NCBI GenBank assembly: GCA_021814165.1
Contig: JAKAIX010000004.1
Location: forward strand, 1 to 45,591
Source of the DNA: a bacterium
GTDB taxonomy: Bacteria > Patescibacteriota > Minisyncoccia > UBA6257 > GWB1-50-10
Reading direction: 5' to 3'
DNA length: 45,591 nucleotides
The notes beneath the pieces were generated by a model. That model had not been told where the DNA came from and searched no databases. It saw only the letters and a list, made by a program, of their open reading frames with translations. A program made the translations under genes and the position numbers. Position 1 is the stretch's first letter. The number at the start of each line of letters is the position of its first letter. This document shows, piece by piece, positions 1 through 45,591 of the stretch.

Positions 1-10
1 ATTTATAATT

Positions 11-146
11 CAATAATTTTCAATTTCCAATGATCAATTTTCAGTAAATTTTCAATTCGAAAATTTTACAATTACGAAATTGATTGTCCTCCGAAGGAGG
101 ATCCGCCTCGGGCGGAAAAATTGGAAATTGATAATTGAAAATTTCT
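11..146. repeat. AT-rich dispersed palindromic repeat, copy 1
   Basis: Both ends carry the motifs CAATTTCCAATGATCAATTT and TTGGAAATTGATAATTGAAA, which can pair with each other imperfectly, so the whole copy can fold as a hairpin. The same end motifs occur in the two copies at 24375-24454 and 25940-26019. This copy differs in its centre, where a 30-bp GC-rich palindromic unit (87-116) is inserted; a near-identical unit lies inside mnmA at 7168-7197. It lies 3' of the CcdA-like gene and contains no ORF. Confidence 0.75.
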
Positions 147-158
147 ACATTTCGCCCT

Positions 159-950
159 TTACAATACGAATATAAGTATACCAAGAATGACGACTGCAAT
201 CCCGCCCCATATGCGGAATTTCTTTATGCTATTTTTTCTCCATTCCTGAACCTTCTGGAGAACCGATTCGTTTGATGCCGCAAGGAGAATCAGCGCGAGA
301 GGTAAGATAAAGATAAGGTTATAAAGAAGAAGATAGCCGAAACCCGAGAAGAAGGTTGCCTGGTCGTGCAGAAGTCCGAGAATAACAAGATAGGGCCCTC
401 CCGTACAAGGGAATTCGCAAAGTCCCACGAATGCGCCGAGAAGGAACGCGGTGGGGGTTGATGCTTTTTCCATGAGCCGCGCCATCATCGCATGGCTTCC
501 CGAAGGGATGCGAAGCTTAATGGGAAACGAGGGAATAAATTCATTCAGAAGTTCGATTCCTCCCAGAAGAATCAGAAGCGAAGCGGCAAGCTTCGACATG
601 AAACGCGGCACGCCGAAAAACGAGAGTGCCTGCAGAATCCCGAGCCCTATCAAGAGATATGCGACGAACACTCCGAAGATGTACACCGAGCCGAGACGCA
701 AAATTCCAGGGCGCGCTTTACCTAGACTAAAGAGAAATGCAATCGTAAGGAGCAACACGGAAAATGCGCACGGGTTGATGCTATCGACTGCCGCGGAGAG
801 AAACACGAGCGGGAGGAGCAGCGTTCCTCCATTATTTGTATTCCAAGGAAGCGCCCCGCTTTCTCTCGTTATGCCGGTGAAAATAGCAATTCCCAGAAAC
901 GCCGCGATTATCCCGATAACCCAAAATAATTTTTTCTTATTGTTGTTCAT
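159..950 (-). CDS. ccdA: CcdA/DsbD-type thiol-redox transmembrane protein
   Basis: 263-residue polytopic membrane protein with about six or seven hydrophobic segments. The paired cysteine motifs of the CcdA/DsbD transmembrane family are present: NPCAF (Cys61) in the first conserved helix and CEFPC (Cys178, Cys182) before a TGGPY turn in the symmetric second half. Family members carry electrons from cytoplasmic thioredoxin across the membrane to extracytoplasmic thiol proteins. About 80 bases separate it from the small membrane gene upstream (1031-1441), with a terminator-like hairpin in the gap, so it may be attenuated or have its own promoter. No extracytoplasmic partner is encoded beside it. 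The family assignment is firm; the physiological substrate is unknown. Confidence 0.88.
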   Translation of the reverse strand: MNNNKKKLFWVIGIIAAFLGIAIFTGITRESGALPWNTNNGGTLLLPLVFLSAAVDSINPCAFSVLLLTIAFLFSLGKARPGILRLGSVYIFGVFVAYLLIGLGILQALSFFGVPRFMSKLAASLLILLGGIELLNEFIPSFPIKLRIPSGSHAMMARLMEKASTPTAFLLGAFVGLCEFPCTGGPYLVILGLLHDQATFFSGFGYLLLYNLIFILPLALILLAASNESVLQKVQEWRKNSIKKFRIWGGIAVVILGILIFVL

Positions 951-962
951 AATGATAATTTG

Positions 963-987
963 GAAAAAATCCCCCGAATGGGGGGGT
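963..987 (-). terminator. intrinsic terminator or attenuator upstream of the CcdA-like gene
   Basis: Read on the minus strand, a C5/G5 stem with an ATTC loop is followed directly by ATTTTTT. It sits between the 136-codon gene (ends 1031) and the ccdA start (950). It could end that transcript or partly attenuate read-through into ccdA. Confidence 0.6.
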
Positions 988-1030
988 GTACACGACGCGC
1001 GTCACCAGTTGTTTCGACTCAACCGATGAA

Positions 1031-1441
1031 CTACGCGCCGACAGAGAACGAGGGGCTCCGTTCATGAAAGCAGAACCACAACTTTTCTTTTATCCGAGTA
1101 AGCGGGGCGAGACTACGAGTTGATCTGAAATAAGTGCTCCGCATCAAAGCGTGCGGATGTATCGCAAGAAGCGCTATCACAATAACGAGGAGTACAAAGA
1201 ATAAGAACGCCGCGAGAGGAGTCGGTGCGAATACGCTCACAATCGAACTTTTGAAGGCGTTTGAATGGAAAAGCGAAAAGGCGAACATACCGTCTCTCAG
1301 GGGACAAGGAATCGTCCTCCCCGTGAAATTCACGGGACATTCCCCGTTCGCCTCATGATGCATTGTTTGCATTCCTAAAAACCCGAAAATACTTACCCCG
1401 AGAATGCTTATCGCAAGAATAATGGCCGAGAAAACCTTCAT
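1031..1441 (-). CDS. small membrane protein, unknown function
   Basis: 136 residues when read from the ATG at 1441. An N-terminal hydrophobic segment (about residues 4-24) is followed by a short loop with two cysteines (ECPVN and IPCP) and a second hydrophobic segment (about 73-97), then a basic tail. I prefer this ATG over the GTG at 1471 because a good promoter (TTGTAG, 17 bp, TATACC) ends only 6 bases before it, which fits a leaderless message. Its placement upstream of a CcdA-like protein and the cysteine pair hint at a redox or metal role in the envelope. That is inference; I do not recognise the family. Confidence 0.6.
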   Translation of the reverse strand: MKVFSAIILAISILGVSIFGFLGMQTMHHEANGECPVNFTGRTIPCPLRDGMFAFSLFHSNAFKSSIVSVFAPTPLAAFLFFVLLVIVIALLAIHPHALMRSTYFRSTRSLAPLTRIKEKLWFCFHERSPSFSVGA

Positions 1442-1447
1442 GCTTTC

Positions 1448-1476
1448 GGTATAGCACATTCGCACCAACACTACAA
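1448..1476 (-). promoter_or_regulatory. promoter for the 136-codon membrane gene
   Basis: TTGTAG at 1476-1471, a 17-bp spacer and TATACC at 1453-1448, with TG one base upstream of the -10. The -10 ends 6 bases before the ATG at 1441, so the transcript would start at or next to the start codon. Confidence 0.6.
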
Positions 1477-1666
1477 TTATGCAGACCCCTTCATAAGAAA
1501 GGGCTTTCTAAAAACAAAATCCCGCCTTTAGATAAATCCCGGCTCTTTTCAAGCCCTGACCCCTGAACCAATCCGTAAGAAGAAATGAATCCTCCGTTGG
1601 ATTTGGATTACGCGGGATCATATGTAAGGATTATTTGATCCGGAATCTAAACGACGGGATATAGTT

Positions 1667-1694
1667 ATTATACCACCTGAAGGAGGAGAAACAA
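1667..1694 (-). promoter_or_regulatory. candidate promoter in the gene-free stretch 1442-1735
   Basis: TTGTTT (1694-1689), a 16-bp spacer and a perfect TATAAT (1672-1667) point toward the 136-codon gene. That gene already has a closer promoter, so this one would give a leader of about 220 bases or a separate small RNA. A GGATCA/TGATCC stem lies downstream. I see no ORF, tRNA or recognisable riboswitch here. Confidence 0.3.
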
Positions 1695-1735
1695 TTGACA
1701 GATCAGTTAAAAAATTTTCAGCGAGAGAAAAAGCC

Positions 1736-2812
1736 CTATAATCCGAGTGTTTTTGCGATCTGTTTTATAAGTCCCACTACCACTGCGGCGGGCAACAGAC
1801 TATAAGAAGATACCCCCTCATCATCGAGGACCGTCCATGGCGTTTCGTTCACTTTCACTTTCCCTTCTTTTTCATTATAGACATACGAATATTCGGGAGT
1901 GACCTCGTACATATCGACTTTCTCCGCCGCTTCATTGGCCGGGACGGCGTTCCTTAAATATATTTTCGAAACGCCTTCCATGCCGAGAAGCGTTTTCATC
2001 ACGGTCTTGTCGATTTCTATCCTGTCGCGTATCGCCTCGATTCCTAAATTGTCTCCTTCCTTCGCCACCATCCTCGCCCCGCCGCACTTTGGATTGTCGC
2101 AGATGAGATAGAATTCTTTTTTCTCTTTGTTATAACCGATTTCTTTTGTGCGAAGCAATTTCAGACTTCTCGGCGCGTGGCAGACGGGACAGATGACCCT
2201 ATTCTGCATGCGTTCATTAATAATCGTCTCGGGGACATCCATGAATACGAAGAAATCAGGATTATCACGGTATCCCAAAAGCTCCCTGAAATAGAGCGAG
2301 TATGAAATCTGGTCCAGACTTCTCGGAAATCCGTCGATGAATATCGCTTTTTTCTCATCCTTCGATATTTCATATTCTATGAGCGCAAGAATGAACTCAG
2401 TAGGAAGAAGATTGCTCGTGCTTCTTCCCAGGAGTGCGTCGATCGCGGCATCGAGCGGGAGCGCTCCGCGATAGCGTGCTTTAAGGAAAGTTAAAAGTTT
2501 CCCTTTTTCCGTTTCGTCCTCAAAACTCGCATGTACGTCCCTCACGATGTCCCCCACCGAAATATGCCGGATTCTCTCCGGTCCTATCGCCTCCGCGAAA
2601 AGTTTCGAGTATGTACCCTTGCCCGAGTTTTTGGGACCCAAGAGGAACCCGAGAAAGTTATTGTGGGAGAGATATTCGCGTATTTTCTCTATCTCATCGC
2701 CCGCCTTGAGCGTAAAATATTTTTTACGCTCGACCGGATCCTCAAGCGCGAAGGGCTGTGAGAGCCCTTCTATTTTTGTCTTAAATACCGGGAATGAAAA
2801 TCCTTTCGTCAT
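1736..2812 (-). CDS. adenylate-kinase-like nucleoside monophosphate kinase with N- and C-terminal extensions
   Basis: 358 residues, against about 215 for an ordinary adenylate kinase. The kinase core is clear: P-loop GPKNSGKGT (residues 59-67), the NMP-binding motif GFPRSLDQ (161-168), and a LID with a four-cysteine zinc knuckle (Cys208, Cys211, Cys238, Cys243). About 50 residues precede the P-loop and about 80 follow the core, and neither part is recognisable. The start codon overlaps the aspS stop by 4 bases (ATGA), so the gene is probably translationally coupled to aspS. The expected reaction is ATP + NMP = ADP + NDP; the substrate base is not settled by the sequence. The P-loop (PKN in place of the usual PPG) is slightly atypical. 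Confidence 0.82.
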   Translation of the reverse strand: MTKGFSFPVFKTKIEGLSQPFALEDPVERKKYFTLKAGDEIEKIREYLSHNNFLGFLLGPKNSGKGTYSKLFAEAIGPERIRHISVGDIVRDVHASFEDETEKGKLLTFLKARYRGALPLDAAIDALLGRSTSNLLPTEFILALIEYEISKDEKKAIFIDGFPRSLDQISYSLYFRELLGYRDNPDFFVFMDVPETIINERMQNRVICPVCHAPRSLKLLRTKEIGYNKEKKEFYLICDNPKCGGARMVAKEGDNLGIEAIRDRIEIDKTVMKTLLGMEGVSKIYLRNAVPANEAAEKVDMYEVTPEYSYVYNEKEGKVKVNETPWTVLDDEGVSSYSLLPAAVVVGLIKQIAKTLGL

Positions 2813-4233
2813 TTTGTTTTTTCTTTTGTACCATTATTCTTCTCCGTTTTCAAGTGGAGTTCCTTGAGTTGCTCTTCGCTTACCTCGGAGGGCGCGTCCA
2901 TCATCAAATCCCTCCCATCCCCCGTTTTTGGAAACGCAATCACCTCGCGGATGTTCGGCTCGTTCTGAAGAATCGACATCAAGCGATCAAGTCCGGGAGC
3001 GATGCCACCGTGCGGCGGCACGCCGTATTCAAACGCCTCAAGCATATGCCCGAACTTCGCGAGCACCTCTTCGCGCTTATTCCCCATCGCCTCGAATACC
3101 TCCTGTAAAAGCGCCGGGTTGTGGATACGGATGGAGCCGCCGGCAATCTCATAGCCGTTCAACACGAGATCATACTGGTCCGCGAGAATCGCTCCCGGAT
3201 CTTCCTTGAACTGTTTCTTGAAATCTTCGACATCCCTCACGCGCGGCTGAGTAAAGGGGTGGTGCACCGCATCCCACCGTTTCTCGGTTTCTTTCCATTC
3301 GAACGCCGGAAAATCAACTACAAAAAGGAATGCTAGCTCGTTTGGATCGTTCTTGTCTTTTCTGACATCGGGCTTATCAGAGTTATATCGCTCCATAGCT
3401 TCCTTATAAGACATGCGCGGAAAAGGAGTCTGGCTCAGGTGTTTTTCCGGATACAGCTTTTTCACAATCTGCGTCATAAGCTCCTCCACCAGCTCCATCA
3501 CTTCTTCCTGGTTGGTAAAACTCATCTCAATATCGAGCTGTGTGAATTCCGGCTGGCGATCGCCGCGCGTATCTTCATCTCTGAAACACCTGACGATTTG
3601 AAAATATCTTTCAAACCCCGCCACCATAAGAAGCTGCTTGTATTGCTGCGGCGACTGTGGAAGCGCATAGAATTTTCCCGGATATACGCGGGACGGCACA
3701 AGGTAGTCCCTCGCACCCTCGGGAGTCGATTTACTGATATAAGGCGTCTCAATTTCGGTAAATCCACGCGATCCCAAAAATTCACGAATGAACGCGTTTA
3801 CGCTCGCACGCATGCGCAAATTGTTCCGCATACGCGGGCGACGAAGATCAAGATAGCGATATTTCATTCTTACCTCTTCGTTCACTTCTCTCCCGTCGCC
3901 TCCCAAATCGAACGGCGGCGTTTTTGCCTCGGTGATAATCCGAAGCGCAGTCGCCGTTACCTCGTGAAAACCGTTTGCAACTTTTTCATTCTCCATTCCC
4001 TTCGGGCGCCGCGCAACGGTACCGGTAATTTTTACAACCCATTCCGGACGAAGCCGTTCCGCTTCCGCGTGGAGTTCCTTGTCACCGGGCGTGAAGACAA
4101 TCTGCACGATACCGGTCACGTCGCGAAGATCGATAAAGATGAGTTTTCCGTGATCGCGGCGGGTATCCACCCAACCGAGGAGTTCAATTACCTCCCCTTC
4201 CTTGGCACTGACATCCTTGGTGAGCGTTCTCAT
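2809..4233 (-). CDS. aspS: aspartyl-tRNA synthetase lacking the GAD insertion
   Basis: 474-residue class II synthetase. The N-terminal OB-fold anticodon-binding domain (about 1-105) is followed by the catalytic core with motif 2 FRDEDTRGDRQPEFTQLD and motif 3 GLDRL near the C-terminus. Bacterial AspRS is normally close to 590 residues because a GAD domain sits between YGSDKPD and the WVIDFP strand. Here YNSDKPDVR runs within about 14 residues into FLFVVDFPAFEW, so that domain is absent. The flanking motifs are intact, so this is not a frameshift. It attaches Asp to tRNA-Asp; whether it also charges tRNA-Asn cannot be judged because no GatCAB genes are in the window. It shares an operon with the kinase downstream. 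Confidence 0.95.
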   Translation of the reverse strand: MRTLTKDVSAKEGEVIELLGWVDTRRDHGKLIFIDLRDVTGIVQIVFTPGDKELHAEAERLRPEWVVKITGTVARRPKGMENEKVANGFHEVTATALRIITEAKTPPFDLGGDGREVNEEVRMKYRYLDLRRPRMRNNLRMRASVNAFIREFLGSRGFTEIETPYISKSTPEGARDYLVPSRVYPGKFYALPQSPQQYKQLLMVAGFERYFQIVRCFRDEDTRGDRQPEFTQLDIEMSFTNQEEVMELVEELMTQIVKKLYPEKHLSQTPFPRMSYKEAMERYNSDKPDVRKDKNDPNELAFLFVVDFPAFEWKETEKRWDAVHHPFTQPRVRDVEDFKKQFKEDPGAILADQYDLVLNGYEIAGGSIRIHNPALLQEVFEAMGNKREEVLAKFGHMLEAFEYGVPPHGGIAPGLDRLMSILQNEPNIREVIAFPKTGDGRDLMMDAPSEVSEEQLKELHLKTEKNNGTKEKTK

Positions 4234-4245
4234 ATATACGGCTCA

Positions 4246-4274
4246 ATTGTACTACAGAAGCCGACTCACTTCAA
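4246..4274 (-). promoter_or_regulatory. aspS promoter
   Basis: TTGAAG (4274-4269), a 17-bp spacer and TACAAT (4251-4246), with 12 bases from the -10 to the ATG at 4233. The -35 lies inside the last codons of the upstream metallo-beta-lactamase gene. Confidence 0.55.
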
Positions 4275-5189
4275 AACGGAGAGCATCGTTCCATCGCTCC
4301 GAACCGTGATAAAGCCGTCCCTGTCGGTACGAAACACTCTCGCGCCAATCTCCCCGAGGCGCGTCAGCACTTGCGGCGTCGGGTGTCCATAACTGTTCTT
4401 TCCGACCTCGATGAACGCGAATTTAGGAAGCGTTGTTTTTAAGAATGTTTCGGACGAAGAAAACTTCGATCCATGATGGCTTATTTTTAATACATCGACT
4501 CTTCCCGCGGTTTTCTCGACCATATCTTCAACATCGCTCGTTGCGTCGCTCATAAAAAGCGCCTTTGTGTTTTTTGCAAGAAGTTCGAATACCAATACCG
4601 CATCGTTCTGATTCTTCACGGATTCCGGATTCAAGGAGGGAGCGAGTGCAATGAGGGTATTCGAAGCGTAGCGAATCGAATCTCCGGCACCGAACGTTAT
4701 CTGCTGCACACGGCGATCTTCAAGCGCTTTCTTCAGTTCACGAAACGAGGCCTGATCCGAAGAGAGCCCGTTCGAAACGAACGCACCGATTTTGTACCGT
4801 TTCGCGACATCGATGAGCCCACCGAAATGATCCAGTTGGGGATGCGTCATTACAACAATATCGATTGATCGGACACCGGAAGGTAACGCCGCATCAAGTG
4901 CCCGCACCGCATCGAGCGTCGGTGGTCCTCCGTCTATGAGTACGGTTGCCCCGCCGGGAAGCACGATAAGCTCGCTATCTCCTTGTCCCACCGGCAAGAA
5001 GTGAATAAGGAGATTACTCCGACTTGCACTCGCGATACGGACAACGAGCCATATACAAAGTATGAGAAGGAGGAAGACGAGAAGAATAAACCTCCCGACT
5101 TTACATTCGATATATTTGAAAATCTCCGGGAATATCTGGAGGCCGGGCCTCCCGAGAGGAGGCCCGGCCTCCCCAAATTGCTTCTTCAT
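4266..5189 (-). CDS. ComEC-type metallo-beta-lactamase protein, separate from the channel
   Basis: 307 residues. After a cytoplasmic start and one transmembrane helix (about residues 33-53) comes a ComEC-style metallo-beta-lactamase domain. It begins at HFLPVGQGDSELI and carries DGGP, the metal motif THPQLDHFGG, a later MSDAT strand and the ISHHGS motif. In most bacteria this domain is the C-terminal part of ComEC. Here it is a separate gene whose start overlaps the channel gene by 4 bases. It probably acts at the outer membrane face, degrading or processing the non-transported strand during DNA uptake. Residues about 5-17 are encoded by a GC-rich palindromic repeat (5138-5174), so the extreme N-terminus was probably recruited from a repeat; a later start is also possible. 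Confidence 0.85.
   Translation of the reverse strand: MKKQFGEAGPPLGRPGLQIFPEIFKYIECKVGRFILLVFLLLILCIWLVVRIASASRSNLLIHFLPVGQGDSELIVLPGGATVLIDGGPPTLDAVRALDAALPSGVRSIDIVVMTHPQLDHFGGLIDVAKRYKIGAFVSNGLSSDQASFRELKKALEDRRVQQITFGAGDSIRYASNTLIALAPSLNPESVKNQNDAVLVFELLAKNTKALFMSDATSDVEDMVEKTAGRVDVLKISHHGSKFSSSETFLKTTLPKFAFIEVGKNSYGHPTPQVLTRLGEIGARVFRTDRDGFITVRSDGTMLSVLK
5138..5174. repeat. GC-rich palindromic repeat inside the start of the ComEC-type hydrolase gene
   Basis: A perfect-looking hairpin built on GGAGGCCGGGCCTCC and its complement with a GAGA centre. A related copy (GGAGGCCGTACCTCC ... GGAGG) lies at 11410-11444 just past the cysteine-rich array. Here it encodes residues about 5-17 of the hydrolase. 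Confidence 0.8.
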
Positions 5190-6634
5190 GCTCTTTTTAA
5201 TCCCCTTTCTCTTTTATTCATCTTCCATATGAACCATCCCACTGCCGCATAATACGGGATCGCGAAGCTCCAATTGAAAGGAATTTCAAGAAGGAATCCG
5301 AGTTTCCCGAAAAACGTTATGATCCCTGTTTCAAAGTAAAGCAGCGGCAACACGAACCAACTTAACGCTAATGCGGCGTAATGAGAAACAAACGCGATAG
5401 CCCCAACCCCGAAACCGAGCGCCATCGTGAGGGGAACGCACTCAAGAACCATAATATTCGAGAGAAGCGAAAGCGGCGAGAACGAACCGAAGGAAGACAA
5501 AAGAAGCGGCAAAACCATGATCTGCGCGGAGGAGGTGGTAAGCATATTCTCCTTCCAGGAAAGGATTCCCGGATTTCCAAACGTGCGCCAATACTCCTGC
5601 ATCGCTGGCTTCAGATACACGATTCCCAAAAGCGCGAGAAACGACAAACCGAACCCAACGTCGAATACGAGAATGCGCGGGTTCAAGAGCACCATGACGA
5701 GTCCCGCACACACGATGACGTTTCGAACATCGAATAACCTTCCGCGTTCTTTCGCGATGAGTACGAGTATGCCCATGATCGCGGCACGCACAACTGAGGC
5801 CTCAATGCCCGTCATCACGACAAAACCGACCACCAAAAAGCAAGTAAACGCGAGTGCGACACCTCTTCTCATAAAAAATACGAAAATCGACATCGCGGCA
5901 AGAACGATGATCGAGATGTTATACCCCGAAAGCGCGACGAGATGCGTCGTACCGCTCCCCTGCATCGCGGAGATAAACTCTTTCGAGAATCCGCTCCGAT
6001 CTCCCAAAGTAAGACCTCCCAGAAAAGCCGCCTCTTTTTGAGGCATTAATCTTTCGAACGACCCAAGCACGCGGGCGCGAACGGAAAACAAAAACGACTT
6101 GAGAGATGATCCCCGGTGTTCCGCGATACGCGAAAGTTCCGGGAAACGAACCGATCCGTCGATGCGTTCTTTTTTGAGATACCGATCGAACGAATCCGAA
6201 TCCGGTTTTTCTATCGTCCCCGATATGCGCAGTACATCGCCATAACGGAATGAGGGATACCGATCCGTGGTAACAAGAAACCGAGAATCGCGCAACGTTC
6301 CGTTCCGCGTTCTTACCACCAGTGACTGGAATGCATCCTTCGTCTCGGGGTTTTCATCAACGATTCCACTAAATGTAATTTTCCCCGATGGAATATCTTC
6401 CGCAATATCTTCCGTGGTAATTCCGGTATAGTAAATTGCTCCGATAAGAAGGAAGAGGGAAAGGCCGGCCTGCCATAGGAATTTGCTTTCTTTCTTCAGG
6501 CGCCATAATAGCAAAAAAACCGCAATGCAGACTGCGGCAATATAAAGTAACGGGGAGCGGAGACCCAGACTCGCTCCTGCGATTCCTCCGAGAAAAAATA
6601 ACGCGCCGTAAAAGAAGGCATCGTACGCCGGCAC
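5186..6634 (-). CDS. comEC: ComEC/Rec2 competence channel, without hydrolase domain
   Basis: 482-residue membrane protein. The N-terminal part has hydrophobic segments and a soluble OB-like region (about 80-165, DUF4131 type). Then comes the Competence domain with the motifs GSGTTHLVALSGYNISI and GIEASVVRAAIMG and many transmembrane helices. ComEC forms the inner-membrane pore for single-stranded DNA during natural transformation. The metallo-beta-lactamase part that usually follows is on the next gene, overlapping by 4 bases. The start is a GTG at 6634, chosen because a TATAAT ends 6 bases upstream, which would make the mRNA leaderless. No other com genes are present in the window. Confidence 0.9.
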   Translation of the reverse strand: MPAYDAFFYGALFFLGGIAGASLGLRSPLLYIAAVCIAVFLLLWRLKKESKFLWQAGLSLFLLIGAIYYTGITTEDIAEDIPSGKITFSGIVDENPETKDAFQSLVVRTRNGTLRDSRFLVTTDRYPSFRYGDVLRISGTIEKPDSDSFDRYLKKERIDGSVRFPELSRIAEHRGSSLKSFLFSVRARVLGSFERLMPQKEAAFLGGLTLGDRSGFSKEFISAMQGSGTTHLVALSGYNISIIVLAAMSIFVFFMRRGVALAFTCFLVVGFVVMTGIEASVVRAAIMGILVLIAKERGRLFDVRNVIVCAGLVMVLLNPRILVFDVGFGLSFLALLGIVYLKPAMQEYWRTFGNPGILSWKENMLTTSSAQIMVLPLLLSSFGSFSPLSLLSNIMVLECVPLTMALGFGVGAIAFVSHYAALALSWFVLPLLYFETGIITFFGKLGFLLEIPFNWSFAIPYYAAVGWFIWKMNKRERGLKRA

Positions 6635-6640
6635 CTATTT

Positions 6641-6646
6641 ATTATA
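6641..6646 (-). promoter_or_regulatory. -10 box of comEC
   Basis: Perfect TATAAT, 6 bases before the GTG start of comEC. No convincing -35 is visible; the -35 region is occupied by the 11-bp inverted repeat at 6651-6682. Confidence 0.5.
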
Positions 6647-6650
6647 CAAG

Positions 6651-6682
6651 AAGTCGTTCATCCAAAAACGAATGAACGACTT
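6651..6682. repeat. 11-bp perfect inverted repeat between the 56-codon gene and comEC
   Basis: AAGTCGTTCAT (6651-6661) and ATGAACGACTT (6672-6682) form a stem with a 10-base loop. The stem includes the stop codon of the 56-codon gene and lies just upstream of the comEC -10. A T-run follows it only on the plus strand, so it is not a classical terminator for the minus-strand gene; RNA end protection or operator function are alternatives. Confidence 0.55.
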
Positions 6683-6851
6683 ATTTTTTTATCTTCTGAA
6701 AAAACGTCTTTAAAGACATCTGTAACCATGCGGCGATTATTCCGCGCATGGTGGCATTTTTACACGCCACATTGATTCTCCCCGTTTTCTCATTTTTCTC
6801 TATTTCAATGAAAGGAGCGGGAATTTTTTCCAGTTCTTCTTTACTGGTCAT
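6681..6851 (-). CDS. 56-residue small protein, unknown function
   Basis: A complete small ORF beginning MTSKEELEKIPAPFIEIEKN and ending with a basic FFQKIKK tail. It has one cysteine (Cys30) and an aromatic, lysine-rich C-terminal helix. Support for a real gene is unusually good: a clear AGGAG ribosome site 8 bases before the ATG, and upstream of that a TTGACA box with a TATATT-like -10. Sequence past the stop folds into a perfect hairpin. It has no hydrophobic segment. I do not recognise it; a small regulatory or nucleic-acid-binding protein is conceivable but not shown. Confidence 0.6.
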   Translation of the reverse strand: MTSKEELEKIPAPFIEIEKNEKTGRINVACKNATMRGIIAAWLQMSLKTFFQKIKK

Positions 6852-6879
6852 TTTGACTCTCCTTTATTCTTCTTACTTT

Positions 6880-6910
6880 AATATACACCATTAACGGTAC
6901 CTGATGTCAA
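6880..6910 (-). promoter_or_regulatory. promoter and Shine-Dalgarno of the 56-codon gene
   Basis: Consensus TTGACA at 6910-6905. The -10 is TATATT (6885-6880, 19-bp spacer) or the overlapping TGTATA (17-bp spacer). A leader of about 25 bases then carries AAAGGAG before the ATG at 6851, one of the few clear Shine-Dalgarno sites in the window. Confidence 0.6.
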
Positions 6911-6932
6911 GGCACCCCGCTTCTTGGTAGCT

Positions 6933-8153
6933 CTAAATGATAATCCCTCCCCCGAGCATTTCACCTTTCTCCGTATAAAACACCGCCGACTGGCCCGGAG
7001 CGACAAACTTGACCGGTTCGTCGAATTTGAGAATAAGTAATTTCGAACTATGAATTAGGGAACGTCTTTTAGCTCCTAATTCCTTATTCCTTATTCCTAA
7101 TTCAAGTACGGCCTTCGCAAGCGGTTGACGATAGCGGATACGGGCGAGCACAGGGATTTTGAATTTCTCCGCCGGAGGCGGATCCTCCTTCGGAGGAGAA
7201 TCCGAGATTTCAAACGGACGGATGAAATTCACGTTCGTAATTTCGACTTCTTTCCGATAGAGAGCCGGATTGTTCTCTCCTTCCGCGACAACAAGCGTAT
7301 TTGTTTTTAAATTTTTCTCCGCAACGTAATACGGCCTCGTCTCTGTTGCTCCCCTTATTCCTAATTCCTTATTCTTCATTCCTAAATTCAGGCCGTGCCG
7401 CTGACCGACGGTATAAAAGAAAATTCCCTCGTGCTCCCCCACTTTCTTACCGTTCGTATCGATAACGGGCCCTCTCTTCGGCTTGATATATTTCTTCAAA
7501 AACTCGTCGAGTGCCACCCGACCCAAAAAACAGATTCCCTGCGAATCCTTCTTCTCCGCCGTCGGCAACCCTGCCTTTCTCGCAATCTCCCGCACCCTCG
7601 GCTTCGTATAATCTCCTATCGGAAAGAGACTATGCTGTAGTTGCTCTTGAGTAAGCGTCCATAAGAAATAGGACTGATCTTTGTTTGGGTCCTTTGCAAT
7701 GAATAAATGATAATTGGTAATTGGTAAGTTTTGTTTTTGGATTTTGGATTTTGGATTTATTTGGGATTTGCGCAATCGGACATAATGTCCGGTTGCGACC
7801 AGATCCGCTCCCATCGCGCGCGCTCTCTTTAAAAACAACCCGAACTTTATCTCCTTGTTGCACATTACGTCCGGATTCGGCGTAACCCCGTGTTTGTACC
7901 CTTCTACCATATACTCCACCACCTTTTTCTTGTATTCCTTTTCAAAGTCGAACACGTAGAAAGGAATACCGAGATGTTCGGAGACGCGGCGCGCATCCTC
8001 CGCGTCTTTCTCTTCACATCCGTCGATATTAAACGAACGAATAAAAACGCCGGTAACGTCATACCCCTCTTTCTTGAGCAGATAAGCGGCGACCGAGCTG
8101 TCCACGCCGCCCGACAATCCCACAAATACTTTTCCCTTCTTCTTGCTTGACAT
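6933..8153 (-). CDS. mnmA: tRNA-specific 2-thiouridylase MnmA with repeat-encoded insertions
   Basis: 406 residues, longer than the usual 360-370. The family markers are present: N-terminal PP-loop GLSGGVDSS, first catalytic cysteine in NPDVMCNKEIKFG, second in GICFLG, and the central YTVGQRHGLNLG. It adds sulfur to U34 of the Glu, Gln and Lys tRNAs. The extra length comes from low-complexity insertions encoded by dispersed DNA repeats: residues about 128-151 (AT-rich repeat), about 255-267 and 350-360 (both reading KNKELGIR-like), and about 319-328 (proline-rich, from a GC palindrome). All are in-frame and all lie in loops away from the motifs. A divergent promoter region separates it from the small membrane gene at 8215. 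Confidence 0.93.
   Translation of the reverse strand: MSSKKKGKVFVGLSGGVDSSVAAYLLKKEGYDVTGVFIRSFNIDGCEEKDAEDARRVSEHLGIPFYVFDFEKEYKKKVVEYMVEGYKHGVTPNPDVMCNKEIKFGLFLKRARAMGADLVATGHYVRLRKSQINPKSKIQKQNLPITNYHLFIAKDPNKDQSYFLWTLTQEQLQHSLFPIGDYTKPRVREIARKAGLPTAEKKDSQGICFLGRVALDEFLKKYIKPKRGPVIDTNGKKVGEHEGIFFYTVGQRHGLNLGMKNKELGIRGATETRPYYVAEKNLKTNTLVVAEGENNPALYRKEVEITNVNFIRPFEISDSPPKEDPPPAEKFKIPVLARIRYRQPLAKAVLELGIRNKELGAKRRSLIHSSKLLILKFDEPVKFVAPGQSAVFYTEKGEMLGGGIII
7073..7103. repeat. GAATTAGGAATAAGG-family repeat inside mnmA (1)
   Basis: On the minus strand it reads GAATTAGGAATAAGGAATAA and so on, encoding an ELGIRNKELG-like peptide. Related copies lie at 7353-7389, 15003-15031 and 21925-21960. Confidence 0.75.
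7168..7197. repeat. 30-bp GC palindromic unit inside mnmA
   Basis: TCCGCCGGAGGCGGATCCTC followed by CTTCGGAGGA. Its reverse complement matches the unit at 87-116 apart from one or two positions and a gap. Here it is translated as a proline-rich PPKEDPPPAE stretch. Confidence 0.75.
7353..7389. repeat. GAATTAGGAATAAGG-family repeat inside mnmA (2)
   Basis: Second in-frame copy in the same gene, encoding a MKNKELGIRG-like peptide just after the conserved GQRHGLNLG motif. Confidence 0.72.
7700..7770. repeat. AT-rich low-complexity repeat inside mnmA
   Basis: Tandem ATTTTGG/GGTAATT-type units translated in-frame as a Lys/Gln/Asn-rich insertion after the conserved ATGHYVR motif. It resembles the intergenic repeat style seen elsewhere in the window. 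Confidence 0.6.
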
Positions 8154-8173
8154 GAGAAGTAACTAAGTATAAT
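8147..8173 (+). promoter_or_regulatory. promoter for the 114-codon membrane gene
   Basis: TTGACA (8147-8152) and TATAAT (8168-8173) with a short 15-bp spacer. The -35 overlaps the mnmA start codon region, so the two divergent genes share this control segment; a TATACT facing mnmA overlaps it at 8171-8166. The leader contains GGAGTAAGG before the ATG. Confidence 0.5.
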
Positions 8174-8214
8174 AATATGCTTGAAATTTTACAAACTTCA
8201 ACGCGGAGTAAGGT

Positions 8215-8559
8215 ATGAGAGAGAAACTTTCCTTGGTCTTCGTGCTGGTGGGTGTTGTACTGGTAGCAAAATTCGCATCGCCTTCCAACAACGTGGAAAG
8301 CCAAGCTCTTCCAATGATAGGAGTGATTTCACTTGTCCTTGGGTCTTATTTCTATGTGAGACCAAAGGAAAAAGAAAAACAGAAGTCATTTCATGTATCA
8401 CTACTCGTATTCGGTGTAATACTTCTAGCGGTAGGGGTGGTGTTTCTCAACAGTTCTTTGTACTTTTCGTATGGTGCTTTGGCGGGCATCTTGTTCATTA
8501 TGGCAGGGATATCAAAACTTCTCCCTGACGAAGAAACTGGCACCCTCCCTCGAACTTAA
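8215..8559 (+). CDS. small membrane protein with four transmembrane helices, unknown function
   Basis: 114 residues with four hydrophobic segments (about 5-20, 31-48, 60-78 and 84-102) in two similar pairs separated by a charged KEKEKQK loop. A GGAGTAAGG ribosome site precedes the ATG. A perfect hairpin terminator follows the stop, so it is a single-gene unit. It stands divergent to mnmA. It resembles generic bacterial four-helix hypothetical proteins and I cannot name a family. Confidence 0.7.
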   Translation: MREKLSLVFVLVGVVLVAKFASPSNNVESQALPMIGVISLVLGSYFYVRPKEKEKQKSFHVSLLVFGVILLAVGVVFLNSSLYFSYGALAGILFIMAGISKLLPDEETGTLPRT

Positions 8560-8571
8560 TCAATTTTGTCC

Positions 8572-8618
8572 AAGTCCCATGCTATTCAACTATTCAGGAG
8601 CATGGGACTTATTGTTTC
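8572..8618 (+). terminator. intrinsic terminator after the 114-codon gene
   Basis: A perfect 12-bp stem AAGTCCCATGCT / AGCATGGGACTT (8572-8583 and 8599-8610) is followed by ATTGTTTCTT. Confidence 0.8.
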
Positions 8619-8621
8619 TTC

Positions 8622-8650
8622 TTGAAATTTTCAAAGGATTTCAATAGAAT
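8622..8650 (+). promoter_or_regulatory. efp promoter
   Basis: TTGAAA (8622-8627), a 17-bp spacer and TAGAAT (8645-8650). The ATG lies 27 bases further on. No clear Shine-Dalgarno is visible. Confidence 0.6.
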
Positions 8651-8677
8651 GGGACGGTAATCGATATTTTATTCAAC

Positions 8678-9253
8678 ATGGCTCGACTCGCTTACAACGA
8701 ACTCAAGATCGGAACCGCCTTCGTAAAGGACGGGGATCCTTATCGCGTACTTGAGTATGCGTTCATCCGCATGCAACAACGAAAGCCCGTAGCGCAGCTC
8801 AAGGTAAAAAATCTCATAAGCGGCAAGGTGCAGGAATTTGCCGCACACGTGAACGATACATTTGAGGAGGCGGAGATTGTTGCCATGCCCGTAAAATTCA
8901 TCTATGAGAATCGGGGAGAATACTGGTTCCACGAAGCGGGAAACCCGAAAAACCGTTTTAAGCTCTCCGCGGAAGCGATCGGAGAAGGGGTGCAGTTTTT
9001 GAAAGCGAACACCGACGTTACCGCAGACAAATTCGAAGAAAAAATCATAAACGTGGAACTTCCCATCAAGATGGATTTGAAGGTGACCGAAGCTCCGCCT
9101 GCATTGAAAGGGAACACCGCGCAGGGCGGCAACAAACTTGCGACCCTCGAAACGGGGGCGAAGGTGAACGTTCCTCTCTTTATCAACGAAGGAGATGTTG
9201 TGCGGGTAAACACCACGACGGGAGAATATATCGAGCGCGTAGAGAAGAATTAG
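8678..9253 (+). CDS. efp: translation elongation factor P with an atypical tip
   Basis: 191 residues, full length, with the KOW-like N-terminal domain (1-65) and two OB domains; the C-terminal signature GDVVRVNTTTGEYIERV is present. EF-P relieves ribosomes stalled on polyproline. Aligned without gaps to the E. coli protein, the tip loop PGKGQAF corresponds to MQQRKPV, so the modified Lys34 position is Gln34, flanked by Arg35 and Lys36. Neither beta-lysylation at Lys34 nor rhamnosylation of an Arg at that position would be possible, so this EF-P may work unmodified or be modified at a neighbour. It is a single-gene unit with its own promoter. Confidence 0.95.
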   Translation: MARLAYNELKIGTAFVKDGDPYRVLEYAFIRMQQRKPVAQLKVKNLISGKVQEFAAHVNDTFEEAEIVAMPVKFIYENRGEYWFHEAGNPKNRFKLSAEAIGEGVQFLKANTDVTADKFEEKIINVELPIKMDLKVTEAPPALKGNTAQGGNKLATLETGAKVNVPLFINEGDVVRVNTTTGEYIERVEKN

Positions 9254-9264
9254 AGACTGGCTCT

Positions 9265-9364
9265 CTAGCACCGCATTCCTCCTCAGCTCGGGCGCTCCGG
9301 GCCGCCTGCCTGCGCAGGCAGGCTTGGCAAAGTCTTACTCTCGTTCGGATGAACGCGGTGCTAG
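9265..9364. repeat. palindromic element between convergent efp and TraG-like genes
   Basis: Outer arms CTAGCACCGCATTC (9265-9278) and GAACGCGGTGCTAG (9351-9364) pair with one mismatch. Inside is a perfect 20-bp palindrome (9304-9323) made of GCCTGCCTGC and its complement. It may serve as a bidirectional transcription barrier. A relative of the inner unit is embedded in the FAD-oxidase gene at 35012-35046. Confidence 0.75.
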
Positions 9365-9374
9365 GTAAACTAAC

Positions 9375-11216
9375 TCAATCCGCTTTCTTTACTTTTTCCA
9401 GCGCTTCCTTGAGAGCGCTCCGGAGTTCTTCCACATTTAGTACCTCTTCTGATTCCTCTTTTTTCTTCTTTGTCTCTGTGCCTGAGTTTGTCTCGAGCGC
9501 ATGAAGGGAAAGCGAAGATATTTCTGACTGAGGGGCCATCACCGACTCTTCCTCGAATGTTGTTTTTGGTTTCTCCTCTGTTTTCAACTCGTGTGTTTCA
9601 CGCGGCGGATGAGACGAATGGTGCTGCGGATCGTGCGGAGATTCGCTTTTTTCCTGTTTTTGTTCAGTCGATCGCGCCGGTTGTATCCCGAATTCTATGC
9701 CAAGATTCGCAAGCGCGGCATATTGTTGTTCTCTCGGCTTACCGTCTTTCAACTCCCGCGGCGCCATCCGTACCGGCTTCATTTCGCCCGATTTTATCTT
9801 TGTAAGGCAGTCCTTGCAATACACGGGGCGGCCCTCCTCGGGCTCGAAGGGTACCGTCGTCGCCTTGCCGCAGGAAGAGCACACTACTTCAAACTGGCCC
9901 TCGCTCGGTCCCATCACTCCCGTCCATTTATTGATTTCATCTTCCACTATCCATCGGGGGCGGGCATAATATTTTCTCGAGTACTCAATGATTTTTTGTT
10001 CTATATCTTCGGAGGTGCTCAATTTAAACGGCGGGAGCGTGGCGGCGGAGAACGGACGGCTGGTAACGCCGTTTACCATGAGCTTCAGATAAATATTGTA
10101 GTTCGGAAGGTTCACGAAATCCTCGGGTGCGAACTCCGGTTCGAATTCTTTCTCCAGGAATTCCGCGTCCGCCGCACCTACCCTGAACACAATCATCGTC
10201 CCGACGTTTCCGAATACCGCATCGCGCACCTTAGTCGAGACATCCGTTACGAGCTGCCCCACGTACTGATGGGCAAGTACGAGATCTAAACGATATTTCC
10301 TCGCCTCGGAGAGGATGCTCGCAAACGAATCGGTCGCGAAGTTTTGAAACTCATCAACGTAGAGAAAGAAGTCGACGCGCTCTTCTTCGGGGACGCGCAC
10401 GCGTTCCATCGCGGAGAGCTGAATTTTTGTAATAAGCATGGCGCCCAAGAGCGCCGAGTTGTCCTCGCCTATTCTTCCCTTCGACACGTTCACGAGAAAT
10501 ATCTTCCCCGAATTCATGATATCGAAAATATCAAAAGTGCTTTTTGCCTGTCCCACGATATTTCGGACGACTGAGGTCGAGAGGAATTGCCCTACCTTGT
10601 TTTGAATAGGAGCGATTGCTTCGTTTCTGAATTGATCTCTCCATTCCTCGTATTCATTCACCCAAAATGCTTTCACAACGGGATCCTTGAGATTAGAGAC
10701 AATCTTTCCACGATACTCCTTGTCGACAAGGAGACGTGTAATTCCTAATAGCGTCGATCCCGGGGTATCCAAAAGCGCGAGAATCGCATTATTCAAGATA
10801 TATTCCATTCTCGCCGACCAGACATTCGACCAGATTTTCGTGAAAATGCCCATAAGACCCGAAGCAACGAGATGTTTATACTTCGGATCGGGAAGTTCGA
10901 GCACGTTGAACCCAAGATGGAAATCCGTATCCGCGGGATTGAAGTACACGACGTCCTTCATTCGCTCTTCGGGAATCTTGTGCAGAAGATCCTCGATAAG
11001 CTCGCCGTGCGGATCCACGACGCAAATCCCCTCGCCGTTCGCGATATCCTGTACGATCAAATTATTCAAAAGCGCCGATTTTCCGGTACCGGTCTTTCCG
11101 ATTACGTACGTGTGCTGACGGCGATCTTTTCGCCTGATACCGAAAAGCCGGTTTGAGTTCCGGAAATTGGTTTTGGCAAAATACACGACGTCCTTGTCAG
11201 CTTCCTCGTTTGGCAT
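9375..11216 (-). CDS. TraG/VirD4-like ATPase with C-terminal zinc ribbon
   Basis: 613-residue soluble ATPase of the HerA/FtsK-TraG class. Walker A is GKTGTGKS (40-47). The adjoining CVVDPHGELIEDLL and Walker B FFLYVDEFQNF are typical of CPR TraG/TraM-recognition proteins, as is the AHQYVGQL motif. After the ATPase a Cys4 zinc ribbon (VCSSCGK ... VYCKDC, about 440-470) is followed by a long acidic, lysine-rich tail. No transmembrane segment is seen, so any membrane link would be through a partner. A paralogue with the same core but no ribbon lies at 24472-25917. A TGC-TATAAG extended -10 (11238-11233) lies between two hairpins upstream. DNA or protein pumping is the family role; the substrate is unknown. 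Confidence 0.85.
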   Translation of the reverse strand: MPNEEADKDVVYFAKTNFRNSNRLFGIRRKDRRQHTYVIGKTGTGKSALLNNLIVQDIANGEGICVVDPHGELIEDLLHKIPEERMKDVVYFNPADTDFHLGFNVLELPDPKYKHLVASGLMGIFTKIWSNVWSARMEYILNNAILALLDTPGSTLLGITRLLVDKEYRGKIVSNLKDPVVKAFWVNEYEEWRDQFRNEAIAPIQNKVGQFLSTSVVRNIVGQAKSTFDIFDIMNSGKIFLVNVSKGRIGEDNSALLGAMLITKIQLSAMERVRVPEEERVDFFLYVDEFQNFATDSFASILSEARKYRLDLVLAHQYVGQLVTDVSTKVRDAVFGNVGTMIVFRVGAADAEFLEKEFEPEFAPEDFVNLPNYNIYLKLMVNGVTSRPFSAATLPPFKLSTSEDIEQKIIEYSRKYYARPRWIVEDEINKWTGVMGPSEGQFEVVCSSCGKATTVPFEPEEGRPVYCKDCLTKIKSGEMKPVRMAPRELKDGKPREQQYAALANLGIEFGIQPARSTEQKQEKSESPHDPQHHSSHPPRETHELKTEEKPKTTFEEESVMAPQSEISSLSLHALETNSGTETKKKKEESEEVLNVEELRSALKEALEKVKKAD

Positions 11217-11222
11217 TGTTGC

Positions 11223-11281
11223 AATAAAATACCTTATAGCAAGCTCGCGAGGTATTTTATTTTGAGAACCACTCGGTTCTC
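11223..11281. promoter_or_regulatory. leader with two hairpins and an extended -10 upstream of the TraG-like gene
   Basis: A perfect 11-bp inverted repeat AATAAAATACC / GGTATTTTATT (11223-11233, 11251-11261) encloses an extended -10 (TGCTATAAG, minus strand). A second hairpin GAGAACC-ACTC-GGTTCTC lies at 11264-11281. The rest of 11217-11460 has no ORF and only more inverted repeats. The inverted repeat around the -10 could be an operator. Confidence 0.45.
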
Positions 11282-11409
11282 AACGCTCGCTTCGCTCACT
11301 GTGTTCCTCCACGGGGGAACCTACAGTTTCCCCCGACCCCCTTTCGTCGACCATCTTTTCCCGAAGCTCGCTTTGGGAAAATCTGTCCTTATTATACCAC
11401 CAATTTCCT

Positions 11410-11444
11410 GGAGGCCGTACCTCCCGAGGAGGCTCGACCTCCCC
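11410..11444. repeat. GC-rich palindromic repeat after the cysteine-rich array
   Basis: Reads GGAGGCCGTACCTCC ... GGAGG with a GA-rich centre, a diverged copy of the element at 5138-5174. It starts 17 bases past the last stop of the array. There is no T-run, so it would slow 3' decay rather than end transcription. Confidence 0.7.
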
Positions 11445-11460
11445 ATATTGACGTTCGTCA

Positions 11461-13236
11461 TTACATCATCTCCCCTTGATAACATTGTTCACAATAGACG
11501 ATGGCAGGTGATTCGGGCGAGTAGCTTGTTTCGAACTCGTTGAGGCACGGTTCATCGCCATGAAAGTGTTTCGCGGAATTCACGTAGGTATGGGGTCCTT
11601 TTTGCCTTCCCGTTTTGCTTCTACAATCACAGCGCCTTTTCCGTAACACAAACGGGTTTCGCATACTGAGACGCGCTTTGTGACGGCAAAAGAAACAGCG
11701 ACGCGGCAACGGAATATTCATATGACGATAAAATTGGAGTTCCCGAGAGATAATCCGATAATTGCGATTACATTCGATGCAGACGAGAATTTCATCGGTC
11801 ACGCTATCACGCACATCTTCAATTGCATCAGGCAGATCTTCTGTCTTTATCGTTTCCTTACCGGTTGTAAATGGCTGATTTCTGCGCCAACTGAGTCCCC
11901 TTGACCTCGCCTCTTGTTCTTCAAGCGGAAAGTAATCTTGCGCCAGACTCTCGTTATAACCGAAATATGACAATTCAGGCGGATAAAACTCTCCAAATTT
12001 GTAGACGATACCATTCTTATCGACATATGGCATGGAATCCATGTGCGCGATAATCTTAGGTAGCATCATTTCATATTCCTCTTTGGTATACTGTTTGTTC
12101 AAAATACAGTATTGGGCTTTCTTAAGACCAACACAACCGAAAATATTTTCCGAAGAGTGGCAACCATCCACATAATAGTAATCACGATTTTTCCAAGAAA
12201 AGATCGGGAAGCGCCCGACATAGGTATGATCCGGAGTGATTCCCTCATATGTGAGTGACAGCTCCCCACCAACCGTGAGATCATAGCTGTCCTTCGGAGT
12301 GTCGCAACCTTCGGCATACCGGCAATTTTCACCTCGTTGTATCAGGAAACAATCACGGCTGTTTTTACAGTTACTCAGATAGTCTCCGGTCGAGCTAACG
12401 GTATTACGAAATAACGCAAAACGGCGCGGGGAGGTGTAAAGTAATTCCGAAAATTCTTTCCTCGCGCGTTCCACCCCACTAAAAGTATTAAGTTTGTAAC
12501 CGGAAAGTATTTTTTCGTACTCTTCCTTAGAATACTGTTTATTTTTAAAGCAATATCGCTGGTGACGAAGTCCGACGCACAAGAGACAATCGCTGCAATC
12601 TCGGCAATCATATGCGAAGGAACAATCGGAAAGCGCAACCGAATCATAGACATAGCGGCACTGATAGCAATCCTCTATGAAGATTCCTTCATATACGTAA
12701 CTATTGGAGTTAAGAATGTGCAAACAATCCACCAGATATTTACCATCAACCATATAATATCCGTAGAGACAATCCTCCAGCTTCCATGCAATAAAAATCA
12801 TGTAACAATTCTTGGAACGCGCGAAATCCTGGTTATACTCACAATTCACGCTTCCTCCGATAAGTCCGTCGTCGTTCACCAGCGCAAGATATGGCACCCG
12901 TTTCTGTAACTCGTTGAATTGTAAAAAGAACGGTTTTGAGAAATCATATTCTTGCGCGAAATCTTTGGGATCCCACTTGTCAGACCACCAACACTTCACG
13001 CAGTAGACCGTTAAACCGGAATCTTTCGAATAAAGGGAGATAATATTCTTACCGCATAGATCACACGTTCTCTGATAAAGATTCATGTCATTGCGCCATG
13101 ACATGCGACGCTGTTTGCGACATACGGGGCACCACGTCGGCGGGGGCACGTCCATCTTCTCGTAGAATGTAAAATCATCCGGTTCGATGACGAAGGATTG
13201 TTTGCAATTTTGGCAGGTCTTGGTTTCTGAATTCAT
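11461..13236 (-). CDS. cysteine-rich multi-zinc-ribbon repeat protein, array member 7 (last)
   Basis: 591 residues with about 36 cysteines by my count, no signal peptide and no membrane helix. Order: ribbon 1 (Cys8, 11, 36, 39); ribbon 2 (Cys58, 61, 79, 82) ending in CWWSDKWD; a cysteine-laddered repeat region (about 130-240) ending in LRHQRYCFKNKQYSKEEYE; a second such region ending in LKKAQYCILNKQYTKEEYE (about 371-390); a YKFGEFYPPEL...YNES linker; ribbon 3 (Cys486, 489, 514, 517); and ribbon 4 (Cys536, 538, 564, 582, 585 with His557 and His559). Ribbons 1 and 3 share the exact C-x2-C-x24-C-x2-C spacing. The start overlaps the previous gene by 4 bases. Function unknown; zinc binding and a beta-helix-like core are inferences. 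Confidence 0.85.
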   Translation of the reverse strand: MNSETKTCQNCKQSFVIEPDDFTFYEKMDVPPPTWCPVCRKQRRMSWRNDMNLYQRTCDLCGKNIISLYSKDSGLTVYCVKCWWSDKWDPKDFAQEYDFSKPFFLQFNELQKRVPYLALVNDDGLIGGSVNCEYNQDFARSKNCYMIFIAWKLEDCLYGYYMVDGKYLVDCLHILNSNSYVYEGIFIEDCYQCRYVYDSVALSDCSFAYDCRDCSDCLLCVGLRHQRYCFKNKQYSKEEYEKILSGYKLNTFSGVERARKEFSELLYTSPRRFALFRNTVSSTGDYLSNCKNSRDCFLIQRGENCRYAEGCDTPKDSYDLTVGGELSLTYEGITPDHTYVGRFPIFSWKNRDYYYVDGCHSSENIFGCVGLKKAQYCILNKQYTKEEYEMMLPKIIAHMDSMPYVDKNGIVYKFGEFYPPELSYFGYNESLAQDYFPLEEQEARSRGLSWRRNQPFTTGKETIKTEDLPDAIEDVRDSVTDEILVCIECNRNYRIISRELQFYRHMNIPLPRRCFFCRHKARLSMRNPFVLRKRRCDCRSKTGRQKGPHTYVNSAKHFHGDEPCLNEFETSYSPESPAIVYCEQCYQGEMM

Positions 13237-15002
13237 GCTATTTCGCTATTGTAGCACTGCTCACAGTATACAATTTCCGGTCGATCGGGTGCGTAGCTTG
13301 TTTCGAAGGTATTGGGACAGTGACCACCTCCATGAAAATGCTCCGTAGCGTTTTGATAATTGTCTCCTTCTCTTTTCTCCCCTCCGCATTGGCATGTACG
13401 ACGGTAAAGTCGGGGCGGATTTACACGCTTGCATCTCTCCGCGTAACGGCAATTCGGGCATTTTCTTGGAATCGGCAGTTCGAAACGACGCAACAGCAGC
13501 AGTTCGTTCGGCACAACCCGGAACGGGTTTTTGCATTCCATACATTCGATGATTTCATTCAAAATGGCGTCTTTGATGTCGTGAATGCTGTCCGGAAGAT
13601 CTCGAGTGTCTACCGTCGGTTGGTGGGGATTCGGTCTCTGCTCATACCAAGAAAATCCCCGCTTTTCCGCCTCCTCTTTGCTAAGAGGAAAGAAACTGGG
13701 CGCATAACTCTCGTCATATCCGGAAAGACTGAATTCCGGAGGAAAAAACTCGCCGTATTTATAAACTCTTCCTTTTGAATCAACATACGGATGTTCGTTC
13801 ATGTCGTGGATGATCCGTTCGCGGAGTTTTTTATATTCTTCCTCGCTATATTGTTTATTTAAAATGCAAAATCGCTTATTCCTCATATTCGCGCATCCGA
13901 AGAGATATGACGACGAGATTACGAAAAGAGAGTATTCGATTTCACGCACATTCGGCCATGCTTGAAAGGAGCACTTTATCGTGTCCGCTCCTTCTCCCAC
14001 GATCATGCCTTCATAAATCCTCTGTGCGCCGTTTCCCCAAATAGTGTAGTCGTATGAATCCTTTATCCCGGTCATGGTCATAAGTTGGCAATAACGCGAA
14101 TTCTCGGCACCTTCGTGGACAACGTACATATTCTTCGAGTTTTTCGATTCGTATATATAATCCCCGGTAACGTTCAGATTACGAAGCGCGTGAGAAAATT
14201 TATGGGGGTATTTCTCCCAAAACTCCGTGGACTCTTTTTTGAAATGTTCCACGTTTTTATACGAATCCACGTGAAATCCCTCTAATTTCTTCTTGTACTC
14301 TCCCTTCTCGTACGGTTTATTGAAAATGCAGTAATTTTTCTTTCTCAAACCGACACAACCGAAACAATTGCTGCAACCGATACAATCCTTTGAAAAATAC
14401 GTTTCCTGACAATCTTCGCAATCTTCAGAAAAGAACGTCCGATAACACGGCCCGGAATTCACGAGACCGTAACAGAGCTCCGAACCTCCGGTCATGGTAG
14501 AATCCATCAGGTCCTTATTGTGCAAAAGATACTCAGAATAAAGCACGTTTTCGCACTCATCCGCGGTAAAAATGAGGTAACAGTTCTTCGCGGTGGCACA
14601 GTGGTTCACATATTCGGAGTTAACCAACGTAGGATAATTGGAATCAAGCGCGACTTGGGGAGTTTCCCTTATAAGATCTCTCAATTGTTCCAGAAAGGGG
14701 CGTGACGGATCGTATTCACGTGCGTACTGGCCGCTGTCCCATTTATCACTCCACCAACAGACATTGCAATATACAATCAGTTCTTGCTCGGGAGGATACG
14801 ACGATATCATGGATTTCCCGCACATGTCGCATCTTCGCTTGAAGAGACCCCTATCGTTCGCAAACGCCAATCTGCGTTGAAACCTACACTCCGGACACCA
14901 CGTGGGTAGCGGTACCCGCATCCTTTCGTAGAACGTGAAGTCATCGGGTTCGATGACAAATTGATTCTTGCAACTTTGGCATATTCTCGTCTCGGTATTC
15001 AT
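13233..15002 (-). CDS. cysteine-rich multi-zinc-ribbon repeat protein, array member 6
   Basis: 589 residues with the same plan as its neighbour. Ribbons 1 and 2 have identical cysteine positions (8, 11, 36, 39 and 58, 61, 79, 82). The two core motifs read CFGCVGLRKKNYCIFNKPY and FGCANMRNKRFCILNKQY. The second core half carries KDSYDYTIWG, a motif shared by most members. The C-terminal ribbon is the H-x-H type: CQC, then EHFHGGGHC, then YCEQCY. It is preceded by a 29-base spacer holding an AGGAATT-rich dispersed repeat whose end, AGGAATTATG, may provide a weak ribosome site. It overlaps member 7 by 4 bases. Function unknown. Confidence 0.85.
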   Translation of the reverse strand: MNTETRICQSCKNQFVIEPDDFTFYERMRVPLPTWCPECRFQRRLAFANDRGLFKRRCDMCGKSMISSYPPEQELIVYCNVCWWSDKWDSGQYAREYDPSRPFLEQLRDLIRETPQVALDSNYPTLVNSEYVNHCATAKNCYLIFTADECENVLYSEYLLHNKDLMDSTMTGGSELCYGLVNSGPCYRTFFSEDCEDCQETYFSKDCIGCSNCFGCVGLRKKNYCIFNKPYEKGEYKKKLEGFHVDSYKNVEHFKKESTEFWEKYPHKFSHALRNLNVTGDYIYESKNSKNMYVVHEGAENSRYCQLMTMTGIKDSYDYTIWGNGAQRIYEGMIVGEGADTIKCSFQAWPNVREIEYSLFVISSSYLFGCANMRNKRFCILNKQYSEEEYKKLRERIIHDMNEHPYVDSKGRVYKYGEFFPPEFSLSGYDESYAPSFFPLSKEEAEKRGFSWYEQRPNPHQPTVDTRDLPDSIHDIKDAILNEIIECMECKNPFRVVPNELLLLRRFELPIPRKCPNCRYAERCKRVNPPRLYRRTCQCGGEKREGDNYQNATEHFHGGGHCPNTFETSYAPDRPEIVYCEQCYNSEIA

Positions 15003-15031
15003 AATTCCTAATTCTTTATTCCTGATTCTCG
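15003..15031. repeat. dispersed repeat as intra-array spacer (member 5 / member 6)
   Basis: Minus strand: AGAATCAGGAATAAAGAATT then AGGAATT directly before the ATG. It is almost identical to the spacer at 21925-21960 before member 2 and related to the repeats inside mnmA. Most other junctions in the array have no spacer. Confidence 0.75.
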
Positions 15032-16738
15032 TTATACTACTTCCTTAAGATAACATTCTTTGCATAAAATGTACGGCGCTTCCTCTTCCGTATAGTTCGT
15101 GGTGAAATCCGTGCCGCACTTGTCGCATGTTCTCGGAATCATCCTCAAATTTTTTACCCACTGCTTAAATTTTTCGTTGATCCTACAGAAAGGACATCGA
15201 CGCGGTAGCGGCAACCGCATCTGCCTCAAGAATGAAAGTTCCATCGCCGTAATCCTAAATCCCTTGCTGCACGTTTCACATTCTACCACCTCATCCAAGA
15301 TATCGTCCCCCGCGTCGTTTATATGATCCGGCAGATCTCTATATGACTTCGTAATCGTGTAGTTCCGCTCCTCCGGTTCGGCATAATAATACCCCTCTTC
15401 TTCCGCCTCCTTTTTCGAGAGCGGGAAAAAGTCATTTGCGATCGTCTCGTTATAGGCGAACTGCGCAAGCTCAACCGGAAAGAACTCGCCATATTTGTAT
15501 ACTCTCCCCTTTTTATCGACATACGGCATTGTGTCCATGTGCTCGCGGATCTTTGCCGTAAGCGTCTTGTATTCTTCCTCCGAGTACTTTTTATTCAAGA
15601 TCACATATTGACTTTTTCTTACCGCTACACACCCGAAGTGATGTGCGGCGCCATTTGAAAGTTTGCAGTAATTCGCGTCGATTAGGTTCAAACCACATTC
15701 CTGAGCAAAACGAACCCCCGAAACATCTTCTCCGACATTGCAGCATTCATAGCAGCGCGCCATATTATTTCCCCAACTCGAGATATCATATGAATCCTTC
15801 GTGGGGCGATCTTCTGCCATGAGGATAAACTTCGAATCCTGCACGTTTGTGGAATCGAAGCATTCTTTGCAGTTCTTCGACTGAAATACGTAGCTTCCCG
15901 TACAATCGACCGAGAAATCATCATACTTCGGTCTCGGCGGGAATTTTTTCCAGTGTTCTTCGGCTGCGTCCGCGGCTTCCCTGTATACCCTATATGATCC
16001 AAGATCCCATTTCTTAAGTTCCTCAAAATATCCTTCCCTGGAGTATTGCTTGTTAAAAATGTAATACTTCGAATTCCGAAGATTCGCGGATCCAAAGCAA
16101 TTTTGACAGTTATCACAATCACGCAGGAAGTAGCACTCGAGCGAATTCGTCACGTTTCCCCTTGTTCCCACACAACGATTGTTTTTGAACGCGTTCTGGT
16201 TGTCATAGCACATCTCGCAATTCATCGCGCACACGGTGTCGAATACCGACTTGTTGTGTACTTGGTAGAATCCGTACGCCGAATCTTCAATGTAATCCGC
16301 ATGAAAGAGGAGATAACAATTCTTAAGATGTCCCGTATGATTCGTATAAGGAGACGTTTGCATAGCAGGGATATCTATTGAGACCCCGAGAACCGGCGTC
16401 TCGCGCCATAACTCCCTGAACTGTTCGAAAAACGGGCGCGAAAAATCATACTCCCTGCCGTATTTGAATACATCCCAATCGTCCGACCACCAGCACTTCG
16501 GGCAGTACACTACATAAGGGGACTCGGATCGATAGGTCGATATAAAATCTTTTTTACAGAGATCACACGGACGTTTGTAGAGATTGAAGATGTTGAAAAA
16601 CGCCAGCCGCCTCTGGAGCCGACACTTGGGGCAAAACGTCGGCGGCGGTACCTGCATCTTCTCGTAGAACGCGAAATCCTCCGGTTCGATCGTGAACCGG
16701 CTTTTGCAATTCTGACAGAGTCTTGTTTCCGGATTCAT
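15032..16738 (-). CDS. cysteine-rich multi-zinc-ribbon repeat protein, array member 5
   Basis: 568 residues from the ATG at 16738. A longer reading from 16789 would run 50 bases into the upstream gene and lacks family similarity before MNPETRLCQNC, so I reject it. Ribbons 1 and 2 are intact. In the core it shares the stretch NNR...G-R-GNV and CYFLRD with member 4, and the second motif is changed to FGCVAVRKSQYVILNKKY. The C-terminal ribbon is the simple type (CDKCGTDFTTNY ... YILCKECY), with no H-x-H insert. Members 4 and 5 look like the closest pair. One base separates its start from the stop of member 4. Confidence 0.84.
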   Translation of the reverse strand: MNPETRLCQNCKSRFTIEPEDFAFYEKMQVPPPTFCPKCRLQRRLAFFNIFNLYKRPCDLCKKDFISTYRSESPYVVYCPKCWWSDDWDVFKYGREYDFSRPFFEQFRELWRETPVLGVSIDIPAMQTSPYTNHTGHLKNCYLLFHADYIEDSAYGFYQVHNKSVFDTVCAMNCEMCYDNQNAFKNNRCVGTRGNVTNSLECYFLRDCDNCQNCFGSANLRNSKYYIFNKQYSREGYFEELKKWDLGSYRVYREAADAAEEHWKKFPPRPKYDDFSVDCTGSYVFQSKNCKECFDSTNVQDSKFILMAEDRPTKDSYDISSWGNNMARCYECCNVGEDVSGVRFAQECGLNLIDANYCKLSNGAAHHFGCVAVRKSQYVILNKKYSEEEYKTLTAKIREHMDTMPYVDKKGRVYKYGEFFPVELAQFAYNETIANDFFPLSKKEAEEEGYYYAEPEERNYTITKSYRDLPDHINDAGDDILDEVVECETCSKGFRITAMELSFLRQMRLPLPRRCPFCRINEKFKQWVKNLRMIPRTCDKCGTDFTTNYTEEEAPYILCKECYLKEVV

Positions 16739-16739
16739 A

Positions 16740-18446
16740 TCAAAAAATATACTCAAGATAACACTTCGTACAATATGCGATGGGCGCATCCTCTTTCCGG
16801 TAACTCGTTCTGAAATGTTTCCCGCACTTATCGCAATCCCGTTCGATGAGAGTCATTTGCCACGACCAACGCTTCACTTTTTCCTCTATCCGACAAAAGG
16901 GGCAGCGCCGCGGAAGCGGCAGGTTGTGCTGTCTTAGAAATTGGAGTTCCTGGTGGGTTATCTTGTAACCTCTCGGACATGTCGTACATTTGATTACCTC
17001 GTTCAAGACACCATCTTTCGCGTCCCGAACGTGATCGGGTAAGTCCGCCGCATTCATGGTAGTTGCATATTCATTCGGTGACATTTCCGCCCACGTAAGG
17101 CCCCTTTGTAACGCTTCTTCCTTATCAAGCGGGTAGAACATCTGCGCGAAAGTGTCGTTATAATCGTGGGGAGAAAGAGACATGGGAAAAAACTCACCAT
17201 ATTTATATTCATACCCCATCGCATCCCTATAGGGCGATGCTTCCATATGAGCCAATATCTTTTTTCTTATCGCGTGAAAGGCCTCTTTATCGTATCGTTT
17301 ATTGAACACACAGTACTCTTTGTTTCTCAAGCCGGAACATCCCAGAAGAAACGCATCGTTCATACAGCTCTTCGAATATTCGACGTGGTGGCTATTATGG
17401 ATATCCTGGCTGAACTTTACGTCGGAAACGTTATTGCCTATTGTTATGCCCTCGTAGATCCGCTCCGCGTTTTCTCCCCAATCTACATAGTCATAACTAT
17501 CTTTTACACTCGGGGTCTTAATAAGCATCATATATTTGCAATCTTCACAGTATCCGGAATCGTAACACTCCTTGCAGTTTTTCGAATAAAAAACATAGTT
17601 GCCGGTGCAGTTATCGTTAAACATATAGTCGTAGCATGGATTCGGGATCGAGTTTTTCCAAATTTCTTCGGCGCGTGATTTCATCTCCTGATACGTCTTG
17701 TACGAACCGAGATCCATTTCATTTAATTTCTTTTCGTACTCTTCCTTCGTTAGTTGCTCGTTGAAAAAAACGTACTTCTTGTTGTGCAGGTTCGCCGAAC
17801 CGAAGCAGTGCTCCGCGCTTTTCGCGTCACGAAGGAAGTAGCAATCGAAAGAAGTATGAACATTTCCGCGGGATCCGTGGACGCGGTTGTTTCTGAAACC
17901 GTTCAAACCGTCATAACACTGCTCGCATTCCCAATATACGCTGCAATCGAGAAGTGATTTATCCCGTGTTAAATAGAAGCCATATTGGCAATCCTCATCG
18001 TAGTCCGAGTAGAAAATCAGATAACAGTTCTTGGAGTGATCGCAATGGTTGGTATACGGAGAAAGCTCGGTCACGCTTTTTGTGACCGCGATGCCCCGTA
18101 TGGGGACTTTGTGCAGAAATTCGTCCAGCTGCTCGAAAAATGGCTTTGAAAAATCATACTCGCGGGCGTAATCTTCGGGATTCCACTTATCCGACCACCA
18201 GCAGTCCGCGCAGTATACCGTATAGGGCGCATCCGGTTTGTACATCGATATCTTTTCTTCTCCGCATAGATCACACTTCCTCTTATACAAGCGGAACCCC
18301 TTGAACCACGCCAACCGCCTCTGGAGTCGGCACTTCGGGCAAAACGTCGGCGGCGGCACCTGTATCTTTTCGTAGAACCCGAAGTCATCGGGTTCCATAA
18401 CGAATGGGTTCTTACAGTTTTGGCACGTTTTCGTCTCCTGATTCAT
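16740..18446 (-). CDS. cysteine-rich multi-zinc-ribbon repeat protein, array member 4
   Basis: 568 residues, sister to member 5. All four ribbons keep their cysteines: CQNC/CPKC, CDLC/YCADCWW, CTTC/CPFC and CDKC/YCTKCY. In the first core half the usual LRNK motif reads CFGSANLHNKKYVFFNEQL, and in the second LRNKEYCVFNKRY. Between them lie NCTGNYVFYSKNCKECYDS and DSYDYVDWGENAERIYEG, which give a clear sense of a repeating extended-strand structure with cysteine at regular positions. It overlaps member 3 by 4 bases, which suggests coupled translation. Function unknown. Confidence 0.85.
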   Translation of the reverse strand: MNQETKTCQNCKNPFVMEPDDFGFYEKIQVPPPTFCPKCRLQRRLAWFKGFRLYKRKCDLCGEEKISMYKPDAPYTVYCADCWWSDKWNPEDYAREYDFSKPFFEQLDEFLHKVPIRGIAVTKSVTELSPYTNHCDHSKNCYLIFYSDYDEDCQYGFYLTRDKSLLDCSVYWECEQCYDGLNGFRNNRVHGSRGNVHTSFDCYFLRDAKSAEHCFGSANLHNKKYVFFNEQLTKEEYEKKLNEMDLGSYKTYQEMKSRAEEIWKNSIPNPCYDYMFNDNCTGNYVFYSKNCKECYDSGYCEDCKYMMLIKTPSVKDSYDYVDWGENAERIYEGITIGNNVSDVKFSQDIHNSHHVEYSKSCMNDAFLLGCSGLRNKEYCVFNKRYDKEAFHAIRKKILAHMEASPYRDAMGYEYKYGEFFPMSLSPHDYNDTFAQMFYPLDKEEALQRGLTWAEMSPNEYATTMNAADLPDHVRDAKDGVLNEVIKCTTCPRGYKITHQELQFLRQHNLPLPRRCPFCRIEEKVKRWSWQMTLIERDCDKCGKHFRTSYRKEDAPIAYCTKCYLEYIF

Positions 18447-20161
18447 ATGATTACCTTCTTATGACACTCATCGCACACGACGTGATCCCGCATCCCCTGC
18501 GGCGGCATCCCGATGACCGGCGTTCCGCACAAAGAACAAGGCAGCTCCTCGAGTACGAGATTGTTAAGCCATCCGAATCTTAATTTCATACGTTCCTCCG
18601 GATGAAACTCCGGTATCGCAATATGTTCTTTCTTATAAAACGCGAGTTCCGCCTTCGTCAAACGGAACAATCTCCCTGTCCCGCGCGACGCCAACGCAGA
18701 ATCCAAAATATCGTCGGAAACTTCTTCTATGTCCCCTATGGTAGCGCTGTCCACAATCTTCCCCGAAAACTCCGAATGTTCCCCGACCACATACCATATC
18801 CCCTCTCTTTTCGCTTCCTCTTCCGACAAGGGATCCGATAATTGCGCAAGCGAAGCGTTATAAGGGAATGGACTGAGCTTGATCGGGAAAAACTCCCCAT
18901 ATTCACCATTCTTGAGCATCGCTGTTTTTATCTCGTCCAGTTTCCTCCAATATTCGTCCTCCGAATATTGGACGTTCAAAATACAGAACTTCTTGTTTAC
19001 CAGTCCTACACACCCAAAGCAATTATCGCACGATCGCATGTTCATGGAGTACTCAAGGTTATGGCATTGTCCCCGAAGCATCGAGCTGAACTTTATTTCG
19101 AATCCATCATATGGGGAGACGGTAAAGTAACACTTCTCCGGTTTCGTACCGAGAAACACATCCATCGAATCTTTCGCGGCAAGCTGAAAATCATCATATC
19201 GCAGATTTTCACCTCCAACGACGAAAAAACATCGGTAGCAGTCCTTACAATTCTCCAGAAGATTCCCCGAGGAACGGACACTCTGCTCATTCAGGGAAAT
19301 TCTCTTCGGCGACTCCCGCAATAATTCAAGAAATTTGTCTTTCCAACGTTCCAATTCGCTCGCGTTCCCGAGATTTATCTCTTCCATTTTTCTCTCATAC
19401 TCTTCTTCCGACAATTGCGTGTTGAAGAAGTTGTACTTCTTATTTCTCAGGTTCACGCACCCGAAGCAGTATTCGCAATTCCGGCAATCGTACAAAAAAG
19501 CGCTTTCGAGACAATATTTCGAGAAATAGGTAAAAAAACAATGATAGCAATCCCTTACGTGTACTATGTCAAAACATTTATCCGACGACCACGAGACGAG
19601 CACGTCGACGTCGTCCCTGGAATGCATCGGCCAGTTGCCATACTGTACATTCTCGGCATTCATGCCTCCGAACACGTAGTAGCAATTTTTCAGTTGAACG
19701 CCGTAGGCCGCATACTCGCTGTCGACACTCATTGGATCTCCGGTATTTGCCGCCTGCGGCACCTGTTTTTTTATATTATCGAATTGCTCAAAAAACTGCT
19801 TCTTTTCGTCGAAGCTGCTCCCGTAATTCATCGGATCCCAGTCCCCACTCCAGTAGTAGTCAAAATCAAAGATGGGAGACGGTCCTCCCTCCGGAATCTG
19901 CGAAATGAGCATTTCATTGTGCCCCGGAACATTGCATTTTTTCTTGAAAAATGTCGTGTAATTCGTGAAAGCTCTTCTCGTTCGAACACGGCATCTCGGG
20001 CATAAGAGAGGCGGTGGGACGCGGAGCATTCGGTAGAAACCGATGTCCTCCTTTTCAATATTGAAACGCTGTGCGCATTGTTTACAGACACGCTCATGAG
20101 GTACGAGTTCTAGGAGAATCGCATCGAGTGCCTTGTCGAATTGTGGGGTTTTTGAGGTCAT
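18443..20161 (-). CDS. cysteine-rich repeat protein, array member 3, with degenerate ribbons 2 and 3
   Basis: 572 residues from the ATG at 20161, which overlaps the member 2 stop by 4 bases (ATGA); the longer reading from 20245 is an out-of-frame overlap and is rejected. The most divergent member. It has an N-terminal extension, DAILLELVPHERVCKQC, that resembles the lead-in to ribbon 3 of its paralogues. Ribbon 1 is intact (Cys26, 29, 54, 57). Ribbon 2 has lost its second cysteine pair (FDYYWSGDWD in place of YCxxCWWSDKWD), and ribbon 3 has no cysteine at all (ASRGTGRLF ... EFHPEER). Ribbon 4 is the simple type. The core motifs CFGCVNLRNKKYNFFNTQL and FGCVGLVNKKFCILNVQY remain. The pattern suggests relaxed or altered metal binding with the fold kept. 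Confidence 0.82.
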   Translation of the reverse strand: MTSKTPQFDKALDAILLELVPHERVCKQCAQRFNIEKEDIGFYRMLRVPPPLLCPRCRVRTRRAFTNYTTFFKKKCNVPGHNEMLISQIPEGGPSPIFDFDYYWSGDWDPMNYGSSFDEKKQFFEQFDNIKKQVPQAANTGDPMSVDSEYAAYGVQLKNCYYVFGGMNAENVQYGNWPMHSRDDVDVLVSWSSDKCFDIVHVRDCYHCFFTYFSKYCLESAFLYDCRNCEYCFGCVNLRNKKYNFFNTQLSEEEYERKMEEINLGNASELERWKDKFLELLRESPKRISLNEQSVRSSGNLLENCKDCYRCFFVVGGENLRYDDFQLAAKDSMDVFLGTKPEKCYFTVSPYDGFEIKFSSMLRGQCHNLEYSMNMRSCDNCFGCVGLVNKKFCILNVQYSEDEYWRKLDEIKTAMLKNGEYGEFFPIKLSPFPYNASLAQLSDPLSEEEAKREGIWYVVGEHSEFSGKIVDSATIGDIEEVSDDILDSALASRGTGRLFRLTKAELAFYKKEHIAIPEFHPEERMKLRFGWLNNLVLEELPCSLCGTPVIGMPPQGMRDHVVCDECHKKVII

Positions 20162-21924
20162 GCCACTTCCGCCTGATAACACTGTTCGCAGTATACGATT
20201 TCCGGTCTCTCGGGCGAGTATGGCGTTTGAATCGTATTTGAACAACGAGCAGCGCCATGAACGTGAGAAATAAGATTTTTATAATTTCCACGCTCTGAAG
20301 AAACCCCTGTGCACTCACAGGATCTCTCGAAGAGCTTTCGGGGAAGGAGTTTTTTCATTCTCGCCTTATGGCGCTCCAGCGGCGAAACGCGGGGAATTGG
20401 AAGCTGCATCCTTCTATAAAACTCGAGTTCCATAGGAACGAGGCGATAGGGTTTACCCGACACCTCACATTTCAGAACCTTTTGGAGAATATCATCTTTC
20501 ACATACCCAATATCATCCGGAATCGCGTAGTCGGAGAACTCGTATCTCGCGTCCGACTCGTAGTCGCTCCATAAATATCCTTTCCCAATCGCTTCTTCTT
20601 TCGTAATCGGGTAGTAATCCTGCGCCGCGGTTTCGTTATAACCGTACGGAGCGAACTCCACGGGAAAGAACTCTCCATATCCATATACTCTCCCGTTTTT
20701 CCCTTCGTACGGCATATCCGCCATATGCCGCCGTATTTTCGGCACAAGCGTTTCGTACTCTTCTTTCGTATATTTCTTGTTCAAAACGCAGTACTCCCCG
20801 CTCCTCATATTGGCGCATCCGAAGCAGTTCTTGCTGTCGATCACGGAATAGCAGTACTCGACGTCGGATGAGTGTATTTTTTTCAAAGGATCGCCGCTCA
20901 TGCAGAAGTTGCAGAATTTCGAGTTATACACTCCCCCGCCGCTCGCGCACTCGTAGCTCAACTCGGATGCGCCATGCGCGCTCTCGTCATAGCTGTCGCG
21001 AAGCCACCCTCCTATATAGATATGTTTCGCATCCTCGCTGTCTTCCACGTCCCAGGAATCGAACACCCGTTTCGAATTGGTGATGTGGTTTCCGCTCACT
21101 TCGTTCGATCTCAGTATGGACGCGAAACGATGGGGAACGACGTTCCAGAGCGTTTCTGCGCGGGCGCGCAACTCGCTGAAGTTCTTATACGAACTCAGCG
21201 GATGTTCTTCCAGAAATTCCTCATACGACTCCTTCGAGCGGGGTTCGTTAAACAAGTAGTATTGCTTGTTTCTGAGTCCCGCACACCCGAGGCAGTTCGA
21301 ACAGTTCCGGCAATCGAAAGAAAAAAATATGTTTTGAGAGTCGGAACAATCCCTTGAGCCCACGACGCGATAACATTTCTCGCAGTTGATATTTTCGTAC
21401 GCGAGCTCGCTGTTCAGCATCCAGAAATTATCGAGGGAATTTTTGGTATAAAGCGCATAGGTATTGTACGCGGAATCTTCGTTGTAGTGTCCGCCCACGT
21501 TCAGATAGCAGTTCTTGTCATCGGTTTCCTGATTCACCCACTCGCTGTTTACGGTATTCAGGTTCAGGATCGAAACGTGCGGCGTCACGTACAATAGCTC
21601 CCTGAACTGTTCGAAAAAAGGGCGCGAAAAATCATACTCCTTCCCGTAAGAAAACGGACTCCACGTGTCGCCCCACCAGCATTTTTTGCAGTACATCGGA
21701 TATGGTTTGTCGGGCGAGACGCGCGAAACGACCGTCTCTCCGCACAAATCGCATTTCCTTTTATAAAGTGCGCGTTCGTTCCTCCATGCGATCCTCCGTT
21801 GCTCCCTGCATTCGGGGCAGAGTGTCGGCGGCGGGACCTGTATACGCTCGTAAAACGAAAGATCATCGGGTCCGATGACGAAAGGATTCTTGCAATTCTG
21901 ACAAATCTTAGTCTCTTGATTCAT
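20158..21924 (-). CDS. cysteine-rich repeat protein, array member 2, with degenerate ribbon 3
   Basis: 588 residues. Ribbons 1 and 2 are intact. Ribbon 3 keeps the surrounding residues (YRLVPMELEFYRRMQLPIPR) but three of its four cysteines are gone (CEVSGK and VSPLERHK). Ribbon 4 is the H-x-H type (CECTG, SHVHGAARC, YCEQCY). Core motifs are CLGCAGLRNKQYYLFNEPR and CFGCANMRSGEYCVLNKKY. A 36-base spacer carrying the AGGAATT repeat separates it from member 1, as in front of member 6. Because members 2 and 6 share spacer and ribbon-4 type, they may descend from a duplicated block. Function unknown. Confidence 0.84.
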   Translation of the reverse strand: MNQETKICQNCKNPFVIGPDDLSFYERIQVPPPTLCPECREQRRIAWRNERALYKRKCDLCGETVVSRVSPDKPYPMYCKKCWWGDTWSPFSYGKEYDFSRPFFEQFRELLYVTPHVSILNLNTVNSEWVNQETDDKNCYLNVGGHYNEDSAYNTYALYTKNSLDNFWMLNSELAYENINCEKCYRVVGSRDCSDSQNIFFSFDCRNCSNCLGCAGLRNKQYYLFNEPRSKESYEEFLEEHPLSSYKNFSELRARAETLWNVVPHRFASILRSNEVSGNHITNSKRVFDSWDVEDSEDAKHIYIGGWLRDSYDESAHGASELSYECASGGGVYNSKFCNFCMSGDPLKKIHSSDVEYCYSVIDSKNCFGCANMRSGEYCVLNKKYTKEEYETLVPKIRRHMADMPYEGKNGRVYGYGEFFPVEFAPYGYNETAAQDYYPITKEEAIGKGYLWSDYESDARYEFSDYAIPDDIGYVKDDILQKVLKCEVSGKPYRLVPMELEFYRRMQLPIPRVSPLERHKARMKKLLPRKLFERSCECTGVSSERGNYKNLISHVHGAARCSNTIQTPYSPERPEIVYCEQCYQAEVA

Positions 21925-21960
21925 AATTCATAATTCCTAATTCTTTATTCCTGATTCCTG
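21925..21960. repeat. dispersed repeat as intra-array spacer (member 1 / member 2)
   Basis: Minus strand: AGGAATCAGGAATAAAGAAT then TAGGAATTATGAATT before the ATG. It matches 15003-15031 over about 27 bases plus a short extra AATT unit. Confidence 0.75.
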
Positions 21961-23673
21961 CTACGCCACTTCCGATTGATAACACCGTTCGCAGTACAAG
22001 ATTTCTTTCGTGTCAGGGGGATAGTTCGACTGGAACGTGTTCGAACACCTTCCTTCCGGATGATGAGAATGTACTGTCGAGTTCTTATACGTCTTGTAAT
22101 CGCACCCGCACTGTCGCGACTCGAAGAGCCGGTTGGGTCCGCGCGCACGGAATCGTTTCAAGTGTCTGCAATCGGGACATTCTCTCGGCAAAGGAACCTC
22201 GAGGTGTTTGTAGAACTCGAATTCACCCGGAATAATCCGAAAATTTTTTTTGCATGCGGTGCATACGAAAATTTCCTTCGGCACGTCGATTCGAATGTCC
22301 TTGATCGAATCGGGAACCGTATCCCAAGAAACAGACTCCTTTCCGTATGTCCCGCGCGGGGTACCTTCCCACGAGAATCCGAGCGCAAGCGTTTCTTCTT
22401 TCGAAAGAGGAAACTGATCCTGCGCGGCACTTTCGTTGTAGCCGAAGGCACTCATTCCCGCGGGGAAGAATGTACCGTATATCCCGTCCCGCTTCATGTC
22501 CGTAATGATTTCCTGCCTTTTCTCCTCATATTCCTCCTTGGAATACTGCTTATTGAGAATGCAATAATCCTTCTTTCTCAGTCCTACACACCCAAAACAG
22601 TGATTCGAATTGAAGCAATACGATGAGTATTCCATAAAACTGCACGACCAACACACCGCACAGCTTATGTAATGGGAGGTGTCGATGCCCGCGTTGATCG
22701 AGTTATAGATAAGTTCGGCTCCTCTCCCCGCCGTATCGCAGTCCATGCAATCCTTCGCATTCCGCCACACGTGCACCCCGTATGTACAATCCTCGGAATC
22801 GTAGCAATGGAAGCACGAACGACAGTTTTTCGCGTCTTTGATGTAGTTTCCCGAGGAGTTCGGAGCGTTATATACCTCGCCGAACCTCCTCGGTTGCGTC
22901 GCGGCAAACTCTTCGAATCGTTTTCGCATCGCTTCCCTTCCGCTCCACGTGTCGAGACGCGCCTCTTTCTTGAATGTTTCGTACTCTTCTCGCGAGAGCG
23001 ATTTATTGAACACGTGATATTGTTTGTTTCTCAAGTTCACGCATCCGATACAATCGGAGCACCCGCGACAGTCGAGGAGAAAATATCCGTCATGGGAATC
23101 GTGGCATCCTTTGCTGTAAAAAAGTTTGTAGGAGTTATAACAGTCGTCGCTCTCGTACGAAAGTTCCGTCTTCGAGGCAAACGAAACGTCCGTGCAATTA
23201 CGGCATTCCTGAATCCAGTAGCAGTGGGTGCAGTCCTCGTTATTCGAGGACTCGATAATCATGTAGCAGTTCTTGTTGTCGGCCGAGATGTTCACATACT
23301 CGGAATTTACGCTCCGCTCGTACATCAGACCGACCTTCGGCACAGCGTTCAAAAGCGCACCGAGCTGTTCCAAAAATGATCTCGAAGGATTATAAGAGAT
23401 CCCGAAATCCTTCGCGTCCCACGCATCCGAGAACCAGCAGTCGTGACACCACACCCTGAACGGTTTACTCGGACTGTACATCGAGACGCCTTCCTTCCCG
23501 CACCGATCGCACTTCCTTTTGTAAAACGACCGCTCATTCCTGAACGCGAGCCGGTGCCGCGCACGGCACAGAGGACACGATCGCGGGACGGATACGCCGA
23601 TCTTTTCATAGAAGATCGTGTCGTCGGGTTGAATCTCAAAATCCTTCCTACAAATATTACAGGACGCCATCAT
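21961..23673 (-). CDS. cysteine-rich multi-zinc-ribbon repeat protein, array member 1 (promoter-proximal)
   Basis: 570 residues; the first gene transcribed. It lacks the MNxET leader of the others and begins MMASCNIC, giving ribbon 1 as Cys5, 8, 33, 36 with the same 24-residue spacing. Ribbon 2 ends in WCHDCWFSDAWD. The core is the richest in cysteine of the set (for example CTHCYWIQECRNC and CWSCSFMEYSSYC). The motifs CIGCVNLRNKQYHVFNKSL and CFGCVGLRKKDYCILNKQY close the two halves. Ribbon 3 is CTAC/CPDC and ribbon 4 the H-x-H type (VHSHHPEGRC, YCERCY). A TATAAT lies 15 bases before the start. Function unknown. Confidence 0.85.
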   Translation of the reverse strand: MMASCNICRKDFEIQPDDTIFYEKIGVSVPRSCPLCRARHRLAFRNERSFYKRKCDRCGKEGVSMYSPSKPFRVWCHDCWFSDAWDAKDFGISYNPSRSFLEQLGALLNAVPKVGLMYERSVNSEYVNISADNKNCYMIIESSNNEDCTHCYWIQECRNCTDVSFASKTELSYESDDCYNSYKLFYSKGCHDSHDGYFLLDCRGCSDCIGCVNLRNKQYHVFNKSLSREEYETFKKEARLDTWSGREAMRKRFEEFAATQPRRFGEVYNAPNSSGNYIKDAKNCRSCFHCYDSEDCTYGVHVWRNAKDCMDCDTAGRGAELIYNSINAGIDTSHYISCAVCWSCSFMEYSSYCFNSNHCFGCVGLRKKDYCILNKQYSKEEYEEKRQEIITDMKRDGIYGTFFPAGMSAFGYNESAAQDQFPLSKEETLALGFSWEGTPRGTYGKESVSWDTVPDSIKDIRIDVPKEIFVCTACKKNFRIIPGEFEFYKHLEVPLPRECPDCRHLKRFRARGPNRLFESRQCGCDYKTYKNSTVHSHHPEGRCSNTFQSNYPPDTKEILYCERCYQSEVA

Positions 23674-23688
23674 ATGTTATATAAAGCC

Positions 23689-23694
23689 ATTATA
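23689..23694 (-). promoter_or_regulatory. -10 box for the seven-gene array
   Basis: Perfect TATAAT, 15 bases upstream of the member 1 ATG; the -35 region is weak. Because the genes overlap or nearly abut, this is probably the main promoter of the whole 12 kb unit. A terminator just upstream (23722-23750) insulates it. Confidence 0.5.
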
Positions 23695-23721
23695 ACCTCT
23701 TGAGACGGAAAGGCATATTGG

Positions 23722-23750
23722 AAAACAAAAACGGCTCCCGACGGGGACCG
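23722..23750 (-). terminator. intrinsic terminator between the 60-codon gene and the array
   Basis: Minus strand: a GC stem CGGTCCCC-GTC-GGGAGCCG (one mismatch, one wobble) followed by TTTTTGTTTT. It ends the upstream transcript before the array promoter. Confidence 0.65.
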
Positions 23751-23807
23751 AATATCACTGCGCAAACTCCGCTCTTTCTTACGAAAGAAGCAACCTTTTC
23801 TTTCTCT

Positions 23808-23990
23808 TTACAATCCTCCCGAGTCACCCGAGTCGCTGTCTTCCTCAAGCTCTTCCACCTTCTCGCCTAAGAGCATGCGATGGCGCCTCAAAAGCCTTCT
23901 GCACCTGAATGTAAGCGTAAGCCCTTTCACGATCGAGTAGACCGTGTAAATAATGATGAGCGCCAGTACGATAACGAGCCAGAGGGGCAT
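23808..23990 (-). CDS. 60-residue single-pass membrane protein
   Basis: One strong N-terminal hydrophobic helix (about residues 3-22) followed by an arginine-rich stretch (RCRRLLRRHR) and a very acidic tail (EELEEDSDSGDSG). By the positive-inside rule the tail is cytoplasmic. A TATAAT with TTGCAT at 16-bp spacing ends 12 bases before the ATG, and a terminator follows, so it looks like a real single-gene unit. Function unknown. Confidence 0.6.
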   Translation of the reverse strand: MPLWLVIVLALIIIYTVYSIVKGLTLTFRCRRLLRRHRMLLGEKVEELEEDSDSGDSGGL

Positions 23991-24002
23991 TTCTTTGATT
24001 AT

Positions 24003-24030
24003 ATTATATCACAACTTCCAAAAAATGCAA
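24003..24030 (-). promoter_or_regulatory. promoter of the 60-codon membrane gene
   Basis: TTGCAT (24030-24025), a 16-bp spacer and TATAAT (24008-24003), directly after the cutA stop. Confidence 0.5.
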
Positions 24031-24336
24031 CTACCGGACCACCTCAGACATCCACTCTTTATAGGCGTGATTGATGCGACGCACGTCAATAGCTCCGATG
24101 AAGGGCGTAACATAGGCGTGGTTTTGCATGATAAAATCTTCAATCGGCTGCAGTTTTGATTCAAGCGTCTTGATGAGAACCCCGGCTTCTTGGTCCTCCT
24201 TAATTTCTCCCTCCCAGCGGTACGTTGATTGGATCGGCCATACGTTCACGCAGGAAGCCATGTGATGCTCGATAATCAGCTTCGCAAGTTTTTTCCCCTC
24301 TTCCTCATTTTTACAAGTGGTATAAATGAGAACCAT
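24031..24336 (-). CDS. cutA: CutA1-like divalent-ion tolerance protein
   Basis: 101 residues from the ATG at 24336, the usual size for this trimeric ferredoxin-like-fold family. Family markers are VLIYTTCKNEEEGKKLAK, the ASCVNVWPIQSTYRWEGEI segment and EAGVLIKT, with a trailing VTPFIGAIDV strand. A longer reading from 24384 would take its first codons from the dispersed repeat, so I prefer the internal ATG. CutA has been linked to copper tolerance, but its molecular role is unsettled. It is the last gene after the inverted-repeat-bounded ATPase. Confidence 0.88.
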   Translation of the reverse strand: MVLIYTTCKNEEEGKKLAKLIIEHHMASCVNVWPIQSTYRWEGEIKEDQEAGVLIKTLESKLQPIEDFIMQNHAYVTPFIGAIDVRRINHAYKEWMSEVVR

Positions 24337-24374
24337 AACTTTGATGTTTTTAACGACCTTTGAATAAAATTTTC

Positions 24375-24454
24375 CAATTATCAATTTCCAATTTTCAGTG
24401 AATTACAAATTTAAAAATTTTCAAAACCTTACATTTATTGAAAATTGATCATTG
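24375..24454. repeat. 80-bp inverted repeat, left copy, flanking the second TraG-like gene
   Basis: Its reverse complement is identical base for base, as far as I can read, to 25940-26019. The similarity to copy 1 at 11-146 is in the terminal motifs. Each copy is itself an imperfect hairpin. Confidence 0.9.
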
Positions 24455-24471
24455 GAAATTGAAAATTCACA

Positions 24472-25917
24472 CTAGATAAGCGGCTCCGGCGTATCGTTCC
24501 CGGCGGCCGCTTGCGGCTTACCGGTTATTGCCGCCTTCTCCTGGGCGCTTCGGAAGATTCCCTCTTCCTCCTCCGCAATAAGCCGCTTTGCCGCATCCGC
24601 GGAGATAGAGTATTTCTCGCGAGAGCGCGCGATAATTTCTTCCCTGTACGACTGATGGTTCGGAGGGAGCACCTTCAGGGTTTCTGCGGAAAACGGATCG
24701 TAGGTCTCGCCGTCGATCGTCATCTTGATGTAAATCTCACCCATGCCGAGGTTAATCATGTCTTTGATGTCAAACACGGGAGCCATCTCCGGTTTTAGCT
24801 TCACGGCATCTTCACCGCCTACGCGGAAGATGATTATCGTACCTGTATTTCCCAAAACGGCCGCTTGTACTTTCGGCAAGAGTTGCCCCACATACTGGTG
24901 CGCCACCGTAAGACACAGTCCGTATTTGCGCGCCTCCGACAAAAGATTTTCAAACGTATCGGTCACGAGATTTTGGAACTCGTCTACGTATACATAATAA
25001 TCGTGACGTTCGGAACTCGGCAGCGACGCGCGTGCCATACCCGCCTGCTTAATCTTCGTGATAAACATTGAGCCGAAGAAACTCGAGTTCTCCTCTCCGA
25101 TTTTTCCCTTCGAAAGATTGATGAGAATAATTTTCTTCTCCTGCATCAGTTCCTCGAGTTTTACCTTATTTTCCTTCTGCCCGAAGATGTTCCGAAGCAT
25201 CGGGTCCGAAAGAAACTGTCCGAGCTTGTTCACAAGCGGGATTATTGCTTCCGTATCGAACTTCTCCGACCAGTCGGCGAACTCGATTGCCCAGAAACGC
25301 TTCACCATGTCGTCCTCGATATATTCCACCACCTTCTGGCGGTAGTTCCGATCGGTGAGCATTGAGATCATGCCGCGCATAGTGGCATGCGGATAATCGA
25401 GAAGCGCGAGGCAAGTAAAGCGGAATACGTGTTCCAGACGCGGAGTCCAGTTTGCGCCGAATTGTTTCTCCATAACCTCGATAAGACCTTGCGTAAGCTG
25501 ATGCTTGAAGGAGGGATCGATGTTCGCGAGCGGATTGAACGAGACGGGGTAGCTGATGTCGGAGGGATCGATAATGCACACGTCATCGATGCGCTCTTTG
25601 GGAATAAAGGGAATAATGTCGTCGATCGTCTCGCCGTGCGGGTCAATAAGGCAAAGTCCGTGGCCGTACGCGATGTCCTGACGGGTGAAAAGCTCCAAAA
25701 GTTTCGATTTTCCGACGCCGCTCTTCCCGATAATGTAGGCGTGTCTTCTCCTGTCAACGCGCTTGATGCCGAAAATGAAATTCTTCCGTTCAAGCGCAGC
25801 GACGTAGTTGGTTCTCCCGATGAACGACACGTCCTTCGGATCAACCTGCCCGTAGATCGGAAGCTCCGGCGGAGGAGGAGCATATTTGATGATTTGTATT
25901 TTTGATGCGCGAGGCAT
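24472..25917 (-). CDS. TraG/VirD4-like ATPase, paralogue without zinc ribbon
   Basis: 481 residues. Walker A is GKSGVGKS (64-71), Walker B YYVYVDEFQNLV, with LIDPHGETIDDI and AHQYVGQL as in the 613-residue paralogue at 9375-11216. The segment FDIKDMINLGMGEIYIKM near the end corresponds to NLPNYNIYLKLMVNG of the paralogue. A proline-rich N-terminus (YAPPPPELP) precedes the core. It stops soon after the ATPase, so it lacks the Cys4 ribbon and acidic tail. Two membrane proteins lie directly upstream, a likely platform. The gene is bounded by an exact 80-bp inverted repeat. The upstream copy may supply a TTGAAA -35 for a TAAATT that ends 9 bases before the ATG. Confidence 0.85.
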   Translation of the reverse strand: MPRASKIQIIKYAPPPPELPIYGQVDPKDVSFIGRTNYVAALERKNFIFGIKRVDRRRHAYIIGKSGVGKSKLLELFTRQDIAYGHGLCLIDPHGETIDDIIPFIPKERIDDVCIIDPSDISYPVSFNPLANIDPSFKHQLTQGLIEVMEKQFGANWTPRLEHVFRFTCLALLDYPHATMRGMISMLTDRNYRQKVVEYIEDDMVKRFWAIEFADWSEKFDTEAIIPLVNKLGQFLSDPMLRNIFGQKENKVKLEELMQEKKIILINLSKGKIGEENSSFFGSMFITKIKQAGMARASLPSSERHDYYVYVDEFQNLVTDTFENLLSEARKYGLCLTVAHQYVGQLLPKVQAAVLGNTGTIIIFRVGGEDAVKLKPEMAPVFDIKDMINLGMGEIYIKMTIDGETYDPFSAETLKVLPPNHQSYREEIIARSREKYSISADAAKRLIAEEEEGIFRSAQEKAAITGKPQAAAGNDTPEPLI

Positions 25918-25939
25918 AGGTGTAATAATTTACAATGTT

Positions 25940-26019
25940 CAATGATCAATTTTCAATAAATGTAAGGTTTTGAAAATTTTTAAATTTGTAATTCACTGAA
26001 AATTGGAAATTGATAATTG
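25940..26019. repeat. 80-bp inverted repeat, right copy
   Basis: Perfect inverse of 24375-24454. It lies in the gap between the HEPN-like membrane gene and the ATPase gene, 22 bases before the ATPase start. Confidence 0.9.
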
Positions 26020-26030
26020 AAAATTAACGA

Positions 26031-26573
26031 CTACCCGAGTGCTCCCAATTCTTTCAAAAACGCTTCGTACGTATCAAGCATTGTTCTCCCCTCTTTTTCC
26101 GAAATTTCGAATCCCGGGGTATGCACGAGTTGGTTCCGTATCTTATGCGCTCTCCAAAGATCCTCAAGCGTCTCAAGCTCCTCGAGGTCGAGGCCCTGAA
26201 GACGATCGGCCATATGTTCCCCAGGAAGCCCGATGGTCTGCAGTACAGAATCGACAAGGTTGTCTGCGGCGATTACTCCGAGTTTCATCGAGTGGGGCGG
26301 AGCGCTCTCCGCATCCTTCTTTATCTTTTCCCAATAACCTTTTACCCGCACGCGATCGACCGGAAATGCTTTTTTCTTTTCTCCTTCCTTAATTCTCCCC
26401 CGGAAATTCATCTCAAGGTCGGGGCGAAACCCCCATCCTTTCCAGAGTGCAAGACAAAACGCAATAAAGAGAAGGACATCGAGAACGATGAACACCACCC
26501 GTGCAACCGAGAAGAGGCCTTCCCACGGGAAGTTGGTGAAAAAATCACCGATAGCGGAAAAAAATGAACTCAT
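26031..26573 (-). CDS. membrane-anchored helical protein with HEPN-like RNxxxH motif
   Basis: 180 residues from the ATG at 26573, 5 bases after the preceding stop; a longer frame to 26891 is an overlap and is rejected. One transmembrane helix (about 22-44) is followed by a cytoplasmic region. That region contains a basic FRGRIKEGEKKKAFPVDRVR stretch and then a mostly helical C-terminus. Near the end, IRNQLVH places Arg146 and His151 in the R-x4-H arrangement that defines HEPN RNases. The matching helix (ISEKEGRTMLDTYEAFLKEL) follows, as in HEPN/DUF4145-type domains. The gene lies between the large membrane protein and the TraG-like ATPase. HEPN membership is inference from one motif; a purely structural helical domain is possible. 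Confidence 0.7.
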   Translation of the reverse strand: MSSFFSAIGDFFTNFPWEGLFSVARVVFIVLDVLLFIAFCLALWKGWGFRPDLEMNFRGRIKEGEKKKAFPVDRVRVKGYWEKIKKDAESAPPHSMKLGVIAADNLVDSVLQTIGLPGEHMADRLQGLDLEELETLEDLWRAHKIRNQLVHTPGFEISEKEGRTMLDTYEAFLKELGALG

Positions 26574-26578
26574 AGCGC

Positions 26579-27985
26579 TTATTTGTATCGCTCCACTTCT
26601 TCTTCGCCTCCGAAAATCGCGAGACCCGCCGGCGGTCCCGTTTTCTTGCTCTCCAGGTGACGAAGGTGCGGTTCGGTCAAAACGTTCGTGGTAGGAACAT
26701 GAAAGAGCGAAGCGAGGCATTCGGTATTCATCTTGAGCCAACGCGAGGGCTTGTTCCAGTTGAAGAAATACGACGTCATGACGCGTCCCATAATCGTCTC
26801 CGGAGGAATGGTGCGATGCCGATACATGTAAAGAAGCCGCGCCTTTCGATATTCGCCGCGCGTCCTCGGGAACACGTAGGGTTTGTTCCAAATTCTCGTA
26901 CGGGTACTTAATGAGTAATTCTGGATAAACGAGTTCAAATCGAGCGCCCCGTACTGATTGAACGACCCTACGATTCCTCTTCGCGGGAAGCTGTCATAGA
27001 ACGTCGATTTGGGAGAAAGATAGACGAAACGAATGATAGTATCGAATGCGGGTTTCGAGAGGTTTTTTTCAATCGCCTTCAAGACATCCGTCTGCCCGGG
27101 TGAACGCATGATGAACGACTCGAATTCCTGTTCTTCTCCCTGGGGCGTCATGAATTTTTTCTTCTTCGTTTCCGGCTCCCTCATTTTCTTTACCGCCTCT
27201 TCCCATTTCTCCGCCCATTCTTCGGATCCTGCGGGGGCAGCGAGTATTTGAACTCCCACTATTTCTCCCTTCGAGAGTTTTGCAAATACTTCAAGGAAAG
27301 TTGAGATCGGGTCGAACTTCTTTTCGTCGGCTTCGCTTTCGAAGTCTACATAGGTTTTCACCGGATAATATTCGTCTTTCACGAGCAGCATCTCGCTGCC
27401 CCACATGTCTAATCCCTTCTCGTACACGTCACGAACGCTCTCGGGAATCTTGTCCATAAAATCAGGTACCTCAACGATATCGAGATCCGGATAGTACGAG
27501 AAAAACGCCGCCTCGACGAGACCTTTCAAGCGCGCATACGTCCGCACGTAAAAGTGGGTTTCGCCTTCAAAGGACACCATCTCGAACGCAAACCAGCGCG
27601 TTACTTCTCCGTCTTTGTATTTTTCCTCAAGGTCGTTCGCGGTGTTTCGGAATGTGTGGATTGCGGCGAATACTTGCTCCATCGCCTGGGGGCTTTTCTC
27701 GACATGCCGCGGCATACGAAGTTCGAGAACTACCCATCTGATATCATGCATGAATACTTCCTGCCTCCAGTGGAGCCACGTCCCGTTCGCAATCGGTGCG
27801 ATGATGAGAAATACCCACAGCCACCAGGTACTTTTCAGGAAATAGAGGATCGCGTCCCATAATCCGAAATACGGAATGACGAATGCGCCTCCTATAGCCA
27901 TGAAAAAGAGAATAACCCACGTCTCTTCCTTACCGAAGAGCTCTTCAAAAAAAGTCCCTATTTCCCGCGCCAAATGATCAAACAT
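26579..27985 (-). CDS. CPR-type membrane protein with large soluble domain, partner of a TraG-like ATPase
   Basis: 468 residues. Two transmembrane helices (about 25-42 and 50-70) at the N-terminus are followed by a long soluble region. That region starts with WVVLELRMPRHVEKSPQAMEQ and has ERYK at its C-terminus. The pattern of an anchored protein with a MPRxxxKSPxAMEQ segment upstream of a TraG/VirD4-like ATPase is familiar to me from Parcubacteria, where the function is unknown; I could not check this. It is the first gene of an operon with the 180-residue protein and the ATPase. A TACAAT ends 10 bases before the ATG. Confidence 0.7.
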   Translation of the reverse strand: MFDHLAREIGTFFEELFGKEETWVILFFMAIGGAFVIPYFGLWDAILYFLKSTWWLWVFLIIAPIANGTWLHWRQEVFMHDIRWVVLELRMPRHVEKSPQAMEQVFAAIHTFRNTANDLEEKYKDGEVTRWFAFEMVSFEGETHFYVRTYARLKGLVEAAFFSYYPDLDIVEVPDFMDKIPESVRDVYEKGLDMWGSEMLLVKDEYYPVKTYVDFESEADEKKFDPISTFLEVFAKLSKGEIVGVQILAAPAGSEEWAEKWEEAVKKMREPETKKKKFMTPQGEEQEFESFIMRSPGQTDVLKAIEKNLSKPAFDTIIRFVYLSPKSTFYDSFPRRGIVGSFNQYGALDLNSFIQNYSLSTRTRIWNKPYVFPRTRGEYRKARLLYMYRHRTIPPETIMGRVMTSYFFNWNKPSRWLKMNTECLASLFHVPTTNVLTEPHLRHLESKKTGPPAGLAIFGGEEEVERYK

Positions 27986-27995
27986 CTATCTCTTT

Positions 27996-28001
27996 ATTGT
28001 A
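27996..28001 (-). promoter_or_regulatory. -10 box of the membrane/ATPase operon
   Basis: TACAAT, 10 bases before the ATG at 27985. No good -35 was found. Confidence 0.4.
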
Positions 28002-28040
28002 ACGCGTTTTTGAGAGAAGAGAAGCCCAGGATGTCCTCAT

Positions 28041-28066
28041 AAAAAAACCACGGGATGAACCCGTGG
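28041..28066 (-). terminator. intrinsic terminator after the sigma4/HARE regulator
   Basis: A perfect 7-bp stem CCACGGG/CCCGTGG with a five-base loop, followed on the minus strand by seven T. Confidence 0.9.
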
Positions 28067-28074
28067 CATCGTCG

Positions 28075-29097
28075 TTACGCTTCCCTTATCTTATAGCGCC
28101 CGTCGTCAAGCCGCTTGAAATACTTGCGATTCTGAAGATTCAAGAGAATCGTATTTTCCTTCAAAAAGCGCTGTTGGTTCACAAGATTCACCACTTCCGT
28201 CGAGTGAAGCGCCCCGTGCGCCGTAAGAAGCCGGGCGATCACTTCCCGCACCGTACCCGCCTCGAACCCGTTCTCCCGAAGCGCGTACACACCGCGTCCC
28301 ACGAGTACGAAACGTTTGTCTTTGATGAGTTCGTTATGAACGGTCTGTATGTGCGCGGATTTTTTATCGAGCCCGTAGCGGTTGATGTATTTAGCGATAT
28401 CTTCGAAATGAAGCGGTTTCTCGTGTTTCTTCAAGACGAGATACACTTTGTCACGGATGGTTTTCGGCGCAATCTCCGGCCACGTTGCGAGTCCGAAATC
28501 GCCGAATACGTTCACTCCGAAGTGCTTAGGAATCGACAGAAGATGACAGGAGATGAGATCCTTACAGTGCATAAGATAGAGTTTTTTGTCGATCAGTTCC
28601 TGTTTCTTCCCCGTCTTCAAAAAATTCGTCACTTCCTTTACGAAATCAAGAAACTTTGTTTTTGCCTTCTCATCGGAATACCAGTATGCGGCGTATTTCT
28701 CATCTTCCTTTGCGTGCGAAGGCACGCCGGCGACAGAAAGAATAAACCGCAGCTTTTCTTCCGCATATTTCACCGACGAATCGATTTTAAGTGCGAAGAG
28801 AAGATCTTGAATAAAAAGATCGTCGCGTCGGATATCTCCCACGGACTTCAGGTGCTTTACCGCGGCCTCAAGAATATGCGCGGCCGAGGCCTTTACCTTC
28901 TCCCGGAGCTTCTTTACCGCCTGCTCCTCGATCTGACGCACCCGTTCTCTCGTGATTTTAAGCTCGTCGCCGATTGCCTGTAACGTCATCACTTCGCCGT
29001 TCTTAAGACCGAAACGGCCGACCACTACCCGGCGCTGTTTCGGAGAGAAATCCGAGAGGAGGTCATCGATAAATTCGTTTATCTTTGTCTCTTTCAT
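28075..29097 (-). CDS. sigma-70 region 4 / HARE-HTH fusion transcription factor
   Basis: 340 residues. N-terminal sigma-70 region 4 (about 14-66): the FSPKQRRVVVGRFGL lead-in, TLQAIGDEL first helix, and the ITRERVRQIEEQAVKKLRE recognition helix as in housekeeping sigma factors. There is no region 2, so it cannot be a complete sigma factor. After a helical linker (about 70-205) comes a HARE-HTH domain (about 211-274, KTIRDKVYLVLKKHEKPLHFEDIAKYI), the fold of the RNA polymerase delta subunit. A second winged-helix-like repeat follows (about 280-338). It may tether polymerase at promoters or modulate it. It has a strong promoter and terminator, so it is a monocistronic unit. Confidence 0.82.
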   Translation of the reverse strand: MKETKINEFIDDLLSDFSPKQRRVVVGRFGLKNGEVMTLQAIGDELKITRERVRQIEEQAVKKLREKVKASAAHILEAAVKHLKSVGDIRRDDLFIQDLLFALKIDSSVKYAEEKLRFILSVAGVPSHAKEDEKYAAYWYSDEKAKTKFLDFVKEVTNFLKTGKKQELIDKKLYLMHCKDLISCHLLSIPKHFGVNVFGDFGLATWPEIAPKTIRDKVYLVLKKHEKPLHFEDIAKYINRYGLDKKSAHIQTVHNELIKDKRFVLVGRGVYALRENGFEAGTVREVIARLLTAHGALHSTEVVNLVNQQRFLKENTILLNLQNRKYFKRLDDGRYKIREA

Positions 29098-29108
29098 ACT
29101 TTAAAAAG

Positions 29109-29137
29109 ATTCTAGCATAATTCGGAAATGGGGTCAA
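29109..29137 (-). promoter_or_regulatory. promoter of the sigma4/HARE regulator
   Basis: TTGACC (29137-29132), a 17-bp spacer and TAGAAT (29114-29109), with an upstream TG. The ATG is 11 bases after the -10, so the leader is only a few bases. Confidence 0.65.
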
Positions 29138-29193
29138 CCCCCCTCTCCGGGGGAGGTTTACTCCTTAAATACACTCCCCCCCCAGGTGACCTC

Positions 29194-30096
29194 TTATTTC
29201 TTCTGCCAGAGGTGCAAAAGCGGACTTGCCACAAAGATCGAGGAGTAGGTTCCGAATATCGTGCCGACGAGAATGGTGAGAATGAAGTAAAACAGGGAGG
29301 AAGGGCCGAATACAAGGAGCGCGCAAAGCACGAGGATAAGCGTGAATGAAGTGTTAACCGACCGCGCGAAAGTCTCCTTTACGCTGTAGTTTATGATATC
29401 GCCGAGAGGAGTTTTCTTCCCCCGCTCCCGAATCAAGTTCTCACGGATACGGTCAAACACAACGATCGTGTCATGCACGGAGAAACCCATCACTACGAGG
29501 AGCGCCACAATGAAATTCGTATCCATTTCAATCCCCTTCCATGCGCCCAAGACCGCGAGAAGCCCCGTCGGAATCATCACGTCATGAAAAAGCGTGACGA
29601 GCGTAACGAGACCGTACTTCCACGACTTTACCGGTTCCGAGACCTTCCGGAATGCCCACGCGATATAGAGCGAGATGCCGAAGAGGACCGCGGCGATTGC
29701 CCACATCGCGTTTCGTTTCAGCTCCGCGCCGATCGCGGGTCCGATGCTCGAGAAGTTTCTTTCTTCAAACTCTCCGAAAGCGGTTCGAAGCGCCTGCACG
29801 TTCGCCTGATGCTCGTCGTTACCCATAGTGTGAGTGCGTATAAGAAAACTTCCGTCATCCTCTTTCTTTACTATCACCTCGGTATTCTTGCTTGCTTGCT
29901 GCACTATGGATTGTATCCCGCTCTCGGTGACGTCGGTCTTTTGGAACGCGATCCGCCACTGCGTTCCTCCCTGAAGATCGATCCCCGCTTTCAAACCAAG
30001 CACGAGGACAAGTACGATACTGAAAGCGACGAGAGTTCCCGAAAACCCGAGGAAATAGCTTTTGTTCTTTATTATGTCCAGATTTTGGATTTTCAT
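29194..30096 (-). CDS. secF: protein-export membrane protein SecF
   Basis: 300 residues, six transmembrane helices. The N-terminal helix is followed by GIDLQGGTQWRI, then the periplasmic domain, and the RND-type signature VVMGFSVHDTIVVFDRIREN in helix 4. With SecD it uses the proton gradient to complete translocation through SecYEG. It starts 5 bases after the secD stop. Confidence 0.95.
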   Translation of the reverse strand: MKIQNLDIIKNKSYFLGFSGTLVAFSIVLVLVLGLKAGIDLQGGTQWRIAFQKTDVTESGIQSIVQQASKNTEVIVKKEDDGSFLIRTHTMGNDEHQANVQALRTAFGEFEERNFSSIGPAIGAELKRNAMWAIAAVLFGISLYIAWAFRKVSEPVKSWKYGLVTLVTLFHDVMIPTGLLAVLGAWKGIEMDTNFIVALLVVMGFSVHDTIVVFDRIRENLIRERGKKTPLGDIINYSVKETFARSVNTSFTLILVLCALLVFGPSSLFYFILTILVGTIFGTYSSIFVASPLLHLWQKK

Positions 30097-30101
30097 ATGC
30101 G

Positions 30102-31394
30102 TTACTGCGGTTGGGTCCGCGCTTGTTTTCTGTCATCCCGACTCATGGAAACACGAAGCATGGTGCGGGTAATCGTGATTGCGGAAAACATACTCACTAC
30201 CACGCCGATAAATAACGTCAGCGCGAAGCCGCGGACGAAACTCGAGGTAAGATAATAGAGCACCGCGGCGGTTATCATCGTCGAGATGTTCGAATCGCGG
30301 ATCGAAGTCCACGCCCTCTTGAAACCCTCCTCGATCGCGGAAACATGACTCAATCCCTTCTGTAACTCCTCTTTCGTACGCTCAAACACGAGCACGTTTG
30401 CGTCGACCGCCATGCCGATCGAGAGAATAAATCCTGCGATTCCGGAAAGTGTCATGGTAACCGGTAATATCTTGAAAATCGCAAGCGTCAAGGCAACATA
30501 CATCGCAAGCGCCGCGGCGGCGAATAACCCCAGTTTCTTATAATATGCGATCATGAAGAGCATCACGGCGAGAGTGCCGATAATGCCCGCCGTAATCGCG
30601 CGATTCAACGCATCTCTTCCGAAGTCGGCGCTCACCGTTTGCTGATTTACAAGCGAGATAGGCGCAGGAAGCGCTCCCGCATTGAAACGTTCCACGATCT
30701 GCCGCACCCGATCAAGCGTGAAATTTCCCGAAATTACCGCCTTCCCTCCGGAGATTTCGGTCTGCACGGTAGGACAACTGTCGTTCGGGTTATCGGGAAT
30801 AATGAAGTTGCCGTCGATAAAGATACAAAGCGGTTTTCCGACTAATCGCTTCGTAAGATCCTGGAACAGCGTCGCGCCTTCGTTATTCAGGGAAAAATCT
30901 ATTTCAGGCGCGCGCGTCGTCTGGTTAAACGCCACCTGCGCGCTTTGCACGTACCGTCCGTTCAGTTCGGTGGGGATAAAGTTCGCCGTGCTCGTTCCCG
31001 TAACTTCCATTTCCCTGAAGTCAAGAAAAGGCGTCGCGCCGATTTCCTGGATGGCTTTATTCACGTCCTTAATCCCTGCAAGCTCCACCGCGAGCCGCGA
31101 AGCGTCGCCGCTCGTCTCGGTATATACCTTCGGTTCGCTCACGCCGAACAGATTCACGCGCTTTTCGATCACGTCGCGCATCCCGGATACCACCGAATCC
31201 CTGTCGGCGGGGGTGATTTTCGAGAGATCGATCTCATAGGTAAGCAAACTTCCGCCCGCGAGATCAAGTCCGAGATTCCACGGACGAAACGAGCTTACCG
31301 TCTGCCATACGGGTTCGTAATCGAACACCGCAGCGCAAAGCGAGAGCGCGATAACGATAATAAGTAATATTCCTGCCTTTTTCCGTGAAAACAT
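30102..31394 (-). CDS. secD: protein-export membrane protein SecD
   Basis: 430 residues. An N-terminal helix is followed by the LGLDLAGGSLLTYEID segment and the P1 region. The last 170 residues hold five helices with GIAGFILSIGMAVDANVLVFER, the hallmark of the SecD/RND proton pathway. It is shorter than E. coli SecD (about 615), as is common in Gram-positive-like and reduced genomes. Co-transcribed with secF. The promoter ends 7 bases before the ATG. Confidence 0.95.
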   Translation of the reverse strand: MFSRKKAGILLIIVIALSLCAAVFDYEPVWQTVSSFRPWNLGLDLAGGSLLTYEIDLSKITPADRDSVVSGMRDVIEKRVNLFGVSEPKVYTETSGDASRLAVELAGIKDVNKAIQEIGATPFLDFREMEVTGTSTANFIPTELNGRYVQSAQVAFNQTTRAPEIDFSLNNEGATLFQDLTKRLVGKPLCIFIDGNFIIPDNPNDSCPTVQTEISGGKAVISGNFTLDRVRQIVERFNAGALPAPISLVNQQTVSADFGRDALNRAITAGIIGTLAVMLFMIAYYKKLGLFAAAALAMYVALTLAIFKILPVTMTLSGIAGFILSIGMAVDANVLVFERTKEELQKGLSHVSAIEEGFKRAWTSIRDSNISTMITAAVLYYLTSSFVRGFALTLFIGVVVSMFSAITITRTMLRVSMSRDDRKQARTQPQ

Positions 31395-31401
31395 CCCTAA
31401 G

Positions 31402-31430
31402 AGTGTATCTCACAAATAATAAACAATCAA
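31402..31430 (-). promoter_or_regulatory. secDF promoter
   Basis: TTGATT (31430-31425), a 17-bp spacer and TACACT (31407-31402), 7 bases before the secD ATG. Confidence 0.55.
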
Positions 31431-31453
31431 CTTCGCCCTCAATTCTTTCCCTC

Positions 31454-32491
31454 TTACTTAAACGCTTCCACGAACTTAATCGGATCCACCGAGACGCCGT
31501 TTATTTTCACCGAAAGATGGAGGTGCGGCCCCGTCGCATATCCCGTCTGTCCCAGGGTGCCGATGACCTGTCCCCGTTTCACCTTCGCTCCCTTCGCGGT
31601 CAGAATCGTCTTTAGGTGAAGATACATCGAGAAAATCCCTTCTCCGTGATCAATAATAACCATATTCCCGTAGAGCGCCGTATTCTCCGCTTTTTCCACT
31701 ATGCCATCGTTCATTGCCGCAACCTTGCTCCCTTCCGCGCCGCGGAAATCAACGCCGAGATGAGTGATCGTCTGATCCCCCGTTTTTCGGATCTCGCCGA
31801 AAACCGATCCGAGACGCGTATTATCGGCAAGCGGAAGGCCGAAACCGCGCGTGAAAAATACTTCGGGGGTTACAAGCGCCACGATCGCGTTCAGCTCGGC
31901 GTTTTCTTTCGAGAGGTCCTGCACAAGCTGGGAGGGGGTGGTCGTTCCCATCTTTTCGGGAATACCGAGGTCGACGACGGGGAAATTTCCCTTCTTCACC
32001 GATAGGGACTTTGAATATTCGGGATTACCGTCGCCCGTCACGCGTACCGTATGCGTCCCGATCGACTCGTGTGCTCCAACCGGAATCAGCGCCCGCAACC
32101 CGTTTTGGTATGGGAACACGGGGATACTTTTTCCGTCGTAAAACACTTTCGGATTTTTCGGATTTCCGGAAACGTCCACGAGCACCGTCTCTCCCTGGGA
32201 GGGGGTGAGATCGGAGAGCTCCACAGAAAATGCCGCAGGCACAACCTTCTCGATTGTCATGCTTGTCGGAACCGCGAGAGTTGTTGTGGCGGCGGCGGTC
32301 GAGGTCACCGCAATTGTACTTGACGGAAAACTCGAAACATTTTCCTCCGCGAGCACGGAAGAGGAGGACAATACGGTTTTATCTAATCCGGCGCTCGGCA
32401 CCGTGATCACCTGATTTCTCTCTCCAAAAACCAGGATTCCTCCAACGATTCCAACGCCAAGAATTAATAACACGATAACTGCGTACTTCAT
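31454..32491 (-). CDS. M23-family peptidoglycan endopeptidase, membrane-anchored
   Basis: 345 residues from the ATG at 32491; an upstream TTG would overlap tgt. A signal-anchor helix (residues 3-21) is followed by an extended Ser/Thr/Val-rich region, a beta-rich domain (about 90-180), and a C-terminal LytM/M23 domain. Metal ligands are seen in THLGVDFRG (H and D) and in GPHLHLSVK. It presumably cleaves cross-bridges in the cell wall. It lies 19 bases after tgt, in the same orientation. Confidence 0.88.
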   Translation of the reverse strand: MKYAVIVLLILGVGIVGGILVFGERNQVITVPSAGLDKTVLSSSSVLAEENVSSFPSSTIAVTSTAAATTTLAVPTSMTIEKVVPAAFSVELSDLTPSQGETVLVDVSGNPKNPKVFYDGKSIPVFPYQNGLRALIPVGAHESIGTHTVRVTGDGNPEYSKSLSVKKGNFPVVDLGIPEKMGTTTPSQLVQDLSKENAELNAIVALVTPEVFFTRGFGLPLADNTRLGSVFGEIRKTGDQTITHLGVDFRGAEGSKVAAMNDGIVEKAENTALYGNMVIIDHGEGIFSMYLHLKTILTAKGAKVKRGQVIGTLGQTGYATGPHLHLSVKINGVSVDPIKFVEAFK

Positions 32492-32510
32492 TGGTTTTAT
32501 TGTAATGAAA

Positions 32511-33821
32511 CTAGGCAATATTCAAAAGGAATTTTTCTTTGAACTCGGAAAATGCATTTTCGAGAATCGATTTCCTTATCCGCTCAAGGAGATTATTGAA
32601 AAAATAGATGTTATGCGCGGTGGCGAGATGGCCCGCCTCCATGTTTTTTGATTTGAAGAGTTCGCGAAGCTCTCCCCGCGTGATCTTTTTCTCTCCGCAC
32701 GCGATACACCCGCATCCTTCCTCAATTGGTTTTTTACTTTCCTCAAAAGCGCCTTTCCGTACGTCAAATCGGCCCCTTGCGGTCCATAAGGACCCGTGCC
32801 GTGCCTCCCTCGTCGGAATCACGCAATCGAACGTATCCATGCCGAGTTCGACCGCATCGAACACGTCTTCGATTCGTCCGATTCCCAAAAGATGCCGCGG
32901 CTTCTCCTTCGGAAGGTATGGGGTACTCCACCTCAAGACGGAGATCATCTGCTCCCGCGGCGCGCCCATTGACTCGCCGTACGATCCGCCGATCGCAAAC
33001 CCTTCAAAAGGTTGTCCTCCGATGAATGCCGCACTCTCTTTCCTTAAATTTTCAAACGCTCCTCCTTGTACCACACCGTACATCATCTGATCTTTCCTTG
33101 TGCGCGCCTTGAGTGATCGGATCGCCCATCTGTGCGTCCGCGCAAGCGATTCTTCGGTATAGGCGTGATCGTGCAAAGGCGAAGTGGGTTCGTCAAACGC
33201 CACGATGATATCCGCACCCAGTTTTTCCTGAATATGAATAGATGTCTCGGCATCCAAATACTGTTCCCCGTCCTCGGTTAAAAAATAAACACCATCATCA
33301 GTTACTCTCACCAAATTTTCTCTACTCCCGGGAAGAAAACTATCTGATGGAAGCTCTCGGAACCCCGGTGAGCTTGGTGTCCGATTTTTGTCGGACTCAC
33401 CGGGGTGAGAGCGCAGGGCGGCTTCGTCCGCTGGAGACGAAGAACGCCCGGTTCCAGAAGATAGTTTTCTTCCCGGAAATGCTTTCCCCATCTTCCCCAT
33501 GCCATGCTCTCTCCCAAATCCGAAACTGAATACTTGGAATCCCCCGCTGTCGGTCATTAAAGGGCCGTCCCATCTCATCCTTTTGTGTAGTCCTTCGAAC
33601 GCCTCCAACTTCTTGCCGAGCGTTCTCCAAAGATGATAGGTATTTGCGATGATAAGTTGTGTTTTCGTGCGCGGAAGTTCTTCGGGCGGCACGCATCTTA
33701 CCGCGGCGTCAGTACCCACCACCACATAGGAAGGTGTTTTCACTTCCCCATGCGGTGTTTTCAGGATTCCCGCTCTCGCGTGCGTTTTCGAATCTTCTTT
33801 TACTATCTCGAAATAAGACAC
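32511..33821 (-). CDS. tgt: queuine/archaeosine-type tRNA-guanine transglycosylase with in-frame palindrome insertion
   Basis: 436 residues from the GTG at 33821 (VSYFEIVKEDSKTHAR), which is followed by family-like sequence; the reading from 33905 starts in repeat DNA. Catalytic motifs are DSGGFQVFS and FDCVIPTREARHG. The zinc site is GCGCIACGE with His in GHLATAH. It exchanges G34 of GUN tRNAs for a 7-deazaguanine. Between GREHGMGK and VRVTDDGVYF lies an insertion of about 50 residues (116-165), Ser/Pro/Arg-rich, encoded by the palindromic element 33328-33476. It has no frameshift, so the gene is probably functional. A TATAAG (33840-33835) lies upstream. Confidence 0.9.
   Translation of the reverse strand: MSYFEIVKEDSKTHARAGILKTPHGEVKTPSYVVVGTDAAVRCVPPEELPRTKTQLIIANTYHLWRTLGKKLEAFEGLHKRMRWDGPLMTDSGGFQVFSFGFGREHGMGKMGKAFPGRKLSSGTGRSSSPADEAALRSHPGESDKNRTPSSPGFRELPSDSFLPGSRENLVRVTDDGVYFLTEDGEQYLDAETSIHIQEKLGADIIVAFDEPTSPLHDHAYTEESLARTHRWAIRSLKARTRKDQMMYGVVQGGAFENLRKESAAFIGGQPFEGFAIGGSYGESMGAPREQMISVLRWSTPYLPKEKPRHLLGIGRIEDVFDAVELGMDTFDCVIPTREARHGSLWTARGRFDVRKGAFEESKKPIEEGCGCIACGEKKITRGELRELFKSKNMEAGHLATAHNIYFFNNLLERIRKSILENAFSEFKEKFLLNIA
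33328..33476. repeat. 149-bp palindromic element inserted in-frame in tgt
   Basis: Outer arms CCGGGAAGAAAACTATCT (33328-33345) and its exact complement (33459-33476) enclose a nested hairpin (ACCCCGGTGAG / CTCACCGGGGT, near 33363-33413). The element has the form of a small inverted-repeat insertion, MITE-like. Translated, it gives a Ser/Pro/Arg-rich loop with no stops. Confidence 0.8.
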
Positions 33822-33870
33822 TTCGTTAATGTAACTTATACATACAATAAAACAATTCTCCCACAAAGAC

Positions 33871-34062
33871 GATACTTTCTTCCTTGAGGAAGCATCGTGA
33901 AGCAAGATGTATGCCTTCCCGAGCGAAGACGAAGGAAATGAGGAGGTTCTACGCTGTCCGAATCCCGTAAGGTTGAGTTGTAGAACCCCTCAATTTCCGA
34001 GGATGAGCGAGGAGAAGGCAAATCGAGCGGAACGTTTTGCTGACCGAGAGGAAGAAAGTATC
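33871..34062. repeat. 192-bp imperfect palindrome between the oxidase and tgt genes
   Basis: Terminal arms GATACTTTCTTCCT (33871-33884) and AGGAAGAAAGTATC (34049-34062) are exact complements. Inner pairs also match: TGCCTTC with GAAGGCA, and GGAAATGAGGAGGTTCTAC with GTAGAACCCCTCAATTTCC. It resembles a larger version of the tgt insertion and ends 4 bases from the oxidase stop. No ORF inside. Confidence 0.7.
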
Positions 34063-34065
34063 AAC

Positions 34066-35739
34066 TTACTCTTTTCGCATGTGTTCCATCGCATACTCAA
34101 ATGTTCCCCCTACTTTCTTCCGAGGATTGAAGACGCGAAGAGGATCGAAAATATCTTTTACTTCTTCGAAAAGCGAAATAATCTTTTTCCCGTACATCTC
34201 CTCAAGATACGGCGTGCGGATCAGGCCGTCGTTGTGTTCCGCGGTAATTGACCCGCCATATTTAAAAACCAGCTTATATACCTCTTCCGTTACTTTCGGG
34301 ATTATCATTCTTGTTGCTTCGTCATTCAAACGCACGAGCGGAATGATGTGGAAGTTGCCGTTCCCGGGATGCCCCGCTATGGTGTAGATTAACTTATCCT
34401 TATACTTGTCGAGGATCGCATTTACCTGCGGCAGAAGCTCCGGCATATATTTTGGATCGACCACAATATCGTCGATAAACGGCGCCGCATACATTCCCTT
34501 AACGTGACTATGAAGAAGATTAAAACTTTGTCTCCGTATCGTCCAGTATTTCTGGGCCCCCTCTTCGGTTTTTATGACACGCGCCCCGACGGGATAATTC
34601 CGCACTACTCCCATGGCGCTATTCATATCATCTTTAAGTTTCGTCTCATTATCCGAAGCGAACGAAATAAGAAGTATCATCTGCGGAACTCCTCTTTGCA
34701 CCACCATCCGAAGTTCCGGGAGGAATTGAAAAAGAAGCTTTATCGCGCTCCCTTTCATTAATTTTAGAAGAGACGGCAAAAATCTCATGGCGAGTTTCAG
34801 CGTCTTGTCGTCATACGACTCGATGCTCTCCGGATGGAATTTCAAAATATCTTCCACAAGTCCCGGTATCGGGCCAAGCGTTTTCGAGAACACCACAAGA
34901 AGCCCCGAGTACCGTTTCTTCCTAAGAAGTTTTACCTTCGCGGACGTAAGGAGTCCGAGCGTTCCCTGCGATCCCACGATGAGTTTCGTAATATCGAATG
35001 TTTTTTTATCCCCTGCCTGCGCCATGCCTGCGCATGCAGGAGGCGGGCACACGTTCCACAAATAGTATCCGGCGGAATTTTTCGAGACCTTCGGCTTCGC
35101 CGCTTGAATCACGTCGTAGTTATCCTTTATAAGTTTGTAGAGCTTCCTATATATATCACTCTCGAAATCCTGCTCTCTGAGTTTCACCTGCAATTCGTTT
35201 TCAGAAAGCGGTTTCAAGACGTGTTCTTTCCCGTCGGCAAGAACGATCGTTACTTCCTCAACATACTTTTCCGTCTTTCCGTACTCAAGCGTCTTTTCGC
35301 CTCCGGAGTTGTTGTTTACAATTCCTCCCATCGCGCATAAATCTTTCGAAGCGGGACAGGAAGGGAAAAGGAGGTTTTTCTTGTCGAGCTCACGCTCAAG
35401 ATCGCGAAAGTAGACGCCCGGCTCGACAATTGCATAATCATCTCCGATCTCCCTGATATGATTAAAATATTTCGTGAACTCGACGATCACGGAATCGTTC
35501 AGAGGCCCTCCCGACATATCCGTCCCCGCAGAACGGCCGGTGAGAGATATCTCCTCGCCGTTCTTTCTTTTCTCCACGGCATAAGAAACGAGATTTTCCA
35601 CATCTTTTCTGTCTTTCGGAAATACCACGACCTTCGGCTCCACCCGGAAAATCGAGTAATCGCTGTCATATTTCGAAAGCGTCGCCTTATCGGATATCAC
35701 ATCGCCTTCTATAAGTTTTTTTAGATCATCTGTGAGCAT
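34066..35739 (-). CDS. FAD-linked oxidase of the GlcD / D-lactate dehydrogenase type
   Basis: 557 residues from the ATG at 35739; the longer reading to 35844 overlaps the upstream gene. N-terminal PCMH FAD-binding domain with VVVFPKDRKDVENLVSYA and SLTGRSAGTDMSGG; GGIVNNNSGG and FDITKLIVGSQGTLG follow. The C-terminal oxidase domain has the flavin/substrate motifs AGHPGNGNFH and ITAEHNDGL. It probably oxidises a 2-hydroxy acid, passing electrons to an unknown acceptor. A repeat-derived insertion (about residues 231-242, NVCPPPACAGMAQAGDKK) replaces the usual short turn. It lies 25 bases after the nuclease gene. Confidence 0.88.
   Translation of the reverse strand: MLTDDLKKLIEGDVISDKATLSKYDSDYSIFRVEPKVVVFPKDRKDVENLVSYAVEKRKNGEEISLTGRSAGTDMSGGPLNDSVIVEFTKYFNHIREIGDDYAIVEPGVYFRDLERELDKKNLLFPSCPASKDLCAMGGIVNNNSGGEKTLEYGKTEKYVEEVTIVLADGKEHVLKPLSENELQVKLREQDFESDIYRKLYKLIKDNYDVIQAAKPKVSKNSAGYYLWNVCPPPACAGMAQAGDKKTFDITKLIVGSQGTLGLLTSAKVKLLRKKRYSGLLVVFSKTLGPIPGLVEDILKFHPESIESYDDKTLKLAMRFLPSLLKLMKGSAIKLLFQFLPELRMVVQRGVPQMILLISFASDNETKLKDDMNSAMGVVRNYPVGARVIKTEEGAQKYWTIRRQSFNLLHSHVKGMYAAPFIDDIVVDPKYMPELLPQVNAILDKYKDKLIYTIAGHPGNGNFHIIPLVRLNDEATRMIIPKVTEEVYKLVFKYGGSITAEHNDGLIRTPYLEEMYGKKIISLFEEVKDIFDPLRVFNPRKKVGGTFEYAMEHMRKE
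35012..35046. repeat. GCCTGC-type palindromic unit inside the FAD-oxidase gene
   Basis: CCTGCCTGCGCCATGCCTGC followed by GCATGCAGGAGGCGGG. It is related to the 20-bp palindrome at 9304-9323 and is read in-frame. Confidence 0.65.
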
Positions 35740-35764
35740 AAATAAAAGTACAGAGAGTTTTATA

Positions 35765-36505
35765 TTATCCTTCGTATGTTCTCGCGGTTTTCCGGTAGGC
35801 GCAATACTCGCACTCCGGATTGGGATTCGGCATCTCGCCCTCAAGACACGCCTTGATTTCGTGAAGCGCGGGCTCGATCCACGCGTCGTTCCCCGTATAT
35901 GAGAGAATCACCACGTTAAACTCCAATTTTCCGTCAAACGCCTCCTTGTCTTTGTCGCCGTTCGCGTAGACGAAATAGCCGGTGTCCGAAACCTTAAAAC
36001 CATTTTTTCTCAAGAGCCATTGATAGATTTCCATCTGCCGCTTGTAGGCCTGCCGATACTCCGCCTCAAGCGTAATTTCACTCGCGGTCGAAGTCGCCTT
36101 GTAATCCACTACGATAAGTTCCTGATTGCGATTCACCCAGATGTCATCCACTGCGCCCGTCACGATGAATCCCGTGGACTCGTGGTAATATTGAACCCCT
36201 TTGAAATTTTCTCTCCATTCATCCATCATCTCGTGCGGAAAAGGAACCGCATCCACACCGTACGCCTTCATAAGCGGGTGTGAAGTTCCTTGAGCGCGAT
36301 GCACGTCGAATTCTTTTTTCAAAAGCGCATCGACCGCGGAGTTTAACGTAAAAGGGAATCCCGGAGGGCGTCCCACACCGAGTCGGCGATCGAGATAGAA
36401 GCAGCGCGGACACTCGGTAAAAAGTTCTATCTTCGAACGGCTCAATTTAAAAGGCTCATCGCTATTAGGATGAAAAATATTTCTCCTCCGCGCGCCGTTC
36501 GCCAT
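35765..36505 (-). CDS. PD-(D/E)XK nuclease of the RecB/Cas4-like superfamily
   Basis: 246 residues. Signature helix LSRSKIELFTECPRCFYL at the front, the catalytic strands GAVDDIWVN and LIVVDYKAT (D...D-x-K), and the RQMEIYQWLL helix that follows the core in RecB-type nucleases. Cysteines in CPRC near the front and CEYCAYR at the end could hold an iron-sulfur cluster, as in Cas4 and AddB. No CRISPR or helicase gene is adjacent. It follows the small membrane gene by 7 bases. A repair or DNA-processing exonuclease is the likely role. Confidence 0.82.
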   Translation of the reverse strand: MANGARRRNIFHPNSDEPFKLSRSKIELFTECPRCFYLDRRLGVGRPPGFPFTLNSAVDALLKKEFDVHRAQGTSHPLMKAYGVDAVPFPHEMMDEWRENFKGVQYYHESTGFIVTGAVDDIWVNRNQELIVVDYKATSTASEITLEAEYRQAYKRQMEIYQWLLRKNGFKVSDTGYFVYANGDKDKEAFDGKLEFNVVILSYTGNDAWIEPALHEIKACLEGEMPNPNPECEYCAYRKTARTYEG

Positions 36506-36512
36506 CGCAATG

Positions 36513-36731
36513 TTATGATGAGATTTCCGGAGTTTTTTCTCGCTCCGCGCGCTTCGAGAAGATGAAAATATAGAGTATTTCGAGAATTCCGATGGTATTG
36601 ATTACCAAAAGCGCTACGAACCACCATCTCTCGCCAAGGCGCGCCGATTTCCAAAGCGCCACCCCTTTCCACGGCAAGGTCCAGAGGATGATCAATAAAA
36701 ATACTAAATTGTTTTGGAGAAGTGCCTGCAT
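36513..36731 (-). CDS. 72-residue membrane protein, DUF5652-like
   Basis: Two hydrophobic helices. The first ends in WTLPWKGVALWKSARLGERWW and the second is VALLVINTIGILEILYIFIF. This pattern matches my memory of the DUF5652 family in CPR bacteria (WxxPWKGxALW...NTxGILEILYIF); not checked. Function unknown. First gene of a likely operon with the nuclease and the oxidase. Confidence 0.72.
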   Translation of the reverse strand: MQALLQNNLVFLLIILWTLPWKGVALWKSARLGERWWFVALLVINTIGILEILYIFIFSKRAEREKTPEISS

Positions 36732-36768
36732 ATGAAAACGAATCTACACGACCTTTCTTTCACTTCTT

Positions 36769-36797
36769 ATTATAAGACACCGGCGTACATACGCCAA
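36769..36797 (-). promoter_or_regulatory. promoter of the DUF5652-like/nuclease/oxidase operon
   Basis: TTGGCG (36797-36792), a 17-bp spacer and TATAAT (36774-36769). The leader is about 30 bases and has an AAAGG-like site. Confidence 0.6.
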
Positions 36798-36835
36798 TCC
36801 TTCTCGATATTGCTTCCTTTTTTCCTTCTAACCGT

Positions 36836-36841
36836 TACAAT
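36836..36841 (+). promoter_or_regulatory. -10 box of the 478-codon gene
   Basis: TACAAT ending 6 bases before the ATG at 36848, consistent with a leaderless message. No clear -35 is visible. Confidence 0.45.
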
Positions 36842-36847
36842 AAAAGA

Positions 36848-38284
36848 ATGAGGGAAGGATCATACGAACCAAACAACAACCCCGAACGGCAGGAAGAAGT
36901 TTTGGGCGGAACGAAACCCGGGAAATACGAGGAGGCCACAGATGCCGTGCTCGACGTAGTAGTGTTCAATAAGGTTCAGGAGGAAATCAGAAAAAAATTC
37001 GAAGCCGACCCCAACAATATATACACCCCCGAAGAGGAGATGCCCTACCACCTCCTCGGCGGGCTGAAGGGAAACATCATCGATCCCTTATACCGCGGTG
37101 CATGGCTCAAAAACGATAAGGAACTTGGGAAGTACTCCCACGAAACGGAGTTGAGAAGCACGCTCAAGGCGGAGATGCTCGCTCATTACAAAGAATTTCT
37201 CTTTCCGGGTCTTGTGCGTTATGACGAGGCAACGGGAGAAACCGTTCTTGAAGAACCGCACGGCCTGAATTATGAAATCCAGAAAATGATCCTCCGAAAA
37301 GCTGGTTTTACACTCGACAATTCGAATCTTGTTCTTTTTGAGCAAGGAAAGGAGGATGAGATTCCGAAAGAATCCCTCAAGAAAGGGCTTATTGTCTCAA
37401 TATCCGACGGAGAACGCGATCGGTACGAGAAAAAAATATCGCTTGAAAAGGAATCTCGGGCGATGAACGCCGGCCCCACGCTGGTTCTTCACGAGAGTCT
37501 CGATAAGGCGGGGTTTTTCAGGGAGCTTGAGGGATCGGAAAAAAAACAGCTCCTCGGCGCCGCGCTTTTTGCCGACATCATCGAACGCGGCGAATGGCTC
37601 TCGCACACGAAAGAGGACTTTTTTGACAAGACGAAGATCAACCTTTTTAAAATCAACCGACTGCTCGATGCGGAACAGTGCTCCGAAATTCTGGGGGACA
37701 TGCTCCGCTCTGTACGCGTGGACTGGTCGAATCTTCCTTCCGCGAAGGAAGTGATACGGCAAGCGATAATACGCGAATCGGAGATTCCCCTCTCTCAGGA
37801 ATTCGTCTCGAAACACCACCTCGAAAAAGCCGTTTTGAAACAGAAAGAAAGCATGGAAACGTCGTATGCTTACTTAAGATCGGGAAAGAACGTTAAGAGA
37901 AGCCGCATGGGAAATATCGTCTACATTCAGAGAGATAAACTCAAATACGGTGATCGGCTTCCCGGGAACCTCCCCGCAATCGCCGCACAGCCGCCAGACG
38001 TGAAAGGAAAACCCGCATGGGGAGAACGACACGGTTATTTTGAGACAAGCAAAAATTCGTTTCTCGGATACGTACGGGAAAAACGCGCGGCTCGCTTTCT
38101 CGAAGGCATACGCCAGGTCGGGAAAGAGCGCAGCTTGAATCCCCAAATCCACAGAATAGACGGCTGGGTCAAAATATTCGTGCCTTTTCAAGGCTCGATC
38201 CCCGAGGGATTCCTCACATGGCTCGAGATAGAAGGGCTCGCGCTCCAAGACAATAACCGGGAGCAAAAAAGAAAAGCGGGTTAG
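36848..38284 (+). CDS. uncharacterised 478-residue soluble protein
   Basis: Charged, mostly helical, no signal or membrane helix, few cysteines. A Gly/Asn-rich N-terminus (about 1-30) leads into a helical region; the C-terminal third is basic and has a Trp/Phe-rich segment (IHRIDGWVKIFVPFQGSIPEGF). I recognise no enzyme motif. One of only four plus-strand genes I call in the window. It converges with the HlyD-type gene and its small peptide, whose stop it overlaps by 4 bases. Confidence 0.75.
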   Translation: MREGSYEPNNNPERQEEVLGGTKPGKYEEATDAVLDVVVFNKVQEEIRKKFEADPNNIYTPEEEMPYHLLGGLKGNIIDPLYRGAWLKNDKELGKYSHETELRSTLKAEMLAHYKEFLFPGLVRYDEATGETVLEEPHGLNYEIQKMILRKAGFTLDNSNLVLFEQGKEDEIPKESLKKGLIVSISDGERDRYEKKISLEKESRAMNAGPTLVLHESLDKAGFFRELEGSEKKQLLGAALFADIIERGEWLSHTKEDFFDKTKINLFKINRLLDAEQCSEILGDMLRSVRVDWSNLPSAKEVIRQAIIRESEIPLSQEFVSKHHLEKAVLKQKESMETSYAYLRSGKNVKRSRMGNIVYIQRDKLKYGDRLPGNLPAIAAQPPDVKGKPAWGERHGYFETSKNSFLGYVREKRAARFLEGIRQVGKERSLNPQIHRIDGWVKIFVPFQGSIPEGFLTWLEIEGLALQDNNREQKRKAG

Positions 38285-38367
38285 TACCCGCCGTGCGCGT
38301 GGGCGAACCCCACATATGCAACTACAAATCCCAGGATTAGAAAAATCCAAAACTCGATGCGCGCCAT
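38281..38367 (-). CDS. 28-residue membrane peptide with HAHGGY tail
   Basis: A short ORF, 6 bases after the HlyD-type gene: MARIEFWIFLILGFVV followed by AYVGFAHAHGGY. It is one hydrophobic helix ending in a His/Gly-rich tail. The close spacing suggests it is the last cistron of that operon. It has no recognisable ribosome site, and translation is unproven. Confidence 0.4.
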   Translation of the reverse strand: MARIEFWIFLILGFVVAYVGFAHAHGGY

Positions 38368-38373
38368 AATTCT

Positions 38374-39951
38374 TTAATTCTTCGGTTTCGATCCGACGTT
38401 AATTACTTTATCTCCTTCCTGAAGACCGGAAACGACTTCCACATTCCCGTCTTTCCCGCGAATACCAAGCGTTATTGGCAGTTCCACCTCTTTATCGTTT
38501 ACAAACTGTCTTACGAATGTTCCCGAAGGATTCTCAATAATCGCGTATTGCGGCAAGAGGAGCACGTTTTCTCTCCTTACCGTCTCTATCCTTAAATCCG
38601 CCGTAAGCCCGCTCTTGAACCGGGGATCCATCGTATCGAACGCCACTTTTACTTTGTAATTCGAGACGCCGTTTACCACCGTTTCCGCGGGATCTATCGA
38701 AATGACCCGCCCCGTAAAACGCTCTCCCGGAAGCGCATCTAAAGTAAACCGCACGGCGTTCCCTATCTGCAGTTTCGCGATATCAACTTCCGGAACATTC
38801 GTCTCTATTTCCAGGCTGTCCTCCCCGATGATGGAAACGAGCGAAGTCAAACCTGTCGTCGAAAAGACCGATTGGCCGATCTTGCCGTCCTGGCGCGTCA
38901 CGATCCCCTTCAGGGGAGAACGGAGTATCATCTTGTCCATCTGCGCCCGGATAAGCGCGACTTTCGCCTGCGCTTGCCCCACTTCCGCTTCCTGCGCCGC
39001 GATCTCCTCCGGCGTCGCGGACGCTTTCTTAAGCGCGAGCTGATCCTTGGAAACAGCAAGGCCCGTCTCCGCAGCTACGAGCGTTCCCCGCACGGACGCT
39101 ATGTCGGTGATGGCGGCACTCACGTTCGTGCGCGCCGTCGCAATGACGGTTTTCCACCCGTCGATCGTAGCTTGAGAAAACGAGGAATTCGCCGCGGTTT
39201 TACTCAAGGCGAGCGTGAGATCGGAAAGTATTTGCTGCACTTTTCCTAATACGTCGCCCGCCGTCCCGATTGCCGCATGAAGATCGTTTCCATCGGTGAG
39301 TGCTCGTACGGATGTTTCCCAAGGAATGAGTGCTCCCTGTACGACAAGCCGTTCCGACTGCACATCCCCGGCAAGTTGCGTGTCGCTCAAAGAAAATACG
39401 AGCTGCGGGTTCGTCGCCGCGTTCGTGAAGAGCTGATCGGCGCGGTTATACACTGCATCATCGGCGCTCGCAACCGCCGCCTGGATGGTACTTACCGCAT
39501 TTCTTTTTGCGCTCGCAAGCGTCCCTTCGGCTTCCGCAACCTTGGCTTCGGAGACGCGTACGTCTTCCGCCTTTGCTCCTTGTTTCAAAAGATCAAGGTT
39601 CGCTTTTGCGGAATCCACCGCCGCATTTGCCTGCGCGAGTTGCGCCCGGAGTTCCGTATCATCCAGGGAGAGAAGCGGCGTACCGATATCCACTCTGTCG
39701 CCCACTTTCACATACGCACGCGCGATAGTGCCTGCCGTCTGAAACGCGAGGTCGACATCTTTCTCGGGCACAATCTGTCCTGTCGCGACAACTTCTTGGG
39801 TAATGGTGCCGCGCGCTACCTGTACGAATTCGCGAACGCCGTCCCCGTGACTTTGAATCGCCAAAAGAACCACGATCAAAACCGCAATTCCCAAAAAAAC
39901 AGCCCTCCATGGCTTCTTAAAAAATAAGATGATTCGTTGTGTTCTCTTCAT
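38374..39951 (-). CDS. HlyD/MacA-type periplasmic adaptor (membrane fusion protein)
   Basis: 525 residues. A cytoplasmic basic N-terminus and one transmembrane helix (about 15-33) are followed by a biotinyl-lipoyl half (VVATGQIVPEKDVDLAFQTAGTI), a long alanine-rich coiled coil (about 95-320), the second lipoyl half (RSPLKGIVTRQDGKIGQSV) and a beta-barrel domain ending GLQEGDKVINVGS. It normally works with a MacB-type ABC transporter, which is not in the window. The hairpin is unusually long. In a monoderm-like CPR cell the adaptor may act with an ABC permease without an outer-membrane channel. Confidence 0.88.
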   Translation of the reverse strand: MKRTQRIILFFKKPWRAVFLGIAVLIVVLLAIQSHGDGVREFVQVARGTITQEVVATGQIVPEKDVDLAFQTAGTIARAYVKVGDRVDIGTPLLSLDDTELRAQLAQANAAVDSAKANLDLLKQGAKAEDVRVSEAKVAEAEGTLASAKRNAVSTIQAAVASADDAVYNRADQLFTNAATNPQLVFSLSDTQLAGDVQSERLVVQGALIPWETSVRALTDGNDLHAAIGTAGDVLGKVQQILSDLTLALSKTAANSSFSQATIDGWKTVIATARTNVSAAITDIASVRGTLVAAETGLAVSKDQLALKKASATPEEIAAQEAEVGQAQAKVALIRAQMDKMILRSPLKGIVTRQDGKIGQSVFSTTGLTSLVSIIGEDSLEIETNVPEVDIAKLQIGNAVRFTLDALPGERFTGRVISIDPAETVVNGVSNYKVKVAFDTMDPRFKSGLTADLRIETVRRENVLLLPQYAIIENPSGTFVRQFVNDKEVELPITLGIRGKDGNVEVVSGLQEGDKVINVGSKPKN

Positions 39952-40034
39952 GGATTACGCGAATATGGCTTCAACTGCAGAACAACGTTTATTGTACTAT
40001 ATCCTCTCTGCGTCGGGCAAACCATCATACACAC

Positions 40035-40065
40035 AAAACCCCGGATACTTTCATCCGGGGGTTTT
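40035..40065. terminator. terminator after the glutaredoxin gene
   Basis: AAAACCCCGGAT / ATCCGGGG(G)TTTT stem with a small loop and T-runs on both sides; it ends the minus-strand grx transcript. Confidence 0.85.
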
Positions 40066-40098
40066 AAGTGTCTGATGCTCGATAAAATAAAGTCGAGA

Positions 40099-40332
40099 CT
40101 ATATATGAAGCAGTTCAGAGAGCCGATCTTTGTCGAATCCGACGGTAATCGCTCCGTCGATATCGATGACCGGTACCCCGAGCTGACCCGATTTTTCAAC
40201 CATTGCCTTGCGCGCCTCAAGATCGGTTGCAACGTTTTTCTCGGCGTACTGAACGTTATTCGCGGCGAAAAACGCTTTTGTCATCTTGCAAAACACACAA
40301 CTCGGCGTGGTATAAATAGTAACGTTTGCCAT
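40099..40332 (-). CDS. glutaredoxin-like thiol-disulfide protein
   Basis: 77 residues, thioredoxin fold. Active site CVFC (Cys12, Cys15) in the YTTPSCVFCKMTKAFF context of NrdH/YruB-type glutaredoxins, with the cis-proline motif GVPVIDIDG. It reduces disulfides with thioredoxin reductase or glutathione. It starts 6 bases after the arsR stop, so the regulator probably senses a thiol-reactive or metal signal. Confidence 0.92.
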   Translation of the reverse strand: MANVTIYTTPSCVFCKMTKAFFAANNVQYAEKNVATDLEARKAMVEKSGQLGVPVIDIDGAITVGFDKDRLSELLHI

Positions 40333-40338
40333 ACTTTG

Positions 40339-40677
40339 TTATCGTGGAATATGCATCGTTCGACCTTTTGCAAGAAGTTGTAGAATCGATTTTACTTCCT
40401 TATTTTCCGTCGCGACAACATAACACTTCATCTGCCCCATCCGTTTAAGCTTCAGAATGCCGCTCGACTCGAGAAGTTTTAATTGGTACGACGCGGCAGG
40501 AACCGATACGTTGAATATCCTTGCGATTTCTGTCACGCAGAGGGATCTCTCCTTGCTGAGGAGCTCCAGAATGCCGAATCGCACCGGATCTCCAAGGGCT
40601 TGGAACATTTTTAGAAATGTACCGTCTTGCGTATCGAGATTTTTCTTGAGCTTGGTTATGGTCGAGGAAGAAAGCAT
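40339..40677 (-). CDS. ArsR-family winged-helix repressor
   Basis: 112 residues, ArsR/SmtB fold: FQALGDPVRFGILELL dimer helix, TEIARIFNVSVPAASYQLKLLESSGIL recognition helix, then the basic wing. The LCVTEI segment holds one cysteine (Cys47) where metal sensors often have CxC, and Cys85 lies in the wing, so thiol or metal sensing is possible but unproven. It controls the operon with the glutaredoxin and probably itself. Confidence 0.88.
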   Translation of the reverse strand: MLSSSTITKLKKNLDTQDGTFLKMFQALGDPVRFGILELLSKERSLCVTEIARIFNVSVPAASYQLKLLESSGILKLKRMGQMKCYVVATENKEVKSILQLLAKGRTMHIPR

Positions 40678-40684
40678 AAAGCAG

Positions 40685-40716
40685 ATACTTAAAAGGTTGT
40701 TTAACTTTTTAAGTAT
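40685..40716. promoter_or_regulatory. inverted-repeat operator at the arsR promoter
   Basis: ATACTTAAAA (40685-40694) and TTTTAAGTAT (40707-40716) are a perfect 10-bp inverted repeat with a 12-base gap. It covers the transcription start and touches the -10, a typical autoregulatory ArsR operator position. Confidence 0.7.
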
Positions 40717-40742
40717 TATAGGCCGGAGTTTCGAACTGTCAA
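40715..40742 (-). promoter_or_regulatory. arsR-grx promoter
   Basis: Consensus TTGACA (40742-40737), a 16-bp spacer and TATAAT (40720-40715). The strongest promoter in the window, which fits repressor control. Confidence 0.85.
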
Positions 40743-40749
40743 CCTCGAT

Positions 40750-42723
40750 CTACTCATACTCGATTTCCTCTTCATTATCGTCTATGCCATCAGTCCCCTC
40801 GTCCCAAACTGCCCGCTCGCGCGCGCGACGTTCCGAATAATCCTTATGCTCAAGCGCGGCGAACACTTCTTTTTCCTCAAGAAAACGTGACAACCGGTGA
40901 AGTGAAAAACTCCCATGTCCGCTTTCCAGATGGAATGAAAGAGCAAGATCGTTTTTTGCGCGCGTCACCGCGACGTAAAGGAGTCGTTGTTCTTCTTCGA
41001 GTTCCTCTTCGGAATCGAACGCCATCTTCGAAGGAAGCACGCCGTCAATCGCGCCCAAGAGGTATACCGAATCCCATTCGAGTCCCTTTGCCGAATGAAT
41101 CGTGGAGAGTGTGAGCGCTCCTTCTTTTCTTTTTTGCCGCCGCTCGGGCGGCTCGATCGCGCAGTCGGAAAGGAACAACTGAAGATTATCATAGTATCCG
41201 GCGACCTCGCGGAGTATCTCCAGGTCATTCCTGCGCGAGGGCCAATCATCGAATTTCTGCTTGAGGACGGGAACGTAGTATGCGAGAAGGGTATCAAAGC
41301 GATCTTGCGGTGCTTTTGATTCTCCCTCTGCCGAATATAATGCCTCAAAGAGCGCTCGCACGCCGTCCGGATACTTTTTCCATTCCGAATCGGATACCGC
41401 ACCGCCATTGATCTTTACATAATTCCAAACGGCATCCGCGGTTTTTGGCCCCACGCCGGGAATAAGAAGCAAAATCCTGTTCCAACTCAGTTCATCTTTA
41501 TCGTTCGCAAGAATCTTCAGATATGAAAGCATGTCCTTCACATGCGCCATTTCGTAAAATTTCAGCCCCCCGAAAACCTCGTAGGGAACTCCCTGTTTCG
41601 TAAGCTCCGCTTGAAGTGGAATCGAAATATACGAGGACCGGAAGAGCACCGCCTGGCGCGAAAGCGGCGTTCCTTTCTTTTCCAAATATTGAATACGGCT
41701 TCTTATCCAATGGGCTTCTTCTTCCGCATCTCCGAAATATGCCATCTGCGGTTTGACGCCCGTCTCTCCGCGCGCCGCGACGAGTGTTTTTTTGAACTTC
41801 TTCGGCATCGTTTCCAGGATGGCGTTCCCGAGGTTCAAAACGGCTTGAACGCTTCTGTAATTCTTCTCGAGAAGCACGGTGACACAGCCGGGAAATAATT
41901 TCGGAAACTGCATGATATTCTCGTGATACGCGCCGCGGAATCCATAGATGCTCTGCGCATCATCTCCCACCACCATAATATTCCCGTGCGCACGCGCAAG
42001 AAGATACGCGATTTCTCCCTGAAGTCGGTTCGTATCCTGATACTCGTCGACCATGACGTACCGGTAGCGCGATCCCACCATACGCGCTACTTCTTCATCA
42101 CGGAGCAACTGGACTGCCAAGCGGAGCAGATCGTCGAAATCAAGGTATCCCGCTTCGCGTTTGTAGACGGCGTACGCCTCTTCAAGACGTTCTATTGTTT
42201 TTGTATGCGACAGGAGATGTTCGTAAGAATACTCGATTACTTCCGTGATTGTTTTGTCTTTGTTGATCGTCTCGCTCAGGATTGCGCGGAGCGTATGTTT
42301 TTTGGGAAACGCCGTGTCCCCGTCCCCGAGCCCCAAACGTCCCACAAGCTTCTGGAGCGCCTCTTCGGCATCCTTCTCATCGAGCACGGTAAGCGAGCCG
42401 GAAAATCCCAATCGCTCTTTAAATTCGTTCACGAGTTTATAGGCGAACGAGTGGAACGTTCCTCCGTGTACGTGGCTCGCCCGCTCGTCATGTGCGGCAG
42501 CACGGGAAAGCATTTCTTGCGCCGCCTTTCTCGTGAATGTAAGGAGAAGAATCTGCTTTGGCGCTATCCCTTGCCCGATGAGATGGAGTACGCGATATTC
42601 GATAACCCGCGTTTTTCCGGATCCCGGTCCCGCAATTACGAGAAGCGGTCCCTCGGTCGTTCTCACCGCTTTCCATTGCTGTTCGTTCAAGTAAGGCTGC
42701 GCGGTTGATTCGGAATCATTCAT
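40750..42723 (-). CDS. UvrD/PcrA/Rep-family superfamily 1 helicase
   Basis: 657 residues from the ATG at 42723; a GTG at 42753 lacks support. Motifs: Walker A AGPGSGKT (31-38), motif II VMVDEYQDTN, motif III VVGDDAQSIYGFRG, motif IV LEKNYRS, motif V STIHSAKGLEWDSVYL and motif VI YVAVTRAKNDL. A 3'-to-5' DNA helicase for repair and replication restart. The C-terminus is short and ends in an acidic stretch. A TATAGT ends 9 bases before the ATG. Confidence 0.93.
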   Translation of the reverse strand: MNDSESTAQPYLNEQQWKAVRTTEGPLLVIAGPGSGKTRVIEYRVLHLIGQGIAPKQILLLTFTRKAAQEMLSRAAAHDERASHVHGGTFHSFAYKLVNEFKERLGFSGSLTVLDEKDAEEALQKLVGRLGLGDGDTAFPKKHTLRAILSETINKDKTITEVIEYSYEHLLSHTKTIERLEEAYAVYKREAGYLDFDDLLRLAVQLLRDEEVARMVGSRYRYVMVDEYQDTNRLQGEIAYLLARAHGNIMVVGDDAQSIYGFRGAYHENIMQFPKLFPGCVTVLLEKNYRSVQAVLNLGNAILETMPKKFKKTLVAARGETGVKPQMAYFGDAEEEAHWIRSRIQYLEKKGTPLSRQAVLFRSSYISIPLQAELTKQGVPYEVFGGLKFYEMAHVKDMLSYLKILANDKDELSWNRILLLIPGVGPKTADAVWNYVKINGGAVSDSEWKKYPDGVRALFEALYSAEGESKAPQDRFDTLLAYYVPVLKQKFDDWPSRRNDLEILREVAGYYDNLQLFLSDCAIEPPERRQKRKEGALTLSTIHSAKGLEWDSVYLLGAIDGVLPSKMAFDSEEELEEEQRLLYVAVTRAKNDLALSFHLESGHGSFSLHRLSRFLEEKEVFAALEHKDYSERRARERAVWDEGTDGIDDNEEEIEYE

Positions 42724-42732
42724 AGTCGTCTC

Positions 42733-42738
42733 ACTATA
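42733..42738 (-). promoter_or_regulatory. -10 box of the UvrD-type gene
   Basis: TATAGT, 9 bases before the ATG at 42723. Confidence 0.4.
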
Positions 42739-42802
42739 ATCCCGGGTGGGCACGATTTCAAAAAGGGGGTATTATTGAAACAACCTCTCTCTTTTTATTT
42801 AT

Positions 42803-45160
42803 ATGCTCTATTCAGGACTTTCCACTGCAGCAGCCGAGCAAAAATTCGCCGCCTACGGCCCGAATGAAATACCCGAAAAAAAAGGAGGAACCATAACGAA
42901 AGTCATTAAATGGTTCCTTTCCCCTATCGCGCTTATGCTTCTCGCGGCGGCGTTTCTTTCTCTTTTCTCGGGAAAAACATTCGATTTCTGGTTTATTCTT
43001 TTCCTTGTGGCGCTCAATTTCGCCGTGGGATTCTTTCAGGAACGGAAGGCTGATCACGCCATCCAAGAACTGAAAAACAGCCTCGCGATGGAGGTCAAAA
43101 CGCTCCGCGATGGAACGTGGCGATCGATCAATGCGAGATTGCTTGTCCCCGGCGATCTTATAGAGCTCGGCGTGGGCGATGTCGTTCCCGCCGACGCTCA
43201 ACTCGTCGACGCCGAAAATTGCTCCTTGAACGAATCGACACTCACGGGAGAATCGCTTCCCAAAGAAAAACGAAAGGGAGATAAGGTGTTTTCCGGTTCG
43301 TTCATTGCGACCGGCATTGCACATGCGGAGATCACCGCAACCGGGGCGAGAACATATTTCGGCAAAACTATCATGCTCGTGGAGCGATCTTCGAGGCGGA
43401 GTATTCTTGAGAAGGACATTCTGACCATCACGAGGTTTCTTATGACGGCGAGCATCGCGGGGGTTCTTCTTCTTACGGCTGTATTTTTCTTCGAGCATGT
43501 TCCTTTTCAAGATCTCCTGCTCCTTGATTTGAGTCTCGTAATCGCCGGCATCCCGATAAGTCTGCCCACCGTCATGACGCTTATTATCAGCGTAGGTGCG
43601 CTCGAACTCGCTCGCAAACAGGCGATCGTGAGACGTCTCTCCGCACTCGAGGATCTCGCGAATGTAAATCTGCTTCTCACGGACAAGACGGGAACTCTCA
43701 CGCAGAATAAGATTACCGTCGAGAAAATACTTGCTTATTCCGGCGCGTCGCCCGAAGAAGTGATCCGTTTCGCTTCGTTTGCCTCTCACAAAGACTCAAA
43801 AAGTCCGATTGAGCAGGCTATCCTTGCGGAAGCGGAAGCACTGCACGCACGCGTCGATTTCTCGGTATCGCGATTTATTCCCGCGGACTCCGAACGGAAA
43901 CGATCTTCCGCGTTCGTCGAATGGGGAACGGAGAAAACGCTTGTTTCGGTAGGCGCCCCCCAGGTCATACAACAGCTCTCCTCGCTTGACCCTGGGGTGA
44001 AATCACAAATTGACGCCGATATCGCACGCGCGGCCGATGGAGGATATCGCGCAATCGGGGTTGCGGTTGCCCAAAATAAAATCGAGGAACGGGGCATGCG
44101 GTTTATCGGACTTCTTTTTCTCTCCGATCCCCTACGCGAAGAGGCGAAAGACGTTATCTTGTTCCTCGAGAAAAACGGCATTGGAGTCAAAATGCTTACG
44201 GGCGATAACAACGCCATTTCAAAGCGAATTTCCGAGGATCTCGGACTTAAGGGGGAGGTGCTCGGGGAGCAGCATGCTGATTGGAATTTCATCAGCAAAC
44301 CCCGGTTCGACGGCATAAGCGCTTTTTCGCAAATTCTCCCGGGTGATAAACACGAGATCGTGAAACTCGCCGAACACAACGGTTATATCGTGGCGGTCAC
44401 GGGCGACGGCGTGAACGATCTTCCCGCCGTCAAAGAAGCTCACGTCGGCATTGCCGTCCAGAACGCGGTAGATGCGCTGAAGAGTGCAGCCGACATCGTG
44501 CTTCTCGGGAAAGGAATTACCGTGATACAGGATGCATTGATCGAAGCGAGAAAAATATTCGCGCGGTTGTATAGCTACTCAATCTACCGAATCTCGGAAA
44601 GTTTTCGCCTCATTGTCACCGTCGTTATTCTCGGAATTTTTTATAAAACCTACCCTCTTACGCCGATACAACTCATTCTGATCGCGCTTTTGAACGACAT
44701 TCCCATCATCTCGCTCGCGTTCAACCGGGTAAAAGCCGCATCGAGACCGAATACGCTGCAGGTTCGCGAACGTTTTATTTTAAGCTCGCTTTACGGTCTG
44801 GTGGGAATTACGAACAGCATCTTTCTTTTTATACTTGCGTTTAACGTCTTTCATCTCGACTGGGGTACCATACAAACCATGTATTTTTTGAAACTCACCG
44901 TTTCCGGACATCTCCTGATTTACGTGGCGCACACTAAAGAACGGTGGTACAAATTCTTCCCCTCGAAGCAGGTGATTATTGCGACAACCCTAACGCAGCT
45001 TGTCGCGAGCGGATTCGCGTTCTTCGGATTCCTGATGTCTCCCATTCCCCTTTCTTTTATAGCCCTGGTATGGCTCTGGAGCTTCGCGTGGATGCAAGTC
45101 ACGGAAGGAATGAAGATATTGCACCGAAAGATCGCTCACCGAAACAAGGTTCTCGCTTAA
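42803..45160 (+). CDS. P-type ATPase of the plasma-membrane H+-ATPase (P3A) type
   Basis: 785 residues. N-terminal GLSTAAAEQKFAAYGPNEIPEKK; TGES (148-151); phosphorylation site DKTGTLT with Asp294; GDGVNDLPA hinge (533-541). Transmembrane helix 4 reads AGIPISLPTV and helix 6 ALLNDIPIISLAFNRV, with Asp631 matching the proton-carrying Asp of plant and fungal H+-ATPases. The adenine-pocket KGAP motif reads VGAP (383-386), so its Lys is replaced by Val. It is short at the C-terminus, without the autoinhibitory domain. It probably pumps protons out of the cytoplasm; other cations cannot be excluded. Confidence 0.9.
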   Translation: MLYSGLSTAAAEQKFAAYGPNEIPEKKGGTITKVIKWFLSPIALMLLAAAFLSLFSGKTFDFWFILFLVALNFAVGFFQERKADHAIQELKNSLAMEVKTLRDGTWRSINARLLVPGDLIELGVGDVVPADAQLVDAENCSLNESTLTGESLPKEKRKGDKVFSGSFIATGIAHAEITATGARTYFGKTIMLVERSSRRSILEKDILTITRFLMTASIAGVLLLTAVFFFEHVPFQDLLLLDLSLVIAGIPISLPTVMTLIISVGALELARKQAIVRRLSALEDLANVNLLLTDKTGTLTQNKITVEKILAYSGASPEEVIRFASFASHKDSKSPIEQAILAEAEALHARVDFSVSRFIPADSERKRSSAFVEWGTEKTLVSVGAPQVIQQLSSLDPGVKSQIDADIARAADGGYRAIGVAVAQNKIEERGMRFIGLLFLSDPLREEAKDVILFLEKNGIGVKMLTGDNNAISKRISEDLGLKGEVLGEQHADWNFISKPRFDGISAFSQILPGDKHEIVKLAEHNGYIVAVTGDGVNDLPAVKEAHVGIAVQNAVDALKSAADIVLLGKGITVIQDALIEARKIFARLYSYSIYRISESFRLIVTVVILGIFYKTYPLTPIQLILIALLNDIPIISLAFNRVKAASRPNTLQVRERFILSSLYGLVGITNSIFLFILAFNVFHLDWGTIQTMYFLKLTVSGHLLIYVAHTKERWYKFFPSKQVIIATTLTQLVASGFAFFGFLMSPIPLSFIALVWLWSFAWMQVTEGMKILHRKIAHRNKVLA

Positions 45161-45194
45161 AGGGAATTTATTCTCGGTGCAACCTTCACGTTTT

Positions 45195-45591
45195 TTATAG
45201 CAACGTCTCCTGTTTTTTCTCTTCTCCCGCTTCTTCTGTCGTCTTTCCCTCTGCGGTAAGAAGCTCGTCCGCTTTTTCGACGACTACCTTAAGTTTTGCA
45301 AAATCCTTTTCAAGTTCCTGAAGCACCGATGTGGAACGAAGTGCCGCGGCGGGATGGTAGAGCGGCATGATGAGCCGCATCCCCTTAAGACGAAACACTC
45401 TTCCGTGATCCTTTGATATTTTTGCATCCGGAAGGAAGTAATTCATCGAAAACCTCCCCAGGGGTACGATAATCTTCGGACCCAGAATTTCTATCTCCCG
45501 CGCGAGATATGGTTTATAGGCGTCGAGCTCTTCGGGAAACGGATCGCGATTTCCCGGAGGGCGGCGTTTCACGATATTCGAGATATAGACA
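45195..45591 (-). CDS. family-4 uracil-DNA glycosylase, 5' end beyond the window
   Basis: Only the C-terminal about 132 residues lie in the window. The open frame continues past position 45590 as VYISNIVKRRPPGNRDPFPE, the family-4 UDG motif, so the real start is beyond the right edge and a GTG at 45572 is internal. PLGRFSMNYFL and the catalytic-loop HPAAALR also match. The normal KCRPPGNR cysteine is Arg (KRRPPGNR) and the second, in AC-x2-L, is Tyr (AYKPYL), so two of the four usual 4Fe-4S ligands are missing from this part. It removes uracil from DNA. It converges with the P-type ATPase. Confidence 0.85.
   Translation of the reverse strand, partial: VYISNIVKRRPPGNRDPFPEELDAYKPYLAREIEILGPKIIVPLGRFSMNYFLPDAKISKDHGRVFRLKGMRLIMPLYHPAAALRSTSVLQELEKDFAKLKVVVEKADELLTAEGKTTEEAGEEKKQETLL

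What the first reader, a model, noticed from the sequence alone, without database searches (positions are those of the whole stretch)
11461..23673. Seven-gene tandem array of a cysteine-rich, multi-zinc-ribbon protein family of unknown function
Seven paralogues of 568-591 residues sit head to tail on one strand. Four junctions overlap by 4 bases or leave one base, and the other two have spacers of about 30 bases. One promoter-like TATAAT precedes the first gene. The array takes up more than a quarter of the window, a large investment for an apparently reduced genome. No member has a signal peptide or membrane helix. I recognise the style of the sequence from CPR hypothetical proteins but know no function. 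Keeping seven co-expressed, diverged copies suggests a multi-subunit assembly or a set of related binders.
Basis: partly seen in the sequence, partly recalled or inferred. Interest (0 to 1): 0.93.

Follow-up and report, generated by a model that had tools for sequence, protein, structure and literature searches.

The report
Amplified zinc-finger clients of secretion ATPase
A family of large zinc-finger proteins that these tiny, gene-poor bacteria keep in up to 23 copies turns out to be inherited together with one particular secretion-type motor protein, whose last few residues look like the docking tag for the family, giving a first testable function for a big share of these minimal genomes.

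Summary
The seven-gene array is real. It is 7 of 23 full-length copies in this 786-kb genome, about 5% of it. No curated family covers the protein (F): Pfam, NCBIfam, PHROGs and PADLOC give only weak zinc-finger matches. A confident AlphaFold model shows two zinc modules at each end and two beta-solenoid blocks between them. The copies are ancient subtypes under purifying selection. The core differs most between paralogues, yet is the most conserved part within close orthologue pairs.

F tracks one ATPase, T1 (24472-25917), of the VirD4/TrwB type: 37 genomes have both, 4 F only, 2 T1 only, 244 neither. The neighbours T2 (fold of the VirB4 N-terminal domain), a small HEPN-like membrane protein and the ATPase T3 are near-universal. 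Every intact T1 from an F-carrying genome that I read ends in P-[LMI]-[IVL]-COOH after a variable linker (38 of 38 in a follow-up test). T1 relatives in genomes without F lost this tail in 7 of 8 cases. No other ATPase examined has it.

Best reading: F proteins are clients (cargo or cargo adaptors) of a type-IV-secretion-derived motor and dock on T1's C-terminal tail. Coupling is well supported; binding and export are inferred.

The parts
21961..23673 (-). F1, first gene of the array, 570 aa, zinc module + beta-solenoid + zinc module
   Evidence: orthologues in G003, G006, G015, G021
20158..21924 (-). F2, 588 aa; third treble clef has lost some Cys
   Evidence: orthologues in G001, G003, G006, G016
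18443..20161 (-). F3, 572 aa, divergent subtype with a leader and a cysteine-poor C-terminal treble clef
   Evidence: own subtype clade in the tree
16740..18446 (-). F4, 568 aa
   Evidence: 90% identical orthologue in G001
15032..16738 (-). F5, 568 aa (ATG at 16738, not at 16789)
13233..15002 (-). F6, 589 aa; protein modelled, mean pLDDT 90.6, pTM 0.91
11461..13236 (-). F7, last gene of the array, 591 aa
24472..25917 (-). T1, 481-aa VirD4/TrwB-like ATPase that co-occurs with F
   Evidence: Pfam TrwB_AAD_bind above cut-off; co-occurrence; tree
24475..24486 (-). C-terminal tetrapeptide EPLI of T1, candidate docking motif for F
26031..26573 (-). H, 180-aa membrane protein with a HEPN-like RNxxVH motif, between T2 and T1; present in most relatives with or without F
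26579..27985 (-). T2, 468-aa membrane-anchored protein with the fold of the VirB4 N-terminal domain
   Evidence: model pLDDT 78.3; Foldseek E 4e-5; VIA Z 16.7
9375..11216 (-). T3, 613-aa VirD4/TrwB-like ATPase with a C-terminal CxxC-x17-CxxC zinc finger, at the far end of the array; near-universal, independent of F
24031..24384 (-). CutA1 homologue between T1 and F1; recurs at this place in relatives
28075..29097 (-). sigma-70 region 4 / HARE-HTH protein upstream of T2, conserved neighbour in relatives

Best explanation
The F proteins are the dedicated cytoplasmic clients of T1, a VirD4/TrwB-like ATPase. T1 works with T2, a membrane-anchored protein with the fold of the VirB4 N-terminal domain; in other Patescibacteria classes the F-linked ATPase is a single chain of about 746 aa that includes a T2-like part. 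T1 is thus the F-specific part of a motor derived from a type IV secretion system, whose other parts (T2, H, T3) are near-universal in the group. T1 recognises F through its extreme C-terminus, P-[LMI]-[IVL]-COOH on a variable linker, probably bound by a conserved zinc module of F. Each F carries a different beta-solenoid core on common zinc ends, so the family is a set of fixed, specialised binders presented to one motor. Most likely they are translocated cargo (about 35%); next, adaptors that bring other cargo (about 25%). Shown here: the co-occurrence, the linkage, the tail correlation, the predicted folds, the selection pattern. Inferred: physical binding, translocation, direction, destination.
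For: Co-occurrence: class sample of 287 genomes, both 37, F only 4, T1 only 2, neither 244 (Fisher p 1e-39). Close relatives: T1 in 16 of 17 F+ and 0 of 22 F-. Phylum sample: 19 of 21 F+ have an F-linked-type ATPase, 1 of 265 F- does. These samples share some genomes. Controls: T3, T2 and H occur in 37, 38 and 35 of 39 relatives whatever their F status. Linkage: T1 within 1 kb of a listed F in 20 of 37 genomes and within 10 kb in 29, a lower bound; in distant classes the 746-aa ATPase sits beside F arrays. In two genomes with few F copies (G321, G413), F lies 594 and 768 bases from T1. Tree: F-linked ATPases are separated from T3, T4 and other ATPases with support 1.00. Tail: present in every intact F-linked ATPase, absent from 33 of 33 others, loose match in 2 of 881 background genes; follow-up 38 of 38 F+ genomes. 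T1-clade ATPases of F- genomes G007, G013, G017, G509, G347, G493 and G510 lack it. Linker identity 0.22, E and P invariant. T2 = VirB4 N-domain fold. Precedent: TraD and DotL C-terminal tails bind adaptors (PMC6362355, PMC7434980).
Against: No direct evidence of binding or export. F has no recognised secretion signal and many zinc sites, which would have to unfold in a narrow channel. T1 and F could be inherited together because they are neighbours; the 39 T1+ genomes are related, so p-values overstate independence. G156 has T1 with tail but no detected F; G340, G462, G476, G507 (class), G026 (relatives) and G282 have F without a detected partner, though the class cut-off of 1e-200 would miss the fused ATPase type. 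Another lost gene, not F, could be the ligand of the tail. Orthologue pairs were picked by overall identity, core included, which favours a conserved core. T1 lacks a membrane helix and no VirB4 gene is in the window; VirB4 lies on another contig.
Confidence: 0.6

Rival explanations
1. F proteins are cytoplasmic nucleic-acid-binding adaptors of a DNA pump: the zinc fingers bind DNA or RNA and hand it to T1, in DNA uptake or transfer, like TraM with TraD.
For: T1 and T3 belong to the DNA-pumping VirD4/TrwB/HerA class; treble clefs and zinc ribbons often bind nucleic acid (general knowledge); the known T4CP tail ligand TraM is a DNA-binding adaptor.
Against: No relaxase found among the window proteins scanned; reported relaxases are rare in the group (PMC12102498). 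Up to 23 specialised copies are hard to explain for a general DNA adaptor. The zinc fingers may equally bind protein.
Confidence: 0.2
2. The array encodes the different subunits of one large hetero-oligomeric assembly.
For: Closely packed, overlapping genes; ancient subtypes each held about once per genome.
Against: Copy number ranges from 1 to 23 in related genomes, 7 versus 23 within the genus, and arrays differ in which subtypes they hold.
Confidence: 0.08
3. Co-occurrence is only genetic linkage: F and T1 are neighbours that are gained and lost together without working together.
For: T1 and F adjoin in many genomes.
Against: The same pairing holds across classes with a differently built (fused) ATPase; T3, also adjacent, does not track F; the T1 tail is lost when F is absent although T1 itself stays.
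Confidence: 0.07
4. F proteins are rapidly diversifying surface or antigenic variants, or arms-race effectors.
For: Large diverse paralogue sets; VirB2 pilin arrays in Patescibacteria were read this way (PMC12102498).
Against: dN/dS 0.04-0.10 where measurable; in close orthologue pairs the core is the most conserved region (core above the C-terminal zinc module in 17 of 17); no same-genome sister copies in relatives G001, G003, G006, G015, G016, G021, G024; no signal peptide.
Confidence: 0.04

Closest known systems
VirD4/TrwB-type T4SS coupling proteins with C-terminal docking tails (F-plasmid TraD with TraM; Legionella DotL)
   Same: T1 is an ATPase of this class by Pfam with an extreme C-terminal peptide on a variable linker that correlates with a partner family; TraD and DotL tails bind adaptors.
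   Different: T1 has no membrane helix of its own; its presumed anchor T2 has a VirB4-type domain; no relaxase or VirB4 gene found nearby; the candidate client is a large zinc/beta-solenoid family in up to 23 copies.
VirB4 (TrwK of R388) N-terminal domain
   Same: T2 has this fold: Z 16.7 over 253 residues, 3.8 A.
   Different: No sequence match to it in the PDB; a separate protein here, while VirB4 proper is encoded elsewhere in the genome.
Patescibacteria T4SS and their orphan VirD4-type proteins (PMC12102498)
   Same: That survey counted 5,713 VirD4-type proteins in 2,918 genomes, only 148 near virB4, and left open an exapted function; T1 is probably one of them.
   Different: The parts I read link no partner family to them; searches of that paper for zinc, cysteine and effector gave nothing on F.
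zf_Tbcl / CxxC-x17-CxxC treble-clef zinc fingers (PF13451, PF23477, TIGR04272)
   Same: F has CxxC...CxxC sites with the same spacing; weak hits. T3 has a strong one.
   Different: F hits are below curated cut-offs, and these are small domains, not a 570-590-aa architecture.
Left-handed beta-helix proteins (GlmU, LpxA/LpxD, insect antifreeze protein)
   Same: The second solenoid block of F aligns with them (Z up to 6.5).
   Different: Foldseek E above 0.1, no enzyme motif recognised; likely only a shared solenoid architecture.

Membership tests
VirD4/TrwB T4SS coupling protein (for T1) | TrwB-type RecA-like ATPase domain | tested here: met
   PF10412 30.1 bits, cut-off 20.5; GKSGVGKS and DEFQ motifs conserved
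VirD4/TrwB T4SS coupling protein (for T1) | N-terminal membrane anchor | tested here: not met
   Maximum hydropathy 1.32 in T1; an anchor may come from T2
VirD4/TrwB T4SS coupling protein (for T1) | Encoded with VirB4 or a relaxase | tested here: not met
   No match in the window proteins scanned; VirB4 on contig C8
VirD4/TrwB T4SS coupling protein (for T1) | Recruits substrate to a T4SS channel | not testable with these tools
   needs binding and secretion assays
VirB4 (for T2) | Fold of the VirB4 N-terminal domain | tested here: met
   Foldseek E 4e-5; VIA Z 16.7, next unrelated Z 9.1
VirB4 (for T2) | ATPase domain in the same chain | tested here: not met
   T2 ends without one; T1 is separate; T2 and T1 profiles unrelated
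T4SS effector/cargo (for F) | Encoded with a cognate coupling ATPase, no Sec signal | tested here: met
   suggestive only
T4SS effector/cargo (for F) | Translocated out of the cell | not testable with these tools
   needs proteomics or a reporter
zf_Tbcl / TIGR04272 zinc-finger families (for F) | Score above the curated cut-off | tested here: not met
   19.8 bits against 24; 17.8 against 36
Left-handed beta-helix acyltransferases or gamma-carbonic anhydrases (for F) | Significant fold match | tested here: inconclusive
   Foldseek E 0.14 or worse; Z 6.5 over 112 residues of one block
Known anti-phage defence systems | F or T2 in PADLOC | tested here: inconclusive
   only generic HerA/mad8 ATPase hits for T1 and T3, one weak hit for F

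The most novel reading that the evidence does not exclude
F is a cargo (effector-like) family of the Patescibacteria T4SS: up to 23 zinc/beta-solenoid proteins per cell, recruited by a dedicated ATPase through a C-terminal P-[LMI]-[IVL] peptide and delivered to neighbouring or host cells.
Probability: 0.3. Interest if true: 0.93.

Novelty: new variant of a known kind. Interest (0 to 1): 0.8.

Why it matters
Patescibacteria keep few genes, yet this genome spends about 5% on one family without a known function. The work ties that family to one VirD4-type ATPase and to a four-residue tail, so its role becomes directly testable. It also offers a partner for one class of the many 'orphan' coupling proteins in the phylum, whose purpose has been open. 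If F is cargo, it would be a candidate for how these cells act on other cells.

Tried and rejected
A known enzyme or family: Pfam, NCBIfam, PHROGs, PADLOC, PDB sequence and Foldseek gave no significant whole-protein match. Mobile element: no match in plasmids or phages, copies diverged and intact, one marginal fragment in viral contigs. Recent local amplification: rejected by the tree. Diversifying selection: disfavoured by the orthologue/paralogue pattern. T3, T2 or H as the F-specific partner: rejected, all near-universal. 'Always many copies': my first impression from close relatives failed in the class sample, where genomes with one match exist. A printed description of the family: paper searches found none; from memory, some GenBank CPR entries carry the name 'Caib/baif family protein' for such sequences, which I could not check.

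Full report
Observation. The array is as described: seven intact ORFs on the minus strand, 570, 588, 572, 568, 568, 589 and 591 aa, with junctions of 36, -4, -4, 1, 29 and -4 bases. The proteins share 29-50% identity with the fourth and 64 invariant columns. None has a membrane helix.

Scale. A profile of the seven finds 23 full-length copies without stops in the 786-kb genome. At about 1.77 kb each that is some 41 kb, about 5% (my arithmetic). Sixteen copies lie outside the array, several in pairs or triplets.

Distribution. In 39 relatives, 17 have F with 3 to 23 copies and 22 have none. In a class sample of 287 genomes 41 have F, in a phylum sample of 286 about 21 have it apart from short zinc-finger matches. 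The large samples score only four or five candidates per genome, so they do not give full copy numbers. Some genomes have a single match, so 'never single' would be wrong. The 80 loci kept from the genome collection appear to be Patescibacteria; plasmid and phage collections have none.

Anatomy. With 124 homologues AlphaFold gives a confident model of F6 (mean pLDDT 90.6, pTM 0.91). Read with the conserved cysteines, it has a treble clef (C8, C11, C36, C39) and a second zinc site (C58, C61, C79, C82), a first solenoid block, a helix, a second solenoid block, a helix, a conserved YGEFFP segment, and a C-terminal treble clef (C487, C490, C515, C518) plus a last zinc site (C537, C562, C580, C583). 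Zinc binding is inferred from the cysteine pattern. Foldseek finds no PDB match at E 0.001 or better; the second solenoid block aligns loosely with left-handed beta-helix proteins (Z 6.5). No curated family covers the protein.

Evolution. In a tree of 169 members the copies of the window's relatives have no same-genome sisters; array members group with copies of other genera. dN/dS between congeners is 0.04-0.10 where dS is not saturated. Among paralogues of one genome the core is least conserved (0.33 against 0.49 and 0.47 for the zinc ends). In orthologue pairs above 80% identity it is most conserved (0.91 against 0.85 and 0.80). So each copy seems to have its own fixed specificity on common ends. 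Orthologues were chosen by overall identity, which favours this result somewhat; over all orthologue pairs the core is slightly below the zinc ends.

Neighbours. Clustering 881 neighbouring ORFs, the most recurrent family is VirD4/TrwB-like ATPases and a companion: 54 members in 29 loci. In the window: T1 (24472-25917), T2 (26579-27985), T3 (9375-11216, with a zinc finger), all beside the array. Between T2 and T1 lies H, a 180-aa membrane protein with an RNxxVH motif as in HEPN domains. CutA1 lies between T1 and F1 and recurs there.

Only T1 tracks F. In relatives T1 is found in 16 of 17 F+ and 0 of 22 F- genomes; in the class sample both 37, F only 4, T1 only 2, neither 244. T3, T2 and H are in 37, 38 and 35 of 39 relatives. 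In other classes of the phylum the ATPase next to F is a chain of about 746 aa that includes a T2-like part. On a tree of ATPase domains all F-linked ones are separated from T3, T4 and other ATPases outside the T1 clade with support 1.00; the tailless T1 relatives of some F- genomes fall inside the T1 clade. Genomes are related, and the samples overlap, so p-values are guides only.

The tail. F-linked ATPases end in P-[LMI]-[IVL]-COOH (most often EPLI or EPMI). By script 45 of 47 T1 or fused ATPases had it; of the two exceptions one comes from an F- genome and the other is a split ORF whose second piece ends EPLV. None of 33 other ATPases had it and 2 of 881 background genes match loosely. The linker before it is variable (identity 0.22), the E and P invariant in 20 T1 proteins. 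I then fetched 40 more T1 genes: 38 of 38 from F+ genomes have the motif, both from F- genomes (G493, G510) lack it. Some of these genomes also gave loci of the first set, so the two sets are not fully independent. With G007, G013, G017, G509 and G347, 7 of 8 T1-clade ATPases of F- genomes lack the tail; the exception is G156. Taking the 38 and the 8, a hypergeometric estimate is about 1.5e-7 (my arithmetic).

T2. Its model (pLDDT 78.3, pTM 0.76) matches the N-terminal domain of VirB4/TrwK: Foldseek E 4e-5, Z 16.7 over 253 residues, next unrelated fold Z 9.1. The genome also has a VirB4-like gene elsewhere.

Reading. A coupling-type ATPase specific for F, working with a VirB4-like membrane part that is shared by the group, with a C-terminal tag that is kept only while F is there. 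In F-plasmid TraD and Legionella DotL the C-terminal tail binds the adaptor partner (PMC6362355, PMC7434980). A survey of Patescibacteria T4SS found thousands of VirD4-type proteins, few near virB4, function open (PMC12102498). I therefore propose that F proteins are T1 clients that dock on the tail, most likely cargo, else adaptors. Shown: co-occurrence, linkage, tail correlation, predicted folds, selection. Inferred: binding, zinc, export, target.

Weak points. F-only genomes G340, G462, G476, G507, G026 and G282 and the tail-bearing G156 remain unexplained; the class cut-off of 1e-200 would miss fused ATPases. The ligand of the tail could be another gene lost with F.

Noticed in passing
24031-24384: A CutA1 homologue sits between T1 and the F array; CutA1 recurs in 10 loci, 8 times within 400 bases of an F gene. 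Whether it supplies or senses metal for F is unknown.
   Followed up: partly
26031-26573: Small membrane protein with a HEPN-like RNxxVH motif between T2 and T1, in most relatives with or without F.
   Followed up: partly
L173, L174, L175, L176, L177, L183: T1-clade ATPases of genomes without F have lost the C-terminal tail; those placed on the tree have long branches, as if relaxed after loss of F.
   Followed up: yes
L137:9179-10615: G156 has a T1 with the EPMI tail but no detectable F gene in the genome; DnaK- and DnaJ-like genes lie nearby.
   Followed up: partly
phylum sample, e.g. G061:C5:48922-49170, G209:C1:119481-119921: Short ORFs related to only the N- or C-terminal zinc module (about 100 aa), or to only the solenoid part of F, occur in many Patescibacteria without full-length F.
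   Followed up: no
L100:5832-5966: The only viral-collection hit is a fragment of F at the end of a 6-kb contig; it may be a misassigned bacterial contig.
   Followed up: no
G008:C1:79546-81333: One F copy with an in-frame TAG, a possible pseudogene; nearly all listed copies are intact.
   Followed up: no
L004:9715-9987: An ArsR-like HTH gene lies directly upstream of an F gene; similar genes lie beside F in other loci.
   Followed up: no

What the first reader, a model, noticed from the sequence alone, without database searches (positions are those of the whole stretch)
11461..13236. Mirror-symmetric plan: two zinc ribbons, duplicated cysteine-ladder core, two zinc ribbons
Ribbon 1 (C8-x2-C11-x24-C36-x2-C39) and ribbon 3 (C486-x2-C489-x24-C514-x2-C517) have the same spacing and share the F-Y-x-x-M and P-x-P residues between the pairs. 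Ribbons 2 and 4 also correspond. The core holds two copies of a CxGC-x2-L(R/K)-x3-YC-x2-NKQY-(S/T)-KEEYE motif. Cysteines and aromatic residues recur every 10-20 residues between the ribbons, which suggests stacked strands of a beta-helix or a similar solenoid. This points to an ancestral internal duplication and a fold I cannot match to a named family.
Basis: partly seen in the sequence, partly recalled or inferred. Interest (0 to 1): 0.8.

Follow-up and report, generated by a model that had tools for sequence, protein, structure and literature searches.

The report
Zinc-ribbon solenoid array beside coupling ATPases
In ultra-small Patescibacteria, a large unnamed family of zinc-ribbon, cysteine-ladder proteins is inherited together with one VirD4-like motor ATPase, and a distant cousin is fused to such a motor, which suggests that these proteins are exchangeable working parts of an uncharacterised secretion-type machine.

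Summary
The duplication is real. N- and C-terminal ribbon pairs match at E=2.6e-26 and the two core copies at E=3.8e-37, far above column shuffles. Core cysteines keep a strict three-residue register: 95% of copy-1 spacings, 33% when shuffled. AlphaFold gives a confident model (pLDDT 89.6), but no solved fold matches significantly.

The ORF is one of seven tandem paralogues and of 23 copies in a 786-kb Patescibacteria genome, 5.1% of its DNA. The array lies between two VirD4/TrwB-like ATPases. One ATPase type occurs in 29 of 29 genomes with full-length members and in 1 of 171 tested genomes without, usually next to the array. Distant single-core relatives lie directly behind another such ATPase in four genomes and are fused to it in a fifth. 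Split forms (separate ribbon pair, separate double core) suggest how the plan arose.

Best reading: exchangeable accessory subunits, probably substrate adaptors, of an orphan coupling ATPase. Partnership is well supported; the adaptor role is inferred. Secreted-substrate and nucleic-acid roles remain open. The plan is a direct repeat, not a mirror.

The parts
11461..13236 (-). T1, the ORF of the finding: ribbons 1-2 (residues 8-82), core copy 1 (about 125-236), core copy 2 (about 284-384), conserved linker (401-470), ribbons 3-4 (486-585)
13233..15002 (-). T2, paralogue (589 aa); overlaps the start of T1 by 4 bases
15032..16738 (-). T3, paralogue; likely start at 16738 rather than the longest ORF start 16789
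16740..18446 (-). T4, paralogue (568 aa); closest to T3 (51% identity)
18443..20161 (-). T5, most diverged paralogue; likely ATG start at 20161 inside the longest ORF (start 20245); 4-base overlaps with T4 and T6
20158..21924 (-). T6, paralogue (588 aa)
21961..23673 (-). T7, paralogue (570 aa), first gene of the array
9375..11216 (-). T4CPzf: VirD4/TrwB-like ATPase (613 aa) with a C-terminal CxxC-x17-CxxC treble-clef ribbon, downstream of the array
   Evidence: TIGR04272 59.9 bits, cut-off 36; zf_Tbcl_2 57.5 bits, cut-off 27
24472..25917 (-). T4CP2: VirD4/TrwB-like ATPase (481 aa) upstream of the array; the type that co-occurs with the family
26579..27985 (-). MEM: 468 aa, two predicted transmembrane segments; homologous to the N-terminal domain of the longer T4CP2-type ATPases of other classes
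   Evidence: hhalign E=2e-37 over 273 columns; no Pfam family
24031..24384 (-). CutA1-like gene between T4CP2 and the array; frequent neighbour, role unknown
28075..29097 (-). Sigma-70 region 4 / HARE-HTH protein, conserved neighbour of the locus

Best explanation
The ORF belongs to an undescribed Patescibacteria family of cytosolic proteins built as ribbon pair, solenoid core, solenoid core, ribbon pair. Its members are accessory subunits of a VirD4/TrwB/HerA-type ATPase (T4CP2, with its membrane partner MEM). One ATPase is served by 1 to 26 family members. The most likely mechanism is that each member docks on the ATPase through its constant parts (ribbons, conserved core ends) and offers a different solenoid face to bring a different client, protein or nucleic acid, to the motor: an exchangeable adaptor set. 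Shown: duplication, family, tandem operons, co-inheritance and adjacency with the ATPase, direct adjacency or fusion of a single-core relative to another such ATPase. Inferred: physical contact, zinc binding, the adaptor role and what is moved. My estimate is 0.85 that family and ATPase work together and 0.45 that the adaptor mechanism is right.
For: Co-occurrence: T4CP2-type ATPase in 29 of 29 genomes with full-length family members and 1 of 171 without (families counted; Fisher p about 4e-34, without correction for relatedness). It holds inside taxonomic families: f83, 8 with both against 2 with neither; f72, 5 against 2; f51, 2 against 1 (same calls). T4CP2-type is one clade in a tree of 46 ATPase domains (95/86). 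Adjacency: 18 of 29 within 2 kb, upper-bound expectation 2.2, P 1.6e-14; G284 adds a nineteenth. Operons: in 80 named loci the commonest neighbour is such an ATPase, 29 ORFs in 21 loci, all on the family's strand, median distance 189 bp. Gene order SecD-SecF-sigma/HARE-MEM-T4CP2-array recurs in named Liptonbacteria and other Parcubacteria records. Single-core relatives: 4 genomes with the gene directly behind an ATPase (23-base overlap to 20-base gap), 1 genome with both in one ORF; these 5 are all the single-core genomes found among 379. Paralogue sets are old: 21 of 23 own copies are nearer to a copy in another organism than to any own copy, which fits distinct maintained roles. Variable solenoid turns between conserved ends.
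Against: The adaptor step has no direct support; no complex was modelled. Sixteen of the 23 own copies lie away from the ATPase, among housekeeping genes. In 5 of 29 genomes the ATPase is clearly more than 2 kb from any family gene seen (G357, G365, G217, G307, G340), and in others a contig end or a cut listing hides it. G132 keeps T4CP2 without the family. The single-core partner ATPases are only 22-28% identical to T4CP2/T4CPzf. The fusion rests on one genome assembly. Phylogenetic non-independence inflates the p-value.
Confidence: 0.45

Rival explanations
1. Secreted substrates: the family members are themselves the cargo of the coupling ATPase, sent out through the T4SS to the surface or into host cells, with ribbons as the recognised ends and the solenoid as the active part.
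For: Many divergent paralogues per motor (1-26); no signal peptide or transmembrane segment seen by a hydropathy scan, so any export would be Sec-independent; the motor can exist without the family (G132) but the full-length family was not seen without the motor; the T4SS ATPase VirB4/TraG is present in 37 of 38 genomes tested.
Against: In the simplest form there is one solenoid per ATPase and once it is fused to it, which fits a machine part better than cargo. Cys4 ribbons and free core cysteines suit a reducing cytosol. VirB4 is equally present with and without the family.
Confidence: 0.2
2. Nucleic-acid handlers: zinc-ribbon proteins that bind DNA or RNA for a HerA/FtsK-like DNA-translocating motor (uptake, segregation, repair).
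For: The ATPases score above Pfam cut-offs for TrwB_AAD_bind, DUF87/HerA and TraG-D_C; zinc ribbons often bind nucleic acids (general knowledge); a ComEC gene lies 2.7 kb beyond T4CPzf in the window and in some named loci.
Against: ComEC adjacency is not general. No nucleic-acid-binding family was matched by the core. The strongest link is to the ATPase, not to DNA-repair or competence genes.
Confidence: 0.2
3. Defence or conflict module: a HerA-like ATPase with a changing set of sensors.
For: Patchy distribution with 0 or many copies; weak PADLOC similarity of the ATPases to mad8 (E about 1e-13 to 1e-14) and HerA.
Against: No PADLOC match for the family members or MEM tested; neighbours are housekeeping genes; paralogues are old and conserved rather than rapidly exchanged.
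Confidence: 0.05

Closest known systems
T4SS coupling proteins of the VirD4/TrwB/TraD type and the orphan T4CPs of Patescibacteria (PMC12102498, passages read)
   Same: T4CP2 and T4CPzf pass the Pfam cut-offs for TrwB_AAD_bind, TraG-D_C and DUF87. The paper reports 5,713 VirD4-type T4CPs in 2,918 genomes with only 148 near virB4 and says exaptation cannot be ruled out.
   Different: The passages I read mention no partner family; here one T4CP type is tied to a multi-paralogue zinc-ribbon solenoid family. NCBIfam equivalog cut-offs are not reached.
Dot/Icm coupling complex adaptors IcmS, IcmW, LvgA on DotL (PMC3441705, PMC7251119; abstract starts in the search listing only)
   Same: Accessory proteins that bind a coupling ATPase and bring subsets of substrates to it; the proposed role here works like this.
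   Different: No sequence relation claimed or tested; few adaptors there, up to 26 paralogues here; ribbons and solenoid here.
Beetle antifreeze beta-helix (TCTxSxNCxxAx, 12-residue coils; PMC8038014, passages read)
   Same: Inward residues every third position (C2, S5, C8, A11), the same three-residue register as the cysteines here.
   Different: Repeats here are irregular, longer proteins, with ribbons; no homology claimed; no ice-binding role implied.
Treble-clef ribbons zf_Tbcl (PF13451), zf_Tbcl_2 (PF23477), TIGR04272
   Same: Ribbon spacing and weak matches at the ribbons; T4CPzf carries a true TIGR04272 ribbon.
   Different: All family matches are below the curated cut-offs; the core is not covered by any model.
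Cysteine-rich extracellular proteins of Peribacteria (PMC4736985, passages read)
   Same: Cysteine-rich paralogue cluster in Patescibacteria.
   Different: Those average 1,655 aa and most have a predicted signal peptide; these are about 585 aa without one by hydropathy scan.

Membership tests
zf_Tbcl / zf_Tbcl_2 / TIGR04272 ribbon families | score above the curated cut-off | tested here: not met
   T1 zf_Tbcl 19.8 against 24; T6 zf_Tbcl_2 17.0 against 27; T6 TIGR04272 17.8 against 36
zf_Tbcl / zf_Tbcl_2 / TIGR04272 ribbon families | two CxxC knuckles with the family spacing | tested here: met
   C58-x2-C61-x17-C79-x2-C82 in T1; kept in 77 of 113 relatives
VirD4-type coupling protein (for T4CP2) | TrwB/TraG P-loop and TraG-D C-terminal motifs over cut-off | tested here: met
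   TrwB_AAD_bind 30.1 against 20.5, TraG-D_C 25.5 against 22, DUF87 26.1 against 23.2
VirD4-type coupling protein (for T4CP2) | N-terminal transmembrane anchor | tested here: inconclusive
   none in T4CP2; two in the neighbouring MEM, whose soluble part is fused N-terminally to T4CP2-type ATPases elsewhere, where the scan finds no N-terminal segment
VirD4-type coupling protein (for T4CP2) | NCBIfam coupling-protein cut-offs | tested here: not met
   best TIGR03743 44.8 against 366, NF045973 44.2 against 250
VirD4-type coupling protein (for T4CP2) | recruits substrates to a T4SS channel | not testable with these tools
   VirB4/TraG-type ATPase is elsewhere in the genome, G000:C8
Left-handed beta-helix (LpxD/GlmU/gamma carbonic anhydrase) | structural match to solved members | tested here: inconclusive
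   full model: Foldseek best E 0.18, VIA Z 5.1, rmsd 3.2 over 120 residues; core-only model E 1.8, Z 3.3
Beetle-type antifreeze beta-helix | inward residue every third position | tested here: met
   95% of Cys-Cys distances in core copy 1 are multiples of three, 66% in copy 2
Beetle-type antifreeze beta-helix | regular 12-residue TCTxSxNCxxAx coils and ice binding | not tested
   no such search was run; the distance histogram peaks at 3 and 12 but also at 9
Peribacteria-type extracellular cysteine-rich proteins | long protein with signal peptide | tested here: not met
   544-618 aa; no hydrophobic segment in T1-T7 by Kyte-Doolittle scan, which is a crude test
Known anti-phage defence families | PADLOC model match of the family protein | tested here: not met
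   none for T1, T5, T7 at E<=0.01; the other four were not scanned

The most novel reading that the evidence does not exclude
Many Patescibacteria run an orphan coupling ATPase with a library of up to about 26 interchangeable zinc-ribbon solenoid receptors, each choosing a different client for transport; the library is stable over deep time and takes 5% of a minimal genome, so it decides what these epibionts exchange with other cells.
Probability: 0.25. Interest if true: 0.92.

Novelty: categorically new. Interest (0 to 1): 0.72.

Why it matters
Patescibacteria have very small genomes, yet this genome spends 5.1% of its DNA on one unnamed family. The published survey of their T4SS leaves most of their VirD4-type ATPases without a system (PMC12102498, passages). 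A family that comes and goes with one such ATPase, and whose simplest relative is fused to another, gives those orphan motors a first candidate partner. It turns the open question of what they do into a binding and localisation experiment. The cores also offer an unusual cysteine-ladder solenoid worth a structure.

Tried and rejected
Read as a lone protein with a mirror plan: rejected, it is one of 7 tandem and 23 genomic copies and the repeats are direct. Phage or plasmid gene: no plasmid match; one weak ribbon match in phages; one edge match in viral contigs. Recent tandem amplification: rejected for this genome, 21 of 23 copies are nearer to copies elsewhere. TBCC-like helix (T5, E=0.025, cut-off not reached): dropped as insignificant. 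Hexapeptide left-handed helix: not shown; hits weak, and for the core-only model weaker. The core-only model was worse than the whole (pLDDT 79.2). No solved sequence relative at E<=0.1. The link to VirB4 itself: rejected, VirB4 is present with and without the family. All 16 dispersed own copies being tied to the ATPase by position: rejected. Rows dropped before counts: of 32 genomes positive, G194, G265 and G334 hold only split or partial members and were left out of the 29; G334's ATPase groups with T4CP2-type (100/98), G194's and G265's do not. Of 347 family-negative genomes, 171 were tested. The T4CP2-type label rests on a higher score to T4CP2 than to T4CPzf at the same place; the tree checks it for 20 of the 29 (window plus 19 fetched) and for G132. 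Four of the 80 genomes and 25 of the 79 had no T4CP2 match at the threshold and count as without it. The counts include overlapping loci. Papers: searches found no description of this family; only open-licence papers are held and most listings were off topic. PMC6744442 was read by term passages only and does not mention zinc or cysteine.

Full report
WHAT IS IN THE SEQUENCE. The ORF at 11461-13236 (-) is 591 aa with 36 cysteines. By profile-profile alignment of 113 relatives, the N-terminal ribbon pair matches the C-terminal pair (E=2.6e-26, 83 columns) and core copy 1 matches core copy 2 (E=3.8e-37, 113 columns). In 100 column-shuffled controls each, the best scores were 25.0 and 19.6 against 139.3 and 208.1. 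The repeats run in the same direction, so the plan is a bracketing direct repeat and not a mirror. The stretch 401-470 is conserved and has no partner in the first half.

THE CORE. In copy 1, 95% of 4,124 Cys-Cys distances up to 36 residues are multiples of three; residue shuffles give 33% (maximum 35% in 200). In copy 2 it is 66% of 1,721. One inward position every three residues is the register reported for beetle antifreeze beta-helices, whose side chains run out-in-out-out-in (PMC8038014, passages). This is an analogy of geometry, not kinship. AlphaFold2 with 113 sequences gives mean pLDDT 89.6 and pTM 0.91, with the solenoid turns weakest, 65-75. Foldseek finds no PDB match at E<=0.001; the best are left-handed beta-helix enzymes at E 0.18, and VIA Z 5.1 with rmsd 3.2 over 120 residues. 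A core-only model was poorer and matched nothing better. I take the core as a tight beta-solenoid whose exact type is open.

AN ARRAY AND A FAMILY. Seven paralogues, 30-51% identical, stand head to tail on the minus strand from 11461 to 23673. With the likely starts given under parts, three of six junctions are four-base overlaps. The genome holds 23 copies, 40,485 bases or 5.1% of 786,274. Of 379 genomes drawn from the phylum, 32 matched. The 29 with full-length members carry 1 to 26 copies, median 9. The 80 best named loci, out of at least 546, carry Patescibacteria/Parcubacteria titles or unnamed bacterium titles, with Candidatus Liptonbacteria nearest at 64-65%. Distribution outside the phylum was not tested further. 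In the loci, all 140 adjacent full-length pairs are on one strand and 98 lie within 100 bases; overlapping loci are included. Twenty-one of 23 own copies are nearer to a copy elsewhere than to an own copy (FastTree), so the set is old. Sixteen own copies lie elsewhere, singly or in twos and threes among housekeeping genes (gene identities there read by eye).

THE ATPASE LINK. The array stands between two VirD4/TrwB-like ATPases, T4CP2 (24472-25917) and T4CPzf (9375-11216); T4CPzf carries its own CxxC-x17-CxxC ribbon. In the 80 named loci the commonest neighbour of the family is such an ATPase: 29 ORFs in 21 loci, all on the family's strand, median distance 189 bp. The order SecD-SecF-sigma/HARE-MEM-T4CP2-array recurs. 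I called an ATPase T4CP2-type when its place scored higher with T4CP2 than with T4CPzf as query. By this, 29 of 29 genomes with full-length members have one: 24. Of 171 family-negative genomes, 1 has it: 1 of 20, 0 of 80, 0 of 71. The exception, G132, has T4CP2 and T4CPzf side by side and no family member. Within taxonomic families the two go together: f83 8 with both and 2 with neither, f72 5 and 2, f51 2 and 1; in f11, 3 with both and G132 against. A tree of 46 ATPase domains puts T4CP2-type in one clade (95/86) with the ATPase of G334, a split-form genome, as sister (100/98). T4CP2-type lies within 2 kb of a family gene in 18 of 29 genomes, upper-bound expectation 2.2, P 1.6e-14, hidden cases counted as not near; G284 makes 19. 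Related genomes are not independent, so these p-values are guides only.

MEM. The gene upstream of T4CP2 (26579-27985) has two predicted membrane segments. Its soluble part is homologous to the N-terminal 290 residues of the longer T4CP2-type ATPases of other classes (E=2e-37, 273 columns; 16 sequences). This fusion pattern suggests that MEM and T4CP2 work as one unit.

SIMPLER FORMS. In G334 and G194 a stand-alone ribbon pair of 98-99 aa is followed directly by a double-core protein of 301-347 aa without C-terminal ribbons. In G334 the pair follows directly on the ATPase gene; in G194 a sigma/HARE gene follows the core and the ATPase lies about 2 kb further. G342 has the same two modules in reverse order (321 and 93 aa), and G121 has a 318-aa double core 69 bases behind T4CP2. 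A search with core profiles found single-core relatives of 230-240 aa in G190, G067, G302 and G345. All four start between 23 bases before and 20 bases behind the end of a 673-747 aa ATPase gene on the same strand. These ATPases are 44-51% identical to each other and 22-28% to T4CP2/T4CPzf. In G286 the ATPase (Walker A at residue 84) and the core (497-620, E=1.3e-14) are one 629-aa ORF. Against G302 the join lacks about 86 residues of the ATPase tail and about 44 of the core start, so a one-base error would not make it (my reading). A second profile search of 379 genomes found no further single-core genome. Single cores match core copy 1 at E=4.9e-13 and copy 2 at 1.4e-11.

HOW IT MOST LIKELY WORKS. 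Shown: family, duplication, operons, co-inheritance, adjacency, one fusion. Inferred: the proteins bind the ATPase. One solenoid per motor in the simple form, once as part of the same chain, points to a machine part. In the window's form the part has been doubled, bracketed by ribbons and multiplied, while one motor remains. The simplest account is a set of exchangeable adaptors, much as IcmS/IcmW/LvgA bring subsets of substrates to DotL (PMC3441705 and PMC7251119, listing abstracts only). I give 0.85 to partnership and 0.45 to the adaptor role. The secreted-substrate rival (0.2) draws on the number of paralogues and on the asymmetry seen in G132. The nucleic-acid rival (0.2) draws on the ATPase superfamily and the ribbons.

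WHAT IS KNOWN. The T4SS survey of Patescibacteria counts 5,713 VirD4-type T4CPs in 2,918 genomes, 148 near virB4, and leaves other functions open (PMC12102498, passages). VirB4/TraG-type ATPases are present in 37 of 38 genomes tested here, with or without the family. I found no description of the family in searches. I call it categorically new because the family, its fold class and its one-motor-many-partners arrangement match no known kind that I could test; the motor itself is of a known superfamily.

Noticed in passing
window 24031-24384: A CutA1-like gene sits between T4CP2 and the array; CutA1-like genes recur beside family arrays in 9 of 80 named loci.
   Followed up: partly
window 28075-29097; L159:2451-3494: Sigma-70 region 4 plus HARE-HTH protein next to the ATPase locus, also beside the split form in G194; possibly a regulator of the module.
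   Followed up: no
L126, L127, L133, L134, L135, L136, L138, L141: TrmB-like HTH genes, often on the opposite strand, beside or inside arrays in several other-class genomes (two of them confirmed as TrmB by Pfam).
   Followed up: partly
L122 (G132), L123 (G365): T4CP2 and T4CPzf lie side by side without an array between them, as a possible empty site.
   Followed up: partly
L164:2891-3586 and the other single-core genes: In single-core relatives many ladder positions hold serine rather than cysteine; the cysteine ladder may be a later change (by eye).
   Followed up: no
G000:C9 (L119), C5, C8, C10, C11: Dispersed family copies sit beside ribosomal-protein, tRNA-synthetase and glycolysis-like genes (gene names by eye).
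   Followed up: no
G014:C113:1514-3271: One family gene of G014 carries an in-frame TAG.
   Followed up: no
L101, L204, L205: Short matches to the family core in viral contigs, at the contig edge in L101; could be host sequence.
   Followed up: no
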